A DNA stretch of 64,000 bases. It comes from Ignavibacteria bacterium (GTDB taxonomy: Bacteria > Bacteroidota > Ignavibacteria > Tepidaquicellales > OLB5). A model generated the notes under the pieces. That model saw nothing but the letters and a program-made list of their open reading frames with translations. It searched no databases and was not told the origin of the DNA. Position numbers and translations under genes: made by a program. Shown here one piece after another: positions 1 through 64,000 of the stretch; within the stretch, counting starts at the first letter, position 1, and each line of letters begins with the position of its first letter. The DNA lies in contig JAFLBX010000002.1 in the NCBI GenBank assembly GCA_017303675.1, positions 881,091 to 945,090 of the forward strand, read 5' to 3'.

Positions 1-43
1 TCCCGAACAGAGTATTTACGCGGGTTTGCTTCAATTTTTAAAA

Positions 44-520
44 TTATATTTCTTTTAGTATCCTGATCATATCCAGTACAGCCGATGCCGCTTCCCTGCC
101 TTTATTATGCTCATCATCAGAGGAACGTTTTACTGCCTGTTCATCTGTGTAACAAGTAAGCACTCCAAACGAAACCGGCATTGCATATTCAAGATTTAAT
201 GTCATTATCCCGTTTGATACTGCATTGGAAATATACTCAAAGTGAGCTGTTTCACCTTTAATAACTGCACCAAGACAGATAACCCCGCAGTATTTACCGC
301 TCATGCAGAGGTGTTTTGCTGTTAACGGAATTTCATACGCGCCAGGGACATGAATAACACTGATATTTTTATCATCATATTTATTTTCATGCAGCACGCT
401 CATCGCTCCCTTAAGCAAGCCTTCTGTCACTTCTTCATTAAACCTGCTCACTATTACGGCTATTTTGCCGGAGCCTTTTTTAGTGGTTTTCCTTGAAATT
501 TTCTTTTTACTTTTAGCCAT
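44..520 (-). CDS. ribH: 6,7-dimethyl-8-ribityllumazine synthase
   Basis: This enzyme condenses 5-amino-6-ribitylaminouracil with 3,4-dihydroxybutanone phosphate to make lumazine, the penultimate step of riboflavin synthesis, in the cytoplasm. The 158-residue product has the usual family length. Visible family motifs in order are SRFNEE near residue 25, GAYEIP near 60, GAVIKGETAHFEYI near 85, PVSFGVLT near 116 and NKGREAA near 139; the histidine in GETAHFEY is the expected catalytic base region. The N-terminus is lysine-rich (residues 2-18). It ends close to a PHP phosphoesterase gene upstream on the same strand (5-bp gap), so the two are probably co-transcribed. No FMN riboswitch is seen upstream of the pair. 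Confidence 0.96.
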   Translation of the reverse strand: MAKSKKKISRKTTKKGSGKIAVIVSRFNEEVTEGLLKGAMSVLHENKYDDKNISVIHVPGAYEIPLTAKHLCMSGKYCGVICLGAVIKGETAHFEYISNAVSNGIMTLNLEYAMPVSFGVLTCYTDEQAVKRSSDDEHNKGREAASAVLDMIRILKEI

Positions 521-525
521 TTTTT

Positions 526-1374
526 TTAAACTTTAAACAATCGGTTTTTCATTGCGGTTATCTTGATCTCAGGTATATAATATCTTCCAAGTATTGAAAC
601 ATCATTAATCCTGCCGCCGTGGAAATCACTTCCCCCGCTTTCAAGCAGGAAATACTGCGAAGCAATATCCCTGAAATATTCAATATCATAATCTGAATGT
701 GAAGGGTGCACTACTTCAATGCCGTCAATCCCGAACTCAATCATCTCAAACAGCGAATTGTTGTGCCGCATGCTTTTACCAGGATGTGCAACAAATGATA
801 AACCGCCGCACCTGCTGATAAGCGATATTGCATCTTTGGTTGAAATGTTTGGCTTCTTAACATAAGCGGGCTTATCATCACCGATGTACTTATTAAATGC
901 ATCGTAATAATTATTGACAAAACCACCTTCTATTAATGCTATTGCTATATGCGGCCTGCCAACTGAACCATTGCCTTTTACCTGGGAAAGCACATCCTGC
1001 ATTTGTATAGCCATCCCAAGTTCATTCAGTTTTTCAACTATCTTCTGTGCGCGTTTCATTCTTTCACTGCGGAAGTTCTGAAGGTAATTGAGCAGTTCAG
1101 GATTTTTATGGTCAAAATAATAAGCAAGTATATGGGTTTCTTTACCGTTATGCTCTGCGCTTATTTCCGTTCCGGGAATAAGCTCAATATTATATCCTGA
1201 AGCAATTTCCATTGCTTCATCAATTGCATCAACGTTATCGTGATCGGTAATTGCAAGATGAGTTAAGCCGGCTGTTTTGGCTTTTTGAATTAATTCTTCA
1301 GGTGTATGATAACCATCGGAAAAGTGAGTGTGAGTATGAAGATCAGCCTTAATATCAGAGTCAACGCTGCCCAT
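526..1374 (-). CDS. PHP-domain phosphoesterase (RNase AM/TrpH-like)
   Basis: This is a metal-dependent phosphoesterase of the PHP family; members of this branch hydrolyse nucleotide 3'-phosphates or degrade RNA from the 5' end. Metal-binding motifs are visible: DLHTHTHFSDG near the N-terminus, ITDHDN around residue 44, a mid-protein GTEIS, and near the C-terminus FVAHPGK and GGSDFHGG. The start at 1374 (MGSVDSD) is preferred over an upstream in-frame ATG at 1419, because the extra 15 residues precede the conserved DLHTHT strand and look non-conserved. It lies directly upstream of ribH and probably shares its transcript. The exact substrate cannot be told from sequence. Confidence 0.87.
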   Translation of the reverse strand: MGSVDSDIKADLHTHTHFSDGYHTPEELIQKAKTAGLTHLAITDHDNVDAIDEAMEIASGYNIELIPGTEISAEHNGKETHILAYYFDHKNPELLNYLQNFRSERMKRAQKIVEKLNELGMAIQMQDVLSQVKGNGSVGRPHIAIALIEGGFVNNYYDAFNKYIGDDKPAYVKKPNISTKDAISLISRCGGLSFVAHPGKSMRHNNSLFEMIEFGIDGIEVVHPSHSDYDIEYFRDIASQYFLLESGGSDFHGGRINDVSILGRYYIPEIKITAMKNRLFKV

Positions 1375-1563
1375 GCTGTATTGACTTATGCAGAAAAAGG
1401 AATGCCGGAATATCAGCAATTGGTTTTATAATCCTTAACGGGATTGCTGCAGAACCCGAAGAAACTGAGCAAACATTCCTTAAATAAAGCCCGAAATGTG
1501 GAATTATGGACTAAATCCTGCGGTTTTTCTCCTTAAAATCGAAGAATTTAAATTGGTTAATTG

Positions 1564-1637
1564 TACCGGAGGAGGGACTTGAACCCCCGACCTGCGGATT
1601 ATGATTCCGACGCTCTAACCACCTGAGCTACTCCGGC
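1564..1637 (-). tRNA. tRNA with CAT anticodon (elongator Met, possibly Ile2)
   Basis: The minus strand folds into a cloverleaf. The acceptor arm begins GCCGGAG, the D arm is AGCTCAGGTGGTTAGAGC, the anticodon loop is ATCATAA with anticodon CAT, and the T arm has GGTTCAAGTCC in its loop. The first acceptor pair is a G-T wobble and the 3' CCA is not encoded. CAT can be elongator Met or the lysidine-modified Ile2; the T/C mismatch at the base of the anticodon stem does not settle this. Initiator Met is unlikely, because the anticodon stem lacks the three GC pairs. Confidence 0.9.
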
Positions 1638-1669
1638 TTTACTTAATTATACCGGATTCGTCAGGCAGG

Positions 1670-1685
1670 CCTGAGCTACTCCGGC
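1670..1685 (-). repeat. 16-bp duplicate of the tRNA 5' end
   Basis: The 16 bases CCTGAGCTACTCCGGC at 1670-1685 repeat exactly the 5' end of the tRNA gene at 1622-1637, 48 bp away and just upstream of it. The rest of the tRNA is absent. It looks like a recombination or integration scar. Confidence 0.7.
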
Positions 1686-1927
1686 GTAATTCTATAATTT
1701 ACAAATATGCTTAAAATTTGAAAATTATTCAAGGGAGAAGTAAGGTGAGTTATTCAGTAATTTTAATTACTTCTATCACAGATTTAAAAGAACATATAAG
1801 TGCCGCTGTAAATTAAACTGAAACAAAAACAAAAATTTTTCCGGAGATTATGACTCCCGATACATTTATAATAATAGTTGTAAAATGTATATTTGAAAAA
1901 TGAATTTAACATGAAAGGAATACTATA
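1686..1927. other. gene-free AT-rich stretch
   Basis: Between the tRNA scar and the small gene at 1928 I see no convincing gene, repeat or RNA structure. The 1375-1563 stretch on the other side of the tRNA is likewise empty apart from leader sequence for the PHP gene. Confidence 0.4.
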
Positions 1928-2140
1928 ATGCTGTTATATGCTGAAACCGAAACAAAATTTCAATATGTCAATTTGAACAATGTTGCCGCAATAGGTGTAT
2001 ATGATGACACTAACGGTAAATATTTTACAATAAATTTTTCTATCAGCGGTGGCCAGGATATTATTTGGAAATATGACAACAAAGATAAACGAGATGCAAA
2101 AATCACGGAAGCAAAAAAACTGCTGCAGGTAACTGACTAA
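1928..2140 (+). CDS. small hypothetical protein, 70 residues
   Basis: I do not recognise this gene. It encodes 70 residues with alternating hydrophobic strands (FQYVNLNNVAAIGVYDD, KYFTINFSISGG) and a charged C-terminal helix (KDKRDAKITEAKKLL). It looks like a small cytosolic beta-sheet protein with no signal peptide or membrane segment. The ATG is preceded by GAAAGGAATACT, an acceptable ribosome binding site. It is convergent with the 143-residue hypothetical gene, with only 12 bp between the stops. Confidence 0.6.
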   Translation: MLLYAETETKFQYVNLNNVAAIGVYDDTNGKYFTINFSISGGQDIIWKYDNKDKRDAKITEAKKLLQVTD

Positions 2141-2152
2141 TCAAATTATTGA

Positions 2153-2584
2153 TCAAAGATTTAAGCCTGATAAAACATTCAATATAGTATTTTTTTGGTT
2201 CCTTTCCTTATAATACAATCTGGTTTTACACCTGTAGCCTGTTGTTTCAGGAAATAATGCATTTAGTGATAACAAGTAATTTACATTCACTGTTACAGGT
2301 GCTCCAGAAACTATAAAATGGCCTTCCATCGCTTTTGATGAAGCAAGTTCTTTATCTATAAACCCCATTTCAGCTAGATACTTAAATGTTTCATCAAATG
2401 TTTCAGTACTACCAAACCATGTGATCTTATCACCTATCAATACTTCTTCATCATGAAATTTCTTGCCGGTAAAATGTGACATGAATTCATCTAAACTGCA
2501 TGATATGAGCTTATGAATTGTAAGAAGCTCATAGAATTCCCTGCATTGGCGTTTAAAGCAATACCAGTAAATTTTTATATTCAT
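2153..2584 (-). CDS. hypothetical protein, 143 residues
   Basis: No family is recognised. The product is a soluble-looking 143-residue protein with a helical N-terminal half (FKRQCREFYELLTIHKLI) and a C-terminal half that ends in basic residues (KTRLYYKERNQKN). No signal peptide or catalytic motif is visible. It stands alone on the minus strand between the convergent 70-residue gene and rluD, about 110 bp from the latter. That gap holds a short inverted repeat, GTTGGT...ACCAAC, around 2625-2670. Confidence 0.6.
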   Translation of the reverse strand: MNIKIYWYCFKRQCREFYELLTIHKLISCSLDEFMSHFTGKKFHDEEVLIGDKITWFGSTETFDETFKYLAEMGFIDKELASSKAMEGHFIVSGAPVTVNVNYLLSLNALFPETTGYRCKTRLYYKERNQKNTILNVLSGLNL

Positions 2585-2621
2585 AACTTACAAACTCTAA
2601 GAGCTTAAATTTATTTTCCCA

Positions 2622-2678
2622 TTTGTTGGTGTTGTCACCAACAAATAAATTGGTTGTTGGTCTCAAGACCAACAACGG
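2622..2678. repeat. inverted repeat around TTGTTGGT
   Basis: The stretch between the 143-residue gene and rluD holds several copies of TTGTTGGT and its complement ACCAACAA, with TTGGTTGTTGGTCTCAAGAC at its centre. It can fold on either strand and may act as a terminator or be one of the genome's palindromic repeats. Confidence 0.4.
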
Positions 2679-2694
2679 GGAATGGCTTACAAAC

Positions 2695-3669
2695 TTAAAG
2701 CTTTTTAATCAGCTTTTTCATATCATCGGGCAGGTCGCTTTCAAATCTGAGAGGTTTACCTGTTATAGGGTGAGTGAACCCCAGCACCTTGGCGTGTAGC
2801 GCCTGGCGGGGCATTAATTCCAGCAGGTTGTTAATGCGGTGCTTTAAGTTTGATGTGAGCTGAATGCCGTGCGGCTCTGTGCCGCCGTATTCAATATCAC
2901 CGAAAACAGAGTGTCCCATTGAGCTCATATGCACCCTTATCTGGTGCGTGCGCCCGGTATGAAGCCTTAAGCTTACAAGCGAGGTAAAATCAAACTCCTT
3001 AATAACCTCATAATCTGTGATAGCATGTTTTCCGCTTTCTATCACTGCGAATTTTTTCCTGTCCTTCGGATTCCGCCCGAGCGGCTTTTCAATTCTGCCC
3101 TTTTTGGTTTTAAAGTGACCCCATACAATCGCATGGTACTCGCGCTCAATATCGTGGCGGCTGAAAAGCTTTGAGAGCTTCCTCTGGGTATCTTCATCCT
3201 TGGCAACTACCATTATGCCTGAAGTATGCTTATCAAGCCGGTGCACTATACCCGCGCGCTCATCGCCGCCTTCATCTTCATCGCCGTTCAAGCGCGGCAG
3301 CTTCGCTGCGGCATCGCCCATGTAATACATCAGCGCGTTTACAAGCGTACCTGAATAATTTTTATAAGCCGGGTGTGTTACCATTCCCGCCGGCTTATTT
3401 ACTATCATCAGGTAATTATCCTCGTACAAAATATCCAAAGGGATATTTTCAGGCTTTACGTCTTCTTTATCGGGTAAATAAGGAAGGGTAATTTCTATGG
3501 AGTCATTTGGCTGCACTACATAATTGGCTTTTATCTTTTTGCCGTTCACTTCCACGCAGCCATCGGTCATTGCGTTTTTTATCTTTGTACGGGAAGAATT
3601 TTCAATGTGGTTGGCTAAGTATTTATCAATTCTTATTTTCGATTGGCCCGCCGGGACCTGCAGAAGCAT
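2695..3669 (-). CDS. rluD: RluD-type 23S rRNA pseudouridine synthase
   Basis: It isomerises specific uridines of large-subunit rRNA to pseudouridine. An N-terminal S4 RNA-binding domain (IRIDKYLANHIE...VEVNGKKIKANYVV) is followed by the synthase domain, whose signature GIVHRLDKHTSG carries the catalytic aspartate. Further family motifs are YHAIVWG and LHTGRTHQIRVHM. The ATG at 3669 is preferred; a TTG at 3687 would add six residues. The 5' end overlaps the 3' end of lspA by 44 bp, so the two genes are translationally linked. Which uridine it modifies (RluD versus RluC-like) is not certain. Confidence 0.9.
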   Translation of the reverse strand: MLLQVPAGQSKIRIDKYLANHIENSSRTKIKNAMTDGCVEVNGKKIKANYVVQPNDSIEITLPYLPDKEDVKPENIPLDILYEDNYLMIVNKPAGMVTHPAYKNYSGTLVNALMYYMGDAAAKLPRLNGDEDEGGDERAGIVHRLDKHTSGIMVVAKDEDTQRKLSKLFSRHDIEREYHAIVWGHFKTKKGRIEKPLGRNPKDRKKFAVIESGKHAITDYEVIKEFDFTSLVSLRLHTGRTHQIRVHMSSMGHSVFGDIEYGGTEPHGIQLTSNLKHRINNLLELMPRQALHAKVLGFTHPITGKPLRFESDLPDDMKKLIKKL

Positions 3670-4474
3670 TTTCCGTTGTATCTTCAATTTGGATACTCTC
3701 GCTTAAAGAATTGTCAAAATTATTTATTGGTTTGTTCTTTAATTCATCACCGCTTTCAATTTTATCACCGGGCTGAATGGAATTTTCCTCAAGTACGATT
3801 TTATCAGGCTCAATGGGGTACTCGCCGTCAACCGGCGGTGAGACCTGTGTGCTTTCAATGGGGTTACCGTCAGTATCAACAGGCTGTTGGGGATCAACAA
3901 CTTTGAATATACGGTTATGAAAGAACAGTATTATCAAAAATCCCGCTGATACAGCCGCATCCGCTATATTCCATATAGGCCATGTGGTATATGTTTTGCC
4001 GAAGATCGTAAAATCCCAGAACTCAACCTGCATGAAATCTACAACCTTGCCGTTAAAAAGCGGAGCATAATTATAGATAACACCGTAAAACGTTCTGTCT
4101 ATTAAATTACCGATAGCACCCGCAAGTATCAAAGCCAGCGAGAGCCTTATCAGTATCCCGTCATTTCTGTGCTTATATATATAGAAGAAAATAAAACACG
4201 ATGCTATTATAGTAAATATCGTAAGGAACATTTTGGGGCCAACATCAATTCCGAATGCCATTCCGGGATTTTCTATGAACGTAAGCCTTACTATATCCCC
4301 TATCAGCGGCTTTGATGAACCATAAGGCATTCCTTTGATATCAATACCAAGCGATTCTATCTTAATACCTTTAACCCATAATTTGGTTACCTGATCAATA
4401 ATTACAACTATCAGCGTTATGAATAATACTTTCAATATTTCAATTTTTAAGTGAAGGTGATAATATTTTTTCAC
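3626..4474 (-). CDS. lspA: lipoprotein signal peptidase II with acidic tail
   Basis: It cleaves signal peptides of prolipoproteins in the inner membrane. Four hydrophobic segments lie around residues 13-30, 80-100, 108-125 and 170-187. The aspartyl dyad is visible in GNLIDR (D126) and NIADAAV (D172), and NPGMAFG near residue 69 is the conserved asparagine box. The core ends near residue 191. Some 90 further hydrophilic, proline- and acid-rich residues follow, unusual because most family members stop at 150-200 residues. The last 44 bases overlap the start of rluD, so part of the tail may exist only because of that overlap. Confidence 0.93.
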   Translation of the reverse strand: MKKYYHLHLKIEILKVLFITLIVVIIDQVTKLWVKGIKIESLGIDIKGMPYGSSKPLIGDIVRLTFIENPGMAFGIDVGPKMFLTIFTIIASCFIFFYIYKHRNDGILIRLSLALILAGAIGNLIDRTFYGVIYNYAPLFNGKVVDFMQVEFWDFTIFGKTYTTWPIWNIADAAVSAGFLIILFFHNRIFKVVDPQQPVDTDGNPIESTQVSPPVDGEYPIEPDKIVLEENSIQPGDKIESGDELKNKPINNFDNSLSESIQIEDTTENASAGPGGPIENKN

Positions 4475-4481
4475 CAGTCAT

Positions 4482-4552
4482 GCTGAACTTGTTTCAGCAT
4501 CTAATAATATTTTAATAACATACCCTGAAACAAGTTCAGGAAGACAATAAAG
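4482..4552. repeat. inverted repeat GAACTTGTTTCAG / CTGAAACAAGTTC
   Basis: Between lspA and the DksA-like gene, GAACTTGTTTCAG and its exact complement CTGAAACAAGTTC form a 13-bp stem around a loop of about 31 bases. It may work as a terminator for the DksA-like gene; it also resembles dispersed intergenic repeats elsewhere in this window. Confidence 0.5.
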
Positions 4553-4560
4553 TCTAATAT

Positions 4561-5166
4561 TTAACTCGAAAGGCTTTGCTTACAATTAATGCAATGTGAT
4601 GTAATCGGCACAGCTTCAAGCCTTGCCTTGCTTATCGGCTTGCCGCATGAAATGCATAGACCGTAGGTCTTTTTTGCAATTCTTTCAAGCGCGTTTTCAA
4701 GGTAGAACAGATGCTTTTCATCGCGCTGAATGAACATATAAGCTTTTTCGCGCTCCATTTCATCAGAGCCCTGCTCTGCCATATGCATGCTGAAAGTTGA
4801 ATGGTCGCCAACGTAATCGCCCGTGTTCTCATCTATCAATGATTCCCTCAGCCTCCTGGCGTTCTCAAGAATTTCATTCTTCTGCTCTACAATAAGCTCT
4901 GTAAAGAATTTCAGGTCTTTTTCGTTAAGATAGGTTTTGCCGTTAGCTTTTGAATTCGTTTTCACAGTATTATTTTCCGCAGGTGATTTAGCCGAAAGCT
5001 TGCCCGCTGATACCTTATTAACAGTTTTCTTTACTTTTGCGGTTCCTTTTTTTACAGTCTTTGTTTTACCCGCGGCTGTAGTTTTTTTAGCCGAAGTTTT
5101 CTTAACAGCCTTTACTGATTTTTTTACCGCAGTTTTCTTTTTGGTTTTAACTTTGCTGACGGCCAT
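4561..5166 (-). CDS. DksA/TraR-type C4 zinc-finger regulator
   Basis: Proteins of this family bind the secondary channel of RNA polymerase and tune initiation together with ppGpp. Residues 1-75 are a lysine/alanine/threonine-rich low-complexity tail of histone-like composition. A coiled-coil region (about 80-160) contains the conserved acidic segment (DYVGDHSTFSMHMAEQGSDE). The C-terminal zinc finger has C171, C174, C192 and C195. The length of 201 residues exceeds the 120-150 of typical DksA because of the basic tail. An AAAAGGAAAC ribosome site precedes the ATG. It is probably transcribed together with the downstream lspA and rluD. Confidence 0.85.
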   Translation of the reverse strand: MAVSKVKTKKKTAVKKSVKAVKKTSAKKTTAAGKTKTVKKGTAKVKKTVNKVSAGKLSAKSPAENNTVKTNSKANGKTYLNEKDLKFFTELIVEQKNEILENARRLRESLIDENTGDYVGDHSTFSMHMAEQGSDEMEREKAYMFIQRDEKHLFYLENALERIAKKTYGLCISCGKPISKARLEAVPITSHCINCKQSLSS

Positions 5167-5260
5167 AATTTGTTTCCTTTTTGTTATTACTGCTCGATCC
5201 GTTTAACGGAATTATATTAATTATTTATATTAAACTTTCTCTTAATATTACTAACATGCC

Positions 5261-5371
5261 GCTCCTACGGAGCTGTGAATCAAAACAATTGCCTTACTAC
5301 AAACATTTCGCTCCTACGGAGCTGTGAATCAAAACAATTGCATTACTACAAACATACCGCTCCTACGGAGC
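5261..5371. repeat. three tandem REP palindromes GCTCCTACGGAGC
   Basis: The 13-mer GCTCCTACGGAGC (5-bp stem, TAC loop) occurs at 5261-5273, 5310-5322 and 5359-5371, at a regular 49-bp spacing. The linker is CTACAAACAT before each later palindrome and GTGAATCAAAACAATTG after. The same palindrome flanks the RAYT transposase at 38.8-39.4 kb, which makes these its likely non-autonomous copies. Confidence 0.85.
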
Positions 5372-5399
5372 TATGGATCAAAAAAAATTGTAATCTACA

Positions 5400-5545
5400 A
5401 AAAAACCTAAAACTCCAACCTGAAACATGCAACCTGCAACTTGTAACCTCCAACCTGACACTTGCAACCTGTAACCTCCAACCTGCAACCTCCAACCTGA
5501 AACCTGAAACCTGACACCTCCAACCTGACACCTGCAACCTGAATC
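5400..5545. repeat. AACCTGCAACCTCC minisatellite
   Basis: About 145 bp are built from degenerate 7- and 14-bp units such as AACCTGC, AACCTCC and AACCTGA in tandem, on one strand. The array sits immediately downstream of ileS (stop at 5546). Related units occur near 47.53-47.62 kb and 50.15-50.22 kb. Open frames through it are low-complexity and not credible genes. Confidence 0.8.
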
Positions 5546-8500
5546 CTACCCCACCTTCTCAACCGAGACCCGGCAGTTCCTGCCGTTGATATTCAGCTCT
5601 TCAGAGCGGTTCATCTTATCCGCAGCGGCTTCATTTACTGATTCAGCCATTGTCTGCTCTGATATATACTTTTTCTGCCCGGTAATTATGCTGCTAAGCT
5701 CCTTATCAGCAAGGAAGCTTATCTTTACGCGGTCATTTACATCCATATCCCTTTCCTTGCGGATATTCTGCACCTTGCTAACAAACTCACGCGCAATGCC
5801 CTCGCTCACAAGCTCTTCATCAAGCTTGGTATCCAGCGCAACCGTCAGGTTATCCTGTGATTCTATCACCCAGCCTTCGATGTTTTCTGTCTGAATAAGC
5901 AGGTCATCCATGGTGAAATCATACCCGCCGTAGGCTGTTTTGCCATTGGCAATGACTTCATTTATATTTTCCTGCGGAAGCTCTACTGCAAGCTGCGCCA
6001 CCTTCTTCACATCCTTGCCGTACTTGGGACCCGCAACCTTAAAGTTCAGCTTTGCTGAACGCCTGATAAGGCTTGAATCCTTTTCTATGAACTTAAGCTC
6101 TTTAATATTTATTTCCTCAAGGATAATATCCTTCATCGTTTCTATTGCTTCGCGCTCTGTATCATTGGTTATTGCAATAAGTATCTGCCTGAGCGGCTGG
6201 CGTGTTTTCAGGTCATTTTTCACGCGCATGAATCTGGCAAGTGATACTATCTTCTTGGCAAGATCCATATTATAGTTCAGCTCTGCGTCAATATTTTCAC
6301 TGTTTTCCGCAATATAACTTAAATGAACCGATTCCGCTTCAGTCAAATTACGGTAAAGCTTCTCTGTTATAAACGGCGCTATTGGAGATACAAGCTGCAG
6401 CAAACCGGTTAACACTTCATACAATGTGCCGTAGGCTGCTTGCCTGTCAGCATCGCCATCAGGCTGGCGGAAACGTTTCCTGTTGCGGCGCACATACCAG
6501 TTTGAAAGGTCATCAATTGCGAAATCACTTAGCACCCTCACAGCCTTGGTTATCTGGTAACCATCCATCAGGTCTATGTAAATAGATTTTGCCTTCTCGA
6601 ATGCTGAAATTATCCAGCGGTCAATTTCAGGCCTTTCGTTTACAGGCACGGAATTCTTTTCAAGCTCAGCGCGTGAAACGCCAAGCAGGTTGCAGTAAAG
6701 AACAAAGAACCTGTAAGTGTTAATTACAGTATCAAAGAACTTATTGCGCACCTCAACCATATCTTCTTCGTTGAACATCTTGGGACGCCAAACAGGTGAG
6801 GAGCTTATCAGGTACCAGCGCAGTATATCAGCGCCGTACTTATCCATTATTTCAAACGGGTTAACAACGTTACCCACGTGTTTAGACATCTTCCTGCCGT
6901 CTTTATCCAGTATAAGGTCATTCACAATCAAATTCTTATACGCTTTATCACCGAAAATAAAAGTACCTATAGCGTGCAGGCTGTAGAACCATCCCCTTGT
7001 CTGGTCAACGCCTTCGGCGATAAAATCAGCGGGATAGTTGCGCTCGAACAATTCCTTATTTTCAAACGGGTAATGATGCTGCGCAAACGGCATGGAGCCT
7101 GAATCATACCATGCATCTATAACTTCAGTAACGCGCGTCATTTCAACGCCGTATTTTTCTGACTTAATTTTAATCCTGTCTATGAACGGTTTATGCAGGT
7201 CAAGCTCAGTGCCTGCGGGATAAACTTCATCATAGTTCACGGCTTTAGCCTTGAGCTCTTCTATGGAGCCGATCGCTTCATAAACCATTTTGCCGTCAAC
7301 TTCTGCGCCCCATATAGGCAGCGGAGTTCCCCAGTACCTGTCACGTGAGAGCGCCCAGTCGCGGTTCTCTTCAAGCCAGTTGCCAAAACGCCCCGTGCCG
7401 GTTTCCGGCGGGAACCAGTTAATTTCATTGTTAAGCTTTATCATTTTATCCTTGTAGCTGGGTGTGTTGATGTACCAGCTTTCACGGGCATAATAAAGCA
7501 ATGGACTGTGGCAGCGCCAGCAGTGCGGGTATGAGTGAACGAACTTTTCTTTTTTGTAAAGCTTTTTTTCTTCCTTAAGCTTTAATATAATATCATCATC
7601 GGCTTCTTTTACAAACCTGCCCGCAAAATCCGTGACTTCGCTTGTGAACTTACCGCTTTTATCAACAGGCTGCATTATCGGCAGGCCGTATTTGCGCGAG
7701 ACCTGGTAATCATCTTCACCAAATGCGGGAGCAATATGTACAATACCCGAGCCGTCTTCTGTAGATACAAAATCACCAAGCGTTACATAAAACGCCTTCT
7801 TTTCGGGATCAGGCTTAACATACGGCATAAGCTGTTCATACTCCACGCGCTCAAGCTCACTGCCCGGCACTTCACCCAGCACTTCGTAATCTTCCTTTAT
7901 TACGGCAAGGCGCTCTTTGGCTAAAATTATTTTTTCGCCAGTTTCTTTAAACTGAATTTTAGCGTAGGTAATTTTGGGTCCAACCGCAAGCGCAACGTTG
8001 GATATCAGTGTCCATGGTGTAGTAGTCCACACAAGGAAGCTGAAACCATCGTAACCCTGGCCATCTTTTATTTTGAATGTAACGTAAACACTCGGATCCT
8101 TTACATCTTCATAACCCTGCGCCACTTCGTGGGTAGAAAGAGGCGTTTCGCATCTCGGGCAGTAAGGCTGTATCTTATAACCGCGGTAAATAAGCTCCGC
8201 ATCGAAGAATTTTTTAAGCGACCACCAAACTGATTCTATATATTCATTCTTATATGTGATGTACGCATCTTTCAGGTTCACCCAGTAACCCATGCGCTCG
8301 GTAAGCTCTTCCCAATCCTTGAGGTATTTGAACACGGAATCACGGCATGCCTTGTTGAACTTTTCAACGCCAAGCTTTTCGATATCATCCTTTGACTTTA
8401 TGCCGAGCGTTTTTTCAACTTCAATTTCAACCGGAAGCCCCTGGGTATCCCATCCCGCTTTGCGGTAAACCTGGTGACCCGTTAATGTTTTGTAGCGGCA

Positions 8501-8704
8501 GATAAGATCTTTTATTGCGCGCGCTATTACGTGGTGAATTCCGGGTTTGCCGTTTGCTGTGGGCGGACCCTCATAGAATGTGAATGATGGTTTCCCATCG
8601 CGGGTTGATATACTTTTGGAAAAGATATCATTACTTTTCCAGTAAGATATAACTTCTTTTTCTAATTGAGACTGATCTATTTTATCGGGTAATTCTTTAA
8701 ACAT
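5546..8704 (-). CDS. ileS: isoleucyl-tRNA synthetase
   Basis: It charges tRNA-Ile with isoleucine in the cytoplasm. The 1052-residue length fits the long, eukaryote-like/Bacteroidota IleS type. The HIGH-class motif appears as PGIHH at residues 54-58, and the KMSKS motif as KMSKH at about residue 600. Between them lies the CP1 editing domain with WTTTPWTLISN near residue 230. The anticodon-binding domain begins around residue 700 (NWYVRRNRKRFR). The gene stands alone; upstream is a G-C-rich hairpin (8713-8731) and then the repeat field. No T-box is seen. Confidence 0.97.
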   Translation of the reverse strand: MFKELPDKIDQSQLEKEVISYWKSNDIFSKSISTRDGKPSFTFYEGPPTANGKPGIHHVIARAIKDLICRYKTLTGHQVYRKAGWDTQGLPVEIEVEKTLGIKSKDDIEKLGVEKFNKACRDSVFKYLKDWEELTERMGYWVNLKDAYITYKNEYIESVWWSLKKFFDAELIYRGYKIQPYCPRCETPLSTHEVAQGYEDVKDPSVYVTFKIKDGQGYDGFSFLVWTTTPWTLISNVALAVGPKITYAKIQFKETGEKIILAKERLAVIKEDYEVLGEVPGSELERVEYEQLMPYVKPDPEKKAFYVTLGDFVSTEDGSGIVHIAPAFGEDDYQVSRKYGLPIMQPVDKSGKFTSEVTDFAGRFVKEADDDIILKLKEEKKLYKKEKFVHSYPHCWRCHSPLLYYARESWYINTPSYKDKMIKLNNEINWFPPETGTGRFGNWLEENRDWALSRDRYWGTPLPIWGAEVDGKMVYEAIGSIEELKAKAVNYDEVYPAGTELDLHKPFIDRIKIKSEKYGVEMTRVTEVIDAWYDSGSMPFAQHHYPFENKELFERNYPADFIAEGVDQTRGWFYSLHAIGTFIFGDKAYKNLIVNDLILDKDGRKMSKHVGNVVNPFEIMDKYGADILRWYLISSSPVWRPKMFNEEDMVEVRNKFFDTVINTYRFFVLYCNLLGVSRAELEKNSVPVNERPEIDRWIISAFEKAKSIYIDLMDGYQITKAVRVLSDFAIDDLSNWYVRRNRKRFRQPDGDADRQAAYGTLYEVLTGLLQLVSPIAPFITEKLYRNLTEAESVHLSYIAENSENIDAELNYNMDLAKKIVSLARFMRVKNDLKTRQPLRQILIAITNDTEREAIETMKDIILEEINIKELKFIEKDSSLIRRSAKLNFKVAGPKYGKDVKKVAQLAVELPQENINEVIANGKTAYGGYDFTMDDLLIQTENIEGWVIESQDNLTVALDTKLDEELVSEGIAREFVSKVQNIRKERDMDVNDRVKISFLADKELSSIITGQKKYISEQTMAESVNEAAADKMNRSEELNINGRNCRVSVEKVG

Positions 8705-8888
8705 ATTTTTTTCCCCTGCGCAAGCGGGGGTCTCTGTTACATATTAATAAAAAGTTATATTAGGGCAGCAACTATCAATGCAACCCATTGTTAAATAGCA
8801 ACTTAAAACTAAAATAAACTTAAATATAGTGTAATTTTAAGGTATTTACAATGATTAATATAGTGATGAAAAAGAACAAACTAAGCAA
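8705..8888. other. ileS leader with short hairpin
   Basis: CCCCTGCGCAAGCGGGGG at about 8714-8731 is a short GC-rich stem that resembles dispersed intergenic palindromes. Nothing else is recognised up to the first repeat fragment. Confidence 0.4.
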
Positions 8889-8995
8889 ACCCCCATTTCA
8901 AATTAAACATGGATTTTGTTTTCGTGTGATCAAAATTATTACCAAACTTGCGGATTTTTATCCCCCCTTTGCTAAAGGGGGGACTATATTCAGAA
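8889..8995. repeat. fragment of the 650-bp repeat
   Basis: The stretch starting AAACCCCCATTTCAAATT and continuing through ATGGATTTTGTTTTCGTGTG matches the beginnings of the two long repeat copies at about 9131 and 9778. It diverges after roughly 60-70 bp. The stretch TCCCCCCTTTGCTAAAGGGGG downstream is a separate short palindrome. Confidence 0.75.
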
Positions 8996-9130
8996 TTCAT
9001 TTTAAAATTAAAATTTATCATAATTTACCCGTTACGATAATTTTTGATGGGGGTTGTTTTTCGCGCGCGCCTCATACTTTGGCACCATTATAATCTGAGA
9101 CGACCCGGTGGGTCCTCTCTACAGAAACAA

Positions 9131-9777
9131 ACCCCGATTGGAAATTAAACATGGATTTTGTTTTCGTGTGATCAAAATTAAAACTAATATTACGGATTTT
9201 TCTCACCCGCCCCCCGAGAAACTGCGGCGGCAGTTTCATCCCGAAGGGACTCCTTTGGAGAGATGTATTGTAATGTGGTCAGCTCAATCCATCACGTGCG
9301 ATACCTACGGCATCGATAACAACTAATAGCATTTGGCTATAAACATGCAATCCCTACGGGATTGATTATATTAAGCTTTTTCTTTTGACCACAGAGTGGT
9401 CAAACGTTTATAGCAATTGAGATAGGAAAGCATACGACACCAGCGGTGTCGAACGTGAAAAGATCCCTCCCCTTTTCCAATCGTTAGAATTCTAATATTA
9501 ATTCATTTTGAAAGGTTGACCGATTAGAATGGGCATTACAGCACAGAATTGCAGGAATTCCAGCCGATGGGGATCTTTGCCGCAATCGCTGAATCGCTGG
9601 AATTACACAGCTACAACCCAAAACCGGCCCCGCCGGTAAATTGAACAATTTTGCTGCCATACTTTAAATTTAATTAATAAAGGATATTTATACGAATTTA
9701 AGCCTATCCGCTGTATGCTGATTGCATACATTTGTAATATAATATATGCGTTTTGAATATGCAAGTCCTGATGGCAA
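9131..9777. repeat. 650-bp non-coding tandem repeat, copy A
   Basis: This copy matches the next ~650 bp almost base for base. It contains four small palindromic units: a degenerate one near 9300 (GATACCTACGGCATC), ATCCCTACGGGAT at 9350-9362, ACCACAGAGTGGT at 9388-9400 and ACACCAGCGGTGT at 9437-9449. The last three share a 5-bp stem with a 3-nt loop. Its first 100 bp also carry an inverted repeat around GAAACTGCGGCGGCAGTTTC. Open frames here are short and inconsistent between copies, so I call no gene. Confidence 0.9.
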
Positions 9778-10427
9778 ACCCCCATTGCAAATTATACATG
9801 GATTTTGTTTTCGTGTGATCAAAATTAAAACCAATATTACGGATTTTTCTCCCCGCCGCCTCCCGAGAAACTGCGGCAGCAGTTTCGTCCCGAAGGGGCT
9901 CCTTCGTAGGGGGTGAGGTGTAATGTGGACAGCTCAACCCTTCACGTGCGATACCTACGGCATCGATAACAACTAATAGCATTTAGCTATAAACATGCAA
10001 TCCCTACGGGATTGATTATATTAAGCTTTTTCTTTTGACCACAGAGTGGTCAAACGTTTATAGCAAATGAGATAAAAAAGCATACGACACCAGCGGTGTC
10101 GAACGTGAATAGATCCATCCCCCCTTCCCAATCGTTAGAATTCTAATATTAATTCATTTTGAAAGGTTGACCGATTAGAATGGGCATTACAGCACAGAAT
10201 TGCAGGAATTCCAGCCGATGGGGATATTTGCCGCAATCGCTGAATCGCTGGAATTACACAGCTACAACCCAAAACCGGACCCGCCGGTAAATTGAACAAT
10301 TTTGCTGCTATATATTAAATTTAATTAATAAAGGATATTTATACGAATTTAAGCCAATCCGCTGTATGCTGATTGCATACATTTGTAATATAATATATGC
10401 GTTGTGAATATGCAAGTCCTGAAGAGA
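9778..10427. repeat. 650-bp non-coding tandem repeat, copy B
   Basis: This is the second copy, offset by 647-650 bp from the first and differing by scattered substitutions and small indels. The same palindromes recur at 10000-10012, 10038-10050 and 10087-10099. The copies agree through their whole length, including the AT-rich tail before GCAAGTCCTGA. This indicates a recent tandem duplication of a whole block, not independent insertions. Confidence 0.9.
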
Positions 10428-10757
10428 AACCCCCATCCGGGATCAACCTTTTATTAAGGTTTAAGACCGATTTAAATAAACTGCTCAATCTCAGATTTCT
10501 CCCCCTCCCGAGAAACTGGGGCAGCAGTTTCGAAGTCCCGCCTTGGCGGGATAAAGAACGAGGGGGGACAGTTTCTATGCAGCACTTACCATCAGGATTT
10601 AACTATATGAAAGATTTTGCAATAATTTTCGATGGGGGTTTGCTTTTTTGGGTAGCGGTGATGCTATTGACATAAACATTGCAATTACTTATGTTTGCTT
10701 ATTGTGATGTTGTGAAATATCGCAGTAAGTTTTAAATCACGCAAAAAAAATCGCTAG
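10428..10757. other. gene-free repeat remnant before the island
   Basis: This holds degenerate pieces of the repeat field: GAGAAACTGGGGCAGCAG near 10515, the palindrome TCCCGCCTTGGCGGGA at about 10536-10551 and TTTTCGATGGGGGTTTGC near 10627, which also occurs near 9040. No gene is supported; an open frame across 10397-10675 is made of repeat sequence. Confidence 0.6.
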
Positions 10758-10797
10758 AGGCTTGACCCGTTTAATAAACGGGCAAGCCTTTTTTTGT
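10758..10797 (+). terminator. strong hairpin plus T-tract, left copy
   Basis: GGCTTG-A-CCCGTTTA pairs with TAAACGGG-CAAGCC and is followed by seven T's, a textbook intrinsic terminator on the plus strand. No intact plus-strand gene precedes it. A near-identical sequence lies at 12050-12088, so together they bracket the two-gene cassette. Confidence 0.75.
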
Positions 10798-10827
10798 GGT
10801 AAAATTAAATATTTAAGGAGAAAATTA

Positions 10828-11328
10828 ATGACAATTGATGATGATCATCTATACCATGGAGCTGCTTTGATTCAAATTGCGGAAGACAAGCATTTTACAG
10901 CAATTAACTCGATGACCTATAAAAATATTATTTATAGGAGTGCTTATAGAGTAAATACTAAAATCGGTGTTTATTTTAAGTATGCATCTAAACCACATTA
11001 CAAACATAAAGAGTATTTATTTACTTTTATGAGCAATAATCTAAGAGAACTTGAAAAAATTAGAAAAGTTACTCCTAAACTATTTATTGCACTAATCTGC
11101 GTAAAAGGAAAACAAATATGTCTTATTTCTTATAAAGAATTACAAGAAATGATTAAAATAAGAGAAAACACACTTGGGAAAAGCGAAAATCAATATACTG
11201 TGCTAGTTAATCTGCCCAAAGGAAGCAGTTTTAGGGCATACATAAATTATCCCGGTCAGAAAAATACATACTTAGGTAAACAACTAATTGTGAGTAGAAA
11301 TGATTTTCCTAAAAAAATTTTCAAATAG
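10828..11328 (+). CDS. hypothetical protein of the first island cassette
   Basis: I cannot name this family. The 166-residue product starts MTIDDDHLYHGAALIQIAED. The ATG at 10828 is preceded by AAGGAG at good spacing, so an in-frame start further upstream, inside the terminator hairpin, is rejected. Residues 1-80 form a compact pattern (KHFTAINS, YRVNTKIGVYFKY, EYLFTFMS) typical of a small alpha/beta domain. Later residues include LFIALICVKGKQICLISYKE, which reads as two adjacent strands. No signal peptide or membrane helix is seen. The gene precedes the zinc-ribbon gene by 15 bp and has the AT-rich codon use of the whole island. Confidence 0.7.
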   Translation: MTIDDDHLYHGAALIQIAEDKHFTAINSMTYKNIIYRSAYRVNTKIGVYFKYASKPHYKHKEYLFTFMSNNLRELEKIRKVTPKLFIALICVKGKQICLISYKELQEMIKIRENTLGKSENQYTVLVNLPKGSSFRAYINYPGQKNTYLGKQLIVSRNDFPKKIFK

Positions 11329-11343
11329 AATTGGTTAATTAAT

Positions 11344-12009
11344 ATGCCAGTACCCACACATGATAGAACTTGTTTCACAAGAGCTTTTGAAACTAAATGT
11401 CCAGATTGCAATGAAGATGTTTGGTTCTTCTCATGTACTTGCGGCAGCAAAGTATATTTTGATGCTCTTGGATGGCCGTGGCCCATACATATTTGCAGAT
11501 ACAAAATACTTCGGGATGCAATCTCTACATTAAAAATAGTTGATCGTATGACTGACGAAGAAATTTACCATAAAATTGAAACATTCGGCAGAGACAACAA
11601 TTTAGAGGTTACGGATCAAATTTCTGAAATGTTAGAATTTGAATTAGGTAAACGAAAATATCCATTCAAAAAGATAACAATTGATGATTTGAGTCTAGAA
11701 ACTGATATAAGCGGTAAAGTAATGAATATAAATAAACAAGTAAGCTTTAAAAAAAGATTATCAATTGATATTCATAATCCAATTGCATTTGCAATGTCAA
11801 AAAATCTTTTAAATCGAATTTATTACGAAATTACTATTAGAGAAAATCCTAACAAGAAAAATGAAAGCAGAGAGTTTGTTGTATATATCGATGAATCAAA
11901 TTTTAAAAAATCACCGATAGCAATAAGCGCAATTATTATAGCAAATATTAAGAAAATTGCGACGCCGTTAGCTGATTTATGGGAAATAACGACATATAAC
12001 TGTTACTAA
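11344..12009 (+). CDS. zinc-ribbon protein of the first island cassette
   Basis: The 221-residue protein begins with a cysteine-rich module: C19-x2-C22, C31-x-C33 and then H49-x-C51, within the motif FFSCTCGSKVYFDALGWPWP. This is a probable structural zinc site. The rest, from residue 60 on, is a mixed alpha/beta region with no recognised motif. It is 15 bp downstream of the preceding gene and ends about 40 bp before a terminator. The two genes therefore form a closed unit with a probable shared role. A nucleic-acid-binding role is plausible from the zinc module but unproven. Confidence 0.7.
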   Translation: MPVPTHDRTCFTRAFETKCPDCNEDVWFFSCTCGSKVYFDALGWPWPIHICRYKILRDAISTLKIVDRMTDEEIYHKIETFGRDNNLEVTDQISEMLEFELGKRKYPFKKITIDDLSLETDISGKVMNINKQVSFKKRLSIDIHNPIAFAMSKNLLNRIYYEITIRENPNKKNESREFVVYIDESNFKKSPIAISAIIIANIKKIATPLADLWEITTYNCY

Positions 12010-12049
12010 AAAATATGTATCATAAATTAAATCATACAAATTCAGAAAG

Positions 12050-12088
12050 CCCGACCCGTTGAATAAACGGGACAAGCCTTTTTTTGTT
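12050..12088 (+). terminator. hairpin plus T-tract, right copy
   Basis: GACCCGTTGAATAAACGGG followed by ACAAGCCTTTTTTT closes the two-gene cassette. It matches the left hairpin (10758-10797) apart from one substitution, one inserted base and changes in the outer stem. The inner stem CCCGTT/AACGGG is intact. Confidence 0.8.
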
Positions 12089-12183
12089 GAGAATTTCAAC
12101 AAAAACATTTTTTAAATGTCAATTTTAGATAGTAAACAACAAAAAAAAAATAATATATTATAAATCAATAATAAATTACCAAA

Positions 12184-13281
12184 ATGGCAAATTGTTATAT
12201 ATGTGAAACAGAGTTAAATAAAGATAATTCAAGCAATGAACATATTATTCTAAATGCTTGTGGTGGACGATTAACTTCAAATGATCTGTTATGTGTTAAA
12301 TGTAATAGTGAGATTGGAGAAAAGATAGATGCAATTCTAGCAAAACAAACAAATGATTTAGCAAATTTACTCTTAATAAAAAGACATCGAGGTGAAGCTC
12401 AATCTATAAGGGCAGAACATGTAAGTACTGGAAGGGAATTCTATTTAGAATATGGAGGAAAACCCATTGCAGTAAAACCACATATTGAAATTGAAGATAT
12501 CGAAAAAGGGAAGAAAATTTCAATTAAGGCAAGAAGCAGAAGTGAATTAAAAAAAATACTGACAGGATTGAAAAGAAACTACCCACAATTAAATGTTGAA
12601 GATGCACTGGGAAAAGCTAAACATTTCAGAGAATATTTAGATGAACCGTTAAATTTTGATACAATGATTGGTGGCTCTGATGTTTTACCATCAATTGTGA
12701 AAATTGCAATTAATTTTTATCTATTAAAAGGTGGAGACAGAAAATACATTAAAGATCTAATCCCGTATTTAAAAGGAGAATCTGAAATGAAAGTAGCTAT
12801 ATCTCATCATCCACAAGATGCAATTTATATACCAGGTGATGAAGTAAGTCATGTGTTATATATTGAAGGTAATCCAGATGAAGGCATTCTATATGCTTAC
12901 GTAGAATTATACAATGTTCATAATTTTCTAGTTTTATTAAATCAAAATTACGATGGACCAAAGATAAAGACTAACTATATATTTGATGTATTGCAAAGTG
13001 TTGAGCTTAATAGAAATGTTTATTTGGAATATGGGAAAGAATATATTCTAGAGACTTTAAAAAAAGGAGACTTAGGTAGTGTAAAATCAGTACAAAAAGC
13101 ATTTCAAAGAGTATTGAATATTGCAAAAGAACGACAATGGAATAAAAGTAAAGATGATTCAATAAAAAATGCTATGAAGAATTCATTTGAAAAATATCCC
13201 GAAGGTACACCAATCACCGAGAAAATGCTCAATGAATTCATTGATGAATTGATGAATGACATTGGACCATTGCTCCGATAA
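12184..13281 (+). CDS. HNH endonuclease, HNH_5 type
   Basis: This is a putative metal-dependent DNA endonuclease. The N-terminal domain has the HNH_5 layout: C4-x2-C7, then E19-H20, N24, GGRLTSNDLLC with C37, C40 and N41. The remaining 300 residues form an unassigned domain, mostly helical at the C-terminus. Proteins with this domain arrangement are often found next to restriction or defence genes. It stands alone in the AT-rich island, 175 bp downstream of the first cassette and 145 bp upstream of the second, with no methyltransferase nearby. Its target is unknown. Confidence 0.8.
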   Translation: MANCYICETELNKDNSSNEHIILNACGGRLTSNDLLCVKCNSEIGEKIDAILAKQTNDLANLLLIKRHRGEAQSIRAEHVSTGREFYLEYGGKPIAVKPHIEIEDIEKGKKISIKARSRSELKKILTGLKRNYPQLNVEDALGKAKHFREYLDEPLNFDTMIGGSDVLPSIVKIAINFYLLKGGDRKYIKDLIPYLKGESEMKVAISHHPQDAIYIPGDEVSHVLYIEGNPDEGILYAYVELYNVHNFLVLLNQNYDGPKIKTNYIFDVLQSVELNRNVYLEYGKEYILETLKKGDLGSVKSVQKAFQRVLNIAKERQWNKSKDDSIKNAMKNSFEKYPEGTPITEKMLNEFIDELMNDIGPLLR

Positions 13282-13426
13282 CTATTTCAGAAAAAAATTT
13301 CTATATACTCTAAGCCATAACTAATAATAAAGTTAAAGATTTTAGCAAAAAATTCTTTTATTTATAAAGAAAAAACATCAACAAATTATTATAACGTTTT
13401 AAAATCAATAAAAATGGAGATATCAA

Positions 13427-13873
13427 ATGAATTCAAAAATAGAAGTTAAATTGGGTAACTTTTCTTTTTTCGGAGAGGGCGAGGAAAAATGGGTTACCAC
13501 TCAACTAGATAAACTATTATCTAGATTATATGAATTTCAAAAGTTAAATGAAAATCTAAATGCCAAAGGAGAAGTAAATACTCAAGAGAGAAAAAAAGCA
13601 GAAAATGAGAATACGCCTTTAGCTAGTTTTTTAAAAAACAAAAATGCTACTACTAACCAAAACAGAAAATTTCTAGCAACTGCTGCATGGTTACACAATA
13701 AAGGGACAAACAAAATAACCACTTCTGATGTTAGTAAAGCACTTAAAGATTCGAATCAATCACGTTTGGGTAATGCTACTGAGTGCCTAAACCAAAACAT
13801 TAGCAAAGGATTTTGCGAAAAAGAAGGGAAGCTATTTTTTGTTACTGAGGACGGATATAACGAATTGAATTAG
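13427..13873 (+). CDS. winged-helix-like protein, first gene of the ParA/RelA-SpoT cassette
   Basis: The 148-residue product has two parts. Residues 1-36 form a short domain with the pattern IEVKLGNFSFFGEGEEKWV followed by TTQLDKLLSRL. Residues about 80-148 look like a winged helix (FLATAAWLH, ITTSDVSKAL, SRLGNATECLNQN, SKGFCEKEGKLFFVTEDG). The C-terminal part aligns with the same region of the next gene, including LGNA/FSNA and the GF/GY turn. It is probably DNA- or protein-binding; no catalytic motif is visible. The ATG follows AATGGAGATATCAA. This is the first gene of a tight plus-strand series. Confidence 0.72.
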   Translation: MNSKIEVKLGNFSFFGEGEEKWVTTQLDKLLSRLYEFQKLNENLNAKGEVNTQERKKAENENTPLASFLKNKNATTNQNRKFLATAAWLHNKGTNKITTSDVSKALKDSNQSRLGNATECLNQNISKGFCEKEGKLFFVTEDGYNELN

Positions 13874-13967
13874 AAGGTTATTTAAAGAGTGAATTATTGA
13901 TATATTATTTTAATAAATTTGAACGTAAATTCATTAAAACAGATCATTTAATTCATATTTGTACAAA

Positions 13968-14540
13968 ATGGAAGAGAAAAAAGAAATAACAAAAACTGAA
14001 GACATTGTAATCTTCAATGAGGTATTTAATAGATTAAAATCTTTAGACAAAGCTAGTATAGATAAAGTACTAAAAATGCTTATAACATATTTTGATTTTA
14101 AAGAAAATAATTCAATTTATACAGAAAAAACCTCACATTCATACATTGCATCTAATCAAAATAGCTTATTTTCAGAAGACAGGACTATTGGACCAAAGCA
14201 GTTTATTCTAGAAAAGAATCCGTCAACCGATGTAGAACGTGTAGCATGTTTAGCATATTATTTAACTCATTACAGGAATCAACCGCATTTTAAAACTCTT
14301 GACATAAGTATGCTAAATACTGAAGCTGCTCAAAGGAAATTTTCTAATGCTGCTATATCTGTTGATAATGCAACTAGTAGAGGATACTTAGTACCCGTAG
14401 GTAAAGGAATGAAGCAACTTAGTGCAATTGGAGAATTGTACGTACAAGCACTTCCGGATAAGGTAACTGCTCAAGAAGTGATGTCAAAAATGAGAAAGAA
14501 GAAATCTAAAAAAAACAATAAGACAGAGAAGGTAAATTAA
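13968..14540 (+). CDS. winged-helix-like protein, second gene of the ParA/RelA-SpoT cassette
   Basis: This 190-residue protein, starting MEEKKEITKT, has an N-terminal helical segment (NEVFNRLKSLDKASIDKVLKM). A serine-rich linker follows, then a winged-helix-like region from about residue 90 (VERVACLAYYLTHYR, FKTLDISMLNTEAAQ, RKFSNAAISVDNATSRGYL, KQLSAIGELYVQALPD). The C-terminus is lysine-rich. The region is a diverged relative of the preceding gene's C-terminal half. An upstream in-frame TTG (13959) is less likely than the ATG. It ends 7 bp before the ParA gene, so co-translation with it is likely. The domain resembles adaptors I have seen in accessory loci, but I cannot name its family. Confidence 0.72.
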   Translation: MEEKKEITKTEDIVIFNEVFNRLKSLDKASIDKVLKMLITYFDFKENNSIYTEKTSHSYIASNQNSLFSEDRTIGPKQFILEKNPSTDVERVACLAYYLTHYRNQPHFKTLDISMLNTEAAQRKFSNAAISVDNATSRGYLVPVGKGMKQLSAIGELYVQALPDKVTAQEVMSKMRKKKSKKNNKTEKVN

Positions 14541-14547
14541 TAATTAT

Positions 14548-15552
14548 ATGCCTGAGAATACTTCTGTAATTACAAAAAGAATAGTTTTATATAATCATAA
14601 GGGCGGTGTTGGCAAAACAATCATTACTGCCAATTTGGCTTATATGTTAGCTCAAAAAGGTAAAAAGGTTTTAATTGTAGATTCTGATCCCCAAACGAAT
14701 ATATCTGCATATTTTCTAGAGGAAAATGTACTTGACAATTATTTAGATAACTCTGATAACGATAGTGGAAGAACAATTTGGTCTGCAGTAAGACCTATTG
14801 TACAAGCAGAAGGTGATATTAATATAATTGAACCTTTAGAAACCAATCAAGAAAATTTATTTATTATACCAGGAGATATTAGGCTATCAGAATTTGAAAT
14901 TAAATTAACAGATTACTGGCGTGAATGTTTTGAAAGAAAAATAACTGGTTATAGAGGTACAAATGCATTAAGTAATTTAATAACTAATATTTCAAGCTCG
15001 GGAAATTTTCATTATGTATTATATGATGTAGGCCCTAATATAGGCCCATTAAATCGTTCTGTTTTATTAGACTGTGACTATTTTATAATACCAGCAGCTA
15101 GTGATTTGTTTTCGAAACGTGCCTTGAAAACTTTAGGTGTAACTTTAAGTAGATGGATAAGTGATTGGCAAGTTATATTATCTCTTGCGCCTCAAAATAT
15201 TGATATGATGTTAGGATTCCCCCGCTATTTGGGATACTTACCCCAAGGTTACAAAATCTACCGTGGTGTAATATCGTCTCCAGCGAGTAGTTATGTTTCT
15301 CAAATAGAGAGAGATATTAGCGAGCATGTTTTAACCTTATTGAGAGAAATTAATGAAAATCTCGCTCCATCAACATCGACTGGTTCAAGAATAGGTGAAA
15401 TCAAGGATTTCACTCAAATTGTTGCTCTTGGTCAACAGGAAGGTGTGCCCATATGGGAGGTAACAAAAGGAACCCCCTCACAAAAAACTATGGCTAAAGA
15501 AGCATTTGGAATTTTAGCCAATAATATTATTGAGAAAACTTCACAGGCATGA
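14548..15552 (+). CDS. ParA/MinD-type ATPase of the island
   Basis: This is a deviant-Walker P-loop ATPase of the ParA/SIMIBI class. The Walker A' motif KGGVGKT sits at residues 18-24 with both lysines, the switch I region is VDSDPQTN (D45, D47), and Walker B ends at D160 (YVLYDVGPN). The length of 334 residues includes about 80 more residues than plain ParA, between the switch regions and after residue 170. No parB gene or centromere-like repeat accompanies it, which speaks against plasmid partition. Its stop overlaps the RelA/SpoT start as ATGA (15549-15552), a translational coupling that argues for a joint function. Confidence 0.9.
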   Translation: MPENTSVITKRIVLYNHKGGVGKTIITANLAYMLAQKGKKVLIVDSDPQTNISAYFLEENVLDNYLDNSDNDSGRTIWSAVRPIVQAEGDINIIEPLETNQENLFIIPGDIRLSEFEIKLTDYWRECFERKITGYRGTNALSNLITNISSSGNFHYVLYDVGPNIGPLNRSVLLDCDYFIIPAASDLFSKRALKTLGVTLSRWISDWQVILSLAPQNIDMMLGFPRYLGYLPQGYKIYRGVISSPASSYVSQIERDISEHVLTLLREINENLAPSTSTGSRIGEIKDFTQIVALGQQEGVPIWEVTKGTPSQKTMAKEAFGILANNIIEKTSQA

Positions 15553-16292
15553 AATTAGAAGATAAAATTAAACTGATGGAGGCTACCTATGTCGAAAATA
15601 AGACAGCTATCGATAAGTTATTAGCAGTATACGATGATAAAAAGTCCATGCTCAAAAGGCATGGAGAAAACATCTTTGGACTTTTGAGCAAGAGTGATGA
15701 ATTAAAACCATTAATACATTCGGTTAGATACAGACTAAAAGATAAGGATCATTTTAAAGATAAGTTAATAAGAAAAGCTATAGAAAATAATGATGCTGGT
15801 GCAAAATTTGATATTACACCTGAAAATCTTTTCCAAAGAATTCAAGATCTAGTTGGAGTAAGGATATTGCACATACATTCTGATCAAATAACAGATATTT
15901 TAAATGTAGTGAAATATCTTTTAGGAGAAGACAGTTATAAAATTATTGAAGAACCAATTGCAAGCATATGGGATTTAGAGTATAAAGATTATTATGAGGA
16001 ACGAAACATAAAAGTCATAGAACGAAAAAAGATGTATACTAGTATACATCTGATAATTTCTTCTTATAACAGAGATAATACACCAATAGAGCTACAAATT
16101 AGGACGTTAGCGGAGGAATTATGGGGTGAAGTTTCACATACAGTAAATTATCCTCATGAAACTTCAAGAAAAATTCTTCAAGATCAATTGGCAATTCTTG
16201 CAAGAATTACGTCTGCAAGTACAAGGCTTGTTGATACTATTTTTAAGATAAATAAAGAACACACCCCTCCTCCAACTGAGAAGGATAATTAA
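15549..16292 (+). CDS. RelA/SpoT-domain nucleotidyltransferase (possible toxic small alarmone synthetase)
   Basis: A single RelA/SpoT synthetase domain is seen, with no hydrolase, TGS or ACT domain. Catalytic features are present: a basic ATP-site stretch (RYRLKDKDHFKDKLIRK, residues 60-76), DLVGVRI with D100, the G-loop MYTSIHL with Y163, and ELQIRT with E181 followed by EELWGEVSH. It is therefore probably active. Known single-domain relatives make (p)ppGpp or ppApp, or pyrophosphorylate tRNA CCA ends as toxins. Which reaction applies here is not readable. The start overlaps the ParA gene by 4 bp. No terminator is seen after it. Confidence 0.88.
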   Translation: MKLEDKIKLMEATYVENKTAIDKLLAVYDDKKSMLKRHGENIFGLLSKSDELKPLIHSVRYRLKDKDHFKDKLIRKAIENNDAGAKFDITPENLFQRIQDLVGVRILHIHSDQITDILNVVKYLLGEDSYKIIEEPIASIWDLEYKDYYEERNIKVIERKKMYTSIHLIISSYNRDNTPIELQIRTLAEELWGEVSHTVNYPHETSRKILQDQLAILARITSASTRLVDTIFKINKEHTPPPTEKDN

Positions 16293-16357
16293 ATCCTATA
16301 TAAAATTATATTACGAATTAAATAAAAAATTTCATTTCTAATATCAATAATGGGGTT

Positions 16358-16434
16358 TCACACCTCGCACACAAACACGCCATCGGGTATGGTGCCTAGG
16401 TTTTGCAGCGAGCTGAATCCGACGTTTGCAATAA
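16358..16434. repeat. duplicated 3' end of hom
   Basis: These 77 bp match the last 77 bp of hom (16568-16644) with about five mismatches, on the same strand and 210 bp apart. Read on the minus strand, the copy still encodes IANVGFSSLQNLGTIPDG and the rest of the C-terminus in frame with a TGA stop. It sits just beyond the end of the island and could be a recombination or integration scar. Confidence 0.85.
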
Positions 16435-16439
16435 TTGAC

Positions 16440-16566
16440 CCCTCCCTGCCCTCCCCGAAGGGGAGGGTTACGATGATACCGATAAATTTTCGAGATCCTC
16501 CTCCCCTCTACTTTGGAGAGGGGTTGGTCTACGACTCTTCGAGTCGAAGACTCGTAGAGGGGTGAG
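16440..16566. repeat. palindromic repeats between the two hom tails
   Basis: Several short palindromes lie here: CTCCCCGAAGGGGAGG near 16450, CCCCTCTACTTTGGAGAGGGG near 16503, and TACGACTCTTCGAGTCG with a near complement around 16530-16556. They resemble the CTCC-rich dispersed family seen at 17966-18060, 50025-50060, 50855-50887 and 54465-54525. Confidence 0.6.
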
Positions 16567-16567
16567 G

Positions 16568-18241
16568 TCACACCTCGCACACAAACACACCATCGGGTAT
16601 GGCGGCCAGGCTTTGCAGCGAGCTGAATCCGACGTTTGCAATTATGTAATTGCCTTTTCGTGATGTGTATTCTTCCTCGATGCTTTGCAGGTCCAGCCGG
16701 TCTAAAAAATCGCGGGCGTTACCTGAATCATGGCCATCATGTGAATCCCGGTACCGTATGTACAGCCTGATGTTGAAATCGCTTTCGAGGAAGCGGTGGT
16801 CCCGGGAGAAGTCGGGAGAAACCGTCTTCGCAGAGTCTCCTGAAAGGGACTCTGCGAATGAATTGCTTATATTTACCGCAGAGTCCTCTTTGAGAGACTC
16901 TACGGGAACGTGTGAAGAAACAGTTTGGATAGAAAAATCCGTATGGAGGATATTTTCACCATTCTGCAATTGAGATCCCCGCCTACACGGGGATAAATTT
17001 CTCTTCGCAAGCTTTTTATACCCGTACTTATAATCGTATGTGATGGCTGATATATCTGAGAGCACGGCGGAGCCTGTCGGGTGGCTGCCTGCGCCTTTAC
17101 CCACAAAGAGCTGCTTATCGCTATATACTCCTTCCACTTCAATTCCGTTGAACTCGTAATTAATATTGCTTAAGGGCCTATCCCTGCTGATAAACCGCGG
17201 CAGCACATATGCGCGATAGCCGCCATTATCTTTTGCGATACCTGCAACAAGCTTTATGCGGCAGTTATTCTGCGCCGCGTAATTGATATCAAAGGGCGTT
17301 ATGTTCTGTATGCCTGATGAGTAGATGTATTCAGGCTTAATGATAACACCGAAGGCATGCGCGGCAAGCAGGCAAAGCTTGTACTTTGCGTCTGTGCCGT
17401 TAACATCAAGGGCGGGGTCAGCCTCGGCAAAGCCCGCAAGCTGCGCTTGCTTTAGGGCATCATGGTAGGTAAGCTTATCCAGCTCCATTTTGCTGAGTAT
17501 ATAGTTACTCGAGCCGTTTAGTATCCCGCGAACGGAGCTTAAGAGCTCGTTATCGTAATACTCCTCGAGCGTGCGTATTATGGGTATGCTTCCGGCGCAG
17601 GCGGCTTCATACAGCAGCGATGCCCCCGTTTGCTGCTGCAGGCTGTAAAGCAGCTCAAAGTTTTCGGCGAGCACTTTTTTGCCTGCGGTCACAACATTGC
17701 GCCCGCTGAGCAGCGAGCTTGTGATAATTTCCAGCGCCGCATCAGCATCGCTGGTAAGCTCAACCACCAGGTTATGCTCACCGGAGTCCAGCACTTCGTG
17801 CCTGCTGAACGTGAAGTGTTCACGGGCTATACTTCGTGGTTTTGTTTTATCCTTCACGCATATTTTGCCTATTTCGGCTTTTAAGCCCTGTGAGTGGTTC
17901 AGCACGTCGTATAGCCCCTGCCCCACACACCCGAAGCCGAAGAGCCCGATATTGAGGGATTTAACCTCACCCCCTAGCCCCCTCCCCGAAATGGGGAGGG
18001 GGAAATGGACCCCAGAATTAACAGGTTTTGCACCCCTCTCCTTTGGAGAGGGGTCGGGGGTGAGGTCGTTGGATACTGCGTTCCCAAGCGGAAGCTTGGG
18101 AACGAGAGGGATGGTGGTGTGAGAAGCACGAGCCACTTTCATGTTGTCAGATATTATATTAACGACACTTTTGGCTTCCACAGAAACAACTTCACTACTA
18201 GATTCCTGCTTTCGCAGGAATGACAAAGAGGACTTACTCAT
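16568..18241 (-). CDS. hom: homoserine dehydrogenase with repeat-derived insertions
   Basis: It reduces aspartate semialdehyde to homoserine for methionine and threonine synthesis. The NAD-binding motif GFGCVGQG is at residues 102-109, and the catalytic core has YEAACAGSIPIIRTL and GILNGSSNYILSKM. Residues 1-93 are not homologous to the family: they read SFLRKQESS, VPKLPLGNA, LTPDPSPKERG and PISGRGLGGEV, which are translated dispersed palindromic repeats. A second insertion (about residues 414-489) overlaps palindromes at 16829-16856, 16877-16904 and 16975-16994. The start ATG overlaps the metB stop as ATGA, which supports the long N-terminus. The frame is open throughout. Confidence 0.88.
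   Translation of the reverse strand: MSKSSLSFLRKQESSSEVVSVEAKSVVNIISDNMKVARASHTTIPLVPKLPLGNAVSNDLTPDPSPKERGAKPVNSGVHFPLPISGRGLGGEVKSLNIGLFGFGCVGQGLYDVLNHSQGLKAEIGKICVKDKTKPRSIAREHFTFSRHEVLDSGEHNLVVELTSDADAALEIITSSLLSGRNVVTAGKKVLAENFELLYSLQQQTGASLLYEAACAGSIPIIRTLEEYYDNELLSSVRGILNGSSNYILSKMELDKLTYHDALKQAQLAGFAEADPALDVNGTDAKYKLCLLAAHAFGVIIKPEYIYSSGIQNITPFDINYAAQNNCRIKLVAGIAKDNGGYRAYVLPRFISRDRPLSNINYEFNGIEVEGVYSDKQLFVGKGAGSHPTGSAVLSDISAITYDYKYGYKKLAKRNLSPCRRGSQLQNGENILHTDFSIQTVSSHVPVESLKEDSAVNISNSFAESLSGDSAKTVSPDFSRDHRFLESDFNIRLYIRYRDSHDGHDSGNARDFLDRLDLQSIEEEYTSRKGNYIIANVGFSSLQSLAAIPDGVFVCEV
16829..16994. repeat. palindromes inside the hom coding sequence
   Basis: Two copies of a CGCAGAGTC...GACTCT palindrome (16829-16856 and 16877-16904) and ATCCCCGCCTACACGGGGAT (16975-16994) lie in frame within the hom reading frame. 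They encode most of the extra segment between the catalytic and C-terminal regulatory parts. Confidence 0.8.
17962..18104. repeat. dispersed repeats inside the hom 5' region
   Basis: The palindrome CGTTCCCAAGC-GGAA-GCTTGGGAACG (18079-18104) and CTCC-rich palindromes at about 17977-18001 and 18034-18053 (CTCTCCTTTGGAGAG) sit within the reading frame of hom, upstream of its NAD-binding motif. Confidence 0.8.
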
Positions 18242-19425
18242 TTCGCCACCTCATTACTGAACTCATTAGCTAAGATAAAATCAAGCCTGCCGAATGCCTG
18301 TTTAAGATCGGCGATAAGATCACCGGCACTCTCAATACCTACACTTAAGCGTATGAGTGAATCAGCTACACCCGATGAGCGGCGTGTTTCTGCGGGAATT
18401 GATTTATGCGTCATCTGCGCCGGATGGCAGATAAGTGATTTCACTCCGCCAAGGCTTTCAGCCAGCTTAAAAAGCTTGGTAAGCTGAGTGAACTCCCCCG
18501 CCGCTTTTTCGGTATCAGTTTTAAGTGTGAATGATACCACGCCGCCGAATCCCCCTTTCTGCTGCAATGCAGCCACTGCGTGATTTTTGTGCGAAGCGAG
18601 TCCTGGGTAATATACTTCATCAACCAGCTCCACGGTTTGTAAAAACTCGGCGACCTTCTGTGCGTTTGCGGAGTGCTTTTCTGCACGCAGTGCGAGAGTT
18701 TCGATCCCGCGAATGGTTAACCATGAATCGAACGGCGCAAGTATTGCCCCGCTTGAATTTTGTATGAACTTAAGCTTTTCGGCAAGCTCCGGGTTATTTA
18801 CGGCGGCGAGTCCTGCAATTACATCGCTGTGCCCGGCAAGGTATTTTGTCGCGCTGTGAATTACAATATCCGCGCTAAGCTTAAGTGGCTGCTGCAGCGC
18901 AGGTGATGCGAAGGTGTTATCTACCACAAGCAGCGCTCCGGCTGCATGCGCAGCTTTGGATATTTCGGCAATATCGCTGATCTTAAGGGTTGGGTTAGTC
19001 GGTGTTTCAAGCCATAAAAATTTTGTCTGCGGAGTGATATTATCAACTACGTTGATGATATCGGTGGTATCAACATATTTTATTTTGATGCCAAGCCGTG
19101 AATAAATATGCGTGAAAATCCGGAAGGTTCCGCCGTAGATATCATCAACGGCAAGGACTTCATCGCCTGAGTTAAGCAGTTTTATGACAGCGTCAATTGC
19201 GGCCAAGCCGCTCGAGAACGCAAAGCCGTGCGTGCCTGCTTCGAGGGAGGCGATGAGGTCTTCGAGGACCTTGCGTGTTGGATTGTTGGTGCGGCTGTAG
19301 TCAAAACCCTTGTGCACGCCCGGCGCATCCTGCTCATACGTGGATGTTTGATAAATGGGTGTTGAAACGGCTCCTGTGAGCCTGCATGATGGTACTGCGT
19401 GTATTGCTGCTGTTTCGAACTGCAT
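18238..19425 (-). CDS. metB: cystathionine gamma-synthase/lyase family PLP enzyme
   Basis: This is a PLP-dependent transsulfuration enzyme. Adjacent to hom and under a SAM riboswitch, it most likely makes cystathionine or homocysteine from an activated homoserine. Motifs seen are the tyrosine-arginine pair in FDYSRTNNPTR, YGGT near residue 97, ETPTNP near 140, and SATKYLAGHSD with the PLP lysine at K194. The length of 395 residues is typical. The alternative functions, gamma-lyase (MetC/CGL) or O-acetylhomoserine sulfhydrylase, cannot be excluded from sequence. The gene overlaps hom by four bases (ATGA). Confidence 0.9.
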   Translation of the reverse strand: MQFETAAIHAVPSCRLTGAVSTPIYQTSTYEQDAPGVHKGFDYSRTNNPTRKVLEDLIASLEAGTHGFAFSSGLAAIDAVIKLLNSGDEVLAVDDIYGGTFRIFTHIYSRLGIKIKYVDTTDIINVVDNITPQTKFLWLETPTNPTLKISDIAEISKAAHAAGALLVVDNTFASPALQQPLKLSADIVIHSATKYLAGHSDVIAGLAAVNNPELAEKLKFIQNSSGAILAPFDSWLTIRGIETLALRAEKHSANAQKVAEFLQTVELVDEVYYPGLASHKNHAVAALQQKGGFGGVVSFTLKTDTEKAAGEFTQLTKLFKLAESLGGVKSLICHPAQMTHKSIPAETRRSSGVADSLIRLSVGIESAGDLIADLKQAFGRLDFILANEFSNEVAK

Positions 19426-19508
19426 GATGTTTCTCCTATTTTATTTTACCGGGGAAATATTTTTGCTTCCCAGGCGGTTTATGAATAAAATTTTTGTGAA
19501 GACATTGC

Positions 19509-19622
19509 TCCCCTCCTTTTTTAAGGAGGGGAAATATCAAACAATCGTCTGATTGTTTGATATGGCGTGGTAACTGGTTTTAAGCCACCATCTGCCCTGC
19601 AGAGACGTCCCGGCGGGACGTC
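19509..19622. repeat. cluster of three palindromes upstream of metB
   Basis: In order: CCCCTCC...GGAGGGG around 19511-19531; a perfect 13-bp stem ATATCAAACAATC with GTCT loop at 19534-19563; and AGACGTCCCGGCGGGACGTCT at 19602-19622. They lie in the metB leader, between the riboswitch terminator and the coding sequence. Confidence 0.75.
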
Positions 19623-19703
19623 TGTACAGATGAAAATAATGAATGTTTATCAGGAGAAAACTTAATCGTTAGGCTTGATAGATATAAGAATGGAGTGTAT
19701 AAA

Positions 19704-19735
19704 ATAAAAAAACCTCTAAAGCAGGCTGTTAGAGG
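19704..19735 (-). terminator. riboswitch expression-platform terminator
   Basis: Read on the minus strand, CCTCTAA pairs with TTAGAGG around CAGCCTGCT and is followed by a run of T's. It lies 28 bp downstream of the SAM aptamer and upstream of metB, the expected position for SAM-induced premature termination. Confidence 0.8.
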
Positions 19736-19762
19736 CGTTCGATGAAGCAAACCTTTATACCT

Positions 19763-19890
19763 GTTTATCTGCCTTCAATTGTAAATTGAAGAAGGAGTTA
19801 GCACCTATCACGTTTTTTGCCGGTTTATTAGCTCAACGCGGGTTGCTAAGACTATCATCGGGCCTGACCCTCAAGTCTTTCTTGATAAAC
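19763..19890 (-). promoter_or_regulatory. SAM-I riboswitch aptamer
   Basis: The minus strand carries the S-box core in order: P1 strand GTTTATC, AAGAAAGACTTGAGGG, CAGGCCCGATGATAG, then AGCAACC, a P3 arm, GGTGCTAACTCC, a P4 hairpin (CTTCAATT/AATTGAAG) and the closing P1 strand GATAAAC. It controls metB-hom. Binding of S-adenosylmethionine should favour the downstream terminator and shut the operon off. Confidence 0.88.
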
Positions 19891-19977
19891 GTCACTTGTA
19901 ATGTGACTTATATATTTAAAAGAACTGTTTAAATAATTTGTGATACAAAGATAATATAAAAGAAACATTAATGTCAA

Positions 19978-20075
19978 ACGAGAAACGTGAAATGTCAAAC
20001 GTGAAACGTGAAATGTCAAACGTGAAACGTGAAATGGTATTTGCTATTTGTTATTTGGTATTTGAAATTTGGTAT
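19978..20075. repeat. short tandem repeats AAACGTGAAATGTC and TATTTG
   Basis: About four degenerate copies of a 13-14-bp unit AAACGTGAAATGTC are followed by units of the type GTATTTGxTATTTG. The stretch is non-coding and lies upstream of the first desaturase gene. Similar simple repeats occur near 62.44-62.50 kb. Confidence 0.75.
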
Positions 20076-20197
20076 TATGAGATAGGTTTTAATTGGTCTA
20101 TATTATGGTTATATTTAGTTAATAATTAACCACAATCATCCGATCTGCCTCAAAAATATCAAAAAATTAATATTCAAAAATTAGAAAGCCTGATTTA

Positions 20198-20989
20198 ATG
20201 GTTATTATCATCTTTTTTATAATTCAGTGGTACACTTCAATATTTTCACAAACCTTTCTTCAGCACAGATACGCTGCACACCGTGCGTTTAAAATGAACA
20301 AATTCTGGGAACGATTTTTTTATGTATTCGCCTTTATAACACAGGGCGCCACATATATGTCACCGCGCGCATACGCGCTGATGCACAGGATGCATCATGC
20401 ATACGCTGATACGCCAAAGGACCCTCACTCACCTTCCAATCATAAAAATCTTTTCGCAATGATGGAAAATACACGCAAAATGTACACTGCCTGTTACTGG
20501 GAAAATATTGAAATTGAGCCCCGCTTTAAGAAAGATGTACCTGACTGGCCGTGGTTCGATAGCTGGGCGGATTCACGCTGGGTTAAAGTATTATGGATCG
20601 CAGCATATATTGCATTCTATGTTATATTCGCAACAGCCTGGTGGCAATTCCTGCTGCTGCCGATATCGATCCTTATGAATCCGGCTCATGCGGTAATTGT
20701 GAACTGGTTCGGCCATAAAATTGGCTACAGGAATTATGAGCTTAAAAATACATCAACAAATCTGTACCCGTTTGATTTTATTTTCCTCGGTGAGTCATAC
20801 CATAACGATCATCACAGGAATCCCGCAAGCATAAAAATGGGCGTAAGATGGTTTGAAATTGATATCACATATTATATTATTCTTGCATTCAGCAAGCTTG
20901 GAATTGTAACGCTGCAGAATAATGCCCATAAAGTCCAGCATGAAAAAGACCTTGATCTAGCTTCGAGCATAATAAGGGATAAGGTTTAG
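20198..20989 (+). CDS. acyl-CoA/acyl-lipid desaturase, first copy
   Basis: This is a membrane di-iron desaturase that introduces a double bond into fatty acyl chains. All three histidine boxes are present: HRYAAH at about residue 23, HRMHHAY near 67 and HNDHHRNP near 208, plus NWFGH around 169. Two membrane-spanning pairs are expected; the hydrophobic segments at 1-20 and 133-165 are visible. The length of 263 residues is somewhat short for the family, with the N-terminus beginning within the first membrane helix. It is followed 80 bp later by a close paralogue. No redox partner gene is adjacent. Confidence 0.88.
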   Translation: MVIIIFFIIQWYTSIFSQTFLQHRYAAHRAFKMNKFWERFFYVFAFITQGATYMSPRAYALMHRMHHAYADTPKDPHSPSNHKNLFAMMENTRKMYTACYWENIEIEPRFKKDVPDWPWFDSWADSRWVKVLWIAAYIAFYVIFATAWWQFLLLPISILMNPAHAVIVNWFGHKIGYRNYELKNTSTNLYPFDFIFLGESYHNDHHRNPASIKMGVRWFEIDITYYIILAFSKLGIVTLQNNAHKVQHEKDLDLASSIIRDKV

Positions 20990-21022
20990 TTTCCGAATAT
21001 TACACCAATTATAAAAATTTTT

Positions 21023-21046
21023 AACCCTGCTTCAAAAAGCAGGGTT
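21023..21046 (+). terminator. hairpin after first desaturase
   Basis: AACCCTGCTT and AAGCAGGGTT form a 10-bp stem around CAAA, between the two desaturase genes. The T-tract is weak, so read-through to the second copy is possible. Confidence 0.6.
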
Positions 21047-21069
21047 TACTGTTAATTTAAATACAAACA

Positions 21070-21840
21070 ATGTTCATTCTATTTTTTATTTTTCACTGGT
21101 ACCTTGCACTGTTTTTTCAGACATTTTTTCATCACCGGTACGCATCACACCGCGCTTTTAAAATGAGCAAATTCTGGGAGCGCGTATTTTTTGTATTCGC
21201 TTATATAGCACAGGGCTCTTCATATATGTCACCGCGCGCATACGCGGTCATGCACAGGATGCATCACGCTTATACGGATACAGATAAAGACCCTCACTCA
21301 CCCCTTTTCTTTAAAAATGTGTTTTCAATGATGCGCCATACCCGCAAAATATACCAGCAGATATTCTTTAAAACTGTTGAGCCTGAAAAGCGTTTTGTGA
21401 AAGATATCCCTGACTGGCCATGGTTTGACAGGTGGACTGTAACTAAAACATCAAAGGTTGTATGGAGCTTGTTTTATATTGCGATATATGTAATATTCGC
21501 TCCATCATACTGGTATTTCCTTCTGCTGCCCATAGAAATTTTTATGGTGCCTTTCCACGGCGCAATTGTGAACTGGTTTGCCCATAAATACGGCTACAGG
21601 AACTTTGAAATGAAAAATACATCAACCAACCTGCTGCCGGTAGATGTGCTGCTGATGGGCGAAGCTTATCATAATGACCATCACAAGCACGCATCAGCCA
21701 TAAACTTCGGTGTTAAATGGTATGAAGTTGATTTTACATATTATATAATCCTGGGATTGGGCAAGCTTGGCATTATAAAGCTGAATTCCAGAAATGAAGC
21801 TGCTGAAATTGAACAGCAGGCTGCTATAAATGAAGCCTAG
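21070..21840 (+). CDS. acyl-CoA/acyl-lipid desaturase, second copy
   Basis: This is a close paralogue of the preceding gene, apparently a tandem duplication. The same histidine boxes are kept: HRYASH near residue 23, HRMHHAY near 65 and HNDHHKHA near 206, with NWFAH near 168. The two proteins align almost end to end, differing mainly in the middle and at the C-terminus. The ending EAAEIEQQAAINEA is a helical tail. Two copies may differ in chain-length or temperature response; this is speculation. Convergent genes follow, separated by a hairpin. Confidence 0.88.
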   Translation: MFILFFIFHWYLALFFQTFFHHRYASHRAFKMSKFWERVFFVFAYIAQGSSYMSPRAYAVMHRMHHAYTDTDKDPHSPLFFKNVFSMMRHTRKIYQQIFFKTVEPEKRFVKDIPDWPWFDRWTVTKTSKVVWSLFYIAIYVIFAPSYWYFLLLPIEIFMVPFHGAIVNWFAHKYGYRNFEMKNTSTNLLPVDVLLMGEAYHNDHHKHASAINFGVKWYEVDFTYYIILGLGKLGIIKLNSRNEAAEIEQQAAINEA

Positions 21841-21852
21841 GCGTAAAAAAAA

Positions 21853-21891
21853 GCTGCCGTCAAAATTAAATTCATAATGTTTAACGGCAGC
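21853..21891. terminator. bidirectional terminator hairpin
   Basis: GCTGCCGT and ACGGCAGC pair across about 20 bases between the second desaturase and the convergent 128-residue gene. A-rich sequence precedes and GGGGGATTTTT follows, so it can serve both genes. Confidence 0.7.
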
Positions 21892-21930
21892 GGGGGATTT
21901 TTGCGCACGTGAGATGCAGCAAAAAGCAGC

Positions 21931-22317
21931 CTAATTGCTCAGGATCTTTTCAAATTCACTGAGCTTAAGCTTGTGAAGCATATATTTATCCTTTACATCA
22001 ACTACATAAAAATTTTCGAGCTCAACAACATCAAAATAGGCATGAAGTATCACAGTGTATTCATCTGTGTTAAGGTTATAATGATCCTTGATGCTTTTTA
22101 CAATATTTTCAATATTTAAAAGGGCTTCGTACCAGTTTCCTTTTACAATTTTTGATATGATAAGGATATCTGATTTGGATTTGGTAACCACAGGAGTAAT
22201 ATAATATTCGATCATTACTCCCTTTTCATCATTACAGAACATTGGGGAAAGATATTTACCTACAGAACACTCTTTGCTTTGTAAGATCTCTTTAAGAATA
22301 GAACCGGTTAAACTCAT
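21931..22317 (-). CDS. hypothetical protein, paralogue of the 23964-24338 gene
   Basis: The 128-residue protein is unrecognised, but it aligns over its whole length with the 124-residue product of 23964-24338. Shared features include LTPVxT/ITPVVT, a KGNW motif near residue 60, a central (H/Y)xY strand near 90 and FxxVD near 105. It looks like an alpha/beta domain without signal peptide or membrane segment. It is transcribed divergently from the 482-residue helical gene; the shared intergenic region carries two TTGTAACCAG motifs. Function unknown. Confidence 0.7.
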   Translation of the reverse strand: MSLTGSILKEILQSKECSVGKYLSPMFCNDEKGVMIEYYITPVVTKSKSDILIISKIVKGNWYEALLNIENIVKSIKDHYNLNTDEYTVILHAYFDVVELENFYVVDVKDKYMLHKLKLSEFEKILSN

Positions 22318-22398
22318 ATATTATAAAACACTTACCTTATAAAATTTCAGTTCCAAAGATAACTTATATAAACGCAGTTTCAAAAAGAAATTTTATCA

Positions 22399-22474
22399 TT
22401 GTAACCAGCTAATATATGAATTATATTTACTTATATAATAAATTCCATAATACTACATATATTATTGTAACCAG
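22399..22474. promoter_or_regulatory. paired TTGTAACCAG motif, possible operator
   Basis: TTGTAACCAG occurs at 22399-22408 and 22465-22474 in the divergent promoter region between the 128- and 482-residue genes. An identical copy (24441-24450) and a related one, ATGTAACCAA (24516-24525), lie upstream of the paralogous gene at 23964-24338. The recurrence near related genes suggests a shared regulator, but this is inference only. Confidence 0.45.
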
Positions 22475-22491
22475 AATTTTACAGGGATTTT

Positions 22492-23940
22492 ATGAAAAAA
22501 CTGCGTATTTTTGACCTTCTTTCCTCAATTCAGCCAATAGAATTAAAAAGATTTGAGCGTTATATTAAATCAGACTCAGTTTATGCGAGCCGTGATTATT
22601 TTCCTTTGGTTGATCATTTATTACGATTTTACCCTGAATTCAGCAGCAAAGAGCTTTCACTTGAATCAATGTACAGCTCGCTGTACCCGGGTAAAAAATT
22701 CAACAACAGGGTGATAATTTCCCGGCTATCAGAGCTGAACAGGATGGTTGAAAACTTCATGTTAAGCATGAAACTGAACAAAGACCAGAATTTACGAGGC
22801 CGTTTGGTAGCAGAAGTAATGATGGAAAGAAAGATATACACTGTTTTTGATAATTCATTAGACAGAATGCTTCATGAAGAAGAGAATTTAAATAAAATAA
22901 GCGAAAGGCAGCTGTATGAGCTTGATAAGCTGTTAATGTTAAAAGGCCAGTGTTTGATCGAACGGGAAAAATTCATTGAAGTTCACAAGCTGCTTGAGAA
23001 AAACATTGAGATATTCCTTATTTATATAATAACCAGGCTGCTGACAATGTACTGCGCAATAAAAAATATTGAAAACTTTCAAATTGCAGGAACTTCGATT
23101 TTGCAGCTTGAAAAATATATGAGCAATATCAACATTGAAAATCTTGTAAAATCACTCAGCCATAACAAACTTTCAGCGTATATGAAAGTCATGGTGCAGA
23201 TAAGCAGGCTTTATGAAAACAAAACGAATGATGAGCTTTATTTTAAGGCTAAAAAGGATTTCCTAGAGAATATAGGGATATTTGAGCAGATATCTAAGTT
23301 CACTGTATTCAGCTTATTGTATTCATATACTATTACCCAGATAAATATAAGGCGAACAGAATTTAATATCGAATTATATGATCTTTTGAAGCTGATAATC
23401 AGGCATAATGCTTATATGAAATCAGGTAATGAATACATGCCTTCAATGCTTTTCAGGGAATTTATACTTACTGCCCTGAAACAGAACGATATCGCAGGAG
23501 CTGAAAAATTCATTAAAGAATACACAGATATCCTTGCACCTGAAAATAAGGAAACCATGTTGAATTTTTCGAAAGGTAAGATCAATATGCATCAGAAGAA
23601 TTTTCTGAATACCCTGGGATTTTACGATAAATGTCCCAAAAATATTCAGATATTGAATCTTGATATGAAAATTGACAAGCTTGTATGCCTTTTTGAGCTG
23701 GGCTATTTTGATAAATGCAGGAATGAGATCTCAAGAAACAAATTGATAATTAAAAACAACAAAACAATAACTGAATACCAGCGGGAATCGTTCAAAACAT
23801 ATATCGATATAATGGAAAGGCTTATGGATCTGAAATTTAAACCGGATATTAAGACTAAACTAAAATTGATAAAAGATACAGAAAAGAAAAAAATCCTTCA
23901 TTATAAAGACTGGATATTAAAACAGGCGAGAAAAATATGA
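22492..23940 (+). CDS. large helical protein (unassigned Ignavibacteria-type family)
   Basis: The 482-residue product is predicted to be nearly all helical, rich in Leu, Lys and Glu, with no signal peptide. Its N-terminal 95 residues (LSSIQPIELKRFERYIKSD, then a segment around LYPGKKFNNRVIISRL) resemble a helical domain I know from other Ignavibacteria/Chlorobi hypothetical proteins; the rest looks like degenerate TPR-like repeats. A scaffold or regulatory role is possible; no catalytic motif is present. Its start is divergent from the 128-residue gene and its end is convergent with that gene's paralogue, with a 23-bp gap. Confidence 0.7.
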   Translation: MKKLRIFDLLSSIQPIELKRFERYIKSDSVYASRDYFPLVDHLLRFYPEFSSKELSLESMYSSLYPGKKFNNRVIISRLSELNRMVENFMLSMKLNKDQNLRGRLVAEVMMERKIYTVFDNSLDRMLHEEENLNKISERQLYELDKLLMLKGQCLIEREKFIEVHKLLEKNIEIFLIYIITRLLTMYCAIKNIENFQIAGTSILQLEKYMSNINIENLVKSLSHNKLSAYMKVMVQISRLYENKTNDELYFKAKKDFLENIGIFEQISKFTVFSLLYSYTITQINIRRTEFNIELYDLLKLIIRHNAYMKSGNEYMPSMLFREFILTALKQNDIAGAEKFIKEYTDILAPENKETMLNFSKGKINMHQKNFLNTLGFYDKCPKNIQILNLDMKIDKLVCLFELGYFDKCRNEISRNKLIIKNNKTITEYQRESFKTYIDIMERLMDLKFKPDIKTKLKLIKDTEKKKILHYKDWILKQARKI

Positions 23941-23963
23941 GCAGTGAAAAGTGAAAAACTATA

Positions 23964-24338
23964 TTATAATATTTTTTCCAGCTCTTCCTGTGAAAGGCGT
24001 GATAATTTATTATTTTTTTCAGTATCTACTTTGTAAAAGTGTTCAAACTTGATATTTTCGATGTAAATATGAAAGTAATAAGTGTAATCTTTTAATTTAT
24101 AATTGTAGTTCTTTACAACAAATGAGATAATATCATCAATATCCTTTATACTTTCGAACCAGTTACCTTTAATTTCCCTGGTTATGAATAATATTTTACT
24201 TTTTTTTGATGTTATAACGGGAGTAAGAAATAATGATTCCCGGATATCATCTTTGGTTTTAATATATTGAATTTTATTAAGGTATCTATCGAATGAACAG
24301 CCTTTTTTTTCGAGGAGATTTCTTAAGATCGATTCCAT
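23964..24338 (-). CDS. hypothetical protein, paralogue of the 21931-22317 gene
   Basis: The 124-residue protein is a diverged paralogue of the product of 21931-22317. Both keep the xTPVIT, KGNW (residue ~64), HIYxEN and FYKVD features and end with a run of EKIL. No known domain is recognised. The two family members sit on either side of the 482-residue helical protein, both on the minus strand. Confidence 0.7.
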   Translation of the reverse strand: MESILRNLLEKKGCSFDRYLNKIQYIKTKDDIRESLFLTPVITSKKSKILFITREIKGNWFESIKDIDDIISFVVKNYNYKLKDYTYYFHIYIENIKFEHFYKVDTEKNNKLSRLSQEELEKIL

Positions 24339-24893
24339 ATAAACAGTAGTTGTAATAAAATTAACTTCCGATCAATTTAAATTTGCCTTTAATTGTAAAA
24401 ATATCAATAAATAAGGATTATCCAAAGATATACAAATGTATTGTAACCAGCAGCAAACAGCTAATTTCTCTAACTTATTCAATTTTCAAAGTATATTCAA
24501 CAATAATTATAATTAATGTAACCAATTAAATTTTATATAACTTGAGAAGGTTTTCGTATATGGTAACATCAGAAAATTTGATGATTTATATTTGATCAGT
24601 ATGCAATTAATCATACCTCATCATCAATTCCCGAAAAACATACCGTGAAATAGCTATAATCTAACCGATTTTACTACTACAACCCTAGACTAATAACCGA
24701 GCTATTTCGTAACTGCATTACAAATAAAAACGATAAAAATTCTTAGTATTCTACAATTCTTCTACCGTGAATGCAGTAAATAACCCATTGTAACGTGCAC
24801 CGTGACCTAAAAAACAGCTTTAAAAGGCTAATTTTGTCATAGAAGAAATAAACAGATCTAAAAAAACCAATTTAATTAACTATTAACAAAACA
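24339..24893. other. long AT-rich intergenic region with TTGTAACCAG copies
   Basis: About 555 bp without a supported gene. It holds the motif TTGTAACCAG at 24441-24450, a variant at 24516-24525, and weaker partial copies near 24555 and 24789. It must carry the promoters of the minus-strand 124-residue gene and of the propeller protein at 24894. No tRNA or structured RNA is recognised. Confidence 0.5.
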
Positions 24894-26558
24894 ATGAAAA
24901 AGCTACTATTTACTGCATTATTGCTTTGTACATTCAGTTTAACATACTCACAGTGGGTTTCTAATTACGGGAATTACGCAGGAGATGTTAATTTTACCAA
25001 TGCCAAGGGCAATGCTGTAACATGCGATGCTTCAGGAAACAGCTATGTTACGGGATATTCCTACGAAGGGGCATCACAAAACGATATTATAACTATTAAA
25101 TACAACCAAAATGGCGATACGGCCTGGGTAAGAGGTTATAATGGAACAGCAAATCTAAATGATGAAGGTAACGGTATCTGCGTTGATAATGCAGGAAACG
25201 TTTACGTAGTAGGTTTTGCTCAGTTTACCGGCAAATCTGAAGATGTAGTAATCATTAAATATTCCTCAAACGGAACATTTCAGTGGGCACAAACTTATTC
25301 AGGAGCTGATACACCCACAATAGATAAAGGCCTTGGAATAGCAGTTGATGTTTCCGGCTTTATTTATATAACAGGCTACTCAACACAACTTGACGGTTAT
25401 ACCGATATTCTTGTAAGAAAATACAACGCAGCTGGTACACCTTTATGGACAGCAAGCGAGGACGGAATAAGGAACCTGAATGCACAGGGTCTGGGTATTG
25501 CTGTTGGAAACAGCGGAAATGTTTATGTAACCGGATTTGTTTCTGAATCAGGCTCGAATAACACTGATATAGCAGTTTTAAAATACAACAGCAGCGGTGT
25601 CCTCCAGTGGTTAAATACCGTGAACGGGACCGGGAATTCAGAAGATAAAGCCTGGGGTATTGTTGTTGATGTTGATGATAATGTTTTCATTACAGGATAT
25701 ATCACTGAAGCAGCCAATACCACCAATACATATACAGCTAAGTACAACACTTTAGGCTCAATAGTATGGTCTAAAACATACAACGGTTCAGGCAATCAAA
25801 ATGACAAAGCCTGGGGAATAGTAGTAGATACAGACGGCTCAACATACATTACAGGTGAAACAACTTCTTCTAATGGAGGCGTGAACTACCTGACATTAAA
25901 ATACAGCAGCACCGGCGTTCAGACCTGGGCATCAGAATACAACGGCACAGGCGGCGGCGAAGATGTTGCAGGCTCAATCGGTATTCTGTTAAACAATACA
26001 AACACAAAAAGTGTTGTTGTAACCGGTAAAAGCTGGGGTACAACTAATACATTTGACTACGCAACAGTCAGATATAACGTAGATAACGGGGTTCAGTCCC
26101 AGGTTAACAGGTATACTTTCACAGGTACTTCAACAGATATTGCAAAAGATATAGCAATTACACCGACTAAAAAAGTAGTAATTACAGGTTTCAGTGAACT
26201 GATAGTTGAAGCCGGGATCTCATCAACATATATTTCAACTATGTCAGTAGAGTTCGGCGATAACAGCGAGCTTAACCTTGAAAATACCAATCCGGGTAGC
26301 TTCAGTCTTCACCAGAACTATCCTAATCCGTTCAATCCTTCGACAAGCATTAGATTTGATCTTGCGGAAGCAACATTCGTTAAGCTTGCAGTTTATGATA
26401 TGCTTGGAAGGGAAATTAACGTTTTAGTAAACCAGAACTTAACAGCAGGAACACATAATATATCATTTAACGCAGCATATTTATCATCAGGTATATATTT
26501 CTATAAGCTCGAAGCAGGAAGCTTCAGAGACATCAAAAAAATGACTTTAGTAAAATAA
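24894..26558 (+). CDS. T9SS-exported beta-propeller (SBBP-type repeats)
   Basis: This is a secreted protein of 554 residues. A signal peptide (MKKLLFTALLLCTFSLTYSQ) is followed by about eight repeats of around 55 residues with the pattern VDxxGNVYVTGxxxx...TIKYNxxG, typical of SBBP beta-propellers. From residue ~465 on there is the T9SS type A sorting domain: NYPNPFNPST, LAVYDMLGRE, LNAGTH-like loop and SSGIYFYKLEAG, ending in KKMTLVK. It is thus probably exported by the type IX machinery and anchored or released at the cell surface. No enzymatic motif is visible; its ligand is unknown. Confidence 0.9.
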   Translation: MKKLLFTALLLCTFSLTYSQWVSNYGNYAGDVNFTNAKGNAVTCDASGNSYVTGYSYEGASQNDIITIKYNQNGDTAWVRGYNGTANLNDEGNGICVDNAGNVYVVGFAQFTGKSEDVVIIKYSSNGTFQWAQTYSGADTPTIDKGLGIAVDVSGFIYITGYSTQLDGYTDILVRKYNAAGTPLWTASEDGIRNLNAQGLGIAVGNSGNVYVTGFVSESGSNNTDIAVLKYNSSGVLQWLNTVNGTGNSEDKAWGIVVDVDDNVFITGYITEAANTTNTYTAKYNTLGSIVWSKTYNGSGNQNDKAWGIVVDTDGSTYITGETTSSNGGVNYLTLKYSSTGVQTWASEYNGTGGGEDVAGSIGILLNNTNTKSVVVTGKSWGTTNTFDYATVRYNVDNGVQSQVNRYTFTGTSTDIAKDIAITPTKKVVITGFSELIVEAGISSTYISTMSVEFGDNSELNLENTNPGSFSLHQNYPNPFNPSTSIRFDLAEATFVKLAVYDMLGREINVLVNQNLTAGTHNISFNAAYLSSGIYFYKLEAGSFRDIKKMTLVK

Positions 26559-26594
26559 CCTACTTCAATAAAACTATTTTCTAATACACAAAAA

Positions 26595-27947
26595 ATGAAA
26601 TCTACAGAAAATATAAAAACAATCAACAGAAATAGCTTTGAAGAGGTTGATTTACTTAACAGTAAAGCAGATGAAGCAAGAAAAGACAACAACAACCTCT
26701 CGCTATCACTCAGCAAAGAAGCTATAAGCATGGCACAGCTCTTAGGTTATTCCAAAGGACTTGCCAAAGCTTATCTGAATGCAGGTATCTCATGCAGATT
26801 GTCTTCAAATTTTGAGGCTGCTATAGAATATTACCAGGAAGCTTTAAGCTTATACAGAAAGCTTAAAGATAAAAGAGGTGAAACAAGAACATTAAATGCA
26901 CTCGCAAACGTATACTATTCATTAAGCGATTTCACAAAAGCAATTGAATACTACGATGAAAGCATTTTCGTTCTTCAGTCAATAGGCGACCTGAATTTTG
27001 AAGCAACAGTACTGACAAACAGAGGACTTTCATACCAGCAGAACGGCGATCTAAAAGCCGCTTTAAACAACTACCTCGAAAGCTTAAGTATATATAAAAG
27101 CAGTGAAACTGAAATTCACTACGCTTTATACAATAACCTGGGAATAGTTTACCTGGAAACAGGAAGCTACCATGAATCTTTAATGTACTTCACAGAAGCA
27201 TTGAAGAAAACCCAGGAAAAGAAATCAATTATTGATGAAAGCTTTACTTTAGCCAACATCGGCAGAACATACATTTACATGGAAGATTTTGCAAACGCTA
27301 TTACATATTTAAGCGAAGCAATGCTTCTTATGAAAAAGTACGGTAACCGCCAGGCAGAAACCCAGGTTTATGCAAACTTAGGAAAAGCTTATTCAAAAAT
27401 GAGATGCTTCCCTGAAGCAATAAAATATTACAACCGCGCTTTAAAGTATTACAGGGAAATAGGCGATAAAAGCTCTGTTGACCATACTTTATGCGAGCTT
27501 GGCGAATTATATTTTGAGCTTAATGACTACAAAGCAAGTATCCAGTATTTCAAAGACGGGCTTGAAGTATCAGAAAAGATCAACGATATAATGAATATTT
27601 TAAGAATTAATACAGGGCTTGCAAGATTATATCTTAAATTCAAAGATACCGAAAAAGCTGTAACATATTTACACATTGCTGAAAAGCTTGCAAAAACAGC
27701 AAAGTCTTACAAAGACTTAAGCAAGATCTGCAAGATATACAGTGAGAACTACAGCATTGAAGGTAACTATAAGGAATCAAAGATATTCCTTGATAAGCAC
27801 TACAAATATCTTGAAAAATTAAATAATATGGCAGAAGCAAACAAAGTTCAGGCTTTAATGCTGGGACATATTAAAAATCACGATAATGACTCACAGCCTG
27901 CTTTCTATTACAATCTTCAAAAAGATCAAATATTAAGCATAGCATAA
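26595..27947 (+). CDS. tetratricopeptide repeat protein
   Basis: The 450-residue protein contains about ten TPR motifs from residue 40 on, such as AYLNAGISCRLSSNFEAAI, TLNALANVYYSLSDFTKAI and TLCELGELYFELNDYKASI. The repeats are long, near 40 residues, like those of bacterial LGN/Rapsyn-type TPR proteins. There is no signal peptide, so it is probably a cytoplasmic scaffold. It lies 36 bp after the propeller gene on the same strand and may be its operon partner. A clear terminator follows. No catalytic domain is attached. Confidence 0.9.
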   Translation: MKSTENIKTINRNSFEEVDLLNSKADEARKDNNNLSLSLSKEAISMAQLLGYSKGLAKAYLNAGISCRLSSNFEAAIEYYQEALSLYRKLKDKRGETRTLNALANVYYSLSDFTKAIEYYDESIFVLQSIGDLNFEATVLTNRGLSYQQNGDLKAALNNYLESLSIYKSSETEIHYALYNNLGIVYLETGSYHESLMYFTEALKKTQEKKSIIDESFTLANIGRTYIYMEDFANAITYLSEAMLLMKKYGNRQAETQVYANLGKAYSKMRCFPEAIKYYNRALKYYREIGDKSSVDHTLCELGELYFELNDYKASIQYFKDGLEVSEKINDIMNILRINTGLARLYLKFKDTEKAVTYLHIAEKLAKTAKSYKDLSKICKIYSENYSIEGNYKESKIFLDKHYKYLEKLNNMAEANKVQALMLGHIKNHDNDSQPAFYYNLQKDQILSIA

Positions 27948-27976
27948 TCGGCTTAAACAACCAATCCCCCTGAAAA

Positions 27977-28007
27977 GGCAGCTTGAAAAAGCTGCCTTTC
28001 GTTTTTA
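27977..28007 (+). terminator. terminator after the TPR gene
   Basis: GGCAGCTT pairs with AAGCTGCC around a GAAA tetraloop and is followed by TTTCGTTTTT, an intrinsic terminator for the propeller-TPR pair. Confidence 0.85.
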
Positions 28008-28055
28008 TACCATGTTTGATAATTGTTATAAGAGCTTAGCTGATACTTAATTGGT

Positions 28056-28334
28056 TTATTTTGAAACAGAATCCTTAAAATTACTATCCTGTTTTTTACT
28101 GCAGTTCATACATATAATTCTTTCATTCTCACGTGCTTTTTTCCTGGTAACTTCAAGCACATCTTCTTTACATTGTTTCAATGAACCGCAATCCCTGAGT
28201 GTGTGGTATGTTTTAGCGGAATTTGAAGTGCAAACATACACAATATCACTATCACCCGGAGCCGGCGGTTCATCTTTTGAACATCCGTTTAGAATAAAAC
28301 CAAATAATATTAGAATGACTGTTACTTTCAGCAT
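28056..28334 (-). CDS. small cysteine-rich lipoprotein
   Basis: This is a predicted lipoprotein of 92 residues. The signal peptide ends in the lipobox LNGC (C18), so it is a substrate of LspA. The mature part carries a conserved cysteine pattern, YVCTSNSAKTYHTLRDCGSL, then KQCKED and IICMNC, probably a metal site or disulfide-linked module like those in other Bacteroidota envelope proteins. Function unknown. It lies just downstream of the minus-strand T9SS protein at 28351, with a 16-bp gap, and may belong to its transcript. Confidence 0.75.
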   Translation of the reverse strand: MLKVTVILILFGFILNGCSKDEPPAPGDSDIVYVCTSNSAKTYHTLRDCGSLKQCKEDVLEVTRKKARENERIICMNCSKKQDSNFKDSVSK

Positions 28335-28350
28335 AAAACCTGTTAATAAT

Positions 28351-29820
28351 TTATTTTAACAAAATCATTTTTTTAGTTTCTTTAAAGCTTCCAGATTCAA
28401 GAACATAGAAATAGATCCCGCTGGATAAACCTGCAGCATTCCAGCTGGCATTATAGCTACCCGGGCTCATTTGCTGAGCTACAAGCTGGCTGACTTCACT
28501 ACCGTTAATATCATAAACAGAAAGTAATACAAAACTGCTTTTGGGGATGCTGAATTTTATGTTTGTTGAAGGATTAAAAGGATTCGGGTAGTTCTGCTCG
28601 AGTAAAAACACATCAGGCAGTTGATTGCCTTCATTAATAATACCAATTGGTGTACCGTTAGATGTATGAAGAATTACAGGACTTAATTGTGCATCAAAAT
28701 TACCCCCTGCCAGATACCAGGAGCTGTTATTTAATAATTCAGAAGTAAAAAATCCCAGACCTGTATCATTGAATGTACCTGCCTGCCAGCTTGAACCGTA
28801 ATTAGAGCTTTTGGATGAATAGTCTATACTTTCGAAACCCGGCAGATATCTTGAACCGCATACAAAAGCAGTTCCTGTACCTTTTAAAAAATTTACATCC
28901 TGAAGTTCTATATCCTGAAGAGTTGTGATCAAGCTCCAGCTTAAACCTGAGTTTGTTGTTTTATAAATATTGCTTGCCGGGTAGTTTATCAGGCCTGTTA
29001 AACCGGATATTACAATACCGGTATTTTGATCAGTAAAACAAATATTGCGATACTGCATATGCTGACTGGAAACCTGTCTTTGCCAGCTTGAACCTGAATT
29101 AGTAGTTTTCAGAATAACACCGCGGGCAGAATCGTTTACTTTATCATAACCAACTGCAAACCCTGTACTGCTGTTTATAAATTCAATATCACTCAAGTGA
29201 TTTATTATTTCAGGCATTGGCAGCGTAAACCAGTTAACTCCCCCATTGGTCGTTTTTATTACACCGTCATTAACGCCCCCTGAAAAATCATATGATACTA
29301 TCGCATAACCGGTAGTTTCATTGATGAAGTCCATTCCAAGCATATAATAAACGTTAACAGGTAAGCTTCCGAAAGTTGCCCAGCTTTGCCCTCCATTGAC
29401 TGTTTTAAGGAATAGCCCTTTATACCCTGCTCCATTAAAACTTTCAGGGTTGTTAATAACCTGGTAAGTTTTTTTATCATAAATTAAACCGGTATTACTT
29501 TGAGAGTTATTTAAAACAGAGGTATTATATGCACCGGCACAAAAACCGGTTGAATTGCCGACAAATTCAATATCAAGCATAACCCTGCATGAATCAGGTA
29601 CTGTTGAAACAAACCAGTTAGTACCGGAATTTGTTGTATACACTCCCCTGCCTGTAAAATTATTTGAATAAATACCGCCGGCTGCGCCGTTTGTTAATGA
29701 AATGAAATCCAGCGAAATGAAATAACTTGCATTATTTGGTACCTGCTGGTAAACCCATTGAGATGGAATAAGCTGGGTAAGAGATAAAGCGGCTAGAAGC
29801 AATAAAAATAGATTCTTCAT
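28351..29820 (-). CDS. T9SS-exported YCF48/BNR-like propeller protein
   Basis: This is a 489-residue secreted protein with a signal peptide (MKNLFLLLLAALSLTQLIPSQ) and repeats typical of YCF48/BNR-like propellers: variants of TxNxGxxW and FxNxxTGFAVG recur about seven times. The C-terminal domain has NYPNPFNPSTNIKFSIP, LLSVYDINGSEVS and SSGIYFYVLESGSF, a T9SS type A sorting signal. It is probably exported and surface-attached. Known family members range from photosystem assembly factors to hydrolases; no catalytic site is evident here. Confidence 0.88.
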   Translation of the reverse strand: MKNLFLLLLAALSLTQLIPSQWVYQQVPNNASYFISLDFISLTNGAAGGIYSNNFTGRGVYTTNSGTNWFVSTVPDSCRVMLDIEFVGNSTGFCAGAYNTSVLNNSQSNTGLIYDKKTYQVINNPESFNGAGYKGLFLKTVNGGQSWATFGSLPVNVYYMLGMDFINETTGYAIVSYDFSGGVNDGVIKTTNGGVNWFTLPMPEIINHLSDIEFINSSTGFAVGYDKVNDSARGVILKTTNSGSSWQRQVSSQHMQYRNICFTDQNTGIVISGLTGLINYPASNIYKTTNSGLSWSLITTLQDIELQDVNFLKGTGTAFVCGSRYLPGFESIDYSSKSSNYGSSWQAGTFNDTGLGFFTSELLNNSSWYLAGGNFDAQLSPVILHTSNGTPIGIINEGNQLPDVFLLEQNYPNPFNPSTNIKFSIPKSSFVLLSVYDINGSEVSQLVAQQMSPGSYNASWNAAGLSSGIYFYVLESGSFKETKKMILLK

Positions 29821-29957
29821 AATGAACTCCTGAAGGTTTTAGTTTATTAAGATTTACATTAACAATATACAAAAAGAAGAATCTATTTAATATACTTTAA
29901 GTTAATATCCAGTATCCTTCACAAGAAAGTACACAACGTTTAAGATACCATAGATTG

Positions 29958-31604
29958 TTATTTCACCAATATCATTCTTCGGGTTTCAGTAAATGAACCG
30001 GATGTTAACCTGTAAAAATAGACTCCGCTTGTAAGCGAAGAAGCATCGAAATCAGCAATAAAGCTGCCTGCAGGCAGATTTTGCGAAACCAGCGTTCTAA
30101 CAGCCTTTCCGTTAATATCATAAACATCAATCTTTACAAATCCGCTTTTAGGAATGCTGAACTTAATATTCGTTACAGGATTGAACGGGTTGGGATAATT
30201 TTGGTACATGCTGAAGCTGCGTGGTATTTCACCTGCAACAGGCGTTATACCGTTTACAATTCCGCTTACACCGTTCAGTGTAATATTCAGAGTACTATCG
30301 CTGTTATTTATCGTGAGCACACCTGTATAAAAAGTATTAGCCGAAGTTGGAGTAAATTTAACTTTTGCATAACCGAACTGGTTGGCACTTATTGTTGCGG
30401 GAAAGCTTTCAACCGTAAAAACTGGATTGTTTGAAGTAACAGAGCTGACACTTAAATTAGTATTGCCGTAATTACAAATGGATACAAAATAACTTACAGT
30501 ATCCCCCGGATTAGACAGCGTATCAAAGTTTACGGTATACGGCGCTGCAGAGATCTTTGCTTTAGGAGCTGTGTTTTGAGTAGTGTAAAATGCAGCTATC
30601 CTTTCAACAAATTCCGGGTGGTCAACAAACGGATTGCGGTTATTCTGGTAGGTTTTTATCCTGTCATTTCTTGTTCTTTCCCTTGCATTAACCGTATCCA
30701 TAGCATGGAACTGCCTTAAAGCAGTTTCCTGAACCAGGGCAAGGTAATTTTCGTGATTCTGGTAACGGGTTATGAAATAAAACACTGCCCGCGCTGTATT
30801 TCCCTTCTGAACATCTCTTGGTTCAAAAACAATATTATTATTTACATCCCTGCCAAGCTTTGAACCGCCATCCTGGTAAGTGATATTGGATACCACAAAA
30901 CCGAACGGATATGATGACCTGGCATTGTTTGCCGGTGAATAGGTCGGGAACAGGTGATGAATATCACTTCTCATCGGTTCATTTTCATTGAAAAAGCTCT
31001 GCGGCCATGTATGTTCTGTATCAAAATTCTGGTTCTGTGCCTGGGTTCGTGTTGTAGCGTAAATTTTCCTTCCGCTGTAAATACATTCTATAGTATCGCC
31101 GCCGTAATCATCTACAGTTTCAAACATCCTGTCCCTGGCTGTATTGTAGCCAAGTGAAATATAACCCGTAGAAGTAAATGTTTTAAGCGCAGATTTAAGC
31201 GGTTCATCGCTTAAGCCCTGCGAAAATGCATAGATCACATCAGGATATTTGGAAGTAGCAATTAATCCATATACCAATGAATAATGCATTCCCCCGTTGG
31301 GCACCCGCGCATCCAGAATTAAAAATGAACGGTACGTTAAGTTATGATAAGATGAATATATTACCCATAACGCTGAACTATCATTGGGATTAACATTCAA
31401 AGTATTAATACGTGTGAAAAAAAACGGAGATGTGTTTCTTATTGAAGTAACGTTTATAACCTTGTTTGTTGGATTTTTAACGTAGATCAAAGCGCTATCA
31501 AGGGTCTTTGTAATTGAAGTATCCAGGTTTACTGTAAAAGGTACAATTTGCGAAAATGATGAAAAGCTCATCAAAACAAGAAGAAGCGGTATAATTTTTT
31601 TCAT
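29958..31604 (-). CDS. secreted endonuclease I family nuclease with T9SS tag
   Basis: This is a probable extracellular non-specific nuclease. After a signal peptide (MKKIIPLLLVLMSFSSFS) and an N-terminal beta-domain, the endonuclease I (EndA/NucM) domain spans about residues 140-350. It carries the catalytic segment DTEHTWPQSFF and SDIHHLFPTY with the expected histidines, then NNARSSYPFG. A beta-sandwich (residues 360-455) precedes the T9SS C-terminal domain NYPNPFNPVTNIKFSIP. Likely roles are scavenging phosphate or degrading extracellular DNA. A GCCGT hairpin lies upstream of the start. Confidence 0.9.
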   Translation of the reverse strand: MKKIIPLLLVLMSFSSFSQIVPFTVNLDTSITKTLDSALIYVKNPTNKVINVTSIRNTSPFFFTRINTLNVNPNDSSALWVIYSSYHNLTYRSFLILDARVPNGGMHYSLVYGLIATSKYPDVIYAFSQGLSDEPLKSALKTFTSTGYISLGYNTARDRMFETVDDYGGDTIECIYSGRKIYATTRTQAQNQNFDTEHTWPQSFFNENEPMRSDIHHLFPTYSPANNARSSYPFGFVVSNITYQDGGSKLGRDVNNNIVFEPRDVQKGNTARAVFYFITRYQNHENYLALVQETALRQFHAMDTVNARERTRNDRIKTYQNNRNPFVDHPEFVERIAAFYTTQNTAPKAKISAAPYTVNFDTLSNPGDTVSYFVSICNYGNTNLSVSSVTSNNPVFTVESFPATISANQFGYAKVKFTPTSANTFYTGVLTINNSDSTLNITLNGVSGIVNGITPVAGEIPRSFSMYQNYPNPFNPVTNIKFSIPKSGFVKIDVYDINGKAVRTLVSQNLPAGSFIADFDASSLTSGVYFYRLTSGSFTETRRMILVK

Positions 31605-31657
31605 AGGGTGCTAAAATACTTGAAAATTTGCGAATATTCAATTTGATATTTCCTCTT

Positions 31658-31681
31658 AAATGCCGTTTAGTTACGGCATTT
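31658..31681. terminator. hairpin AAATGCCGT / ACGGCATTT
   Basis: A perfect 9-bp stem around TTAGTT lies in the divergent region between the endonuclease gene and ispE. On the plus strand it is followed by TTTTGGTT. Its position, upstream of both genes, suggests a leader structure or a stray repeat more than a gene-end terminator. Confidence 0.5.
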
Positions 31682-31745
31682 TTGGTTAAGGATTGAACTT
31701 AAATTTTAGATTGTAAAGTCTATTTAAATTTGCAATTTTGCTCGA

Positions 31746-32612
31746 ATGAAAAAAAGAAAAACAGCAATTTACAAAATTACAGCACCCGCTAAAATTAATG
31801 CAGGGCTCAGAATCCTTTCCAAAAGAAAAGACGGCTATCATAACCTGGAAACGATATTTTACCCGGTAAAGCTTAGTGATGTGTTAACCGTTAAGATAAG
31901 GAAAATATCAGAAACTACCGGTAATAATGTGATTTCAGTTGAAACTGATTCAAAGGAAAAAATATCGGGCAAAAATAACATTTGTTATAAAACCGTAGAA
32001 ATTTTTCTGAGTAATTTTGAAATAAATGGGTCGTACAAAATTGATGTTTATATTAAGAAAAATATTCCAACCGGGGCGGGACTCGGCGGCGGCAGCTCTG
32101 ATGCTGCCGCACTGCTTAAGATATTACTTAAGCATTTCCGTATAAAAGGAAGTACTTCAGCAATCACCCGTATTGCGCTTGCCGCAGGCAGTGATGTTCC
32201 GTTTTTCCTTGTTGGTAAAGCAGCTTACGCTGCAGGAAGGGGTGAAAAGCTTACTCCCCTTTCTCAATTCAGAATCAAAGGAAAAATACTGCTTGTAAAC
32301 CCCGGAATTCATATTTCAACTCCATGGGCTTTTAAAGCTCTGGCAATTAAAGGTGTTAAAAGAAAATTGCTAGACAGAGTTAAAAAATATTCAATTGATA
32401 ATTCCGCGCTGATGATAAATGATTTTGAGCGTGTAGTATTCAGCAAATATCCTGAAATTGAAAAGATAAAATATGACATGATATCCTCAGGGGCTGAATA
32501 TGCGTTAATGAGCGGAAGCGGCTCAACAGTTTACGGCGTGTTTAAAAATGAAGATATAAAGGCTGCTGCAAAATATTTTAAGCTGAAAAAGTATAAAGTA
32601 TTTGTTTGTTAA
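31746..32612 (+). CDS. ispE: 4-diphosphocytidyl-2-C-methyl-D-erythritol kinase
   Basis: It phosphorylates CDP-methylerythritol in the MEP pathway of isoprenoid synthesis, in the cytoplasm. The 288-residue product has the GHMP kinase motifs: APAKINAGL with the conserved lysine near the N-terminus, the ATP loop PTGAGLGGGSSDAAAL near residue 107, SDVPFFL near 150 and SGSGSTVYG near 258. The length is normal. The ATG is chosen because it directly precedes this conserved start. Other MEP genes are not in the window. Confidence 0.95.
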   Translation: MKKRKTAIYKITAPAKINAGLRILSKRKDGYHNLETIFYPVKLSDVLTVKIRKISETTGNNVISVETDSKEKISGKNNICYKTVEIFLSNFEINGSYKIDVYIKKNIPTGAGLGGGSSDAAALLKILLKHFRIKGSTSAITRIALAAGSDVPFFLVGKAAYAAGRGEKLTPLSQFRIKGKILLVNPGIHISTPWAFKALAIKGVKRKLLDRVKKYSIDNSALMINDFERVVFSKYPEIEKIKYDMISSGAEYALMSGSGSTVYGVFKNEDIKAAAKYFKLKKYKVFVC

Positions 32613-32689
32613 TCTTGTTTAGGGTATACCTTTTCTTGAATTATTTGAAACTTATAGAGTAATTTCTCATCTAAAGTAGTTACTCATAC

Positions 32690-32866
32690 CGAGCTTGTCG
32701 AGGGATGACTTCACCTTTCGAAAGGCTCAGGGTGAGAGTTTATTGAGCTGCATAATAAAAAAGGCTAACTCAATAAATTAACAATTAAATAAATACATGC
32801 CGCTCTTGCATTGCTAGCTTACAACGTGTAATAATAATAGACGCCCCAGCGGGGCGTCTTTACATT
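32690..32866. repeat. dispersed repeats and hairpin downstream of ispE
   Basis: CCGAGCTTGTCGAGGG and CCTTTCGAAAGGCTCAGGG near 32697-32735 are dispersed repeats of a kind common in environmental genomes. A GC-rich hairpin, GACGCCCC-AGC-GGGGCGTC, follows at about 32841-32859 with TTTACATTTT after it; it may serve as terminator for ispE on the plus strand. Confidence 0.6.
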
Positions 32867-32875
32867 TTGAGAAAA

Positions 32876-33865
32876 TCAAAAACTTACTGCCACATTGAAT
32901 GTGGGAAACTGCTGAATCCTGTAGGTGTATGGAGATACCCTGTTCTGCATCCTGAAGCCGGTTTCAAGCTTGATCTTGCTGTTATAGGTTGAAATTACCC
33001 ATGCGGCATCAGCAGCGCTCAGAATATGATTCACTATTGCAGTTATCGGCCCGATCTTAGCATAATCAAAAAAATCGTTAGCTTTTTGCCTTTCAGAAGC
33101 ATAGTTTGTAAAAACCGGGTCACGGTAAGTCTGGTAGTTATAAGGACCCGCAGCCTTTGTTGGAATGTGCGTTAAGTTTGTCCATCCGGCCTGGAAGTTC
33201 TGATACTTGCCGATCAGCTCATAGTATTGCTGTGAACCGTATTCAGGCATGGTGTGAGAGAAATTAGCGCGCTCGCAAACCATAATCTGCTCACGCAGAA
33301 TATCACGGTTCGGCTCATCGGGATTAATTCCGCTGGACTCACTGAAACCTTCATTTTTAAGCCATCTTGCGTAAGTTCTTACATCCCAGTACTGGTCAGC
33401 ATAAGCAATATACTCTTCTTCTTTTTTATTTCCTTTGCTTTCGAAGTACGCAAAAGTTGCCCATGCAAGCACTTCTATCCCGAAAAATATACCTGCTTTA
33501 AGATAATTACCGCCGTAGAACTCCCCCGCCCCCGGCAATACTGCAGAAAGCAATACACCAAGACCGACTGATTTTTCTTTTTTCTTAACCTGCAGGTTAT
33601 CTTCAGCAGCACGGAACTTACTTTCAGCATTATTAAATTTATAGGAATCCGAAAGAAATATTTTTTCTTTACTGAGCTCACTGTTTACACCGGATAGTTT
33701 ATCTTCTATGATCAGCTTCCGGGTGGAAGAAAGATCAAAAGAATTCTCTTTGCTTCCGGTTAAAGAAAGTTTTTGCTGATACAGCTCCTGAGTGTTAAGC
33801 TCCTGAGAAAATAATGAGGTTGTGAAGATCAGCGCTGCAAGCGCTGCGGATAATTTAATTTTCAT
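32876..33865 (-). CDS. DUF5683-family envelope protein, first copy
   Basis: The 329-residue protein has a signal peptide (MKIKLSAALAALIFTTSLFSQ), a charged linker, and a DUF5683-type hydrophobic core near residues 103-135 (GLGVLLSAVLPGAGEFYGG followed by IFFGIEVLAWATFAYF). A second hydrophobic stretch around 270-290 (IGPITAIVNHILSAADAAW) is typical. It is probably an envelope or outer-membrane-associated protein of unknown function. It lies 4 bp downstream of truA on the same strand. A second DUF5683 gene is on the other side of truA. Confidence 0.8.
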   Translation of the reverse strand: MKIKLSAALAALIFTTSLFSQELNTQELYQQKLSLTGSKENSFDLSSTRKLIIEDKLSGVNSELSKEKIFLSDSYKFNNAESKFRAAEDNLQVKKKEKSVGLGVLLSAVLPGAGEFYGGNYLKAGIFFGIEVLAWATFAYFESKGNKKEEEYIAYADQYWDVRTYARWLKNEGFSESSGINPDEPNRDILREQIMVCERANFSHTMPEYGSQQYYELIGKYQNFQAGWTNLTHIPTKAAGPYNYQTYRDPVFTNYASERQKANDFFDYAKIGPITAIVNHILSAADAAWVISTYNSKIKLETGFRMQNRVSPYTYRIQQFPTFNVAVSF

Positions 33866-33869
33866 GGTT

Positions 33870-34646
33870 TTAATAAGTTACTTTTGATAAAAATAAAGCG
33901 TTAGAAGGTACGTACTGTATCTTTATTTCATCTCCCTTTTTGAATTTTTCTGTGAATTCTTCCAGCGGCATCCTGCCTGTTGCTGTTTTTATCATAGCCC
34001 CGGTAATTGCCCTTACCATTGAATGCAGGAACCTGTTGGCTGAAATTCTGAACTCTATAACACCGTCTTTTTTCTTTGTTACTGCAGCGGTGTAAATTAT
34101 GCTTCTGAACCCGTGATCATCGGTTTTATTCTTGCATAAAGCTTTAAATGAGTGGTTGCCTGTAATAATTTTACAGAACTTCCTGGCAATTTTTAAATCC
34201 AAGCTGCCTTTGATATTGTAAACTTTTTCACGGTCAATTGCCCTGCTGCTTTCCGTGATACGGTATATATACTCTCTTTTTTTAGCTGAATACCGCGCGC
34301 TGAAACCGGCACTTACTTTTTTTACACTCTTTATTACAATATCACCGGGAAGCAATGCGTTAAGTGAATTCTTAAGGCGCTCAGTACCCTTTTTCTGCAG
34401 CCTGGATCCATCGATCCTGAAATTTGCGCACTGCGCATATGCGTGAACTCCTGCATCTGTTCTGCCTGCGCCGGTAATTGTTATCTTCTCACCTTTAAAG
34501 ATTACGGCAAGAGAGTCTTCAATTTTCTGCTGAATGCTTGGCTCATTTTTCTGTCTTTGCCAGCCTGAATAATTTTTACCGTCATATTCAATAAGCAGCT
34601 TAAGGTTTACGGTGTTTTTATCAATTAGTTTTGCTGTATGAGGCAA
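33870..34646 (-). CDS. truA: tRNA pseudouridine synthase A
   Basis: It makes pseudouridine at positions 38-40 of tRNA anticodon stems. The family motif GRTDAGVHAYAQ holds the catalytic aspartate (near residue 62), and LLIEYDGKNYSGWQRQ at the start and FRISANRFLHSMVR near 205 are also conserved. Length and motifs are normal. The predicted start is a TTG, since no ATG is available after the upstream stop. The gene lies between two DUF5683 genes at 2 and 4 bp spacing, so all three form one operon. Confidence 0.93.
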   Translation of the reverse strand: MPHTAKLIDKNTVNLKLLIEYDGKNYSGWQRQKNEPSIQQKIEDSLAVIFKGEKITITGAGRTDAGVHAYAQCANFRIDGSRLQKKGTERLKNSLNALLPGDIVIKSVKKVSAGFSARYSAKKREYIYRITESSRAIDREKVYNIKGSLDLKIARKFCKIITGNHSFKALCKNKTDDHGFRSIIYTAAVTKKKDGVIEFRISANRFLHSMVRAITGAMIKTATGRMPLEEFTEKFKKGDEIKIQYVPSNALFLSKVTY

Positions 34647-34648
34647 AG

Positions 34649-35455
34649 CTAAAAATTCTTTGATATACTGAACTTAATACCATCAATTCGGTTAAAGTTC
34701 TTAATAACACCTGCGTTCATTCTTAAACCGCCTGAGCTTTTTTTACTGATATCACTGTTGTAACCGTTAGCTGCAAAAACTGCGCTTATACCGCTTACCA
34801 GGTGATTTATCAGAACTGCGCCTACAACAAAAAGCCTGTCATTGAGTGTTCTGTCACCGCCAATTTTATCGCCGCGGTATTGCCTGCGCTCTTCATCTGA
34901 ATTCCACCAGAAGTAATAGCCGTTCTCAGGCAGGTAAAGCTTGTCATATTCACCAAAGCGTAGCTTTTCATTGTTATACTCATCAACATTGCTGTAATTT
35001 GCAATATCAATAAAGAACTTATCATCCCTGGCTTTATCACCAACTGTGATACCTGCGTGGGTTGTAGCATAGCTGTAGGCATCATCAAGCAGCCAATTGC
35101 CGTAAATTGTAAAAGCTGCGTAAGTAAGCCACAGTGTGGCTTCAGATATCATGAAATATTTACCGGTATTAAAGCGGTCGGCATATACATGCCCCATTCC
35201 CGGAACTAAAAGTCCGTAAATGAATGCCAGTCCGGGTGATTTTTTTGATTTCCTGACTGTTGATTTAGTTTCAGTGCCGGTAACGGAATCAATAAAGCTG
35301 GAACCTGAATTCTGCTTCATTGGGGCGGCATCGATATGTGACAGGGGTATGATCTTCTTATCACTGCTTTTGAGCCTGAAACCTGGCTCAAAATTATTCT
35401 GAGCAAATAATGTTAAAGGCAGCAGCATTAATACGGCAAATTTCAAAAATCTCAT
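34649..35455 (-). CDS. DUF5683-family envelope protein, second copy
   Basis: The 268-residue protein has a signal peptide (MRFLKFAVLMLLPLTLFAQ) and the DUF5683 signature SPGLAFIYGLLVPGMGHVYA followed by a hydrophobic segment (LWLTYAAFTIYG). It is a distant paralogue of the 32876 gene: it keeps the glycine-rich turn, the ADR/GGN loop and a C-terminal hydrophobic segment (LFVVGAVLINHLVSGISAV). It is transcribed with truA and its paralogue as the first gene of the operon. The function of this family is unknown. Confidence 0.78.
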   Translation of the reverse strand: MRFLKFAVLMLLPLTLFAQNNFEPGFRLKSSDKKIIPLSHIDAAPMKQNSGSSFIDSVTGTETKSTVRKSKKSPGLAFIYGLLVPGMGHVYADRFNTGKYFMISEATLWLTYAAFTIYGNWLLDDAYSYATTHAGITVGDKARDDKFFIDIANYSNVDEYNNEKLRFGEYDKLYLPENGYYFWWNSDEERRQYRGDKIGGDRTLNDRLFVVGAVLINHLVSGISAVFAANGYNSDISKKSSGGLRMNAGVIKNFNRIDGIKFSISKNF

Positions 35456-35522
35456 TATATATTGTTTAATTTCTTAATTAACAGAACAATTTAAAAAACA
35501 TTTTGGTTACACGCTCACTTAA

Positions 35523-37370
35523 TTACCTTGCAAGCGCTTTTTCCATAATCTTTATGAACTCATCAGCCTTTAAAAAGCCTGTGACCCTCAGGTCTTCCAT
35601 TTCTTTTCCGTTCTTATCAATAAAGGCAACAACAGGCAGACCCTGTATTTTGAACTTGCCTTCAATTTCTTTATCGCCTTTTGTCAGATCAACTTTTATG
35701 TTATTGAATTTTTTGGAAAGCTCAATAATTTTAGGATCAACATAAGTATATTTATCAAGCTCTTTACATTGAGCGCACCAGTCAGCGTAAAAATCAATAA
35801 TAGTAGGCTTATCTTTTGACTTTGCAATTGAACCATCTATTAATGACTGGGTTTGCAGCATCTGCCATTCATACTTACCTGTGCCAACAACCTGCTCTTC
35901 GCCAAAATGCAGGTTCATAGCGCCCCATATTATTACAGCTATCGCAATAGCGTATTTTATCCTGGTATATGTTGCTGCAGCAACTGCTTTCCTGTCTATC
36001 ATTATAAGATAAATACCGCTCAGTATCAGGAATATTGGGAATATAATTTCGTAAAGCTCAACAGACATCAGCGGCTGCGCTGTATAAAGTGCGAGTCCGA
36101 TCATCATGAGCCCGAAAATTATCTTTACGCCTTCCATCCATTCACCTGAGCGCGGCAGCTTTGTGATGGAGCTTGAGAACATTGCAAGGAAAACGTATGG
36201 CAAACCAAGGCCAAGTGAAAGCACAAAGAACATTATAAATCCTAAAAAGGGACTTCCAATCTGACCAACATAAACCAGCAGGCTTAGAACTAACGGTCCG
36301 ATACAGGGAGCAGCTATAAAACCAACTGTAAGACCCATCAAAAAAGTGCCGAAATATCCCTGGCGGTTCTTACCGCTGAAGTTAGCAAGTGACTGCGGAA
36401 TTTTAATTTCATAAACCCCGAACATACTCAAAGCAAGTGCAAGGAAAATGAGCACCAGAAAACCTATTACAAGCGGTGATTGCAGTAAACTTCCGAATAC
36501 TCCGCCTGTGAGCGCAGCAACGAGTCCAAGCACTGAATATGTGACCGACATGCCGAGCACATAGAAAAGAGCCATTAAAAGCTTTCCGCCCTTGCTGTTT
36601 GATACCTGCGCGCCGAAATAGCTTATTGTTATTGGAATCAGCGGGTAAACGCATGGTGTTAAATTAAGTCCAATGCCGAGCACAAAAATTATCAGCAGAG
36701 CAACGAACATTCCGTTCTCTTCAATATATGCTGCTATCTGGTTTTTATTTTCAGTGGATGTAACTAACTGGGTTGTATCTCTTTTATTTTCGGTAAGCTG
36801 AGTTTTGGAAGTTGTATCCTGTTTAACAGAATTATCCAGCGTATCGGTTTTTTTAGTTGTATCCTTCGGTGTTTCAGTTTTTGAAGTATCAACTTTTGCA
36901 GTATCTTCTTTTATTACCACTGTAACTGTGAACGGCGCATCTTTAGGCGCGAAACAAGCTCTGTCATTACAAGCCTGGTAATTCAGCTTGCCTGAAATAT
37001 CATATTTGCCCGGCTTGATATCCTTAGGCGCTTTTAAATTCACACCAATAGTAATTGAGCCTTCATAAACATCAAGCTCAGTTTCAGAAAAGCTGAATTT
37101 GAATTTATGCGAACCCGGCCATGAGATCTTCCCGACCTTCAGGCTGCCCGCATCTACTTCAATAGTTGTAGGGATTAGATCAGGATCGCTGACCTGGTTT
37201 GCATTGATGTGATAGCCGCCCTGAATATCAGCTTTTACATTAACACGAATGTTTTCGCTGGGATAAAAATCCTTTTTCTGAGGGGATGCAGTAACCGTTA
37301 CGTATTGCTGAGCGTAGCTTAGGGTTGTGAATAATAGTACGAATAAAACAGAACCTACTGTTTTTGCCAA
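35523..37370 (-). CDS. dsbD: thiol:disulfide interchange protein DsbD
   Basis: DsbD carries electrons from cytoplasmic thioredoxin across the inner membrane to periplasmic reductases. Order of parts: signal peptide; DsbD-alpha domain with CNDRACFAPKDAPF; a threonine/lysine linker (KTETPKDTTKKTDT); a transmembrane domain of about eight helices containing NLTPCVYPLIP and AAPCIGPLVLS with the reactive cysteines; and a C-terminal thioredoxin-like domain with ADWCAQCKELD. All expected cysteines are present. The start is a TTG, with no ATG nearby. Its length of 615 residues is normal. Confidence 0.94.
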   Translation of the reverse strand: MAKTVGSVLFVLLFTTLSYAQQYVTVTASPQKKDFYPSENIRVNVKADIQGGYHINANQVSDPDLIPTTIEVDAGSLKVGKISWPGSHKFKFSFSETELDVYEGSITIGVNLKAPKDIKPGKYDISGKLNYQACNDRACFAPKDAPFTVTVVIKEDTAKVDTSKTETPKDTTKKTDTLDNSVKQDTTSKTQLTENKRDTTQLVTSTENKNQIAAYIEENGMFVALLIIFVLGIGLNLTPCVYPLIPITISYFGAQVSNSKGGKLLMALFYVLGMSVTYSVLGLVAALTGGVFGSLLQSPLVIGFLVLIFLALALSMFGVYEIKIPQSLANFSGKNRQGYFGTFLMGLTVGFIAAPCIGPLVLSLLVYVGQIGSPFLGFIMFFVLSLGLGLPYVFLAMFSSSITKLPRSGEWMEGVKIIFGLMMIGLALYTAQPLMSVELYEIIFPIFLILSGIYLIMIDRKAVAAATYTRIKYAIAIAVIIWGAMNLHFGEEQVVGTGKYEWQMLQTQSLIDGSIAKSKDKPTIIDFYADWCAQCKELDKYTYVDPKIIELSKKFNNIKVDLTKGDKEIEGKFKIQGLPVVAFIDKNGKEMEDLRVTGFLKADEFIKIMEKALAR

Positions 37371-37480
37371 TTTTACCTGAATTTTAATTATTTTAATGCT
37401 TTAATCGGTAAAATTATTCATAGATTAGGTTAAATTCAATGGAAATTGTTAAATAAATGTAAGTTTAAATTTCGGGATTT

Positions 37481-37915
37481 TCAAGTGATTTGCTTGAGAT
37501 TTCCGCCAAAATATTTATTCAGATGAAAAGCCAACAGCCCGGAAATTGTACCGCTTAAAACAGCCCATATAAGATCGTGGATTAAAATTGATGCATTCCA
37601 TTCCTTAAACGCACCCATGAGCATAAATGTATAAAATCCTGTAACAGATAAATTGTAATACACACCCCACAGCGCAGCTTTAAATGAGAGTGTATCCGGC
37701 TTAACAAAGCGGCGGTAAAAATATACAAATCCGTACACAAGAAGAGCATTCGCAAAATTCATGAGCCAGATATTCTGCTCATTAATGGAATAAAATGAAT
37801 TTACGGAATAATATAATTTATGAAATAAATTATTATGCCAAAAAAACCATAGCGCGGTGTATGGAATGTATGTTAATGTTGCGGTCAGAATGAATTTGAA
37901 GTTGAAGAATTTCAT
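37481..37915 (-). CDS. small four-helix membrane protein
   Basis: The 144-residue product has four predicted transmembrane helices: about residues 7-25, 48-68, 82-103 and 112-132. It is basic between helices 2 and 3 (YRRFVKPDTL). No known family is recognised and no charged or catalytic pattern is visible. It overlaps by nothing and is separated by no gap from the upstream 284-residue gene (37916), so it is the downstream gene of that pair. Function unknown. Confidence 0.65.
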   Translation of the reverse strand: MKFFNFKFILTATLTYIPYTALWFFWHNNLFHKLYYSVNSFYSINEQNIWLMNFANALLVYGFVYFYRRFVKPDTLSFKAALWGVYYNLSVTGFYTFMLMGAFKEWNASILIHDLIWAVLSGTISGLLAFHLNKYFGGNLKQIT

Positions 37916-38770
37916 TTAATTAATCCTTGTGCAATCTAATTTATAATATAAGCTATACAAAAGTCTCAGGAACCATCTAAATTCATGCGGTTCATAATAC
38001 CCATTAGATCGGACAAAAATCTTTTGATTATCCTTAAGTTCAATAACAATTGTAGTGGGAGTTGATTCTGAGTTTTCTCCATCAAACATCTTATTATTAA
38101 TCACATTTAAATTGAGAAAACTGAAATACTTTAATAAAAGATCAAAATTATTTTTCGGAATTTTTGCCATGTAGGTTCCTTTTTCAAAAATACGGCTCTC
38201 GTCAGTAAATAATTTCAATGTTCTATTATCAAAAATCTCCATAACGTATGCAGGTCGAATTACCTCGCCTATACCATCATCAATTATCGTAATTTTTCTA
38301 AATGCAATAATGGAGTCAAAGTTGTAATACTTTTTAATGAATGATTCAGAATAATTCCCTTTTTTAATTATGAGAGTATCGTTTTTATTTTTTTTGATGA
38401 TTATTTTAGAAGTATCATTGAACAATATTCTAACGACGAATAAATTACTACCTTCGATATAGTATTTACATTTTCTATTGTTCCAGATAAAATCAGAGTT
38501 TTTCCTTAAATCATATTCTTTTGAAGAATACAAAAGATCAAATCTATCTAACCCATGCAAAAACTCCACAGAATCTTTGTCAAAGCATAAACCATCATAA
38601 ACTCCGTTCAACATTCCCAAATTATTTATAAGATATATACTATCATTCTTCCAGAAGCCTGATTCGGTCTGAACCCAACATCCAATAAGCTTCTCCGTGG
38701 TTATTTCATTTTGAGATAGGATATTCAGCGAAATCGCAAATGATAACAGGATGATAATCTTTTTCAACAT
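37916..38770 (-). CDS. secreted hypothetical protein, 284 residues
   Basis: A signal peptide (MLKKIIILLSFAISLNILSQ) is followed by a beta-rich domain starting GCWVQTESGFWKNDSIY, as in many Bacteroidota 'lipocalin-like' or stress envelope proteins; the resemblance is only in the beginning. No catalytic motif or membrane helix is seen. The stop abuts the start of the membrane protein at 37481-37915. A copy of the GCTCC palindrome lies 35 bp upstream (38806). Confidence 0.65.
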   Translation of the reverse strand: MLKKIIILLSFAISLNILSQNEITTEKLIGCWVQTESGFWKNDSIYLINNLGMLNGVYDGLCFDKDSVEFLHGLDRFDLLYSSKEYDLRKNSDFIWNNRKCKYYIEGSNLFVVRILFNDTSKIIIKKNKNDTLIIKKGNYSESFIKKYYNFDSIIAFRKITIIDDGIGEVIRPAYVMEIFDNRTLKLFTDESRIFEKGTYMAKIPKNNFDLLLKYFSFLNLNVINNKMFDGENSESTPTTIVIELKDNQKIFVRSNGYYEPHEFRWFLRLLYSLYYKLDCTRIN

Positions 38771-38805
38771 TGGTTTAAAAAAATTTGGTTTCTTAATGGT
38801 CTATA

Positions 38806-38818
38806 GCTCCGTAGGAGC
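38806..38818. repeat. RAYT palindrome, upstream of transposase end
   Basis: GCTCCGTAGGAGC is a 13-bp palindrome, the complement arrangement of the unit at 39303. It lies 6 bp from the 3' end of the transposase gene. Confidence 0.85.
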
Positions 38819-38824
38819 GATATG

Positions 38825-39289
38825 TTAATCATCATAAAATTCGAAAATGTATTTTGGATCATATTCCACATTAAATTTTTCCAGCAAGCCAATATATTCT
38901 TCTCGAAAAGTCTTCTTTTTGTGATGTTCCTCCTGATTTAGAACATATTTCACAACCCTATCAATGTGCGAATGTGAATAAGAAAAAGCGCCAAATCCAT
39001 GCTGCCAATTGAATTTTCCTTTTACAAATTTCTTTTCATTTATAAAACCGGATGAAATAGATTTTACATCCCTAACAAGGTCCGAAATCTTCATATCAGG
39101 TGTAAAACCAATAAACATGTGGGTATGGTCAGACATACAATTTATTGCCAGCATTTTTTGTTTTTTGCCTTTTACTATCCCGGTGATGTATTTGTGTAAT
39201 TCCTCTTTGTGTTCTCTTTTGACCAGATTTTGTCTGCCTTTGACTGCAAAAACTATTTGAATGTAGATTTGTGAATATGAATTAGCCAT
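38825..39289 (-). CDS. REP-associated tyrosine transposase (RAYT, Y1 family)
   Basis: This is a 154-residue Y1 transposase-like protein of the IS200/IS605 superfamily. It has the HUH motif as DHTHMFIGF (histidines near residue 57), and the Y-containing helix is probably in SYSHSHIDRVVKYVLNQEEHH near 110-125. It may nick and mobilise single-stranded REP hairpins. Flanking palindromes (GCTCCGTAGGAGC on one side, GCTCCTACGGAGC twice on the other) support the assignment. No second transposase gene or terminal inverted repeats are seen, as expected for RAYTs. Confidence 0.88.
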   Translation of the reverse strand: MANSYSQIYIQIVFAVKGRQNLVKREHKEELHKYITGIVKGKKQKMLAINCMSDHTHMFIGFTPDMKISDLVRDVKSISSGFINEKKFVKGKFNWQHGFGAFSYSHSHIDRVVKYVLNQEEHHKKKTFREEYIGLLEKFNVEYDPKYIFEFYDD

Positions 39290-39302
39290 TTTTTTACATA
39301 TC

Positions 39303-39365
39303 GCTCCTACGGAGCTCTGATTTTCTTGGGTTTAACTTTCTACAAACATGGCGCTCCTACGGAGC
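39303..39365. repeat. two REP palindromes downstream of the RAYT start
   Basis: GCTCCTACGGAGC occurs at 39303-39315 and 39353-39365, 50 bp apart; the second is preceded by CTACAAACATG as at 5.3 kb. With 38806-38818 they enclose the transposase gene. Confidence 0.88.
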
Positions 39366-39597
39366 TATTTTACAATTGCTTGTCCCTTCAAATGCTAATT
39401 AGGCTATCAAACACGCTGCCTCTTCGGGGCTTCTAATTTTCAAGTGATTTTTTTCTACCTTCTCTCATTACGTTCGATAAGGCAGGCAAACATGACTTTT
39501 CTGCAGAGGGTTCTACGATTGCGATTAATTTCAGCTAACAACATTACTCTGCTATGAAGTTTGATTATCAGTATATTTCAAATGGCCAGAATCAACA
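39366..39597. other. gene-free stretch with hairpin-like fragments
   Basis: A fragment CTGCCTCTTCGGGGC near 39417-39432 resembles the genome's palindromic repeats. No gene is recognised up to the 90-residue gene at 39598. Confidence 0.4.
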
Positions 39598-39870
39598 TTA
39601 TGGCTTAAAGAATTTTCTATTTTGTTTTACTATTTCCCAATAAGAATTTAACTTATTGAAAATAACATATAAAAATAGTGCTGCTAAGACAATAAAATAA
39701 TAAGGCTGAGAAGTACTAAAATCAAGAATATTTTTTAGATATGCCCAATATATAATACTACCCAGAATAATAATATAAACAAAAAATTTTAGAATAGCTG
39801 GTTTGATCCTAGACTCATTAGGTTTTTCTTTAATCCCTGTTTCATGATATAGGTCTTCGAGATTACTCAT
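39598..39870 (-). CDS. two-helix membrane protein beside the channel fusion
   Basis: The 90-residue product has two hydrophobic segments (about 27-45 and 55-72) and basic ends (KIKEKPNESRIKPA-type start, KQNRKFFKP end). It is 5 bp downstream of the beta-helix/channel gene and was probably co-transcribed with it, possibly as an accessory subunit. No family is recognised. Confidence 0.6.
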   Translation of the reverse strand: MSNLEDLYHETGIKEKPNESRIKPAILKFFVYIIILGSIIYWAYLKNILDFSTSQPYYFIVLAALFLYVIFNKLNSYWEIVKQNRKFFKP

Positions 39871-39875
39871 AGAAA

Positions 39876-41615
39876 TTATTGTATTACCTGGCTAATTAAA
39901 GAAACGCTGAAAATGCTAAGCAAAAACCAGCCTATGAATCCTTCGAGAATAGTTAAGTATCGGGGAATTCCTTTAATAGGTATCTGCCCGAAGCCCAGTG
40001 TTGAAAACACGTTCAGGCTTAGCGCAACGGAATCAAGCACATGTATAAGAAAAAACCACAGCACTGTAAGCATAAAAACTACACCATACATTACGGTTGC
40101 AATTACTTTTTTTGTCTGGCTCATTGATTCCCATTCATCAGGGAAAATATCAATAAGCCTGTAGAATAACTTTGTGGGCTTATTGCGTATGAGCTCGAGG
40201 AAATAAAGCGGCTTTCCGAACAGATTAAAATACCAGGGAACCTTCCCTTTGGATTCCGTTACAAAGCTCATGTATTCATCATATGTTGGGGTTTTGCTCT
40301 CTTTAGCAATTACTGAGTCCTCAATTTCCAGCAGACTCTTCGGCGATGAAAGATATTTACCGTAAATCTTTAACTGGTCAAACATACTACGTTTGTGGAA
40401 AGAAAGTATCGAATACGGGAAGAAGAAATAAATTCCCGCAAAGAAAAGCAGCACATAAAATGCTATCTGTATTGCCTTCAGCGGATTTGTACCGTAGTCA
40501 CAAAATGTTTTCAGGAAAACATTCATCAGGTAATTGAAGAATACACTCTTATCAACTCCCGATGAATACTGTTTATTAAGATACTTTGTTTCAATATCTT
40601 TCCATTCCACATAACATGCATTGGCAGCTATACGGTTACCCTGTGATTTAAACGCATTATAAAAATTGGCATAACAGCTAATCAGGCTCGCGAATCTAAC
40701 TTCGCTGCCAATGCTATCGGCGTGATTACCGTTATATACCTTGCCGGCTTTGTGATCGAATATCGCAATGCGGTTGCCGGCAACCGTTGACCACTGCACC
40801 CTGGTGTTTATAGGGTTTATGTTGAATGCATCCAGCACAAGACTACCGTTATATTCACAGCTGTTAGTGACAAATGCATTGCCCACAGTTGATTCGGAAA
40901 GATCTACAGTGCAGTTGAATACATTTCCCGTAAGGCTGAGATTCTTAAAATCAGATTCCGTTAATGATAAAAAGAACTGCGGATTGTTCCTTAAGTTATC
41001 CGGCAGGCTGAAGACACACTCGGTTATTTCCACATCAAACCCGTTCTGTTTGTTCGCGAACCTGAAAAGCCTTGGCTCCATATCCAGCGCATCTGTATCA
41101 CCAAATAATGATGGGTTAACCGATATATAGCAGTGTTTTAATGTCAGTCTGTCTTTAACATCATTTCTGAAGAATTTAAAACCGTGTTCAAGCTTTGAGC
41201 TGTCTATATCTATGAAATCGATATTGCTGTTATAAATCCTAAGTGTTTTTTTAAATGTACATTCTTTAAAAATTATCTTAAGCGGTGATGAGTTCGCTAT
41301 TGCGAAGTAATCGTTAAATGTCACATTTCGCAATACCAGCCAGTAGTCAACATCAAAATCACAGTTAACAAGCCGGATACTTTGGTTTATGAACAGTTCC
41401 GGCTCACCTCCGTTAAAACGTTTATCCATCCCCTCTTTATCATCGGGCATTTTATAGCGGATCTTAACATTTTCAAATGTTGTGTACTTCGTACACACAG
41501 CCATTTCATTTATGAATTGTGTGAAGGTCACAGTCTGCCCGTCAATATTGCTGTCAGCAAATATATTGAGTGGAAACAGTAACAAAAAAAATGTTATTAG
41601 CAGTATTTTATTCAA
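39876..41615 (-). CDS. beta-helix (pentapeptide-like) domain fused to an ion-channel pore
   Basis: The 579-residue protein has a signal peptide, then about 330 residues of irregular right-handed beta-helix repeats (FENVKIRY, IRLVNCDFDV, IFKECTFKKT, LTLKHCYIS). A helix at about residues 385-405 follows, then a soluble loop. At the C-terminus there is a channel-like unit: a helix (VIATVMYGVVFMLTVLWFF), a pore loop NVFSTLGFGQIPIKG near 545, and a final helix (ILEGFIGWFLLSIFSV). STLGFG resembles the K+ channel filter (TVGYG/TLGYG), so ion selectivity is plausible but unproven. The start is a TTG. The 90-residue partner follows directly. Confidence 0.8.
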   Translation of the reverse strand: MNKILLITFFLLLFPLNIFADSNIDGQTVTFTQFINEMAVCTKYTTFENVKIRYKMPDDKEGMDKRFNGGEPELFINQSIRLVNCDFDVDYWLVLRNVTFNDYFAIANSSPLKIIFKECTFKKTLRIYNSNIDFIDIDSSKLEHGFKFFRNDVKDRLTLKHCYISVNPSLFGDTDALDMEPRLFRFANKQNGFDVEITECVFSLPDNLRNNPQFFLSLTESDFKNLSLTGNVFNCTVDLSESTVGNAFVTNSCEYNGSLVLDAFNINPINTRVQWSTVAGNRIAIFDHKAGKVYNGNHADSIGSEVRFASLISCYANFYNAFKSQGNRIAANACYVEWKDIETKYLNKQYSSGVDKSVFFNYLMNVFLKTFCDYGTNPLKAIQIAFYVLLFFAGIYFFFPYSILSFHKRSMFDQLKIYGKYLSSPKSLLEIEDSVIAKESKTPTYDEYMSFVTESKGKVPWYFNLFGKPLYFLELIRNKPTKLFYRLIDIFPDEWESMSQTKKVIATVMYGVVFMLTVLWFFLIHVLDSVALSLNVFSTLGFGQIPIKGIPRYLTILEGFIGWFLLSIFSVSLISQVIQ

Positions 41616-41632
41616 ATTACAAATTATTATTA

Positions 41633-41658
41633 CATTCCCAAACAGGAGTTTGGGAATG
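41633..41658. repeat. palindrome of the TTCCCAAAC family
   Basis: A CATTCCCAAAC stem with its complement around AGGA. The same family occurs at 18079-18104, 53343-53368 and 55345-55370. Confidence 0.8.
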
Positions 41659-41922
41659 AGGAAAAAATTTATTGAACGGGTAAATTTATGGATATTGGGT
41701 GATTTATTAAAGGGGAAAGAAAAATAAATGAATTTAGTGGAGCAAAATAATTGTTACTAAAAATACAAATTCTCTAAACGGCTTATAATTATGCTCAACA
41801 GTTACTTTTATTAAAAGGAAATCCCTGTTCGGTTTTTCACTGAACAGGGAATAAAGAGGATATAGGAGAAAAAAACGGGGTAAAAATCAGAAGGGATTAA
41901 TTTTAACTATTGCAAATCGTAA

Positions 41923-42186
41923 GTGTTTCATATTCTTTCCTTAATTAACTCTGATACAAATATAACATACCGTATTTCGTTTGCATATAGTTCATTAAAC
42001 CAATTGTATGTAGTTAAAAGTATTACGGTATATAGCATAAAAAACCGCGAAAAACAGCAAAATCCTGAGCGATTAACTGCCGAAACGATAGTGCAGGCAG
42101 TAAGCGAAGGATCTCTGAGAATTAAGGCTAAAAAAATTCAGAAAATTAACTTAAGAAACAATTTAAAAGGGGAAAACTTGAATTGA
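41923..42186 (+). CDS. possible small protein (weak)
   Basis: The frame encodes 87 residues, starting MFHILSLINSDTNITYRIS. Only the latter half (ERLTAETIVQAVSEGSLRI, then a lysine-rich end) looks protein-like; the first half resembles random AT-rich sequence. No ribosome site is convincing. It is the only open frame of this size in the region and could be a shadow. Confidence 0.25.
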   Translation: MFHILSLINSDTNITYRISFAYSSLNQLYVVKSITVYSIKNREKQQNPERLTAETIVQAVSEGSLRIKAKKIQKINLRNNLKGENLN

Positions 42187-42244
42187 TTCCGGAAAAAAAA
42201 TATTTTAACAAAATGAGACCCTTCACTACGTTCAGGGTTTAATA

Positions 42245-43708
42245 TTAAGCTTTAGCAAAGCGTATCCAGATATCCTTGCCTTTTTCATCAATTGGCGCGC
42301 CGGAAGTGAAGATTATTGTAGAGCCTTCATTAACAATTTTCTTATCACGAAGTATTTTTTTAGCAGCTTTAATAGCTGTCTGCTCATCAGGTACATCCTC
42401 AAAATAAACCGGGATAATGCCCCAGATGAGCCTGAGTACATTCATAACTTCAAAGCTGTCGCTCATTGCAACAATACGTGTATTAGGCCTGAACTTGCTC
42501 ATAGCCTTCGCCATTCTGCCCCTGCGGGTAAATGATACCACCGCTTCGGCGTTTAGCTGCACTGCCATTTCTGCCAGCGCTTTGCCAACAGAATCAAACA
42601 CTGTTTCTTCGACTGTCAGCGGTCGTTCTTTTCTTTCAAACTGGACAAGGTGCATATTGGCTTCGGTTTTAACAAGGATACGCTGCATCATTTCAACGGC
42701 TTCTATTGCATACTCACCCACTGATGTCTCACCGCTTAACATCACAACATCTGTGCCGTCCCATACAGCGTTAGCTACATCGCTGGTTTCAGCGCGTGTG
42801 GGTACAGCGTTATGTATCATTGATTCCAGCATCTGTGTTGCTGTAATAACCATTTTACCGAGGCGGTTGCATTTACGGATGATACTTTTCTGAATAACGG
42901 GTACTTCCTGCGGAGGAAGCTCCACACCGAGATCACCCCTTGCTATCATAATTCCGTCAGCGGCTTCGAGTATCTCATCGAAGTTCTTAACCGCTTCAGG
43001 TTTTTCTATCTTTGCTATAATATTCTTATCAAAGCCCTTTTCAACCAGGTATTTCCGGAGTTCGATAATATCACTGGCTTTCCGAACAAAAGAAAGCGCG
43101 ATGAAATCAACCCTGTGAGAAAGCGCGAAATCAAGATCTTCGAAATCTTTTTCTGAAAGCGATGGCAGACTGAGCTCCATCCCGGGAAGGTTCATCCCTT
43201 TCCTTGGTTTCAGAGTACCGCCTTCGAGCACAACGCAGAAAATTGAATCATGGTCAATTGCTATGATAAGCAGCTTTATCAATCCGTCATCTATGTAAAT
43301 ATGGTCGCCGATTTTGGCGTCGTGAGCGAGACCTTTATAAGAGCATGAAAATTTTTCCTTGGTGCCCACTATATCATGCATCGTAATTTCAAGGTGATCG
43401 TTTTCTTTTAGCTCATATTCAGGCAGCAGCAGCTCGCCTACACGTATTTTCGGACCCTGGAGGTCGATAAGTATCGCGATAGGCTCACTTGTAGCTACGC
43501 ATGCATCATTAACATTTTTAAAAACCTGGTCATAATAATCATGGCCGCCGTGTGAAAAGTTAAGCCTGACGCCGTCTATACCTGCGTTAATAAGCTCGAT
43601 TATCTTTTCTTTGGTATCCGCAGCCGGACCAAGTGTCGCAAGGATCTTAGTGTTTTTGTTCGCTGTTTGTTTGTTTGGATCTGCCTTAAAATTTAACTGT
43701 TCTGACAA
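42245..43708 (-). CDS. pyk: pyruvate kinase
   Basis: It converts phosphoenolpyruvate and ADP to pyruvate and ATP in the last step of glycolysis. The 487-residue product has the standard motifs: ILATLGPAADTKEKI at the start, GVRLNFSHG near 46, the ATP/PEP-site IAKIEKPEAV near 230, MIARGDLGVELP near 255 and TATQMLESMI near 285. The C-terminal domain (AEAVVSFTRRGRMAKAMSKFRP) is intact. The predicted start is a TTG at 43708, overlapping the end of the upstream Mrr-like gene by 23 bp. Confidence 0.95.
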   Translation of the reverse strand: MSEQLNFKADPNKQTANKNTKILATLGPAADTKEKIIELINAGIDGVRLNFSHGGHDYYDQVFKNVNDACVATSEPIAILIDLQGPKIRVGELLLPEYELKENDHLEITMHDIVGTKEKFSCSYKGLAHDAKIGDHIYIDDGLIKLLIIAIDHDSIFCVVLEGGTLKPRKGMNLPGMELSLPSLSEKDFEDLDFALSHRVDFIALSFVRKASDIIELRKYLVEKGFDKNIIAKIEKPEAVKNFDEILEAADGIMIARGDLGVELPPQEVPVIQKSIIRKCNRLGKMVITATQMLESMIHNAVPTRAETSDVANAVWDGTDVVMLSGETSVGEYAIEAVEMMQRILVKTEANMHLVQFERKERPLTVEETVFDSVGKALAEMAVQLNAEAVVSFTRRGRMAKAMSKFRPNTRIVAMSDSFEVMNVLRLIWGIIPVYFEDVPDEQTAIKAAKKILRDKKIVNEGSTIIFTSGAPIDEKGKDIWIRFAKA

Positions 43709-44414
43709 CTTTTATTATCCCGTTTATATCATACAGGCTTACAGGCTTACCTTCGATATAGCCTGCAGCGCTTTTGTGAAAACCGCTATTTGAAAATATC
43801 TTCAGGTCTTCACAGTTATTTTTATCTTTTCTTTCCAGCAATTTATCGATTTCAGCAGAATCTTTAAATTCAGTAATTTTTGTATGGAATGTAAAATAAT
43901 GCAGTTTCCCTTCAAATTTAAGTATCCTGTCATTTTCAAACTCATCAGGTGAAATTTCTGCCATATCTTCATAACCAAGATGCAGGTAAACGCTCATTAC
44001 TTCCTTTTCAAAACTCAATCCGTCAAGCATTTTCCAGAAGCTGTAGTCTTTCCGAAGCTTCCAAAAATCATATTCATCCCGTTCTTTTGTGAACTTAACA
44101 ATGGTTTTATGCTCTTCAGTTTTTTCTTTTATCTGTTTAAAATAGAACATTTCTGCCAGTTTGAATAAAAGAGCAGGTACGCCTACACAGATTATTCCCA
44201 GGCTGGCAAAGATAAATACCTGTGTTACTATCTGTATGAAATTATCAGGCTGCACCTTTGTAAAATACAGAACATATACCACCAGCCCGAACGCTATACC
44301 TATGCCAATAGTTAAATGGTGGGTTAAGATATCAGATATCTTCTTATCCCTGGTTTCACTGTTCTTAAGCTGTGCTTTTGTTAAACCGAATTTCTGAAAT
44401 GTCGGTACTTTCAA
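43686..44414 (-). CDS. membrane-anchored Mrr/REase-fold-like protein
   Basis: The 242-residue protein has two hydrophobic segments (about 33-52 and 62-84) and then a soluble domain (about 125-240) with the layout of an Mrr-type restriction fold: GLSFEKEVMSVYLHLGYED, a strand with NDRILKFEGKLHYFTFHTK, and the late motif FSNSGFHKSAAGYIEGKPVSLYDINGI. The catalytic D-QxK pattern appears changed (HTK in place of QxK), so activity is uncertain. Its start is a TTG. It overlaps the start of pyk by 23 bp, suggesting coupling, but no functional link is evident. Confidence 0.6.
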   Translation of the reverse strand: MKVPTFQKFGLTKAQLKNSETRDKKISDILTHHLTIGIGIAFGLVVYVLYFTKVQPDNFIQIVTQVFIFASLGIICVGVPALLFKLAEMFYFKQIKEKTEEHKTIVKFTKERDEYDFWKLRKDYSFWKMLDGLSFEKEVMSVYLHLGYEDMAEISPDEFENDRILKFEGKLHYFTFHTKITEFKDSAEIDKLLERKDKNNCEDLKIFSNSGFHKSAAGYIEGKPVSLYDINGIIKVVRTVKF

Positions 44415-44441
44415 ATTATAAACCGCTCTAAAAAATTTAAG

Positions 44442-45863
44442 TTATTTAACAGTAACCGTATTTGTGTTATCTGCAGGATTCTGTATACATTGTGAATTAG
44501 GTACAACATTAAATGCACCAACATTCCATGTAGCAGATGCAGTTTCATAAAAATTGATATCAAGGTATGTTGATGTCTGCTCATTTACTTCCATAAGCGG
44601 GTTACCGCCAACCGGTGTTACAGGATTATCCTGCAGGCACCCAGTGCCGTTATTGTAGAGACTGAGCAAATACGCGTCATTGCTGCCAGCTCCGAATGAT
44701 GCCGTGTTGCCGGTAAGCAGTATTCCGCCATCGGTTGTGTAAGATATTGATGTACCTGCATCATTGGCAGCGCCTCCGAATATCTTAGCGAAGTTAAACT
44801 CACCATCTCCATATAATTTAACAAGTGCTATATCCTGCTGGTTCTTCGCCAGCTCCTGCAGGTTTCCAGCCAGCAAAAAGCCGCCATCGGGAGTATTTAA
44901 CACCTTTTGGAAATTCGAAACTCCCTGGCCATTTCCGCCGAAAGTTCTTGTCCAGTATACAAAACCATCCTGGTTATCAATATTGAAAACCATAGCGTTT
45001 TCAAAGGCTAAGCCGAATGAGCTTGTTGAGCCGCAAACAATATATCCGTTTGAAGTGTTCTGCAGGTCTTTAATATTATCAAACCCTGCCCCGCCGTATG
45101 TTTTGCTCCATATAAGCACCCCATCGCCGTACAGCTTAAGAATATATGCATCGCCGCCTGTACCGTATGAAAATGTATAGCCACCGATAATATAGCCGCC
45201 CTGCGGCGTGGTTTTAATTGAATTTCCGTAATCGTTTTCAGGGCCGCCATATGCGCGTGCCCACATCAGGCCGCCGGATTGATATATCTTTAAAGAGAAA
45301 ATATCATAATTGCCTATGCTGAATGAATTGGAATATCCTGTTAAAATATATCCGCCGTCACCGGTCTGTATAATGTTGTTTGAATAATCTTCGTTCCACC
45401 ATCTGTAGAGCTTGCTCCACTCAATGACCCCGGCCTGATTAATTTTCATGGCAAACGGGTCAAAAGTTCCGCTGAATGATGATGTTGTGCCGCTGATAAT
45501 AAAGCTGCCGTCTGAGGTTTTTTCTATTGAAGTAGCCTGGTCGTTACCTGAGCCGCCGTATAGATTTGACCATACAATGTTGCCTGAACCGTCAAGCTTC
45601 ATTATGAATATATCATTATCGCCAAAAGCGCCTGAAATTGTATAACCGCATAAGATCACACCGCCGTCACTAGTCTGGCGTGAACCGGTGATAAGATCTG
45701 AGAGCTGCGAACCGAATGTTTTTGAGAAAATTTTTGTAGTATCAAGTACCACCGGCGGGTCAATAGGAGTAATTATTTCTTCGCCCTGCTTACAGGCTGA
45801 AAAATATATTGCCGAAAATGTAAAAAATATGATTAAGATGCGAAGCTGTAAGTTTCTTAACAT
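44442..45863 (-). CDS. propeller-type lipoprotein
   Basis: The 473-residue protein has a signal peptide ending in the lipobox FSAC (C24), so LspA should process it. About eight repeats of the form TxDGGxILxGYTxSFG...DxFIxKLxxxGxIxWSxxYGG follow, typical of a beta-propeller of the SBBP or 'delta-60'-like type. The C-terminus (residues 410-473) is a short separate beta-region with no T9SS motif. It is probably surface-exposed. Function unknown; no enzyme motif is visible. Confidence 0.82.
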   Translation of the reverse strand: MLRNLQLRILIIFFTFSAIYFSACKQGEEIITPIDPPVVLDTTKIFSKTFGSQLSDLITGSRQTSDGGVILCGYTISGAFGDNDIFIMKLDGSGNIVWSNLYGGSGNDQATSIEKTSDGSFIISGTTSSFSGTFDPFAMKINQAGVIEWSKLYRWWNEDYSNNIIQTGDGGYILTGYSNSFSIGNYDIFSLKIYQSGGLMWARAYGGPENDYGNSIKTTPQGGYIIGGYTFSYGTGGDAYILKLYGDGVLIWSKTYGGAGFDNIKDLQNTSNGYIVCGSTSSFGLAFENAMVFNIDNQDGFVYWTRTFGGNGQGVSNFQKVLNTPDGGFLLAGNLQELAKNQQDIALVKLYGDGEFNFAKIFGGAANDAGTSISYTTDGGILLTGNTASFGAGSNDAYLLSLYNNGTGCLQDNPVTPVGGNPLMEVNEQTSTYLDINFYETASATWNVGAFNVVPNSQCIQNPADNTNTVTVK

Positions 45864-45892
45864 AAAAAGATTAAATTATTTTACTTATAGTT

Positions 45893-46045
45893 TTAAATTA
45901 AGCGCAGTATATACTGAAGTATCACTGTAGAAGACCAGTATAAGAACGCTATAAATGAAACAACAAGCGAAAATATGACCAGAATAGTGGATAAAACAAA
46001 TACCGTGAATGCGGTGTAATAAAAAATCCTGAAGAACCTCTCCAT
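45893..46045 (-). CDS. 50-residue membrane protein
   Basis: This short minus-strand frame of 50 residues starts MERFFRIFYYTAFTVFVLST. It has one or two membrane helices (FVLSTILVIFSLVVSFIAFL) and ends YILRLI. A longer overlapping frame in another phase (45885-46076) has a less plausible composition. The ATG is preceded by AAATTTTTAGGATTT. It is 30 bp upstream of the lipoprotein gene. Function unknown. Confidence 0.5.
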   Translation of the reverse strand: MERFFRIFYYTAFTVFVLSTILVIFSLVVSFIAFLYWSSTVILQYILRLI

Positions 46046-46222
46046 AAATCCTAAAAATTTTGATTAAAATAACCATAATTGCAGGTTATTGCAAGTCTTA
46101 TTAAACCTTAATGAAACGATTTCGATTGGTTTGACGTTTAATTAACAAAGAAATAACCGTTCTGTAACTATATATTTATTTAAAGTTAAGTGTAATTAAA
46201 TGGAGCTAAATTATTGGATTAC

Positions 46223-46254
46223 TTGATTTTTAACTTGCTTTTTAATTATATTTG
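46223..46254 (+). promoter_or_regulatory. candidate Bacteroidota-type promoter
   Basis: TTG at 46223-46225 and TATATTTG at 46247-46254 match the Bacteroidota -33 TTG and -7 TAnnTTTG elements with a 21-bp gap, about 100 bp upstream of the 83-residue gene and nadE. Confidence 0.5.
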
Positions 46255-46351
46255 TAACATTAGGAGATGAGGAGACTAGAAATTTAAGTTACCGTATCCA
46301 GAAAAAGGTTATATTAATAAACTAATAGTCCGAAAGGACGGGAGGGCATAA

Positions 46352-46603
46352 ATGAAGCCGACAGTTAAGTCAAAGACCGATAATCCGTTAAGCGAGCTGA
46401 TTGACGATGAGACATATAATAATTTGAAAAAATACAAATTATTGGATGAAAAAGCTATCCGTGACTATAAGATCCGCCAGATGTACAAAGATATGAGAAG
46501 AGAAATGAGTGCTGGCGAAGCTATAGATAAAATACAAGAGATGTTCCCCTATCTTCAGTTTGATACAATAAGAAAGATAGTTTACCAGGTTTCAAAGAAG
46601 TAA
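46352..46603 (+). CDS. small helical protein, 83 residues
   Basis: The product is a small basic, helical protein with a repeated charged pattern (KYKLLDEKAIRDYKIRQMYKD and MSAGEAIDKIQEMFPYLQFD). The last part resembles a helix-turn-helix-like or recombinase N-terminal segment, but this is unsupported. The ribosome site GGGAGGGC lies 6-13 bp upstream. It precedes nadE by 45 bp and could be its operon partner. No family is recognised. Confidence 0.65.
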   Translation: MKPTVKSKTDNPLSELIDDETYNNLKKYKLLDEKAIRDYKIRQMYKDMRREMSAGEAIDKIQEMFPYLQFDTIRKIVYQVSKK

Positions 46604-46648
46604 AATCTGCACATATTCTGATAAAATGGCTTATAAAGGGAAAAAGAA

Positions 46649-47527
46649 TTGGAAGAACCCGTAATTAAAGCCTCACGAAAAAACTCTTCAAAAAGATCAA
46701 ATCCATTTGAAATACCTGTTAACCAGGACTTAGTTAAGGTCCTGGTTAACTTTATACACAGTGAAACAACACGCTTCGGGCTGAAAAAAGTTGTATTAGG
46801 CTTAAGCGGCGGAATTGATTCCACTGTTGCCGCATATTTAGCAGCGTTAGCACTTGGTCCAAAAAATGTGCTTGGTGTTATGATGCCCTACAAAACCTCA
46901 AGCGCTGATAGCGTAAGCGATGCCCTTTCAGTTGTAAAAGACCTCAAAATTAAAAGCATGCTGATTAACCTTACGGGCGCAGTTGATTCGCTTGCTGAAA
47001 ATGATCCGGATATACTGAAAAATAAGGTAAGGTTCGGGAATATCATGGCAAGAATGAGAATGATATGCCTGTATGACCAGTCAAACGAAAAAAATGCCCT
47101 TGTGCTTGGCACGGGGAATAAGACTGAAATTCTGCTGGGATATTCAACATTGTATGGCGATAGCGCAAGCGCGATAAATCCATTAGGCGATCTTTACAAA
47201 ACCCAGGTTTGGCAATTGGCAGAGCTTCTTAAATGTCCCAAACAAATTATCAAGAAGAAGCCTTCGGCTGACCTGTGGAGCGGGCAGACCGATGAAGGGG
47301 AGCTTGGCTTCACCTACCGCGAAGCTGATGAGCTGCTCTATTACATGATAGACCAGCGTTATAGTGATGAGGAGCTTACCGATCTTGGCTTTAAGCTGCA
47401 ATTCATAAAAACCCTGCGCGGCAAGATAAGGTTTAACCAGTTCAAACGCGTACCGCCGATAATTGCAAAGGTCTCAAACCGCACTGTTAATGTCGATTTC
47501 AGGTATAACAGGGATTGGGGAAGTTAG
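46649..47527 (+). CDS. nadE: ammonia-dependent NAD+ synthetase
   Basis: It converts nicotinic acid adenine dinucleotide to NAD+ using ATP and ammonia. The 292-residue product has the P-loop LGLSGGIDSTVAAY near residue 52, ALVLGTGNKTEILLGYSTLYGD near 155, and PSADLWSGQTDEGELGF near 215. It lacks the N-terminal glutaminase domain of glutamine-using NadE, so ammonia is the likely donor. The start is a TTG; an upstream ATG is out of frame. Confidence 0.93.
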   Translation: MEEPVIKASRKNSSKRSNPFEIPVNQDLVKVLVNFIHSETTRFGLKKVVLGLSGGIDSTVAAYLAALALGPKNVLGVMMPYKTSSADSVSDALSVVKDLKIKSMLINLTGAVDSLAENDPDILKNKVRFGNIMARMRMICLYDQSNEKNALVLGTGNKTEILLGYSTLYGDSASAINPLGDLYKTQVWQLAELLKCPKQIIKKKPSADLWSGQTDEGELGFTYREADELLYYMIDQRYSDEELTDLGFKLQFIKTLRGKIRFNQFKRVPPIIAKVSNRTVNVDFRYNRDWGS

Positions 47528-48095
47528 CAGTTACAGGCAGCAGGCTAGCCTTACTGAGCAGAGCGAAGGAAGGTTACAGGCTGCAAGTTTCAGGTTATAA
47601 GTTGCAGGTTAAAGCAGAGGCGCAGGTAATGCGTCTTTTTTTATGCTGAGGATCAAAACAAAATTTCACGACTAAGGCACTAAGGGCAGAAAGTATATTC
47701 CCTTCTTGAGAGGGGTGTCCGGCACTTGGCGGACGGGGTGTGTTAAACTAACATTACAACCATTAAAGCAACCACACGCAAATTTTATATTTTATCACTC
47801 TCTTTAAAACAGTTAACCACGAATTGCACAAATTACACGAAACGAGAGACTTGTCAGTTCGAACCGATTTCGATGCCACCAAAGCTGGTTAAAGCCAAAA
47901 AGAAGCTCTATAAAACCGCCCGAGTCGTTACAGCAAGCAGGTGTTTACTACAGAGCTGAGTCGTTAAGGGTTTTTATTTCACTTATACAAAAATTCATCG
48001 CCCCCATGTTTGAGGAGAAGCGGAAAGAGAAGAATAAAAGCAGTTGACTAGAAACCAATCCTAAATGGAGTAATAGCTTTGCATAATTAGATATA
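47528..48095. other. gene-free repeat-rich region
   Basis: It contains a degenerate AGGTTACAGGCTGCAAG minisatellite (47528-47615) related to the array at 5.4 kb, a palindrome around CCCTTCTTGAGAGGGGTGTC (47701-47720), and short fragments such as ACCACGAATTGCACAAATTA that recur in many bacterial intergenic regions. No gene, tRNA or riboswitch is seen. Confidence 0.55.
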
Positions 48096-49118
48096 TTATT
48101 TTAATACATTTAAATCAGTTGAAATTTTAAACACCCCTTGCTGAAATACTTCCTTAATAGGACCTTTTGTAAAATTGTTTATGTAACCAACATTGATATT
48201 AACTTTATCTTCAATGTAAAGCCCCAGCCTAATACCAAAAGAGGCACTTAAGAATGAATTATCGTTTAGTTGATTAAATACTTCTTTTAAGTTATTTCCA
48301 ACAACGGCATTTGCACTAAAATTTAGATTAATCCAAAATACACCTGATTTTTCAGGGTTGAAACCATCTGCTGCTTCCCAAGCTCCGGTTTGAAAGAAAA
48401 AATCCAATGTACCAGCAAAATTAAAAAACTCTCTTGAAATTCTATTCACTGTATCTGTTCCAGAAACATATTTTGCAATTATTGAGCTCTTAAGATTAAG
48501 TTTGGTTAAAGATAATTTGTTATTCTTTCCAATTAGCTTGTGATCGTGTTGTATGTAGAGATTAATTAATCCACCAATTGGATTTAATAACTCAGCAGCT
48601 GTCTTTTCATGATTTAAATCATCTTTCAAATTAAATGGTGACCCAATAAATAAAAAAATTGGTATCTTAAATCCTTTCGGTTCACCAACGTTAACCTTTA
48701 AAAGTTGCAGATTTGGCAAAAAATTACTAACATCTTTTACAATAGAGAATGAAGTTTTCTCCAAAAACTGAACATTTCCTTTATCTTTCAACATTAGATA
48801 CTTGTCCCTGGTTTTATCCAACGTATTGACATTTTCTTTTAATTCTATAATTTCGATTTCTATGTCTTTTTTTTCTCTTTTCTTTCTTTTTAAAATAAGT
48901 TCCTTATCTATTTCAGATAGATTAGTGTCAATTTCTATCTTTTTAATTTGTTGATTAATTCCATCCAATTCTTTTAATTTTTTACTGAGTTTGTCTTCTG
49001 TTTCGTTAAGTTTATCAGTGATAAGGTCGGGTTTTGAAATGTAATCAATATTTATCACTTGACTAACGCTACAATGAACAAAAAATAACATACATAAAAT
49101 TGTTGTTTTTCTTTTCAT
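48096..49118 (-). CDS. secreted coiled-coil/outer-membrane-like protein
   Basis: The 340-residue protein has a signal peptide (MKRKTTILCMLFFVHCSVS), a lysine/glutamate-rich coiled coil at about 30-120, and a C-terminal half with alternating hydrophobic residues ending in FKISTDLNVLK, compatible with beta-strands of a small barrel. No family is recognised. It lies downstream of another secreted hypothetical gene on the same strand (gap 60 bp), so they may be paired. Confidence 0.65.
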   Translation of the reverse strand: MKRKTTILCMLFFVHCSVSQVINIDYISKPDLITDKLNETEDKLSKKLKELDGINQQIKKIEIDTNLSEIDKELILKRKKREKKDIEIEIIELKENVNTLDKTRDKYLMLKDKGNVQFLEKTSFSIVKDVSNFLPNLQLLKVNVGEPKGFKIPIFLFIGSPFNLKDDLNHEKTAAELLNPIGGLINLYIQHDHKLIGKNNKLSLTKLNLKSSIIAKYVSGTDTVNRISREFFNFAGTLDFFFQTGAWEAADGFNPEKSGVFWINLNFSANAVVGNNLKEVFNQLNDNSFLSASFGIRLGLYIEDKVNINVGYINNFTKGPIKEVFQQGVFKISTDLNVLK

Positions 49119-49135
49119 AACACCTAACAGTTAAA

Positions 49136-49163
49136 TTTATACTTTCACCCGACTATCCCTCCG
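49136..49163. repeat. CCTCCGGGTGG repeat, first site
   Basis: CACCCGACTATCCCTCCGGG and its near copy at 49851 flank the 217-residue gene: CACCCGA...CCTCCGGGTG, a hairpin-like direct duplication around the gene. Confidence 0.6.
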
Positions 49164-49177
49164 GGTGGTTGAGGGAT

Positions 49178-49831
49178 TTAATTTTGATTTTTGCAATGAT
49201 TAATGATTTCTTTATAAACTTCTTCATTTATGTTATATAGCTTATGCATAACATTATTTGCCCAAATATATATTTGATAATTTGATCCTTCAGCATGAAG
49301 TCTTATTTCTTTAATCTCACCAATTCTTAAGTGCGTGATCTCAAATGCGGTATTTTGTTGATTTGTTCGCTTAAGCTTAATATATTTTTCGGTAAGTTCA
49401 TATTTATCCCATAAAATTTCTTGTACTTCTTCACCCATTAACATTAACTTGACAAAGGAATCATGTGAACCTGAGCTATACAATGTTATTCTGCGAAATC
49501 CTATGTTTTCCTCTGTGGTTGTGAAATAAATTTGAGTGAACTTCCCTTCATCATCAACAACTATTTGGTTTATTTTTGTTTTATTTATTAATAGAAAATA
49601 ATTACCCTGGTTTAAATATGCAGGATCATATAAATAAATATAATCTTCGTAAATTTCTACGTTTTTAAATCCCCAAGTATTATTGGGCTGATTCTCGTTT
49701 CGTGAATCAAAGCCTTTTTTCTGATAGCATTCACCATATCTTCCTTTTACCTTAACAAAATCTTCTTGTGAAAATAAACCTGTATGAGAAAAAACGATAT
49801 ACCCCAAAATTAAAATTATTGCTTTCTTCAT
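49178..49831 (-). CDS. secreted hypothetical protein, 217 residues
   Basis: A signal peptide (MKKAIILILGYIVFSHTGLFS) precedes a beta-rich domain with alternating basic and aromatic residues (WGFKNVEIYEDYIYLYDP, YFLLINKTKINQIVVD). No catalytic motif is visible. Its expected site is the periplasm or outer membrane. It is upstream of, and probably co-transcribed with, the coiled-coil protein at 48096. The nearby 49136-49160 and 49851-49873 sites carry CACCCGAC...TCCCTCCGGGTG repeats on either side of the gene. Confidence 0.6.
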   Translation of the reverse strand: MKKAIILILGYIVFSHTGLFSQEDFVKVKGRYGECYQKKGFDSRNENQPNNTWGFKNVEIYEDYIYLYDPAYLNQGNYFLLINKTKINQIVVDDEGKFTQIYFTTTEENIGFRRITLYSSGSHDSFVKLMLMGEEVQEILWDKYELTEKYIKLKRTNQQNTAFEITHLRIGEIKEIRLHAEGSNYQIYIWANNVMHKLYNINEEVYKEIINHCKNQN

Positions 49832-49850
49832 TTTTGTTATCTTAATTCTT

Positions 49851-49878
49851 CACCCGACCATCCCTCCGGGTGTTTGAG
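49851..49878. repeat. CCTCCGGGTG repeat, second site
   Basis: CACCCGACCATCCCTCCGGG is followed by TGTTTGAGGG; it differs from the first copy at one or two positions. It is the second copy of the flank, on the upstream side of the 217-residue gene. Confidence 0.6.
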
Positions 49879-50220
49879 GGTTTGTTTGTTTATCAATTTG
49901 CTCTTAGCGACTCCGCGACTCTGCGGTTATTTCTTTTTGCTTTTTCGCTACATCCCTCGACGGGCTCGGGATGAGGAGATTTAACTCCGTGTCTCTGTGC
50001 CTCTGTGTTAGTCTAAAAAACCTCACCCCTCCCGCGTTAAGAGAGGGGGAGAAATTGCCGGGCTTTAAAATTGCCGCAGGCTTTATCACGCGTGCAAGAG
50101 TGAAATCTTTTTCAAGTAGCAATGAACAATTAATGATGGTTATCGATTTCCTGCAACCTGCAACCTGAAACATGTAACCTGCTACCTGCAAATTGTAACC
50201 TGCAACATGAAACCTTATAC
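49879..50220. other. repeat-rich gap
   Basis: The stretch has CCTCGACGGGCTCGGGATGAG near 49956-49976, a CTCC-rich palindrome around 50025-50051, and a degenerate AACCTGCAACCTG minisatellite at 50150-50215. An apparent minus-strand frame (49904-50224) is made of these repeats, so I do not call a gene. Confidence 0.55.
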
Positions 50221-50514
50221 TCAATTTTCGAATATATAAAGAAGCTCTTTGCCGAAAACTAAATACTGGGCTGAAAAATCATTTGCTGCATCTGCATACT
50301 CCGCAAGACAAAGATTCACAGCGCCAAATGAACACAAAAGATATTTTGCTTCATCCCTGGGAATGCCTGCATTCATTGCTTCGCCAAGCAGCTTTTTCAG
50401 CTCACCCGGCAGCTCCTTCCATCTGCGTTCTTCGCGCTTAAGCTGTTTTTGCCCCAGCATTTTATAAATTACTTCAAACAATTTTTCTGATTGATTGCTC
50501 AATATTCCGTACAT
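50221..50514 (-). CDS. hypothetical protein, 97 residues
   Basis: It encodes a soluble, mostly helical protein of 97 residues (KLFEVIYKMLGQKQLKREER, LKKLLGEAMNAGI, then a cysteine-containing region AKYLLCSFGAVNLCLAEYAD). No family or motif is recognised. It is monocistronic, with a 420-bp gap upstream. Confidence 0.55.
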   Translation of the reverse strand: MYGILSNQSEKLFEVIYKMLGQKQLKREERRWKELPGELKKLLGEAMNAGIPRDEAKYLLCSFGAVNLCLAEYADAANDFSAQYLVFGKELLYIFEN

Positions 50515-50937
50515 TTTATGTTATGCGAGTATAATAAATCATTTCCGCACTTTGCAAAGACCCCAAATGCACTATGTGAATACCGTTTTTAGGGGAAAAT
50601 GCTGATTTCTGCTTATAAATAATGATTTTAAGCAAACATGTGAATTTTTTTTACATAAGATTTTTTTTATTTAACCCCGAACTTTATGAAAAACTTAAAA
50701 TTTGGAACAAATGTACGGTTTTGGGTGTATTGGAAATAAGATGTTCTTACATCTGCGAACCCTGAAAGGGTTCGACTACGGGAGATTTGGAAAAATGAAT
50801 GTAGTCGAGCCCTTTCAGGGCTCGTTTGAAATAAAGGGGTTTTGATTATTTGTGACCCCCTCCAACTCCCCCTCTAAGGGGGAGGGTTATTAATTTCATT
50901 GAAAATCCGTAAATTTTAAACTATATTACAAGTTCGT
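50515..50937. other. gene-free region with a long inverted repeat
   Basis: An inverted repeat of about 20 bp per arm, GAACCCTGAAAGGGTTCG at about 50757-50774 against CGAGCCCTTTCAGGGCTCG at about 50806-50824, spans the middle. CTCC-rich palindromes follow at 50855-50887. No gene is seen. Confidence 0.5.
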
Positions 50938-52743
50938 ATGATAAATAAAAACCTCGTTGTAATTGCGGTTATATTCACAATAATTGCAGGTTCTATTACT
51001 TTTTCACAGGGTAAATATGAAGCTTCAACTGTATTAAAGGAAAAATTCACCGATAAAAACGGCAATGCTTTAACCGGTAAAGGCGTGATAATTGGCGATG
51101 TTGATTCAGGTATTGATGTTTTCCACCCTATGTTCTTTTTTGCTGATGGCGGAGAGTTCAGTTTTACTGATGTGAACGGTGACGGTGTTTTGACTTTAGG
51201 TGAAGATGGCGTTGATCTGGATGGTAACGGCACTATTGAAAGCAAAGAGATCATCCGCTACCAGGAGATCCGTGATAACACATGGGGAATGTTAGGCTCA
51301 ATTGGTCAGCAGTCAGGCAAATATAACCCCGAATTCGATTTTTTATATGTTGATGTAAACGGAAACAAGAAACGTGATTTCGGTCCTGCTGCGGGATTCA
51401 CAGAAAACGATCCCACATACGGCGAACAGTTCTTTATTTCTATAGATGGCAACAAAAACGGCAAGATAGAAGCCGGCGAAAAGATCATTGGATTAAAAAC
51501 CTCAAAGATACGTTCTGTTAGACAGCGTGATGATGTTATAAGAAGGCGCGGTGTTGATCTTATCATGACAGAAGAAGATAAGAATGGCCACGGAACAGGC
51601 GTTGCCGGATTGATAATCGGCGGTCATTACGGTGTACAAAAGATTCACGGCATAGCACCTGATGCTGAAATGGTTTTTTCAAGTATCCGCTATGATTACA
51701 CTCCCCGCTTTGTACGCAACTTTCCGGATCTGTTTGGATTTTTGCGCGATGAAAAAGTTAATATACTTTTGATTGAAGATGGCGAGTGGATGTGGGAATT
51801 TATGGACGGATCCTCACCTGAAGAAGAGATACTTAATCAGATGGCGCGCGACGGCGTAACAATTATAGGCGGCGCAGGCAATATGTCAGGCGGCAATATG
51901 GTTCTGATAGATAAGCTTAAAACAGGTAAAAGTGTTACATATACAGCAAGCTGTTCAGGCAAGCCTGATGAAGATGTAAAGAAAAATGACGGGGTGTTCT
52001 TCAGCTTTTTATGGCGTGACCCTGAGAGTAAAATTAAGTTTGAAGTTGAAACTCCCGACGGCAAATCAACAGGTGAGCTTTCAGAAGGCAGCGGCATATT
52101 AAAGACCGGTCAATACAAAATATTCTACAGCCGCGAAGTCTCACCAAAAGGCACGGTAATGATGAAATTCGGGGCATCTACCCAGGATTCAGATATAGTG
52201 CGCGGGAAGTTTAAGATTAAAGTAACAAGCGATAAAGACCAGGAGCTCCGCGGATACGTTGTTGATGTAACACAGTCATGGAGCGGTAATGCAAGGTGGA
52301 TTAACTCCCCTGCAATCACCGATGAATCAAACATCTGCTTCCCTTCAACAGCGGATAGCTGCATGGCAATAGGGGCATATGTGTTCAATATGGGCTGGAT
52401 GGATGAAGTTGGAGCGCTTGCAAGCTACTCGAGCAAAGGATATAACATAACAGGCAAGCTTGGTGTTGATATAACGGGACCTGGACACTCGACTTTCAGC
52501 ACAGAAAAGAACAATACATACCAGATCTTCAGCGGAACAAGCTCCGCAGCACCCCATGTAGTCGGCGCGGCAGCTTTGCTGCTTCAGTATGATCCCGCAT
52601 TGACACATGAAAAAATAAGGATGATACTGCTGAACTCCGCAAGGAAAGATAATTTCACCGGCAGTGTGCCAAATGCTGAATGGGGTTACGGTAAGCTTGA
52701 TATTGAAGGCGCAATAAAATATTTAATGAATTCAGGGAATTAA
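50938..52743 (+). CDS. secreted S8 subtilase with calcium-loop insertions
   Basis: This is a 601-residue subtilisin-family peptidase, probably exported via its signal peptide (MINKNLVVIAVIFTIIAGSI). The triad is visible: D56 in GDVDSGID, H in KNGHGTGVAGLI near residue 218, and S in GTSSAAPHVVG near 535. The D-to-H spacing of about 160 residues is unusually long because of EF-hand-like or dockerin-like acid loops (DVNGDGVLTLGEDGVDLDGN at residues 79-98, IDGNKNGKIEAGE further on). A beta-sandwich follows the H region. No T9SS tag is seen at the C-terminus. Confidence 0.88.
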   Translation: MINKNLVVIAVIFTIIAGSITFSQGKYEASTVLKEKFTDKNGNALTGKGVIIGDVDSGIDVFHPMFFFADGGEFSFTDVNGDGVLTLGEDGVDLDGNGTIESKEIIRYQEIRDNTWGMLGSIGQQSGKYNPEFDFLYVDVNGNKKRDFGPAAGFTENDPTYGEQFFISIDGNKNGKIEAGEKIIGLKTSKIRSVRQRDDVIRRRGVDLIMTEEDKNGHGTGVAGLIIGGHYGVQKIHGIAPDAEMVFSSIRYDYTPRFVRNFPDLFGFLRDEKVNILLIEDGEWMWEFMDGSSPEEEILNQMARDGVTIIGGAGNMSGGNMVLIDKLKTGKSVTYTASCSGKPDEDVKKNDGVFFSFLWRDPESKIKFEVETPDGKSTGELSEGSGILKTGQYKIFYSREVSPKGTVMMKFGASTQDSDIVRGKFKIKVTSDKDQELRGYVVDVTQSWSGNARWINSPAITDESNICFPSTADSCMAIGAYVFNMGWMDEVGALASYSSKGYNITGKLGVDITGPGHSTFSTEKNNTYQIFSGTSSAAPHVVGAAALLLQYDPALTHEKIRMILLNSARKDNFTGSVPNAEWGYGKLDIEGAIKYLMNSGN

Positions 52744-52841
52744 AACGGCAAACGTGAAACGGTAAATGTGAAAAGTAAAAAAATACAATCATAAAATAAA
52801 AATCAAAGATAATAACTAACAATAACACTTTAAATTAACAG

Positions 52842-53132
52842 ATGAGAAAAAACAAAAGAGAAGAGCAGAGTCAATACAAGACAATGCAGATGAACCAGAA
52901 GCAGCAGCAACAGAGGAGAAAAAAAGTTGATCCTCTGAAGACCAGAGGTATCAAATATATCGATTACAAGGATACCCGCCTGCTTGCCAGATTCGTTAAC
53001 GAACAGGGCAAAATCCTTCCTTCAAGAATTACGGGAATAAGCGCAAAAATGCAGAGACAGATGACAATGGCTATTAAAAGAGCCCGTCAGCTTGCATTGA
53101 TGCCTTTCGTAAGTGAAGAATTCAGACCGTAA
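52842..53132 (+). CDS. rpsR: 30S ribosomal protein S18
   Basis: This is a component of the small ribosomal subunit that binds S6 and the central domain of 16S rRNA. The 96-residue protein has the family core [20 protein letters not shown] then [29 protein letters not shown], with a basic, glutamine-rich N-terminus. Usually rpsR lies between rpsF and rplI; here it is alone, with a protease gene upstream and a nuclease gene downstream. It could be a relocated gene or a second copy. A clear terminator follows. Confidence 0.95.
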
Positions 53133-53165
53133 GGAATTTTGCTCATTTGAATCAGGTTTTATTAA

Positions 53166-53192
53166 GGCAGCCAATTTAGCTGCCTTTTTTTA
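53166..53192 (+). terminator. terminator after rpsR
   Basis: GGCAGC pairs with GCTGCC around CAATTTA and is followed by TTTTTTT, an intrinsic terminator. Confidence 0.85.
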
Positions 53193-53442
53193 TGTGAAGA
53201 GTATTACCCGAGAAGGCAGAATGCTATTGAGTAGCCCCGCCCTTCAGGGCGGGGGTTGAAATGCTCCCCTATTCCGGGACTTTAGTCCCAAAAAAATTAC
53301 GCACTGACACAGTCAGCGAACTCAACGTTAGGTAAAGGTATTGTTTCCCAAACCGGAGTTTGGGAAACAGGAAAATTCATATCCTCTTTGTTCGAATTTT
53401 CATCCCTTATAAATTATCATAATTAATGTTAATTTGCCGTAT
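53193..53442. other. repeat-containing gap before the SNase
   Basis: The stretch contains the palindromes GCCCCGCCCTTCAGGGCGGG at 53234-53253 and GTTTCCCAAAC-CGGA-GTTTGGGAAAC at 53343-53368. The promoter of the nuclease gene must lie here. No gene is seen. Confidence 0.55.
53343..53368. repeat. palindrome of the TTCCCAAAC family
   Basis: GTTTCCCAAAC and its complement form an 11-bp stem around CGGA. Relatives occur at 18079-18104, 41633-41658 and 55345-55370. Confidence 0.8.
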
Positions 53443-54432
53443 ATGATACTAAAAAACACGATCAAGCTTTTTATATTCCTGTTATTATTTACAGGAATTC
53501 ACTTAACATACAGCCAGAGTGAATTTGTAATCGGTGAGTTCACTGTTTCAAAAATCCTCGATGGTGATACTTTCAGGTTTGAAGGTCTCGATAAATCGAC
53601 CAGGCTTATGGGTATTGATACTGAGGAAACATTCAAGGATTCAGATGCTGAGCTGAAGGTCAATGATATCGCTTCATACTGGGCTGAATATTACGCGCAT
53701 AAAAAGGATTCTTCAAGCAAGCCTGCAAAGATAGAATCGCCCTTTGGCTACCAAACCTGGCAGTGGACAAAAGAACTGTTTAAGGATGTGGTAAAAGTTA
53801 GGCTTGAAGTTGATGACTATAAGCGAGTTATTGATATGTTCAACCGTTACTTAGTGTATATTATCGCAATCAAAGAAGACGGCACAGAGTTCAACTACAA
53901 CATTGAGTGTGTTAAGCTGGGATACTCGCCTTATTTCAGCAAATACGGCTATGTTGCAAGATTTGATAAGGAGTTCAAAGCAGCGCAGAAATACGCGCAG
54001 GATAAAAAACTGGGCATATGGAGCGGTAAGGAGCTTTGCTACCCTGATTACACTGAAAGGCTGCTGTGGTGGGATAAGCGCGGCGACCAGATAAGAAAAT
54101 TTGAAACCGAATACGCAGGCAAACCCGGATACTACAGCATGCTTGACCAAAGTGATTTCAATAAGCTGGCATCTCACATGGGTGATACAGTTACAATTTT
54201 CGGGAATATTTCCAGGGTAATTACTGATAATAACCCCTACATTGCTAAGCTAGAAATAAATGAATATGATACCATAGATCTTGTATTCTTTAAACAGCAC
54301 ATGGATCTTGTAAAAGAGCTTAAGCTTGATGACCCTGTAGGATACTATATTTACGCAAAAGGAAAATTGACAGAATACAAAGGCAAAAAACAGATAATAA
54401 TAGAAGATAAAAGCCAGATCTGGGAAGAGTAA
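53443..54432 (+). CDS. secreted staphylococcal-nuclease-like protein with C-terminal OB-like domain
   Basis: This is a secreted nuclease-like protein of 329 residues. The ATG at 53443 gives a signal peptide (MILKNTIKLFIFLLLFTGIH). The SNase domain has VSKILDGDTFRF, STRLMGIDTEET and DDYKRVIDMFNRYLVYI, where an arginine near the usual R87 position is retained. The extra region after residue 230 (GDTVTIFGNISRVI, ...YYIYAKGKLTEYKGKKQII) looks like an OB-fold DNA-binding domain. Role: probable extracellular nucleic-acid degradation. The neighbouring endonuclease I at 29958 would have a similar role. Confidence 0.85.
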   Translation: MILKNTIKLFIFLLLFTGIHLTYSQSEFVIGEFTVSKILDGDTFRFEGLDKSTRLMGIDTEETFKDSDAELKVNDIASYWAEYYAHKKDSSSKPAKIESPFGYQTWQWTKELFKDVVKVRLEVDDYKRVIDMFNRYLVYIIAIKEDGTEFNYNIECVKLGYSPYFSKYGYVARFDKEFKAAQKYAQDKKLGIWSGKELCYPDYTERLLWWDKRGDQIRKFETEYAGKPGYYSMLDQSDFNKLASHMGDTVTIFGNISRVITDNNPYIAKLEINEYDTIDLVFFKQHMDLVKELKLDDPVGYYIYAKGKLTEYKGKKQIIIEDKSQIWEE

Positions 54433-54539
54433 AAAGCTCACAAATTGATTTTTAAAAATTAATTGACCCCACCCCCAAACGCACCAAAGGTACGTTTACC
54501 CCCTCCCCAAAGGAGAGGGGGATAAAACAAAAAGAATAT

Positions 54540-55316
54540 ATGTTCATAGATACACATGCGCATTTAAACTATCCTGATATTGTAAAGAATATTGATGATG
54601 TCCTCTCGCGTGCTGAAGATGTGGGAGTGGAATCGATCATAGTTCCTGCAACTACTTACAAAACTTCCATTGAAATTATTGAGCTTGTTCAAAAGCATAA
54701 AATGCTTTATGCCGCTGTTGGTATTCACCCCACAGATCTTAAAGATTTTGAAGAATCGCATTTACCTAAGATTGAAGAGCTTGCGAAGGAACACAAAGTA
54801 GCGGCAATTGGCGAAATAGGACTGGATTATTACTGGGAGCCTTACGACAGAGAGCTTGAAATAATGGTGCTTACCGAACAGCTTAGAATTGCTAAAAGAA
54901 GCAGCCTGCCGGTTATTTTGCATAACCGTAAATCCACTGATGACCTTATGCGTATTGTAAAGGAAGAATGGGATGGAGGCAAGCTCAGAGGTCAATTCCA
55001 TTCATTCAGCGCGGGATTGGATGAAGCTAAGGAGTGTATCAGTATGGGTTTTTACATTTCCTTCACAGGCAATATAACATACAAGCCCAATGAAAGCACT
55101 TATACAGCATATGAGATAGTAAAAAATACCGCAGCCGAACACATACTGCTTGAAACCGATACTCCCTACCTGCCGCCCGTTCCCTACCGCGGCAAACAAA
55201 ATGAACCTGCGTATGTGAAACATACTGCTTTAAAAATTGCTGAGCTAAAAGGCATGGGTATAGAGGAAGTAGGCAAAATAACTACAGAAAATGCAAAACG
55301 TCTGTATGGAATTTAA
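54540..55316 (+). CDS. tatD: TatD-family metal-dependent DNase
   Basis: It is a metal-dependent hydrolase that acts as a 3'-5' exonuclease on DNA and RNA. The 258-residue TIM-barrel protein shows the expected motifs: IDTHAHLNY at the start, IGEIGLDYYW near 91, LPVILHNRKS near 125, GQFHSFSA near 152, and LLETDTPYLPPVPYRGK near 203. Length is normal. It is 107 bp after the SNase gene, and a CTCC-rich repeat in that gap makes co-transcription uncertain. Confidence 0.93.
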   Translation: MFIDTHAHLNYPDIVKNIDDVLSRAEDVGVESIIVPATTYKTSIEIIELVQKHKMLYAAVGIHPTDLKDFEESHLPKIEELAKEHKVAAIGEIGLDYYWEPYDRELEIMVLTEQLRIAKRSSLPVILHNRKSTDDLMRIVKEEWDGGKLRGQFHSFSAGLDEAKECISMGFYISFTGNITYKPNESTYTAYEIVKNTAAEHILLETDTPYLPPVPYRGKQNEPAYVKHTALKIAELKGMGIEEVGKITTENAKRLYGI

Positions 55317-55344
55317 TGACTGACAATCTTTAAAAGCATTTAAG

Positions 55345-55370
55345 GTTTCCCAAACTGGAGTTTGTGAAAC
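55345..55370. repeat. palindrome of the TTCCCAAAC family
   Basis: GTTTCCCAAAC-TGGA-GTTTGTGAAAC, a variant with one mismatch in the stem, lies just downstream of tatD. Confidence 0.75.
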
Positions 55371-55461
55371 AGGATGTATCTCAAATTTTTAACTAATCCC
55401 TAATAATCTTAATCATAAAAAAATATTATTAACATCAAATTAATATTTCCTTAATCAATGA

Positions 55462-55695
55462 ATGTTAATTTTGGGAAACAAACATTTCATGATCAGAGTG
55501 GATTACACTGAGTTTCTGAAACAGCCGGAAATTGAGCAGAATTTCAACCACATGTTCAACCGGCAAAAGGAATATTACAGGCAGAAATGCTCAACTGTAG
55601 GTTTTGATAAAGAGCATACAGAGCTGATGAGCATTAAAATGGCAATCATTTCAACAGACCTTCACTTTACGGAACTGCATAACAAAAACAAATAA
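55462..55695 (+). CDS. hypothetical protein, about 70 residues
   Basis: It is a small helical protein with charged residues (QPEIEQNFNHMFNRQKEYYR). Two ATGs are possible, 55462 and 55489; the latter (MIRVDYTEFLKQ) seems more natural because the first nine residues are not protein-like. No family is recognised. A strong bidirectional terminator follows at 55714-55745. Confidence 0.55.
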   Translation: MLILGNKHFMIRVDYTEFLKQPEIEQNFNHMFNRQKEYYRQKCSTVGFDKEHTELMSIKMAIISTDLHFTELHNKNK

Positions 55696-55713
55696 TTCTG
55701 CAAAACAATAAAA

Positions 55714-55745
55714 AAGCCCGGCTTAACAAGCCGGGCTTTTTGTTT
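55714..55745. terminator. bidirectional terminator
   Basis: AAGCCCGGCTT pairs with AAGCCGGGCTT around AAC with A's before and T's after. It lies between the plus-strand hypothetical gene and the minus-strand lipoprotein gene. Confidence 0.9.
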
Positions 55746-55758
55746 TTATGAATAATTC

Positions 55759-56424
55759 TTAATGACCTTCGTGTTTAAAATCATTCAATCCTTTTGTATT
55801 GATCCTGACTTCAAATGACATTCTGTATGTGCCCGTGTTTGTAGCTTCTCTTGGGTATAATATACCGAATACATTTACACCGAGGAAATTCTCTGATTTA
55901 CCTTTAAGCCAGAATGAATAAACCGGCTTGGAATCTGATGTTGACATTGGTGCGTTAAAATAACCCCATGCTCCGCTTCCGTATGTATCATCAGAAGTGA
56001 AATCATTTGCATTTAAAGTTGTATCTGAATCAGGTATAACAGTTATTGTATCAAACTGCGCCTGAGTCATTGAAGCATAAATCCTGTTGAATCGTGTCTG
56101 GAAACCAACCACAGGTGAGTTGTGATCTGATAAATCACCTGATCTTAACATGTAGTTAAAGAATGTACTTAATGAATCTACTAACTGAGCATCTTTTGAT
56201 GCACTATCTCTAGTAACTGTTGTACCATTATAGAGATTTAAACCATTAAAGGTTGTACCAGATACTCCATCTTCAACCCCGATACTATCAAAATGCATAA
56301 CATATGAAGGTGTTACCGGCGGTGTTTCAACACCAGCATCGTCGCATCCGTTGAAGGCTGTTACACCCAAAATTACAGCAAAAACAAATAATGCTGAATT
56401 TCTGAACTTTGTAAAAAACTTCAT
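55759..56424 (-). CDS. lipoprotein, possibly CHRD-like
   Basis: The 221-residue product has a signal peptide with lipobox FNGC (C27 or nearby), so it is an LspA substrate. The mature part is beta-rich, with repeated aspartate/asparagine residues and GSGAWGYFNAP-type turns; it resembles envelope beta-sandwich proteins, but I cannot name the family. The ATG at 56424 is preceded by AAGGAGAAA, which beats an upstream in-frame start at 56484. It follows the outer-membrane barrel gene (61-bp gap) and is probably co-transcribed. Confidence 0.75.
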   Translation of the reverse strand: MKFFTKFRNSALFVFAVILGVTAFNGCDDAGVETPPVTPSYVMHFDSIGVEDGVSGTTFNGLNLYNGTTVTRDSASKDAQLVDSLSTFFNYMLRSGDLSDHNSPVVGFQTRFNRIYASMTQAQFDTITVIPDSDTTLNANDFTSDDTYGSGAWGYFNAPMSTSDSKPVYSFWLKGKSENFLGVNVFGILYPREATNTGTYRMSFEVRINTKGLNDFKHEGH

Positions 56425-56484
56425 TTTCTCTCCTTTTTTAAAAATACTAATATCTCTTTTAATAAATTCTTCAAAAATAATCAA

Positions 56485-57189
56485 TTACAATTCAAACTTC
56501 AATCCTGTATAAATACTAATTGTAGAAGTTGTCATTTTTTTCACTAACTCATTGTTACTTAAGTTATTTAACCCGCCGTATTCATAATTTCCGCCGAGTA
56601 AAACGCCCATATATTTATTGAACATATATGCAAACTGAAGCTCGCCAGTTAAGCCGAAATCAAAATTTTTGGCTTTGTATAAAGTATTGGCATCCTGAGA
56701 CATTAAAAGACCGAAATATGGTCCAAGGTTACCTTCAACCCTTACTTTTTGACCAACGTTAAAATCAAAATAAAGCAATAAAGGGATATTGAAATAGTTC
56801 AGGTTTGTTTTCTGCCCTGTTCCGCTTTCAAATCCTTTGTTTCCGTAAGCAAAACCGGTAGTGAAGCCGAATCCGAAAAAGTTAAGTGAAAGTGTCGCGC
56901 CAATAGAAGGTCCAACTTTGGATTGCGTGGTTGTAAGCTGACCTGTTGAATCAGGTTTGTTAAGCTCAAAATTAGTGTTTGCTATGCCAACACCAAGCTT
57001 TATATCAGCATCAAGACTGAAGAACTTGTTGCGTTTAGCCAGAAGCTTTTCAGCTTCTTTGAAATGCGGTTTTGAATCTTTGCTGTTAACCCTTTTATAC
57101 GGGTCACCGGCAAATGATGTTGATGATGCAGTAAAACAAAATAAAATTAACGCAAACAGTGAAATTTTGTAAAAATTAATTGCCTTCAT
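56485..57189 (-). CDS. outer-membrane beta-barrel protein
   Basis: The 234-residue protein has a signal peptide (MKAINFYKISLFALILFCFT) and then strands of alternating hydrophobic residues ending in an aromatic or Leu terminal residue (SIYTGLKFEL). Glycine-rich turns (GFGFTTGFAYGNKGFE, GLGANYEYGG-like) support a porin/OmpW-type barrel of about eight strands. AAGGAGAAT precedes the start. It is the first gene of a pair with the lipoprotein. Its substrate is unknown. Confidence 0.8.
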   Translation of the reverse strand: MKAINFYKISLFALILFCFTASSTSFAGDPYKRVNSKDSKPHFKEAEKLLAKRNKFFSLDADIKLGVGIANTNFELNKPDSTGQLTTTQSKVGPSIGATLSLNFFGFGFTTGFAYGNKGFESGTGQKTNLNYFNIPLLLYFDFNVGQKVRVEGNLGPYFGLLMSQDANTLYKAKNFDFGLTGELQFAYMFNKYMGVLLGGNYEYGGLNNLSNNELVKKMTTSTISIYTGLKFEL

Positions 57190-57247
57190 ATTCTCCTTTA
57201 GAAATGATTAATATAAAATATTTAGAAAAATCGAGACTGGAAGAAAA

Positions 57248-58192
57248 CTATTTTTTGGAATACTCATCATAAATTGCAGAATGGTCAGGGTCATACTCTG
57301 AGAGCTTCCTGTAAATTGATTTATCATAATAATCAACAAGGGTTGCAGCAATTTCCATATACTTTGCTTCAAAGAACTGCTTTATGATAAATGATCTGAC
57401 CTCGGTTTTTTTGATCTTCCCTATCATTTCAAGTGATTCCGCGATTTTTTCTAGAGCGGTTTTTTTACCGTACTGCAAAGAATCTATACCTGAAAAATGA
57501 TATATCCAGACAGCCTTGCGGAAATTATCATATTTAGAATTGAGAAGTTCAGCAGGATAAACACTTCGTGATTGTTTTAAGCTTGAGTTATCTACCCATC
57601 CCCTGCCATCGCTGTTGGCAATAGCCAGGTTTACAATGTTCTGTGCTTTCTGGAACCTTGATGTACCAAGTGAAGGCTCCCATGAATCATCATCATACCC
57701 TATTATCAGGTAAGCATAATAATCCAGAAAGCTGGTGAGGTTATTGAACTTAAGGTCATCGTGGTAAAAGCTCTGCCCTTTTACGTAGTTAAAGCCCCAT
57801 GTTTCATCTTTTACCCTGAATATAGTTGTAAAATTCTCAGTGCGGTAAATATTCCTCTGAACTCCCACAACAAGCTGGGCTTCGTAGCTATCAATACCTG
57901 TTGCAGACCTGAAAAAGAACGAGAAGCTGCATTTTATCTTATACGGCTTTCCTCTTACATCGTTAACAATATTCTCATCTGTAAACCTGGTACGGTTCAG
58001 ATAGTTCTGTACATCATTTTTAAAATTAGAAAGCCTGTCCCTGATATCAATATTAATGGCAGAAAGGTCCACATCTACTGTAGCATCAAGCTCCTGGGAT
58101 GAAATGGTATCGGGTAAAAAAGGGGTTACAATTAATGCAATAATTATGCATAATTTTAACGATATTTTTTGCATTTTCAACAAATAATTCAT
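57248..58192 (-). CDS. porD: DUF4835 / PorD-type T9SS-associated protein
   Basis: The 314-residue protein has a signal peptide (starting MNYLLKMQKISLKLCI) and a conserved beta-rich core: LDATVDVDLSAINIDIRDRL, SFSFFFRSATGIDSYEAQL, then NLTSFLDYYAYLIIGYDDDS. Proteins of this kind are annotated PorD, a periplasmic component of type IX secretion. The start is not certain: ATGs at 58192 or 58174 both give a signal peptide. It is divergent from a PorV-like barrel gene, which supports a role in T9SS. Confidence 0.82.
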   Translation of the reverse strand: MNYLLKMQKISLKLCIIIALIVTPFLPDTISSQELDATVDVDLSAINIDIRDRLSNFKNDVQNYLNRTRFTDENIVNDVRGKPYKIKCSFSFFFRSATGIDSYEAQLVVGVQRNIYRTENFTTIFRVKDETWGFNYVKGQSFYHDDLKFNNLTSFLDYYAYLIIGYDDDSWEPSLGTSRFQKAQNIVNLAIANSDGRGWVDNSSLKQSRSVYPAELLNSKYDNFRKAVWIYHFSGIDSLQYGKKTALEKIAESLEMIGKIKKTEVRSFIIKQFFEAKYMEIAATLVDYYDKSIYRKLSEYDPDHSAIYDEYSKK

Positions 58193-58288
58193 ATTTTTAC
58201 ACTTCAAGTTAATCAATTGAGCTAATATAATCAATCCACACTATTTTAGTGAGATTTTAATTATTATATTGCGTTATAATCACAGAAA

Positions 58289-59170
58289 ATGAAGATAAGC
58301 TTAAAAATTATAATTGTTTTATTACTTGTTTCGTTCCGTGTAAATTTTGCACAGTTTGAACTGCTTGATGTAGGAGCAAAACCTATCGCTTTGGGCGGAG
58401 CTTTTACATCACTTGCCAACAATTCCAATGCAGTATATTATAATCCTGCAGGTCTTTCACAAATGCCGTTCAGGGAAGTATCTATATTTTACTCTCCGGC
58501 TCCCTTCGGGCTAAAGGAGCTTGCCAACGGCTCTGTTAATTTTGTTGAACCGACAAAATTCGGCGCATTTGGCTTGAGCGCAAAGACATACGGGTTTGAG
58601 CTTTATAAAGAAATCACCGTGACAGCATCGTATTCAAATAACTATAAGAAAAAGATCTATTACGGCGCGAACGTAAATTTTTATAATCTCAAAATACAGA
58701 ATTACGGATCAGCATCAACATTCGGGGTTGATATCGGCGGGCTTGCTTATTTAACAGACTTTTTAAGATGGGGGTTCGCAGCATTTAACCTAAACCGGCC
58801 AAAGATTGGCACACAGGATGACAAGCTGCCGCAGGTTTACCGTACGGGAATTTCTGTTCAGCCGAGAAATGAGCTTAACTTTATGCTTGATGTTGAAAAA
58901 GATACAAGGTACACAACATCAGTTAAAGCAGGTATTGAATATTCCTTGTATGATATGATAGATCTGAGAGCAGGTATTGGAACGGAACCGACGAAGTTTT
59001 CTGCAGGTGTTGGCTTATATTATTCAATATTTGAAATTGACTATGGTTTTTATAACCACCAGGATCTTGGGCTGACTCACCAGGGAACCATCACAGTAAA
59101 TTTCGGCGGCGAAAAAACAAGGAAGATCATTAGAAATTCGCTTAAAGATGCTTTTAAAAAAGGAAAGTAG
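58289..59170 (+). CDS. PorV/OmpP1-like outer-membrane barrel
   Basis: The 293-residue protein has a signal peptide (MKISLKIIIVLLLVSFRVN) and the family motif GAKPIALGGAFTSLANNSNA then YYNPAGLSQ near residues 30-58, typical of PorV/UPF0164 proteins, which bind T9SS cargo after export. The rest is made of barrel strands with FGxxG turns. It is divergent from the PorD-like gene, about 95 bp apart. The FadL-like OmpP1 family is an alternative. Confidence 0.82.
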   Translation: MKISLKIIIVLLLVSFRVNFAQFELLDVGAKPIALGGAFTSLANNSNAVYYNPAGLSQMPFREVSIFYSPAPFGLKELANGSVNFVEPTKFGAFGLSAKTYGFELYKEITVTASYSNNYKKKIYYGANVNFYNLKIQNYGSASTFGVDIGGLAYLTDFLRWGFAAFNLNRPKIGTQDDKLPQVYRTGISVQPRNELNFMLDVEKDTRYTTSVKAGIEYSLYDMIDLRAGIGTEPTKFSAGVGLYYSIFEIDYGFYNHQDLGLTHQGTITVNFGGEKTRKIIRNSLKDAFKKGK

Positions 59171-59719
59171 TTATTTAATTGATTCTAAAATTGAGCTGAA
59201 TTTTTCTGTTAAACCAAGTTCAGGTTCTTCATCAAATTTTCCGAGCCAATTAAGAATATAAATTTTATCAATATTCTCATTTAACAACAGCAGTTTTTTA
59301 ATATCTTCAATATCTGTAGCCCTTGAAGCATACAATTTCATTATTATCAGGTCTTCAACTGAAGCAAATTTAAGAGTTACCCCATTCTTTGTAAATGTTA
59401 CAGCTCTTGAAACCGCTTCTCTTTCGAAATCTGTAAAGCTAAAAATAAAGTCAGCCCTGAAATTAGTTTTAGGATCATACACAGGAACAACATTTGTTTT
59501 TTTTGCGAACTCATCATCTTTCAATCGTGTAAGCTCAATTTCATTACATATATCATCAACTAAATTGAGCTTTGAAATATCTGAACCGAGCAGAAGATCA
59601 ATATCATTTGTAAACCTGGCATATCCGTATACCAGCACAGCATATCCACCTATTACGATATATTCTAACCCTTTTTTATTTAAAGCATCAGAAATCTTTT
59701 CCAGAAGTAGTTCAGACAT
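59171..59719 (-). CDS. nucleotidyltransferase (MNT/AbiEii-like)
   Basis: This 182-residue protein has the pol-beta-type nucleotidyltransferase pattern GGYAVLVYGYARFTNDIDLLLGSD near residues 22-45, with a GG and D-x-D motif, and later FRADFIFSFTDFERE near 88-105. Such stand-alone enzymes are often toxins or their partners (MenT, AbiEii types). Its ATG overlaps the stop of a 68-residue gene by one base (TAATG). The pair is convergent with the PorV-like gene, with no gap between the stops. Confidence 0.75.
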   Translation of the reverse strand: MSELLLEKISDALNKKGLEYIVIGGYAVLVYGYARFTNDIDLLLGSDISKLNLVDDICNEIELTRLKDDEFAKKTNVVPVYDPKTNFRADFIFSFTDFEREAVSRAVTFTKNGVTLKFASVEDLIIMKLYASRATDIEDIKKLLLLNENIDKIYILNWLGKFDEEPELGLTEKFSSILESIK

Positions 59720-59925
59720 TATCTCTTCTGCATTCGTTTCACAAACTCTACTTTTTCTGCCAAACCTGAAAGCAAATCCTTTTGTTGAAAATACCCTGTA
59801 CTAATTGCAATTTGCTGCATTTCCTCAAACAATCTAAAACTATCATCAAAATTTAATTTACTGGATTTTGTCCATTCTATTTCAAATTCTTCCCATAATT
59901 TCAGATCTTTAATCATAATATTCAA
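59719..59925 (-). CDS. small partner protein of the nucleotidyltransferase
   Basis: The 68-residue helical protein (LWEEFEIEWTKSSKL, FEEMQQIAISTGYFQQKD, LAEKVEFVKRMQKR) precedes the nucleotidyltransferase by a one-base overlap, as in toxin-antitoxin-like pairs. No DNA-binding motif is clear. It could be an antitoxin or a dimerisation subunit; this is inference from the tight coupling and size. The start is M1 or M4. Confidence 0.6.
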   Translation of the reverse strand: MNIMIKDLKLWEEFEIEWTKSSKLNFDDSFRLFEEMQQIAISTGYFQQKDLLSGLAEKVEFVKRMQKR

Positions 59926-59965
59926 ATTACATAAAATTTTAAACTAAAGCAGTGAAATAATAATA

Positions 59966-60331
59966 CTAACGGGGCATAAACTTCATAAGCTTAATTCTTT
60001 CTTTAACAATTAATTTAACCAGCTCCTCAGGCAGCGGTTTACCTGTTTCATATTGCAGGGTTGAACCCTTAATTTTAAACTTATCAAGCTTGTTTCCCAA
60101 CTGTTTTACCAGGTCTTTTGTCATGGGGTATAAAGAGCAGTGATTTTTAAACCCGGCAATGAATACAACAGCTTTGCCATCCAGCTTATATGCAGGGATC
60201 CCGTAGCTTATCGATTCTTCGAGTCCTTTTGCTGAGCTCAATATGTTTTTTCTGACAGCCCGAAGTGTTTTTCGCACCTCAGGCTGCAGTGATCTCATAT
60301 ATTCAGCAACTGTATTGAACTTTTCTCTCAT
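59966..60331 (-). CDS. DUF1801 family protein
   Basis: The 121-residue protein has the DUF1801 pattern (TVAEYMRSLQPEVRKTLRAV, SYGIPAYKLDGKAVVFIAGF, then LYPMTKDLVKQLG). The function is unknown; YdhG-like relatives have been linked to iron chaperone activity. It is the first gene in a run of small stand-alone enzymes on the minus strand. Confidence 0.85.
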   Translation of the reverse strand: MREKFNTVAEYMRSLQPEVRKTLRAVRKNILSSAKGLEESISYGIPAYKLDGKAVVFIAGFKNHCSLYPMTKDLVKQLGNKLDKFKIKGSTLQYETGKPLPEELVKLIVKERIKLMKFMPR

Positions 60332-60340
60332 GACGGATTT

Positions 60341-60790
60341 TTAAGCTTCAGAGATCTCTTTTAATTTCTGCAAAGCCTTCGGCCACATTTCATTGAACAT
60401 CTTGGAATAGTTTTCATCTGTATCCATATCTACAAGCACTTCTGTTCCGCCATCAGCTTCTCTGAATGTATAATTTTCCATAGCTCCCTTCCAGGCTTTC
60501 ACCGCATCGCTTTCAGTATCTTCAACACCATTGTTAACAACACCCAGGTGTTCAATTGAAACATATTCATTCGGGATATTTTCCGCAATCCTGCTTACCA
60601 TTCCGCTGTACTTGCCTTCCTGGTCGGGTCCAAGGAATAACGCTTTGCTTCCTTTTTTCCAGTCCGTTTCAGCATATGATCCCGGACAAAACGGTTCTGT
60701 CCACTGCCTGTAAGTTTTATCATCCAGCATATTTTTATAAACTTTTTCACGCGGAGCATTTATTTTAATTGAATAATTGAGTTTTTCCAT
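60341..60790 (-). CDS. SRPBCC/AHSA1-like protein
   Basis: The 149-residue protein starts with the typical strand INAPREKVYKNMLDDKTYRQWTE and continues with a helix-grip fold (SKALFLGPDQEGKYSGMVSRI, EVLVDMDTDENYSKMFNEMW). Members bind hydrophobic ligands or act as chaperone activators; the ligand is unknown. It is 9 bp from the DUF1801 gene, so they are probably co-transcribed. Confidence 0.85.
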   Translation of the reverse strand: MEKLNYSIKINAPREKVYKNMLDDKTYRQWTEPFCPGSYAETDWKKGSKALFLGPDQEGKYSGMVSRIAENIPNEYVSIEHLGVVNNGVEDTESDAVKAWKGAMENYTFREADGGTEVLVDMDTDENYSKMFNEMWPKALQKLKEISEA

Positions 60791-60855
60791 TTTTGTATCC
60801 TTTCTTAAATAAACAATTTTATATTTTTTCTATTTCCGTTTTTAAATTAGTGGAT

Positions 60856-61365
60856 TTACATTCCGGGATATTTCATTGCCGGGTATCCAAGGAGCCTTCT
60901 CCACAAACCGATTTGCCCGATTAAATATGATTCTCTGTGAATTGAATATGCTATCATTTCAAAAACTGGCATATCCATTTCAGGCATATCCGGCTCTTTG
61001 TGAATGCTCTCAAGCTTTTCATCGGTCAGCACCATAAGAAGCTCTCTAAGCGGGCCTGATACCTTTTGCCAATCTTTGTTATAAGATTCAAGCTCAGGAT
61101 ATTTAACATCATCTTTAATTCCCTGGAAGTTATTGAAAAGCTCTTCTGCAGCCTGCGAGGCTTTACCTCCCAGGTTATTTATCATTTCAACTCTCTGCTG
61201 AAGCAGGCTTCCCGCTATCCATGCGGCATGGTTGGCTTTTGAATCCAGCCTTTTATGCGCATCCTCCGGTGTTATTCCTGTTATCACATTCGGGTAAAGC
61301 TGAGTGTGAAGGTCATACAGAAAAATGAAAGGCGCCATTTTTAAACTTTTTGGTTTTGTTTCCAT
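60856..61365 (-). CDS. DinB-superfamily protein
   Basis: The 169-residue four-helix-bundle protein has the DinB layout with HAAWIAGSLLQQRVEMI near residue 46 and the late IAYSIHRESYLIGQIGLWRR motif, which provides a histidine metal ligand. Family members use thiol cofactors in some bacteria. The residues needed for this are only partly identifiable. It lies in the run of small enzymes, 66 bp from the SRPBCC gene. Confidence 0.85.
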   Translation of the reverse strand: METKPKSLKMAPFIFLYDLHTQLYPNVITGITPEDAHKRLDSKANHAAWIAGSLLQQRVEMINNLGGKASQAAEELFNNFQGIKDDVKYPELESYNKDWQKVSGPLRELLMVLTDEKLESIHKEPDMPEMDMPVFEMIAYSIHRESYLIGQIGLWRRLLGYPAMKYPGM

Positions 61366-61382
61366 GGATGAATTGGTTTTAA

Positions 61383-61946
61383 TTATTTAACATAATGATT
61401 AACTACTATTCCGCATTCATATTTTACGGAATCTTCAAGCTTAAGCTGCATCTTGCTAGTAATATCATCAAATATTCTTTTACCATTGCCAAGAGCTGTT
61501 GGATTTATAAAAAGGTAATAGTCATCAATAAGATCTTCCTTAATAAGCGAGGATACAAATCCAGCTCCGCCGTAAACCATCAAACTGCTTCCCGGCTGAG
61601 ACTTTAACCTGTTAACCTCATCTTTAAGCTCACCTTTGGCAAGGGTTGTATTTTCCCATTTTGATTCACTTAAGGTTTTAGTGAATACAACCTTGGGAGT
61701 ATCTGTGAATTTTACTCCAGCCCAGTGTTCAGGGTTATCTTTATTTTCCTTTACTTTTTTCCAGTGTTCAATAAAGCCGTCAGTCATGTTTTTGCCAAGC
61801 AGAATTGTATCGACCGGTTCATTAAGTCCGGTAACGAAATCTTTCAGCTTATCATCCCAGTTCCATGTCATCCAGTCAAGCTCACCGTTTGGACCTGAGA
61901 CGAAACCGTCAATTGACATCTGGACCTGTAATATCAGTCTTTTCAT
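61383..61946 (-). CDS. RibD C-terminal/dihydrofolate reductase-like protein
   Basis: The 187-residue protein resembles the reductase domain of RibD (DUF-type 'dihydrofolate reductase family'): it starts LILQVQMSIDGFVSGPNGEL, has DTILLGKNMTDGF near 47-60, KVVFTKTLSES and SLMVYGGAGFVSSLIKEDL near 127-145. Such stand-alone members are reductases of unknown substrate. It belongs to the run of small enzymes and is 18 bp from the DinB gene. Confidence 0.85.
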   Translation of the reverse strand: MKRLILQVQMSIDGFVSGPNGELDWMTWNWDDKLKDFVTGLNEPVDTILLGKNMTDGFIEHWKKVKENKDNPEHWAGVKFTDTPKVVFTKTLSESKWENTTLAKGELKDEVNRLKSQPGSSLMVYGGAGFVSSLIKEDLIDDYYLFINPTALGNGKRIFDDITSKMQLKLEDSVKYECGIVVNHYVK

Positions 61947-61967
61947 TATTTTCCCTTTATTAATATT

Positions 61968-62381
61968 TTACATACCTTTTGGCTGAAGCATTCCGATCCT
62001 GTTGCCTTCGGAATCTGAAAATGCAATATAAAGTCCGACACCCGGGATATCATCCGGCTCACCTGCTTTAAACCCGCCGCCAATGATCTTGCCTCCAGCA
62101 TTTTCAACATCCTTCATTGAAGCACGAATATCCTCAACTGCTATAACCACAGTTGGATACTGCGCATCTTTCATTCTTTGGAAAAGGCCGCCGTTAATTA
62201 TGCCTTTTTGAGCTGGAAAGCCCTTTTCATCGGTTTCAGCAGTCTTTACTATAGTATAATTCCCCATTTCGGGTCCAAGTTTCTGCGCTTCCCAGCCAAA
62301 TGCTTTTGAATAAAAATCTGACATTCTGTCCCTGTCATCACAGGGTAATTCAAAGTGTACTACCGGATACATTTTTTTCAT
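61968..62381 (-). CDS. VOC-superfamily protein, first
   Basis: The 137-residue glyoxalase/bleomycin-resistance-like protein has HFELPCDDRDRMSDFYSKAF at the start and AFSDSEGNRIGMLQP at the C-terminus, giving H, possibly E metal-site features. The reaction is unknown; many act as lyases or isomerases. It is 22 bp from the RibD-like gene and probably in the same operon. Confidence 0.85.
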   Translation of the reverse strand: MKKMYPVVHFELPCDDRDRMSDFYSKAFGWEAQKLGPEMGNYTIVKTAETDEKGFPAQKGIINGGLFQRMKDAQYPTVVIAVEDIRASMKDVENAGGKIIGGGFKAGEPDDIPGVGLYIAFSDSEGNRIGMLQPKGM

Positions 62382-62442
62382 TTCAGTATATATTAATTGG
62401 TTTATGGATGATTAATTAGCTTACAATTGAAAATTAATAGTT

Positions 62443-62500
62443 GATATTTGATATTTGATATTTGATATTTGATATTTGGTATTTGGTATTTGATACTTGT
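62443..62500. repeat. GATATTT tandem repeat
   Basis: About eight consecutive 7-bp units, GATATTT then GGTATTT, lie between two VOC genes. It is a simple repeat likely to vary in length. Confidence 0.85.
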
Positions 62501-62503
62501 TAG

Positions 62504-62974
62504 CTAACTGATCATCGCATTTTCAAGTTCAATTATATCGAGCTTTCTCATCTTCATCATTGCCGCCATCATTTTATCTTTTTTCTCCTTATCAGGTGAT
62601 TTAAGCAGCTCTATAAATCTTTTAGGCACAATTTGCCATGATAAGCCGAATTTGTCTTTAAGCCATCCGCACTGGCTTTCCATTCCGCCATCTGTGAGCA
62701 TCTTCCAGTACCTGTCAACTTCCTGCTGATCTTCACAGAACACCATGAGTGATACAGCTTCGTTAAACTGGAAATGCGGACCGCCGTTTAGAGCCATAAA
62801 CTCTTCATCTTCTATTCTGAAATCAGCGGTTAAAGTTGCTCCTTCGGGTCCCCCCTGGTTAGGACCGTATTTTGTTACATTAGTAATTTCAAAATTTTTA
62901 AATACCTTTTGGTAATATTCCAATGCTTCATCAGCATTATAGTTGAACCAAAGGCAGGGTTTTACTTTTTTCAT
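62504..62974 (-). CDS. VOC-superfamily protein, PhnB-like
   Basis: The 156-residue protein begins KPCLWFNYNADEALEYYQKVF and contains FRIEDEEFMALNGGPHFQF and the C-terminal QSQCGWLKDKFGLSWQIVPK, as in the PhnB/3-demethylubiquinone-like clade of VOC proteins. The substrate is unknown. Confidence 0.87.
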   Translation of the reverse strand: MKKVKPCLWFNYNADEALEYYQKVFKNFEITNVTKYGPNQGGPEGATLTADFRIEDEEFMALNGGPHFQFNEAVSLMVFCEDQQEVDRYWKMLTDGGMESQCGWLKDKFGLSWQIVPKRFIELLKSPDKEKKDKMMAAMMKMRKLDIIELENAMIS

Positions 62975-63011
62975 AGCTGCTCCTTAAATTTATTCTTTTT
63001 GTTTAAAAATT

Positions 63012-63425
63012 TTATTTATTTTCCTGCGGGAACTGGCTTTCATCGCCATACATTATTTCCCATTGGTGTTTATCAAGATCTTCAAAAGCCCTGTAATACA
63101 TCCAGCCATAATCCTTGGGTTCAGTATATTCAACTCCTCCTGCAGCAATTGCTGCCTCAAGCATCGTATTCACTTCATCCCTGCTGTTAACGCTTATGCA
63201 GGTTATTACCTCTGTAGCTTTGGATGCATCCGAAATTGGCTTTTTAGTAAAGGTCTTAAACATTGATTCGGTTATAAGCATCGAATAAAAATTCTCGCCT
63301 ATTATCATGCAGGTTGCGTGCTCATCTGTGAACTTAGGATTAAAAGTGAATCCAAGTTTTGTAAAAAATTCAATTGATCTGTTGAGTTCCTTAACAGGTA
63401 AATTTACGAATATCTCTTTAGCCAT
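63012..63425 (-). CDS. VOC-superfamily protein, third
   Basis: The 137-residue protein begins EIFVNLPVKELNRSIEFFTK and ends GWMYYRAFEDLDKHQWEIMY, the typical start and end of a glyoxalase-like fold with the metal-ligand motif HQWE. It is the third VOC protein in this cluster. The substrate is unknown. Confidence 0.87.
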   Translation of the reverse strand: MAKEIFVNLPVKELNRSIEFFTKLGFTFNPKFTDEHATCMIIGENFYSMLITESMFKTFTKKPISDASKATEVITCISVNSRDEVNTMLEAAIAAGGVEYTEPKDYGWMYYRAFEDLDKHQWEIMYGDESQFPQENK

Positions 63426-63482
63426 TTTTTCTTAGTTTAAAAATGATAGTTTATTGTTGATTGTGGATAGTTGATGTTTGAT

Positions 63483-63552
63483 AGTTCATTATTCTTCGTT
63501 CATTGTTCATTGCTCATTGCTCATTGTTCATTGCTCATTGTTCATTGCTCAT
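63483..63552. repeat. TCATTGTTCATTGC tandem repeat
   Basis: Five or six degenerate 7- to 14-bp units of TCATTGTTCATTGC run between the third VOC gene and the MmcQ-like gene and reach into the stop region of the latter. They could vary in copy number. Confidence 0.85.
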
Positions 63553-63864
63553 TGGTTTTGCTGCTCCGAAGTATGATGTTGTAAGCGCATCAACCAGCGT
63601 ATTCTTTTTTACTTTCTTCAGCTCGATATGAGTCCACCCGTGTTTTCCCCATTTATTGGGTACAGGAAATATCACACCCGGATTGACGAGTGAAAAAACA
63701 TTCTGGTCAATTTCTGTAAGCTTGATTGTAGCAAGATTACGCTCAGTATTAAGTGTTGCAAAAATTTTTCCTTTAACCCTGAATGAAGTTTTATCAAAGT
63801 GCGGCATTTCAACTGCCTCAGGCAGAGATAATGCGATCTCACGGAATGTTTCTGTTTTGATCAT
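63535..63864 (-). CDS. MmcQ/YjbR family protein
   Basis: The 109-residue protein has the pattern REIALSLPEAVEMPHFDKTSFRV followed by FATLNTERNLATIKL and NKWGKHGWTHIELKKV, typical of the MmcQ/YjbR domain (DUF419), a small DNA-binding-like fold. Its stop lies within the tandem repeats. It belongs to the cluster of small stand-alone proteins. Confidence 0.87.
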   Translation of the reverse strand: MIKTETFREIALSLPEAVEMPHFDKTSFRVKGKIFATLNTERNLATIKLTEIDQNVFSLVNPGVIFPVPNKWGKHGWTHIELKKVKKNTLVDALTTSYFGAAKPMSNEQ

Positions 63865-63878
63865 AATTATTGACGAAA

Positions 63879-64000
63879 TTAGCTCTTAAGTTTTACCAGG
63901 CACTCCATATCAGTATCGCCGTGATATATTTCAAGGCAATAGCCGTGTGGATCGAGTCCAGGCTCTTTCAGCAGTTCCTGAAAAGTAATACCAACAAGTT
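63879..64000 (-). CDS. partial protein, C-terminal 39 residues (possibly VOC-like)
   Basis: The final 122 bp encode the end of a minus-strand gene whose start lies beyond the window: LVGITFQELLKEPGLDPHGY followed by CLEIYHGDTDMECLVKLKS and a stop at 63879. The DPHGYCLEIYH part resembles the last strand of VOC proteins, consistent with the cluster, but the fragment is too short to be sure. It is 15 bp upstream of the MmcQ-like gene. Confidence 0.6.
   Translation of the reverse strand, partial: LVGITFQELLKEPGLDPHGYCLEIYHGDTDMECLVKLKS

Follow-up and report, generated by a model that had tools for sequence, protein, structure and literature searches.

The window analysed here, a 64-kb stretch (C2:881091-945090) of a 3.65-Mb genome available as a two-contig assembly, carries two adjacent copies of a block of about 650 bp between the minus-strand gene ileS, whose start lies at 8704, and a gene starting at about 10828 (Table 1). 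For ileS, as for rsmG and mnmG below, the name is the one that we take to apply from the protein sequence. The alignment of copy A with copy B spans 651 columns, of which 609 are identical, 38 are substitutions and 4 are gap columns. The identity is uneven, amounting to 97.5% in a module termed unit X, 96.5% in the palindrome cluster and 82% in 9209-9290. Differences of this number, unequally spread, and the two-contig assembly argue against an assembly artefact, for which nothing speaks beyond the pair being a repeat and which is almost certainly not the explanation. No credible gene was found within copies A and B. Alignment and ORF check bore out what an earlier note on this DNA had described, i.e., two adjacent non-coding copies with four palindromes each in the same order. 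The partial copies that it placed at about 8.9 kb and 10.43-10.67 kb are real as well: 8886-8965 repeats the first 80 nt of the block with 86% identity, while 10501-10532 and 10622-10643 repeat shorter pieces of it.

Table 1. Repeat features and related genes of the window (positions are those of the window).
Feature	Position	Strand	Remarks
Solo array of three GCTCC-type hairpins	5254..5374	+	49-nt spacing; far from any transposase gene
ileS-proximal conserved upstream region	8705..8866	-	intergenic region hypervariable in the genus beyond it
MITE-like element (CAAACCCCCAT... with inverted end ...ATGGGGGTTG)	8886..9056	+	copies A and B each begin with a repeat of its left 80 nt
Copy A of the ~650-bp block	9128..9774	+	647 nt; own-genome match 100%, A/B alignment
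Q-P unit, copy A	9294..9365	+	Q hairpin 9299-9315 (A.C mismatch), CTATAA tag 9337-9342, P hairpin 9348-9364
P'-Q' unit, copy A	9385..9456	-	P' hairpin 9384-9404, tag (reverse complement) 9404-9413, Q' hairpin 9435-9451
Unit X (copy A), dispersed ~280-nt non-coding element	9488..9768	+	second copy 10139-10419
Copy B of the ~650-bp block	9775..10425	+	651 nt; 94% identical to copy A
Q-P unit, copy B	9944..10015	+	covariance-model match C2:891034-891105
P'-Q' unit, copy B	10035..10106	-	covariance-model match C2:891125-891196
Subclass-1.2-like Y1 transposase gene (Y1_Tnp, HuH DHTH, YVLNQEEHH)	38828..39298	-	not the gene that matches the block type
Q-P unit, GCTCC type, right of the 38828-39298 gene	39296..39368	+	mirror hairpin at 38806-38818

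Several other features of the window were recorded. To the right of the block, a gene island (10828-16292) encodes HNH_5, ParA-like AAA_31 and RelA_SpoT proteins among unknowns and gave weak PADLOC matches only; in the congeners G010 and G012 the gene that follows the ileS-upstream intergenic region differs from the island gene at 10828. Between genes lie short tandem arrays (5396-5561, 19963-20048, 50141-50222 and 62428-62509) whose periods are 7 and 14 nt and whose units are AACCTGC-, AAACGTG- and TGATATT-like. A 78-nt direct repeat (16358-16435 and 16568-16645, 92% identical) has one copy at the 3' end of the gene 16568-18241, and the adjacent paralogous desaturase-like genes at 20198-20989 and 21070-21840 represent a tandem gene duplication.

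The four palindromes of each copy have 3-nt loops and occur in identical order. Three of them are perfect, namely CAATCCC/GGGATTG (7 bp), TTTGACCAC/GTGGTCAAA (9 bp) and CGACACC/GGTGTCG (7 bp), and the first, CGATACC TAC GGCATCG, contains an internal A.C mismatch. The 3-base loops proposed previously were thus correct, whereas the stems measure 7-9 bp instead of 5 bp. In total, the 1298 nt hold 6 perfect hairpins with stems of at least 7 bp and a 3-nt loop, whereas 500 dinucleotide shuffles gave 0.14 on average and never more than 2. The hairpins are arranged in pairs, and the two units face each other within the block, Q-P followed by P'-Q'. Folding of copy A as single-strand DNA gave z-scores of -2.9 and -5.8 for the two units and of -5.0 for the whole 163 nt. 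The results support the suggested REP-like character of the palindromes, their BIME-like inverted arrangement and an architecture shared by different stems.

A different outcome was obtained for the 650-bp block, which had been regarded as a composite repeat moving or recurring as a whole; a genome-wide count, set in the earlier note as the test that could refute this, located the block at one site only. There is no further full-length block in the 3.65-Mb genome besides the two tandem copies, and the full block was not found in the 98 other relatives searched. Pieces of it recur in the own genome (12 matches in all at E≤0.001), and any match to the block was seen in 17 of the 99 genomes searched, own included. 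Because the block occurs only here in the genome, the composite-repeat reading fails for the whole block. The adjacency of two full copies that share their module order would suit a true BIME-like composite repeat, moving or kept as a 650-bp whole; yet its modules recur separately and diverge unequally between the copies, as seen for unit X and 9209-9290, and with no other full copy found this reading is refuted for this genome and altogether very improbable. Its modules are an 80-nt left end resembling a MITE, a hairpin stretch, the cluster of palindromes (~9291-9460) and unit X. The duplicated segment also includes elements unrelated to the palindromes. Across the genus, conservation upstream of ileS extends over the first 160 bp among the closest relatives, and the region is hypervariable thereafter. 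At the same ileS site, G012 has a Q-P/P'-Q' cluster of ~90% identity; in G010 the site is occupied by unit X (74%) and then the MITE (68%), and in G002 by other repeats. Since copies A and B resemble each other more closely in the palindrome cluster and unit X than they resemble the modules of congeners, the duplication is specific to this lineage. The block breakpoints have a common motif, AAACCCC(C/G)AT, which suggests that exchange between MITE-like ends or short homologies may have produced them. We conclude that the tandem block is an ordinary local duplication, by a single event, of a mosaic intergenic region upstream of ileS.

The position of the palindromes upstream of ileS and their folding as hairpins would also agree with a function in the RNA of this region, as leader regulation or terminators. 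We regard this as highly improbable, given that no Rfam family fits 8700-10800 (the single match, ARRPOF, with E 0.42, is far below the gathering score), that congeners lack the cluster or have a replacement beyond the conserved 160 bp, and that the same units occur in unrelated intergenic regions.

Observations were also made on the remaining modules. MITE-like elements with the ends CAAACCCCCAT / ATGGGGGTTTG are located at 8886-9056 and 10428-10643 and at two further loci (L052, L089), and such elements recur upstream of ileS in several congeners. The right end of unit X (9714-9765, 10365-10416) reads TATGCnnnnnGCATA, ~10-15 nt, AATATAATATATGC and then ATATGYCAAG. This pattern is also present at the own-genome loci L008, L009, L077, L078, L080, L083 and L086; with up to 2 mismatches, 17 matches were counted in the own genome vs. 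7 for the reversed pattern. Three right-end matches lie 35-84 nt upstream of paralogous genes of ~300 aa with a helix-turn-helix-like N-terminus, and the one such gene tested gave no Pfam match. This right end could represent an operator or an element terminus.

Read outward, each hairpin consists of an AYRT tag, eight nucleotides, a 3-nt loop and another eight nucleotides. The first hairpin of a pair (Q) bears the AYRT tag, in the second (P) CTAYAA is placed before AYRT, and the loops within a Q-P pair lie ~49-50 nt apart. The stems vary between hairpin types with complementarity kept. Among 24 block-type units, 9 of 14 pairs were changed on both sides (59 cells vs. 17.6 in shuffled data). 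In the block-type alignment A2, 98.2% of cells were paired (at most 40.5% for slid structures) and in the alignment A4 83.2%, counts that are partly circular, as rows were picked partly for having stems, and that illustrate the pairing without proving it. A candidate compensatory change at the orthologous rsmG-mnmG interval was dropped: the units at the own locus (L010) and at that of G008 (L056) stand in different order, so that turnover is indistinguishable from change in place.

The heptamer CCTACGG was over-represented within the window (14 vs. 1.9 expected) and not genome-wide (78 + 61 matches vs. 94 + 85 for the reversed pattern), and hence counting of the units required a structure model. 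The block-type covariance model (R1) revealed 24 units in the own genome, the weakest of these matches being other hairpin types, and units in 12 of 13 congeneric genomes (G008, 42; G012, 35; G002, 21; G005, 21; G003, 13; G010, 12; G007, 11; G009, 9; G001, 8; G004, 3; G006, 1; G011, 0). A general model (R2) detected 49 units in the own genome; among 30 R2 loci read and typed by hand, 14 were of the block type, 10 of the GCTCC type and 6 of the ACCCC or ATCCC type. All but one of the 24 R1 units lie outside ORFs of at least 80 aa, the exception being inside a 101-aa ORF. Counted genome-wide, the palindromes thus prove to be a dispersed family, and as short palindromic units scattered between genes they belong to REP/BIME sequences in the wide sense. 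Inverted unit pairs were found not only as Q-P/P'-Q' in both copies but also as other + and - neighbours in the own genome.

The own genome encodes nine Y1_Tnp genes, six with a Y...Q..HH signature and three with class-2 motifs. The six subclass-1.2 genes encode six different proteins, 33-55% identical to the G012 query. Hairpins bracket Y...Q..HH transposase genes in mirror image, and within the window GCTCC-type units lie on either side of the gene at 38828-39298. Y1 genes bracketed by block-type hairpins occur in four congeners, G005 (L109), G012 (L110), G003 (L118) and G008 (L132), and G009 has a broken one with one in-frame TAA (L108). Genes of the block and GCTCC types carry Y[IV]xNQ..HH, and H63, H65, Y123, Q127, H130 and H131 were invariant in all 23 rows of the transposase alignment. 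In a tree of 32 transposases, with types assigned by hand, the five hairpin types correspond to five clades, one each, and the seven labels need 6 changes, the least possible. In this tree the group "Long" stands for L013, L014, L018 and L114 (longer 4-nt-loop palindromes) and also takes in L112, L120 and L121, solely because no 3-nt-loop hairpin is shown for them, and L119, the flanks of which carry other palindromes; the row L108 is a fragment of 83 residues and L116 ("other") a single row. Genes added later from the wider scan were typed by flank only, outside the tree. Palindromes at other Y1 genes of the genus (L013, L014, L018, L019, L020, L021, L114, L125-L128) are longer, with 4-nt loops, or have GACCGCTC arms, with their own sequence at each gene. 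The class-2 genes L019-L021 are flanked by other palindromes.

None of the nine Y1 genes of the own genome belongs to the block-type clade; the best own-genome matches to the G012 block-type protein were a GCTCC-type gene (55%) and an ACCCC-type gene (52%), and a search of the own genome up to E 10 found no decayed remnant of a block-type gene. With no cognate transposase gene in this genome, the block-type units here are orphans. Genomes without a detected block-type gene still carry units (24 in the own genome, 21 in G002), indicating that copy number tracks the gene only loosely. The expectation that each palindrome type has a matching RAYT was confirmed as far as a transposase exists per type, but its signature is that of subclass 1.2 and not of RAYT class 2; for the block's own type, the matching gene is present in congeners and absent here.

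To cover a wider range, one genome per species was scanned with a 23-protein alignment. Among at least 588 stretches at least 567 were confirmed relatives, and the best 80 of these were kept, mostly from Bacteroidota and also from Ignavibacteria, Neomarinimicrobiota, Verrucomicrobia and Desulfonema. For 76 of these 80 loci from other genomes (L166, L176, L189 and L218 were too short) the flanks were examined for a GC-rich hairpin with a stem of at least 5 bp and a 3-nt loop within 250 nt of the gene. A hairpin on either side was observed in 67 of the 76 loci vs. 21.5% of 1018 control windows from the same loci, hairpins on both sides in 39 vs. 3.2%, and a same-side pair 35-75 nt apart in 53 vs. 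7.5%. The distance within same-side pairs was 49-52 nt in 76 of 126 cases, and an identical 5-nt arm was found on both sides in 27 of the 76 loci vs. 1.9% of 1010 controls. With no selection for tags, CTAYAA and AT appeared where expected in the sequence preceding the hairpins, and a tagged Q-P unit was extractable from 42 of the 80 loci. Half-flanked loci were common: one side or both lacked a hairpin in 37 of 76, and by this definition 9 of 76 had none at all. The R2 model was run on the own genome and on 14 further genomes chosen for holding such a gene, 5 of whose 14 loci had contributed to the model, and detected units in all 14, from 2 to 146 each (counts near 150 being lower bounds, as no more than 150 candidates are scored). 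Outside Bacteroidota, Desulfonema magnum (G108, L213) contains long head-to-tail arrays of two-hairpin units with ~52-nt steps at C1:3025493-3028953 and 2367548-2368194.

The association between subclass-1.2-type transposases and the two-hairpin REP class is well supported by these data. An alternative is that the hairpins are subterminal ends of ordinary IS200/IS605 elements and the solo units relics of deleted IS copies. In line with it, the transposase profile matched solved IS200/IS605 TnpA chains (ISHp608 and others) and no TnpA-REP chain at E≤0.001, and some units have the order P'Q'-QP that a transposase locus would show after loss of its gene (L055). We nevertheless consider it unlikely: the six subclass-1.2 genes of the own genome differ from one another, while the units number 49, the flanks bear hairpin pairs rather than one hairpin, and the five types keep to five clades.

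The reading that we favour, with good confidence, combines two layers, a local duplication of a ~650-bp mosaic and REP-like two-hairpin units that are probable substrates of Y1 transposases with a subclass-1.2 signature. One local event would have copied ~650 bp of the mosaic upstream of ileS. The Q-P units would most likely serve as single-strand DNA substrates of the Y1 (HuH) enzymes, and the dispersed units would be non-autonomous copies left by them. The transposase would recognise, bind, cleave and mobilise its units, a mechanism that we propose by analogy with TnpA-REP and IS200; signs of activity, excision or a recent insertion were not encountered. For the orphan block-type units of this genome, inheritance and copying by ordinary recombination, of which the tandem duplication is an instance, would then be the only routes left. 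It also seems reasonably likely that the two-hairpin unit (AYRT hairpin, ~50 nt, CTAYAA-AYRT hairpin) is a hitherto undescribed REP class that serves TnpA subclass 1.2 as its cognate substrate across Bacteroidota, Ignavibacteriota and some neighbouring groups. If true, subclass 1.2 would be a further REP-associated HuH system that arose apart from RAYTs, several types would coexist per genome, and orphan populations would outlive their enzyme. REP sequences with their transposases are the best-known case of domesticated bacterial transposases, and the well-studied examples rest on class-2 enzymes. If an IS200-like subclass thought to be REP-less has a REP class of its own, domestication happened more than once. 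Genomes with multiple types, some without an enzyme, would offer a direct handle on REP persistence and the need for the enzyme.

Comparison with known systems places the enzymes close to TnpA_Y1 subclass 1.2, which a 2018 survey describes as akin to IS200 transposases, in general lacking the typical terminal IS200 structures, and with the signature Y...Q..HH (PMC6006769). They have in common this signature, the HuH motif, a length of ~150 aa and an occurrence mostly in Bacteroidota; the assignment rests here on motif, length and taxon rather than on the MCL clustering of the survey authors. The difference is that the survey table lists no REP-like structure for subclass 1.2, while most loci here are hairpin-flanked (PMC6006769). 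In the open-access literature searched, no paper was found tying subclass-1.2 genes to REP-like units, and the association looks undescribed. GTAG/CGTC REPs and TIRtrons likewise show heterogeneous stems within a family, dimers and complementary changes, and some TIRs are double palindromes (PMC3733652). Read on the other strand, P ends in RTAG, a further likeness, yet this is no tag at the 5' foot: RTAG occurs nowhere but at the far side of the hairpin, away from the foot. CGTC repeats differ in stems of 8-9 bp, loops of 4-5 nt and no transposase (PMC3733652). With IS200/IS605 elements the units share a HuH Y1 transposase and hairpins on both sides; however, no mobile, multi-copy element carrying tnpA was seen here, as no subclass-1.2 gene of the own genome copies another, the solo units far outnumber the genes, and the hairpins are paired. 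A parallel in organisation is offered by REP/BIME/REPIN sequences with RAYTs (REPtrons), likewise short palindromes dispersed between genes and set in inverted orientation; each type also brackets its own kind of Y1 transposase gene, the palindrome type matching the enzyme. In contrast to REPtrons, the block-type and GCTCC-type genes lack the class-2 Y...NP signature and combine Y...Q..HH with an IS200-like profile, and the unit is made of two hairpins ~50 nt apart with AYRT/CTAYAA tags and 3-nt loops instead of a GTAG-footed single hairpin.
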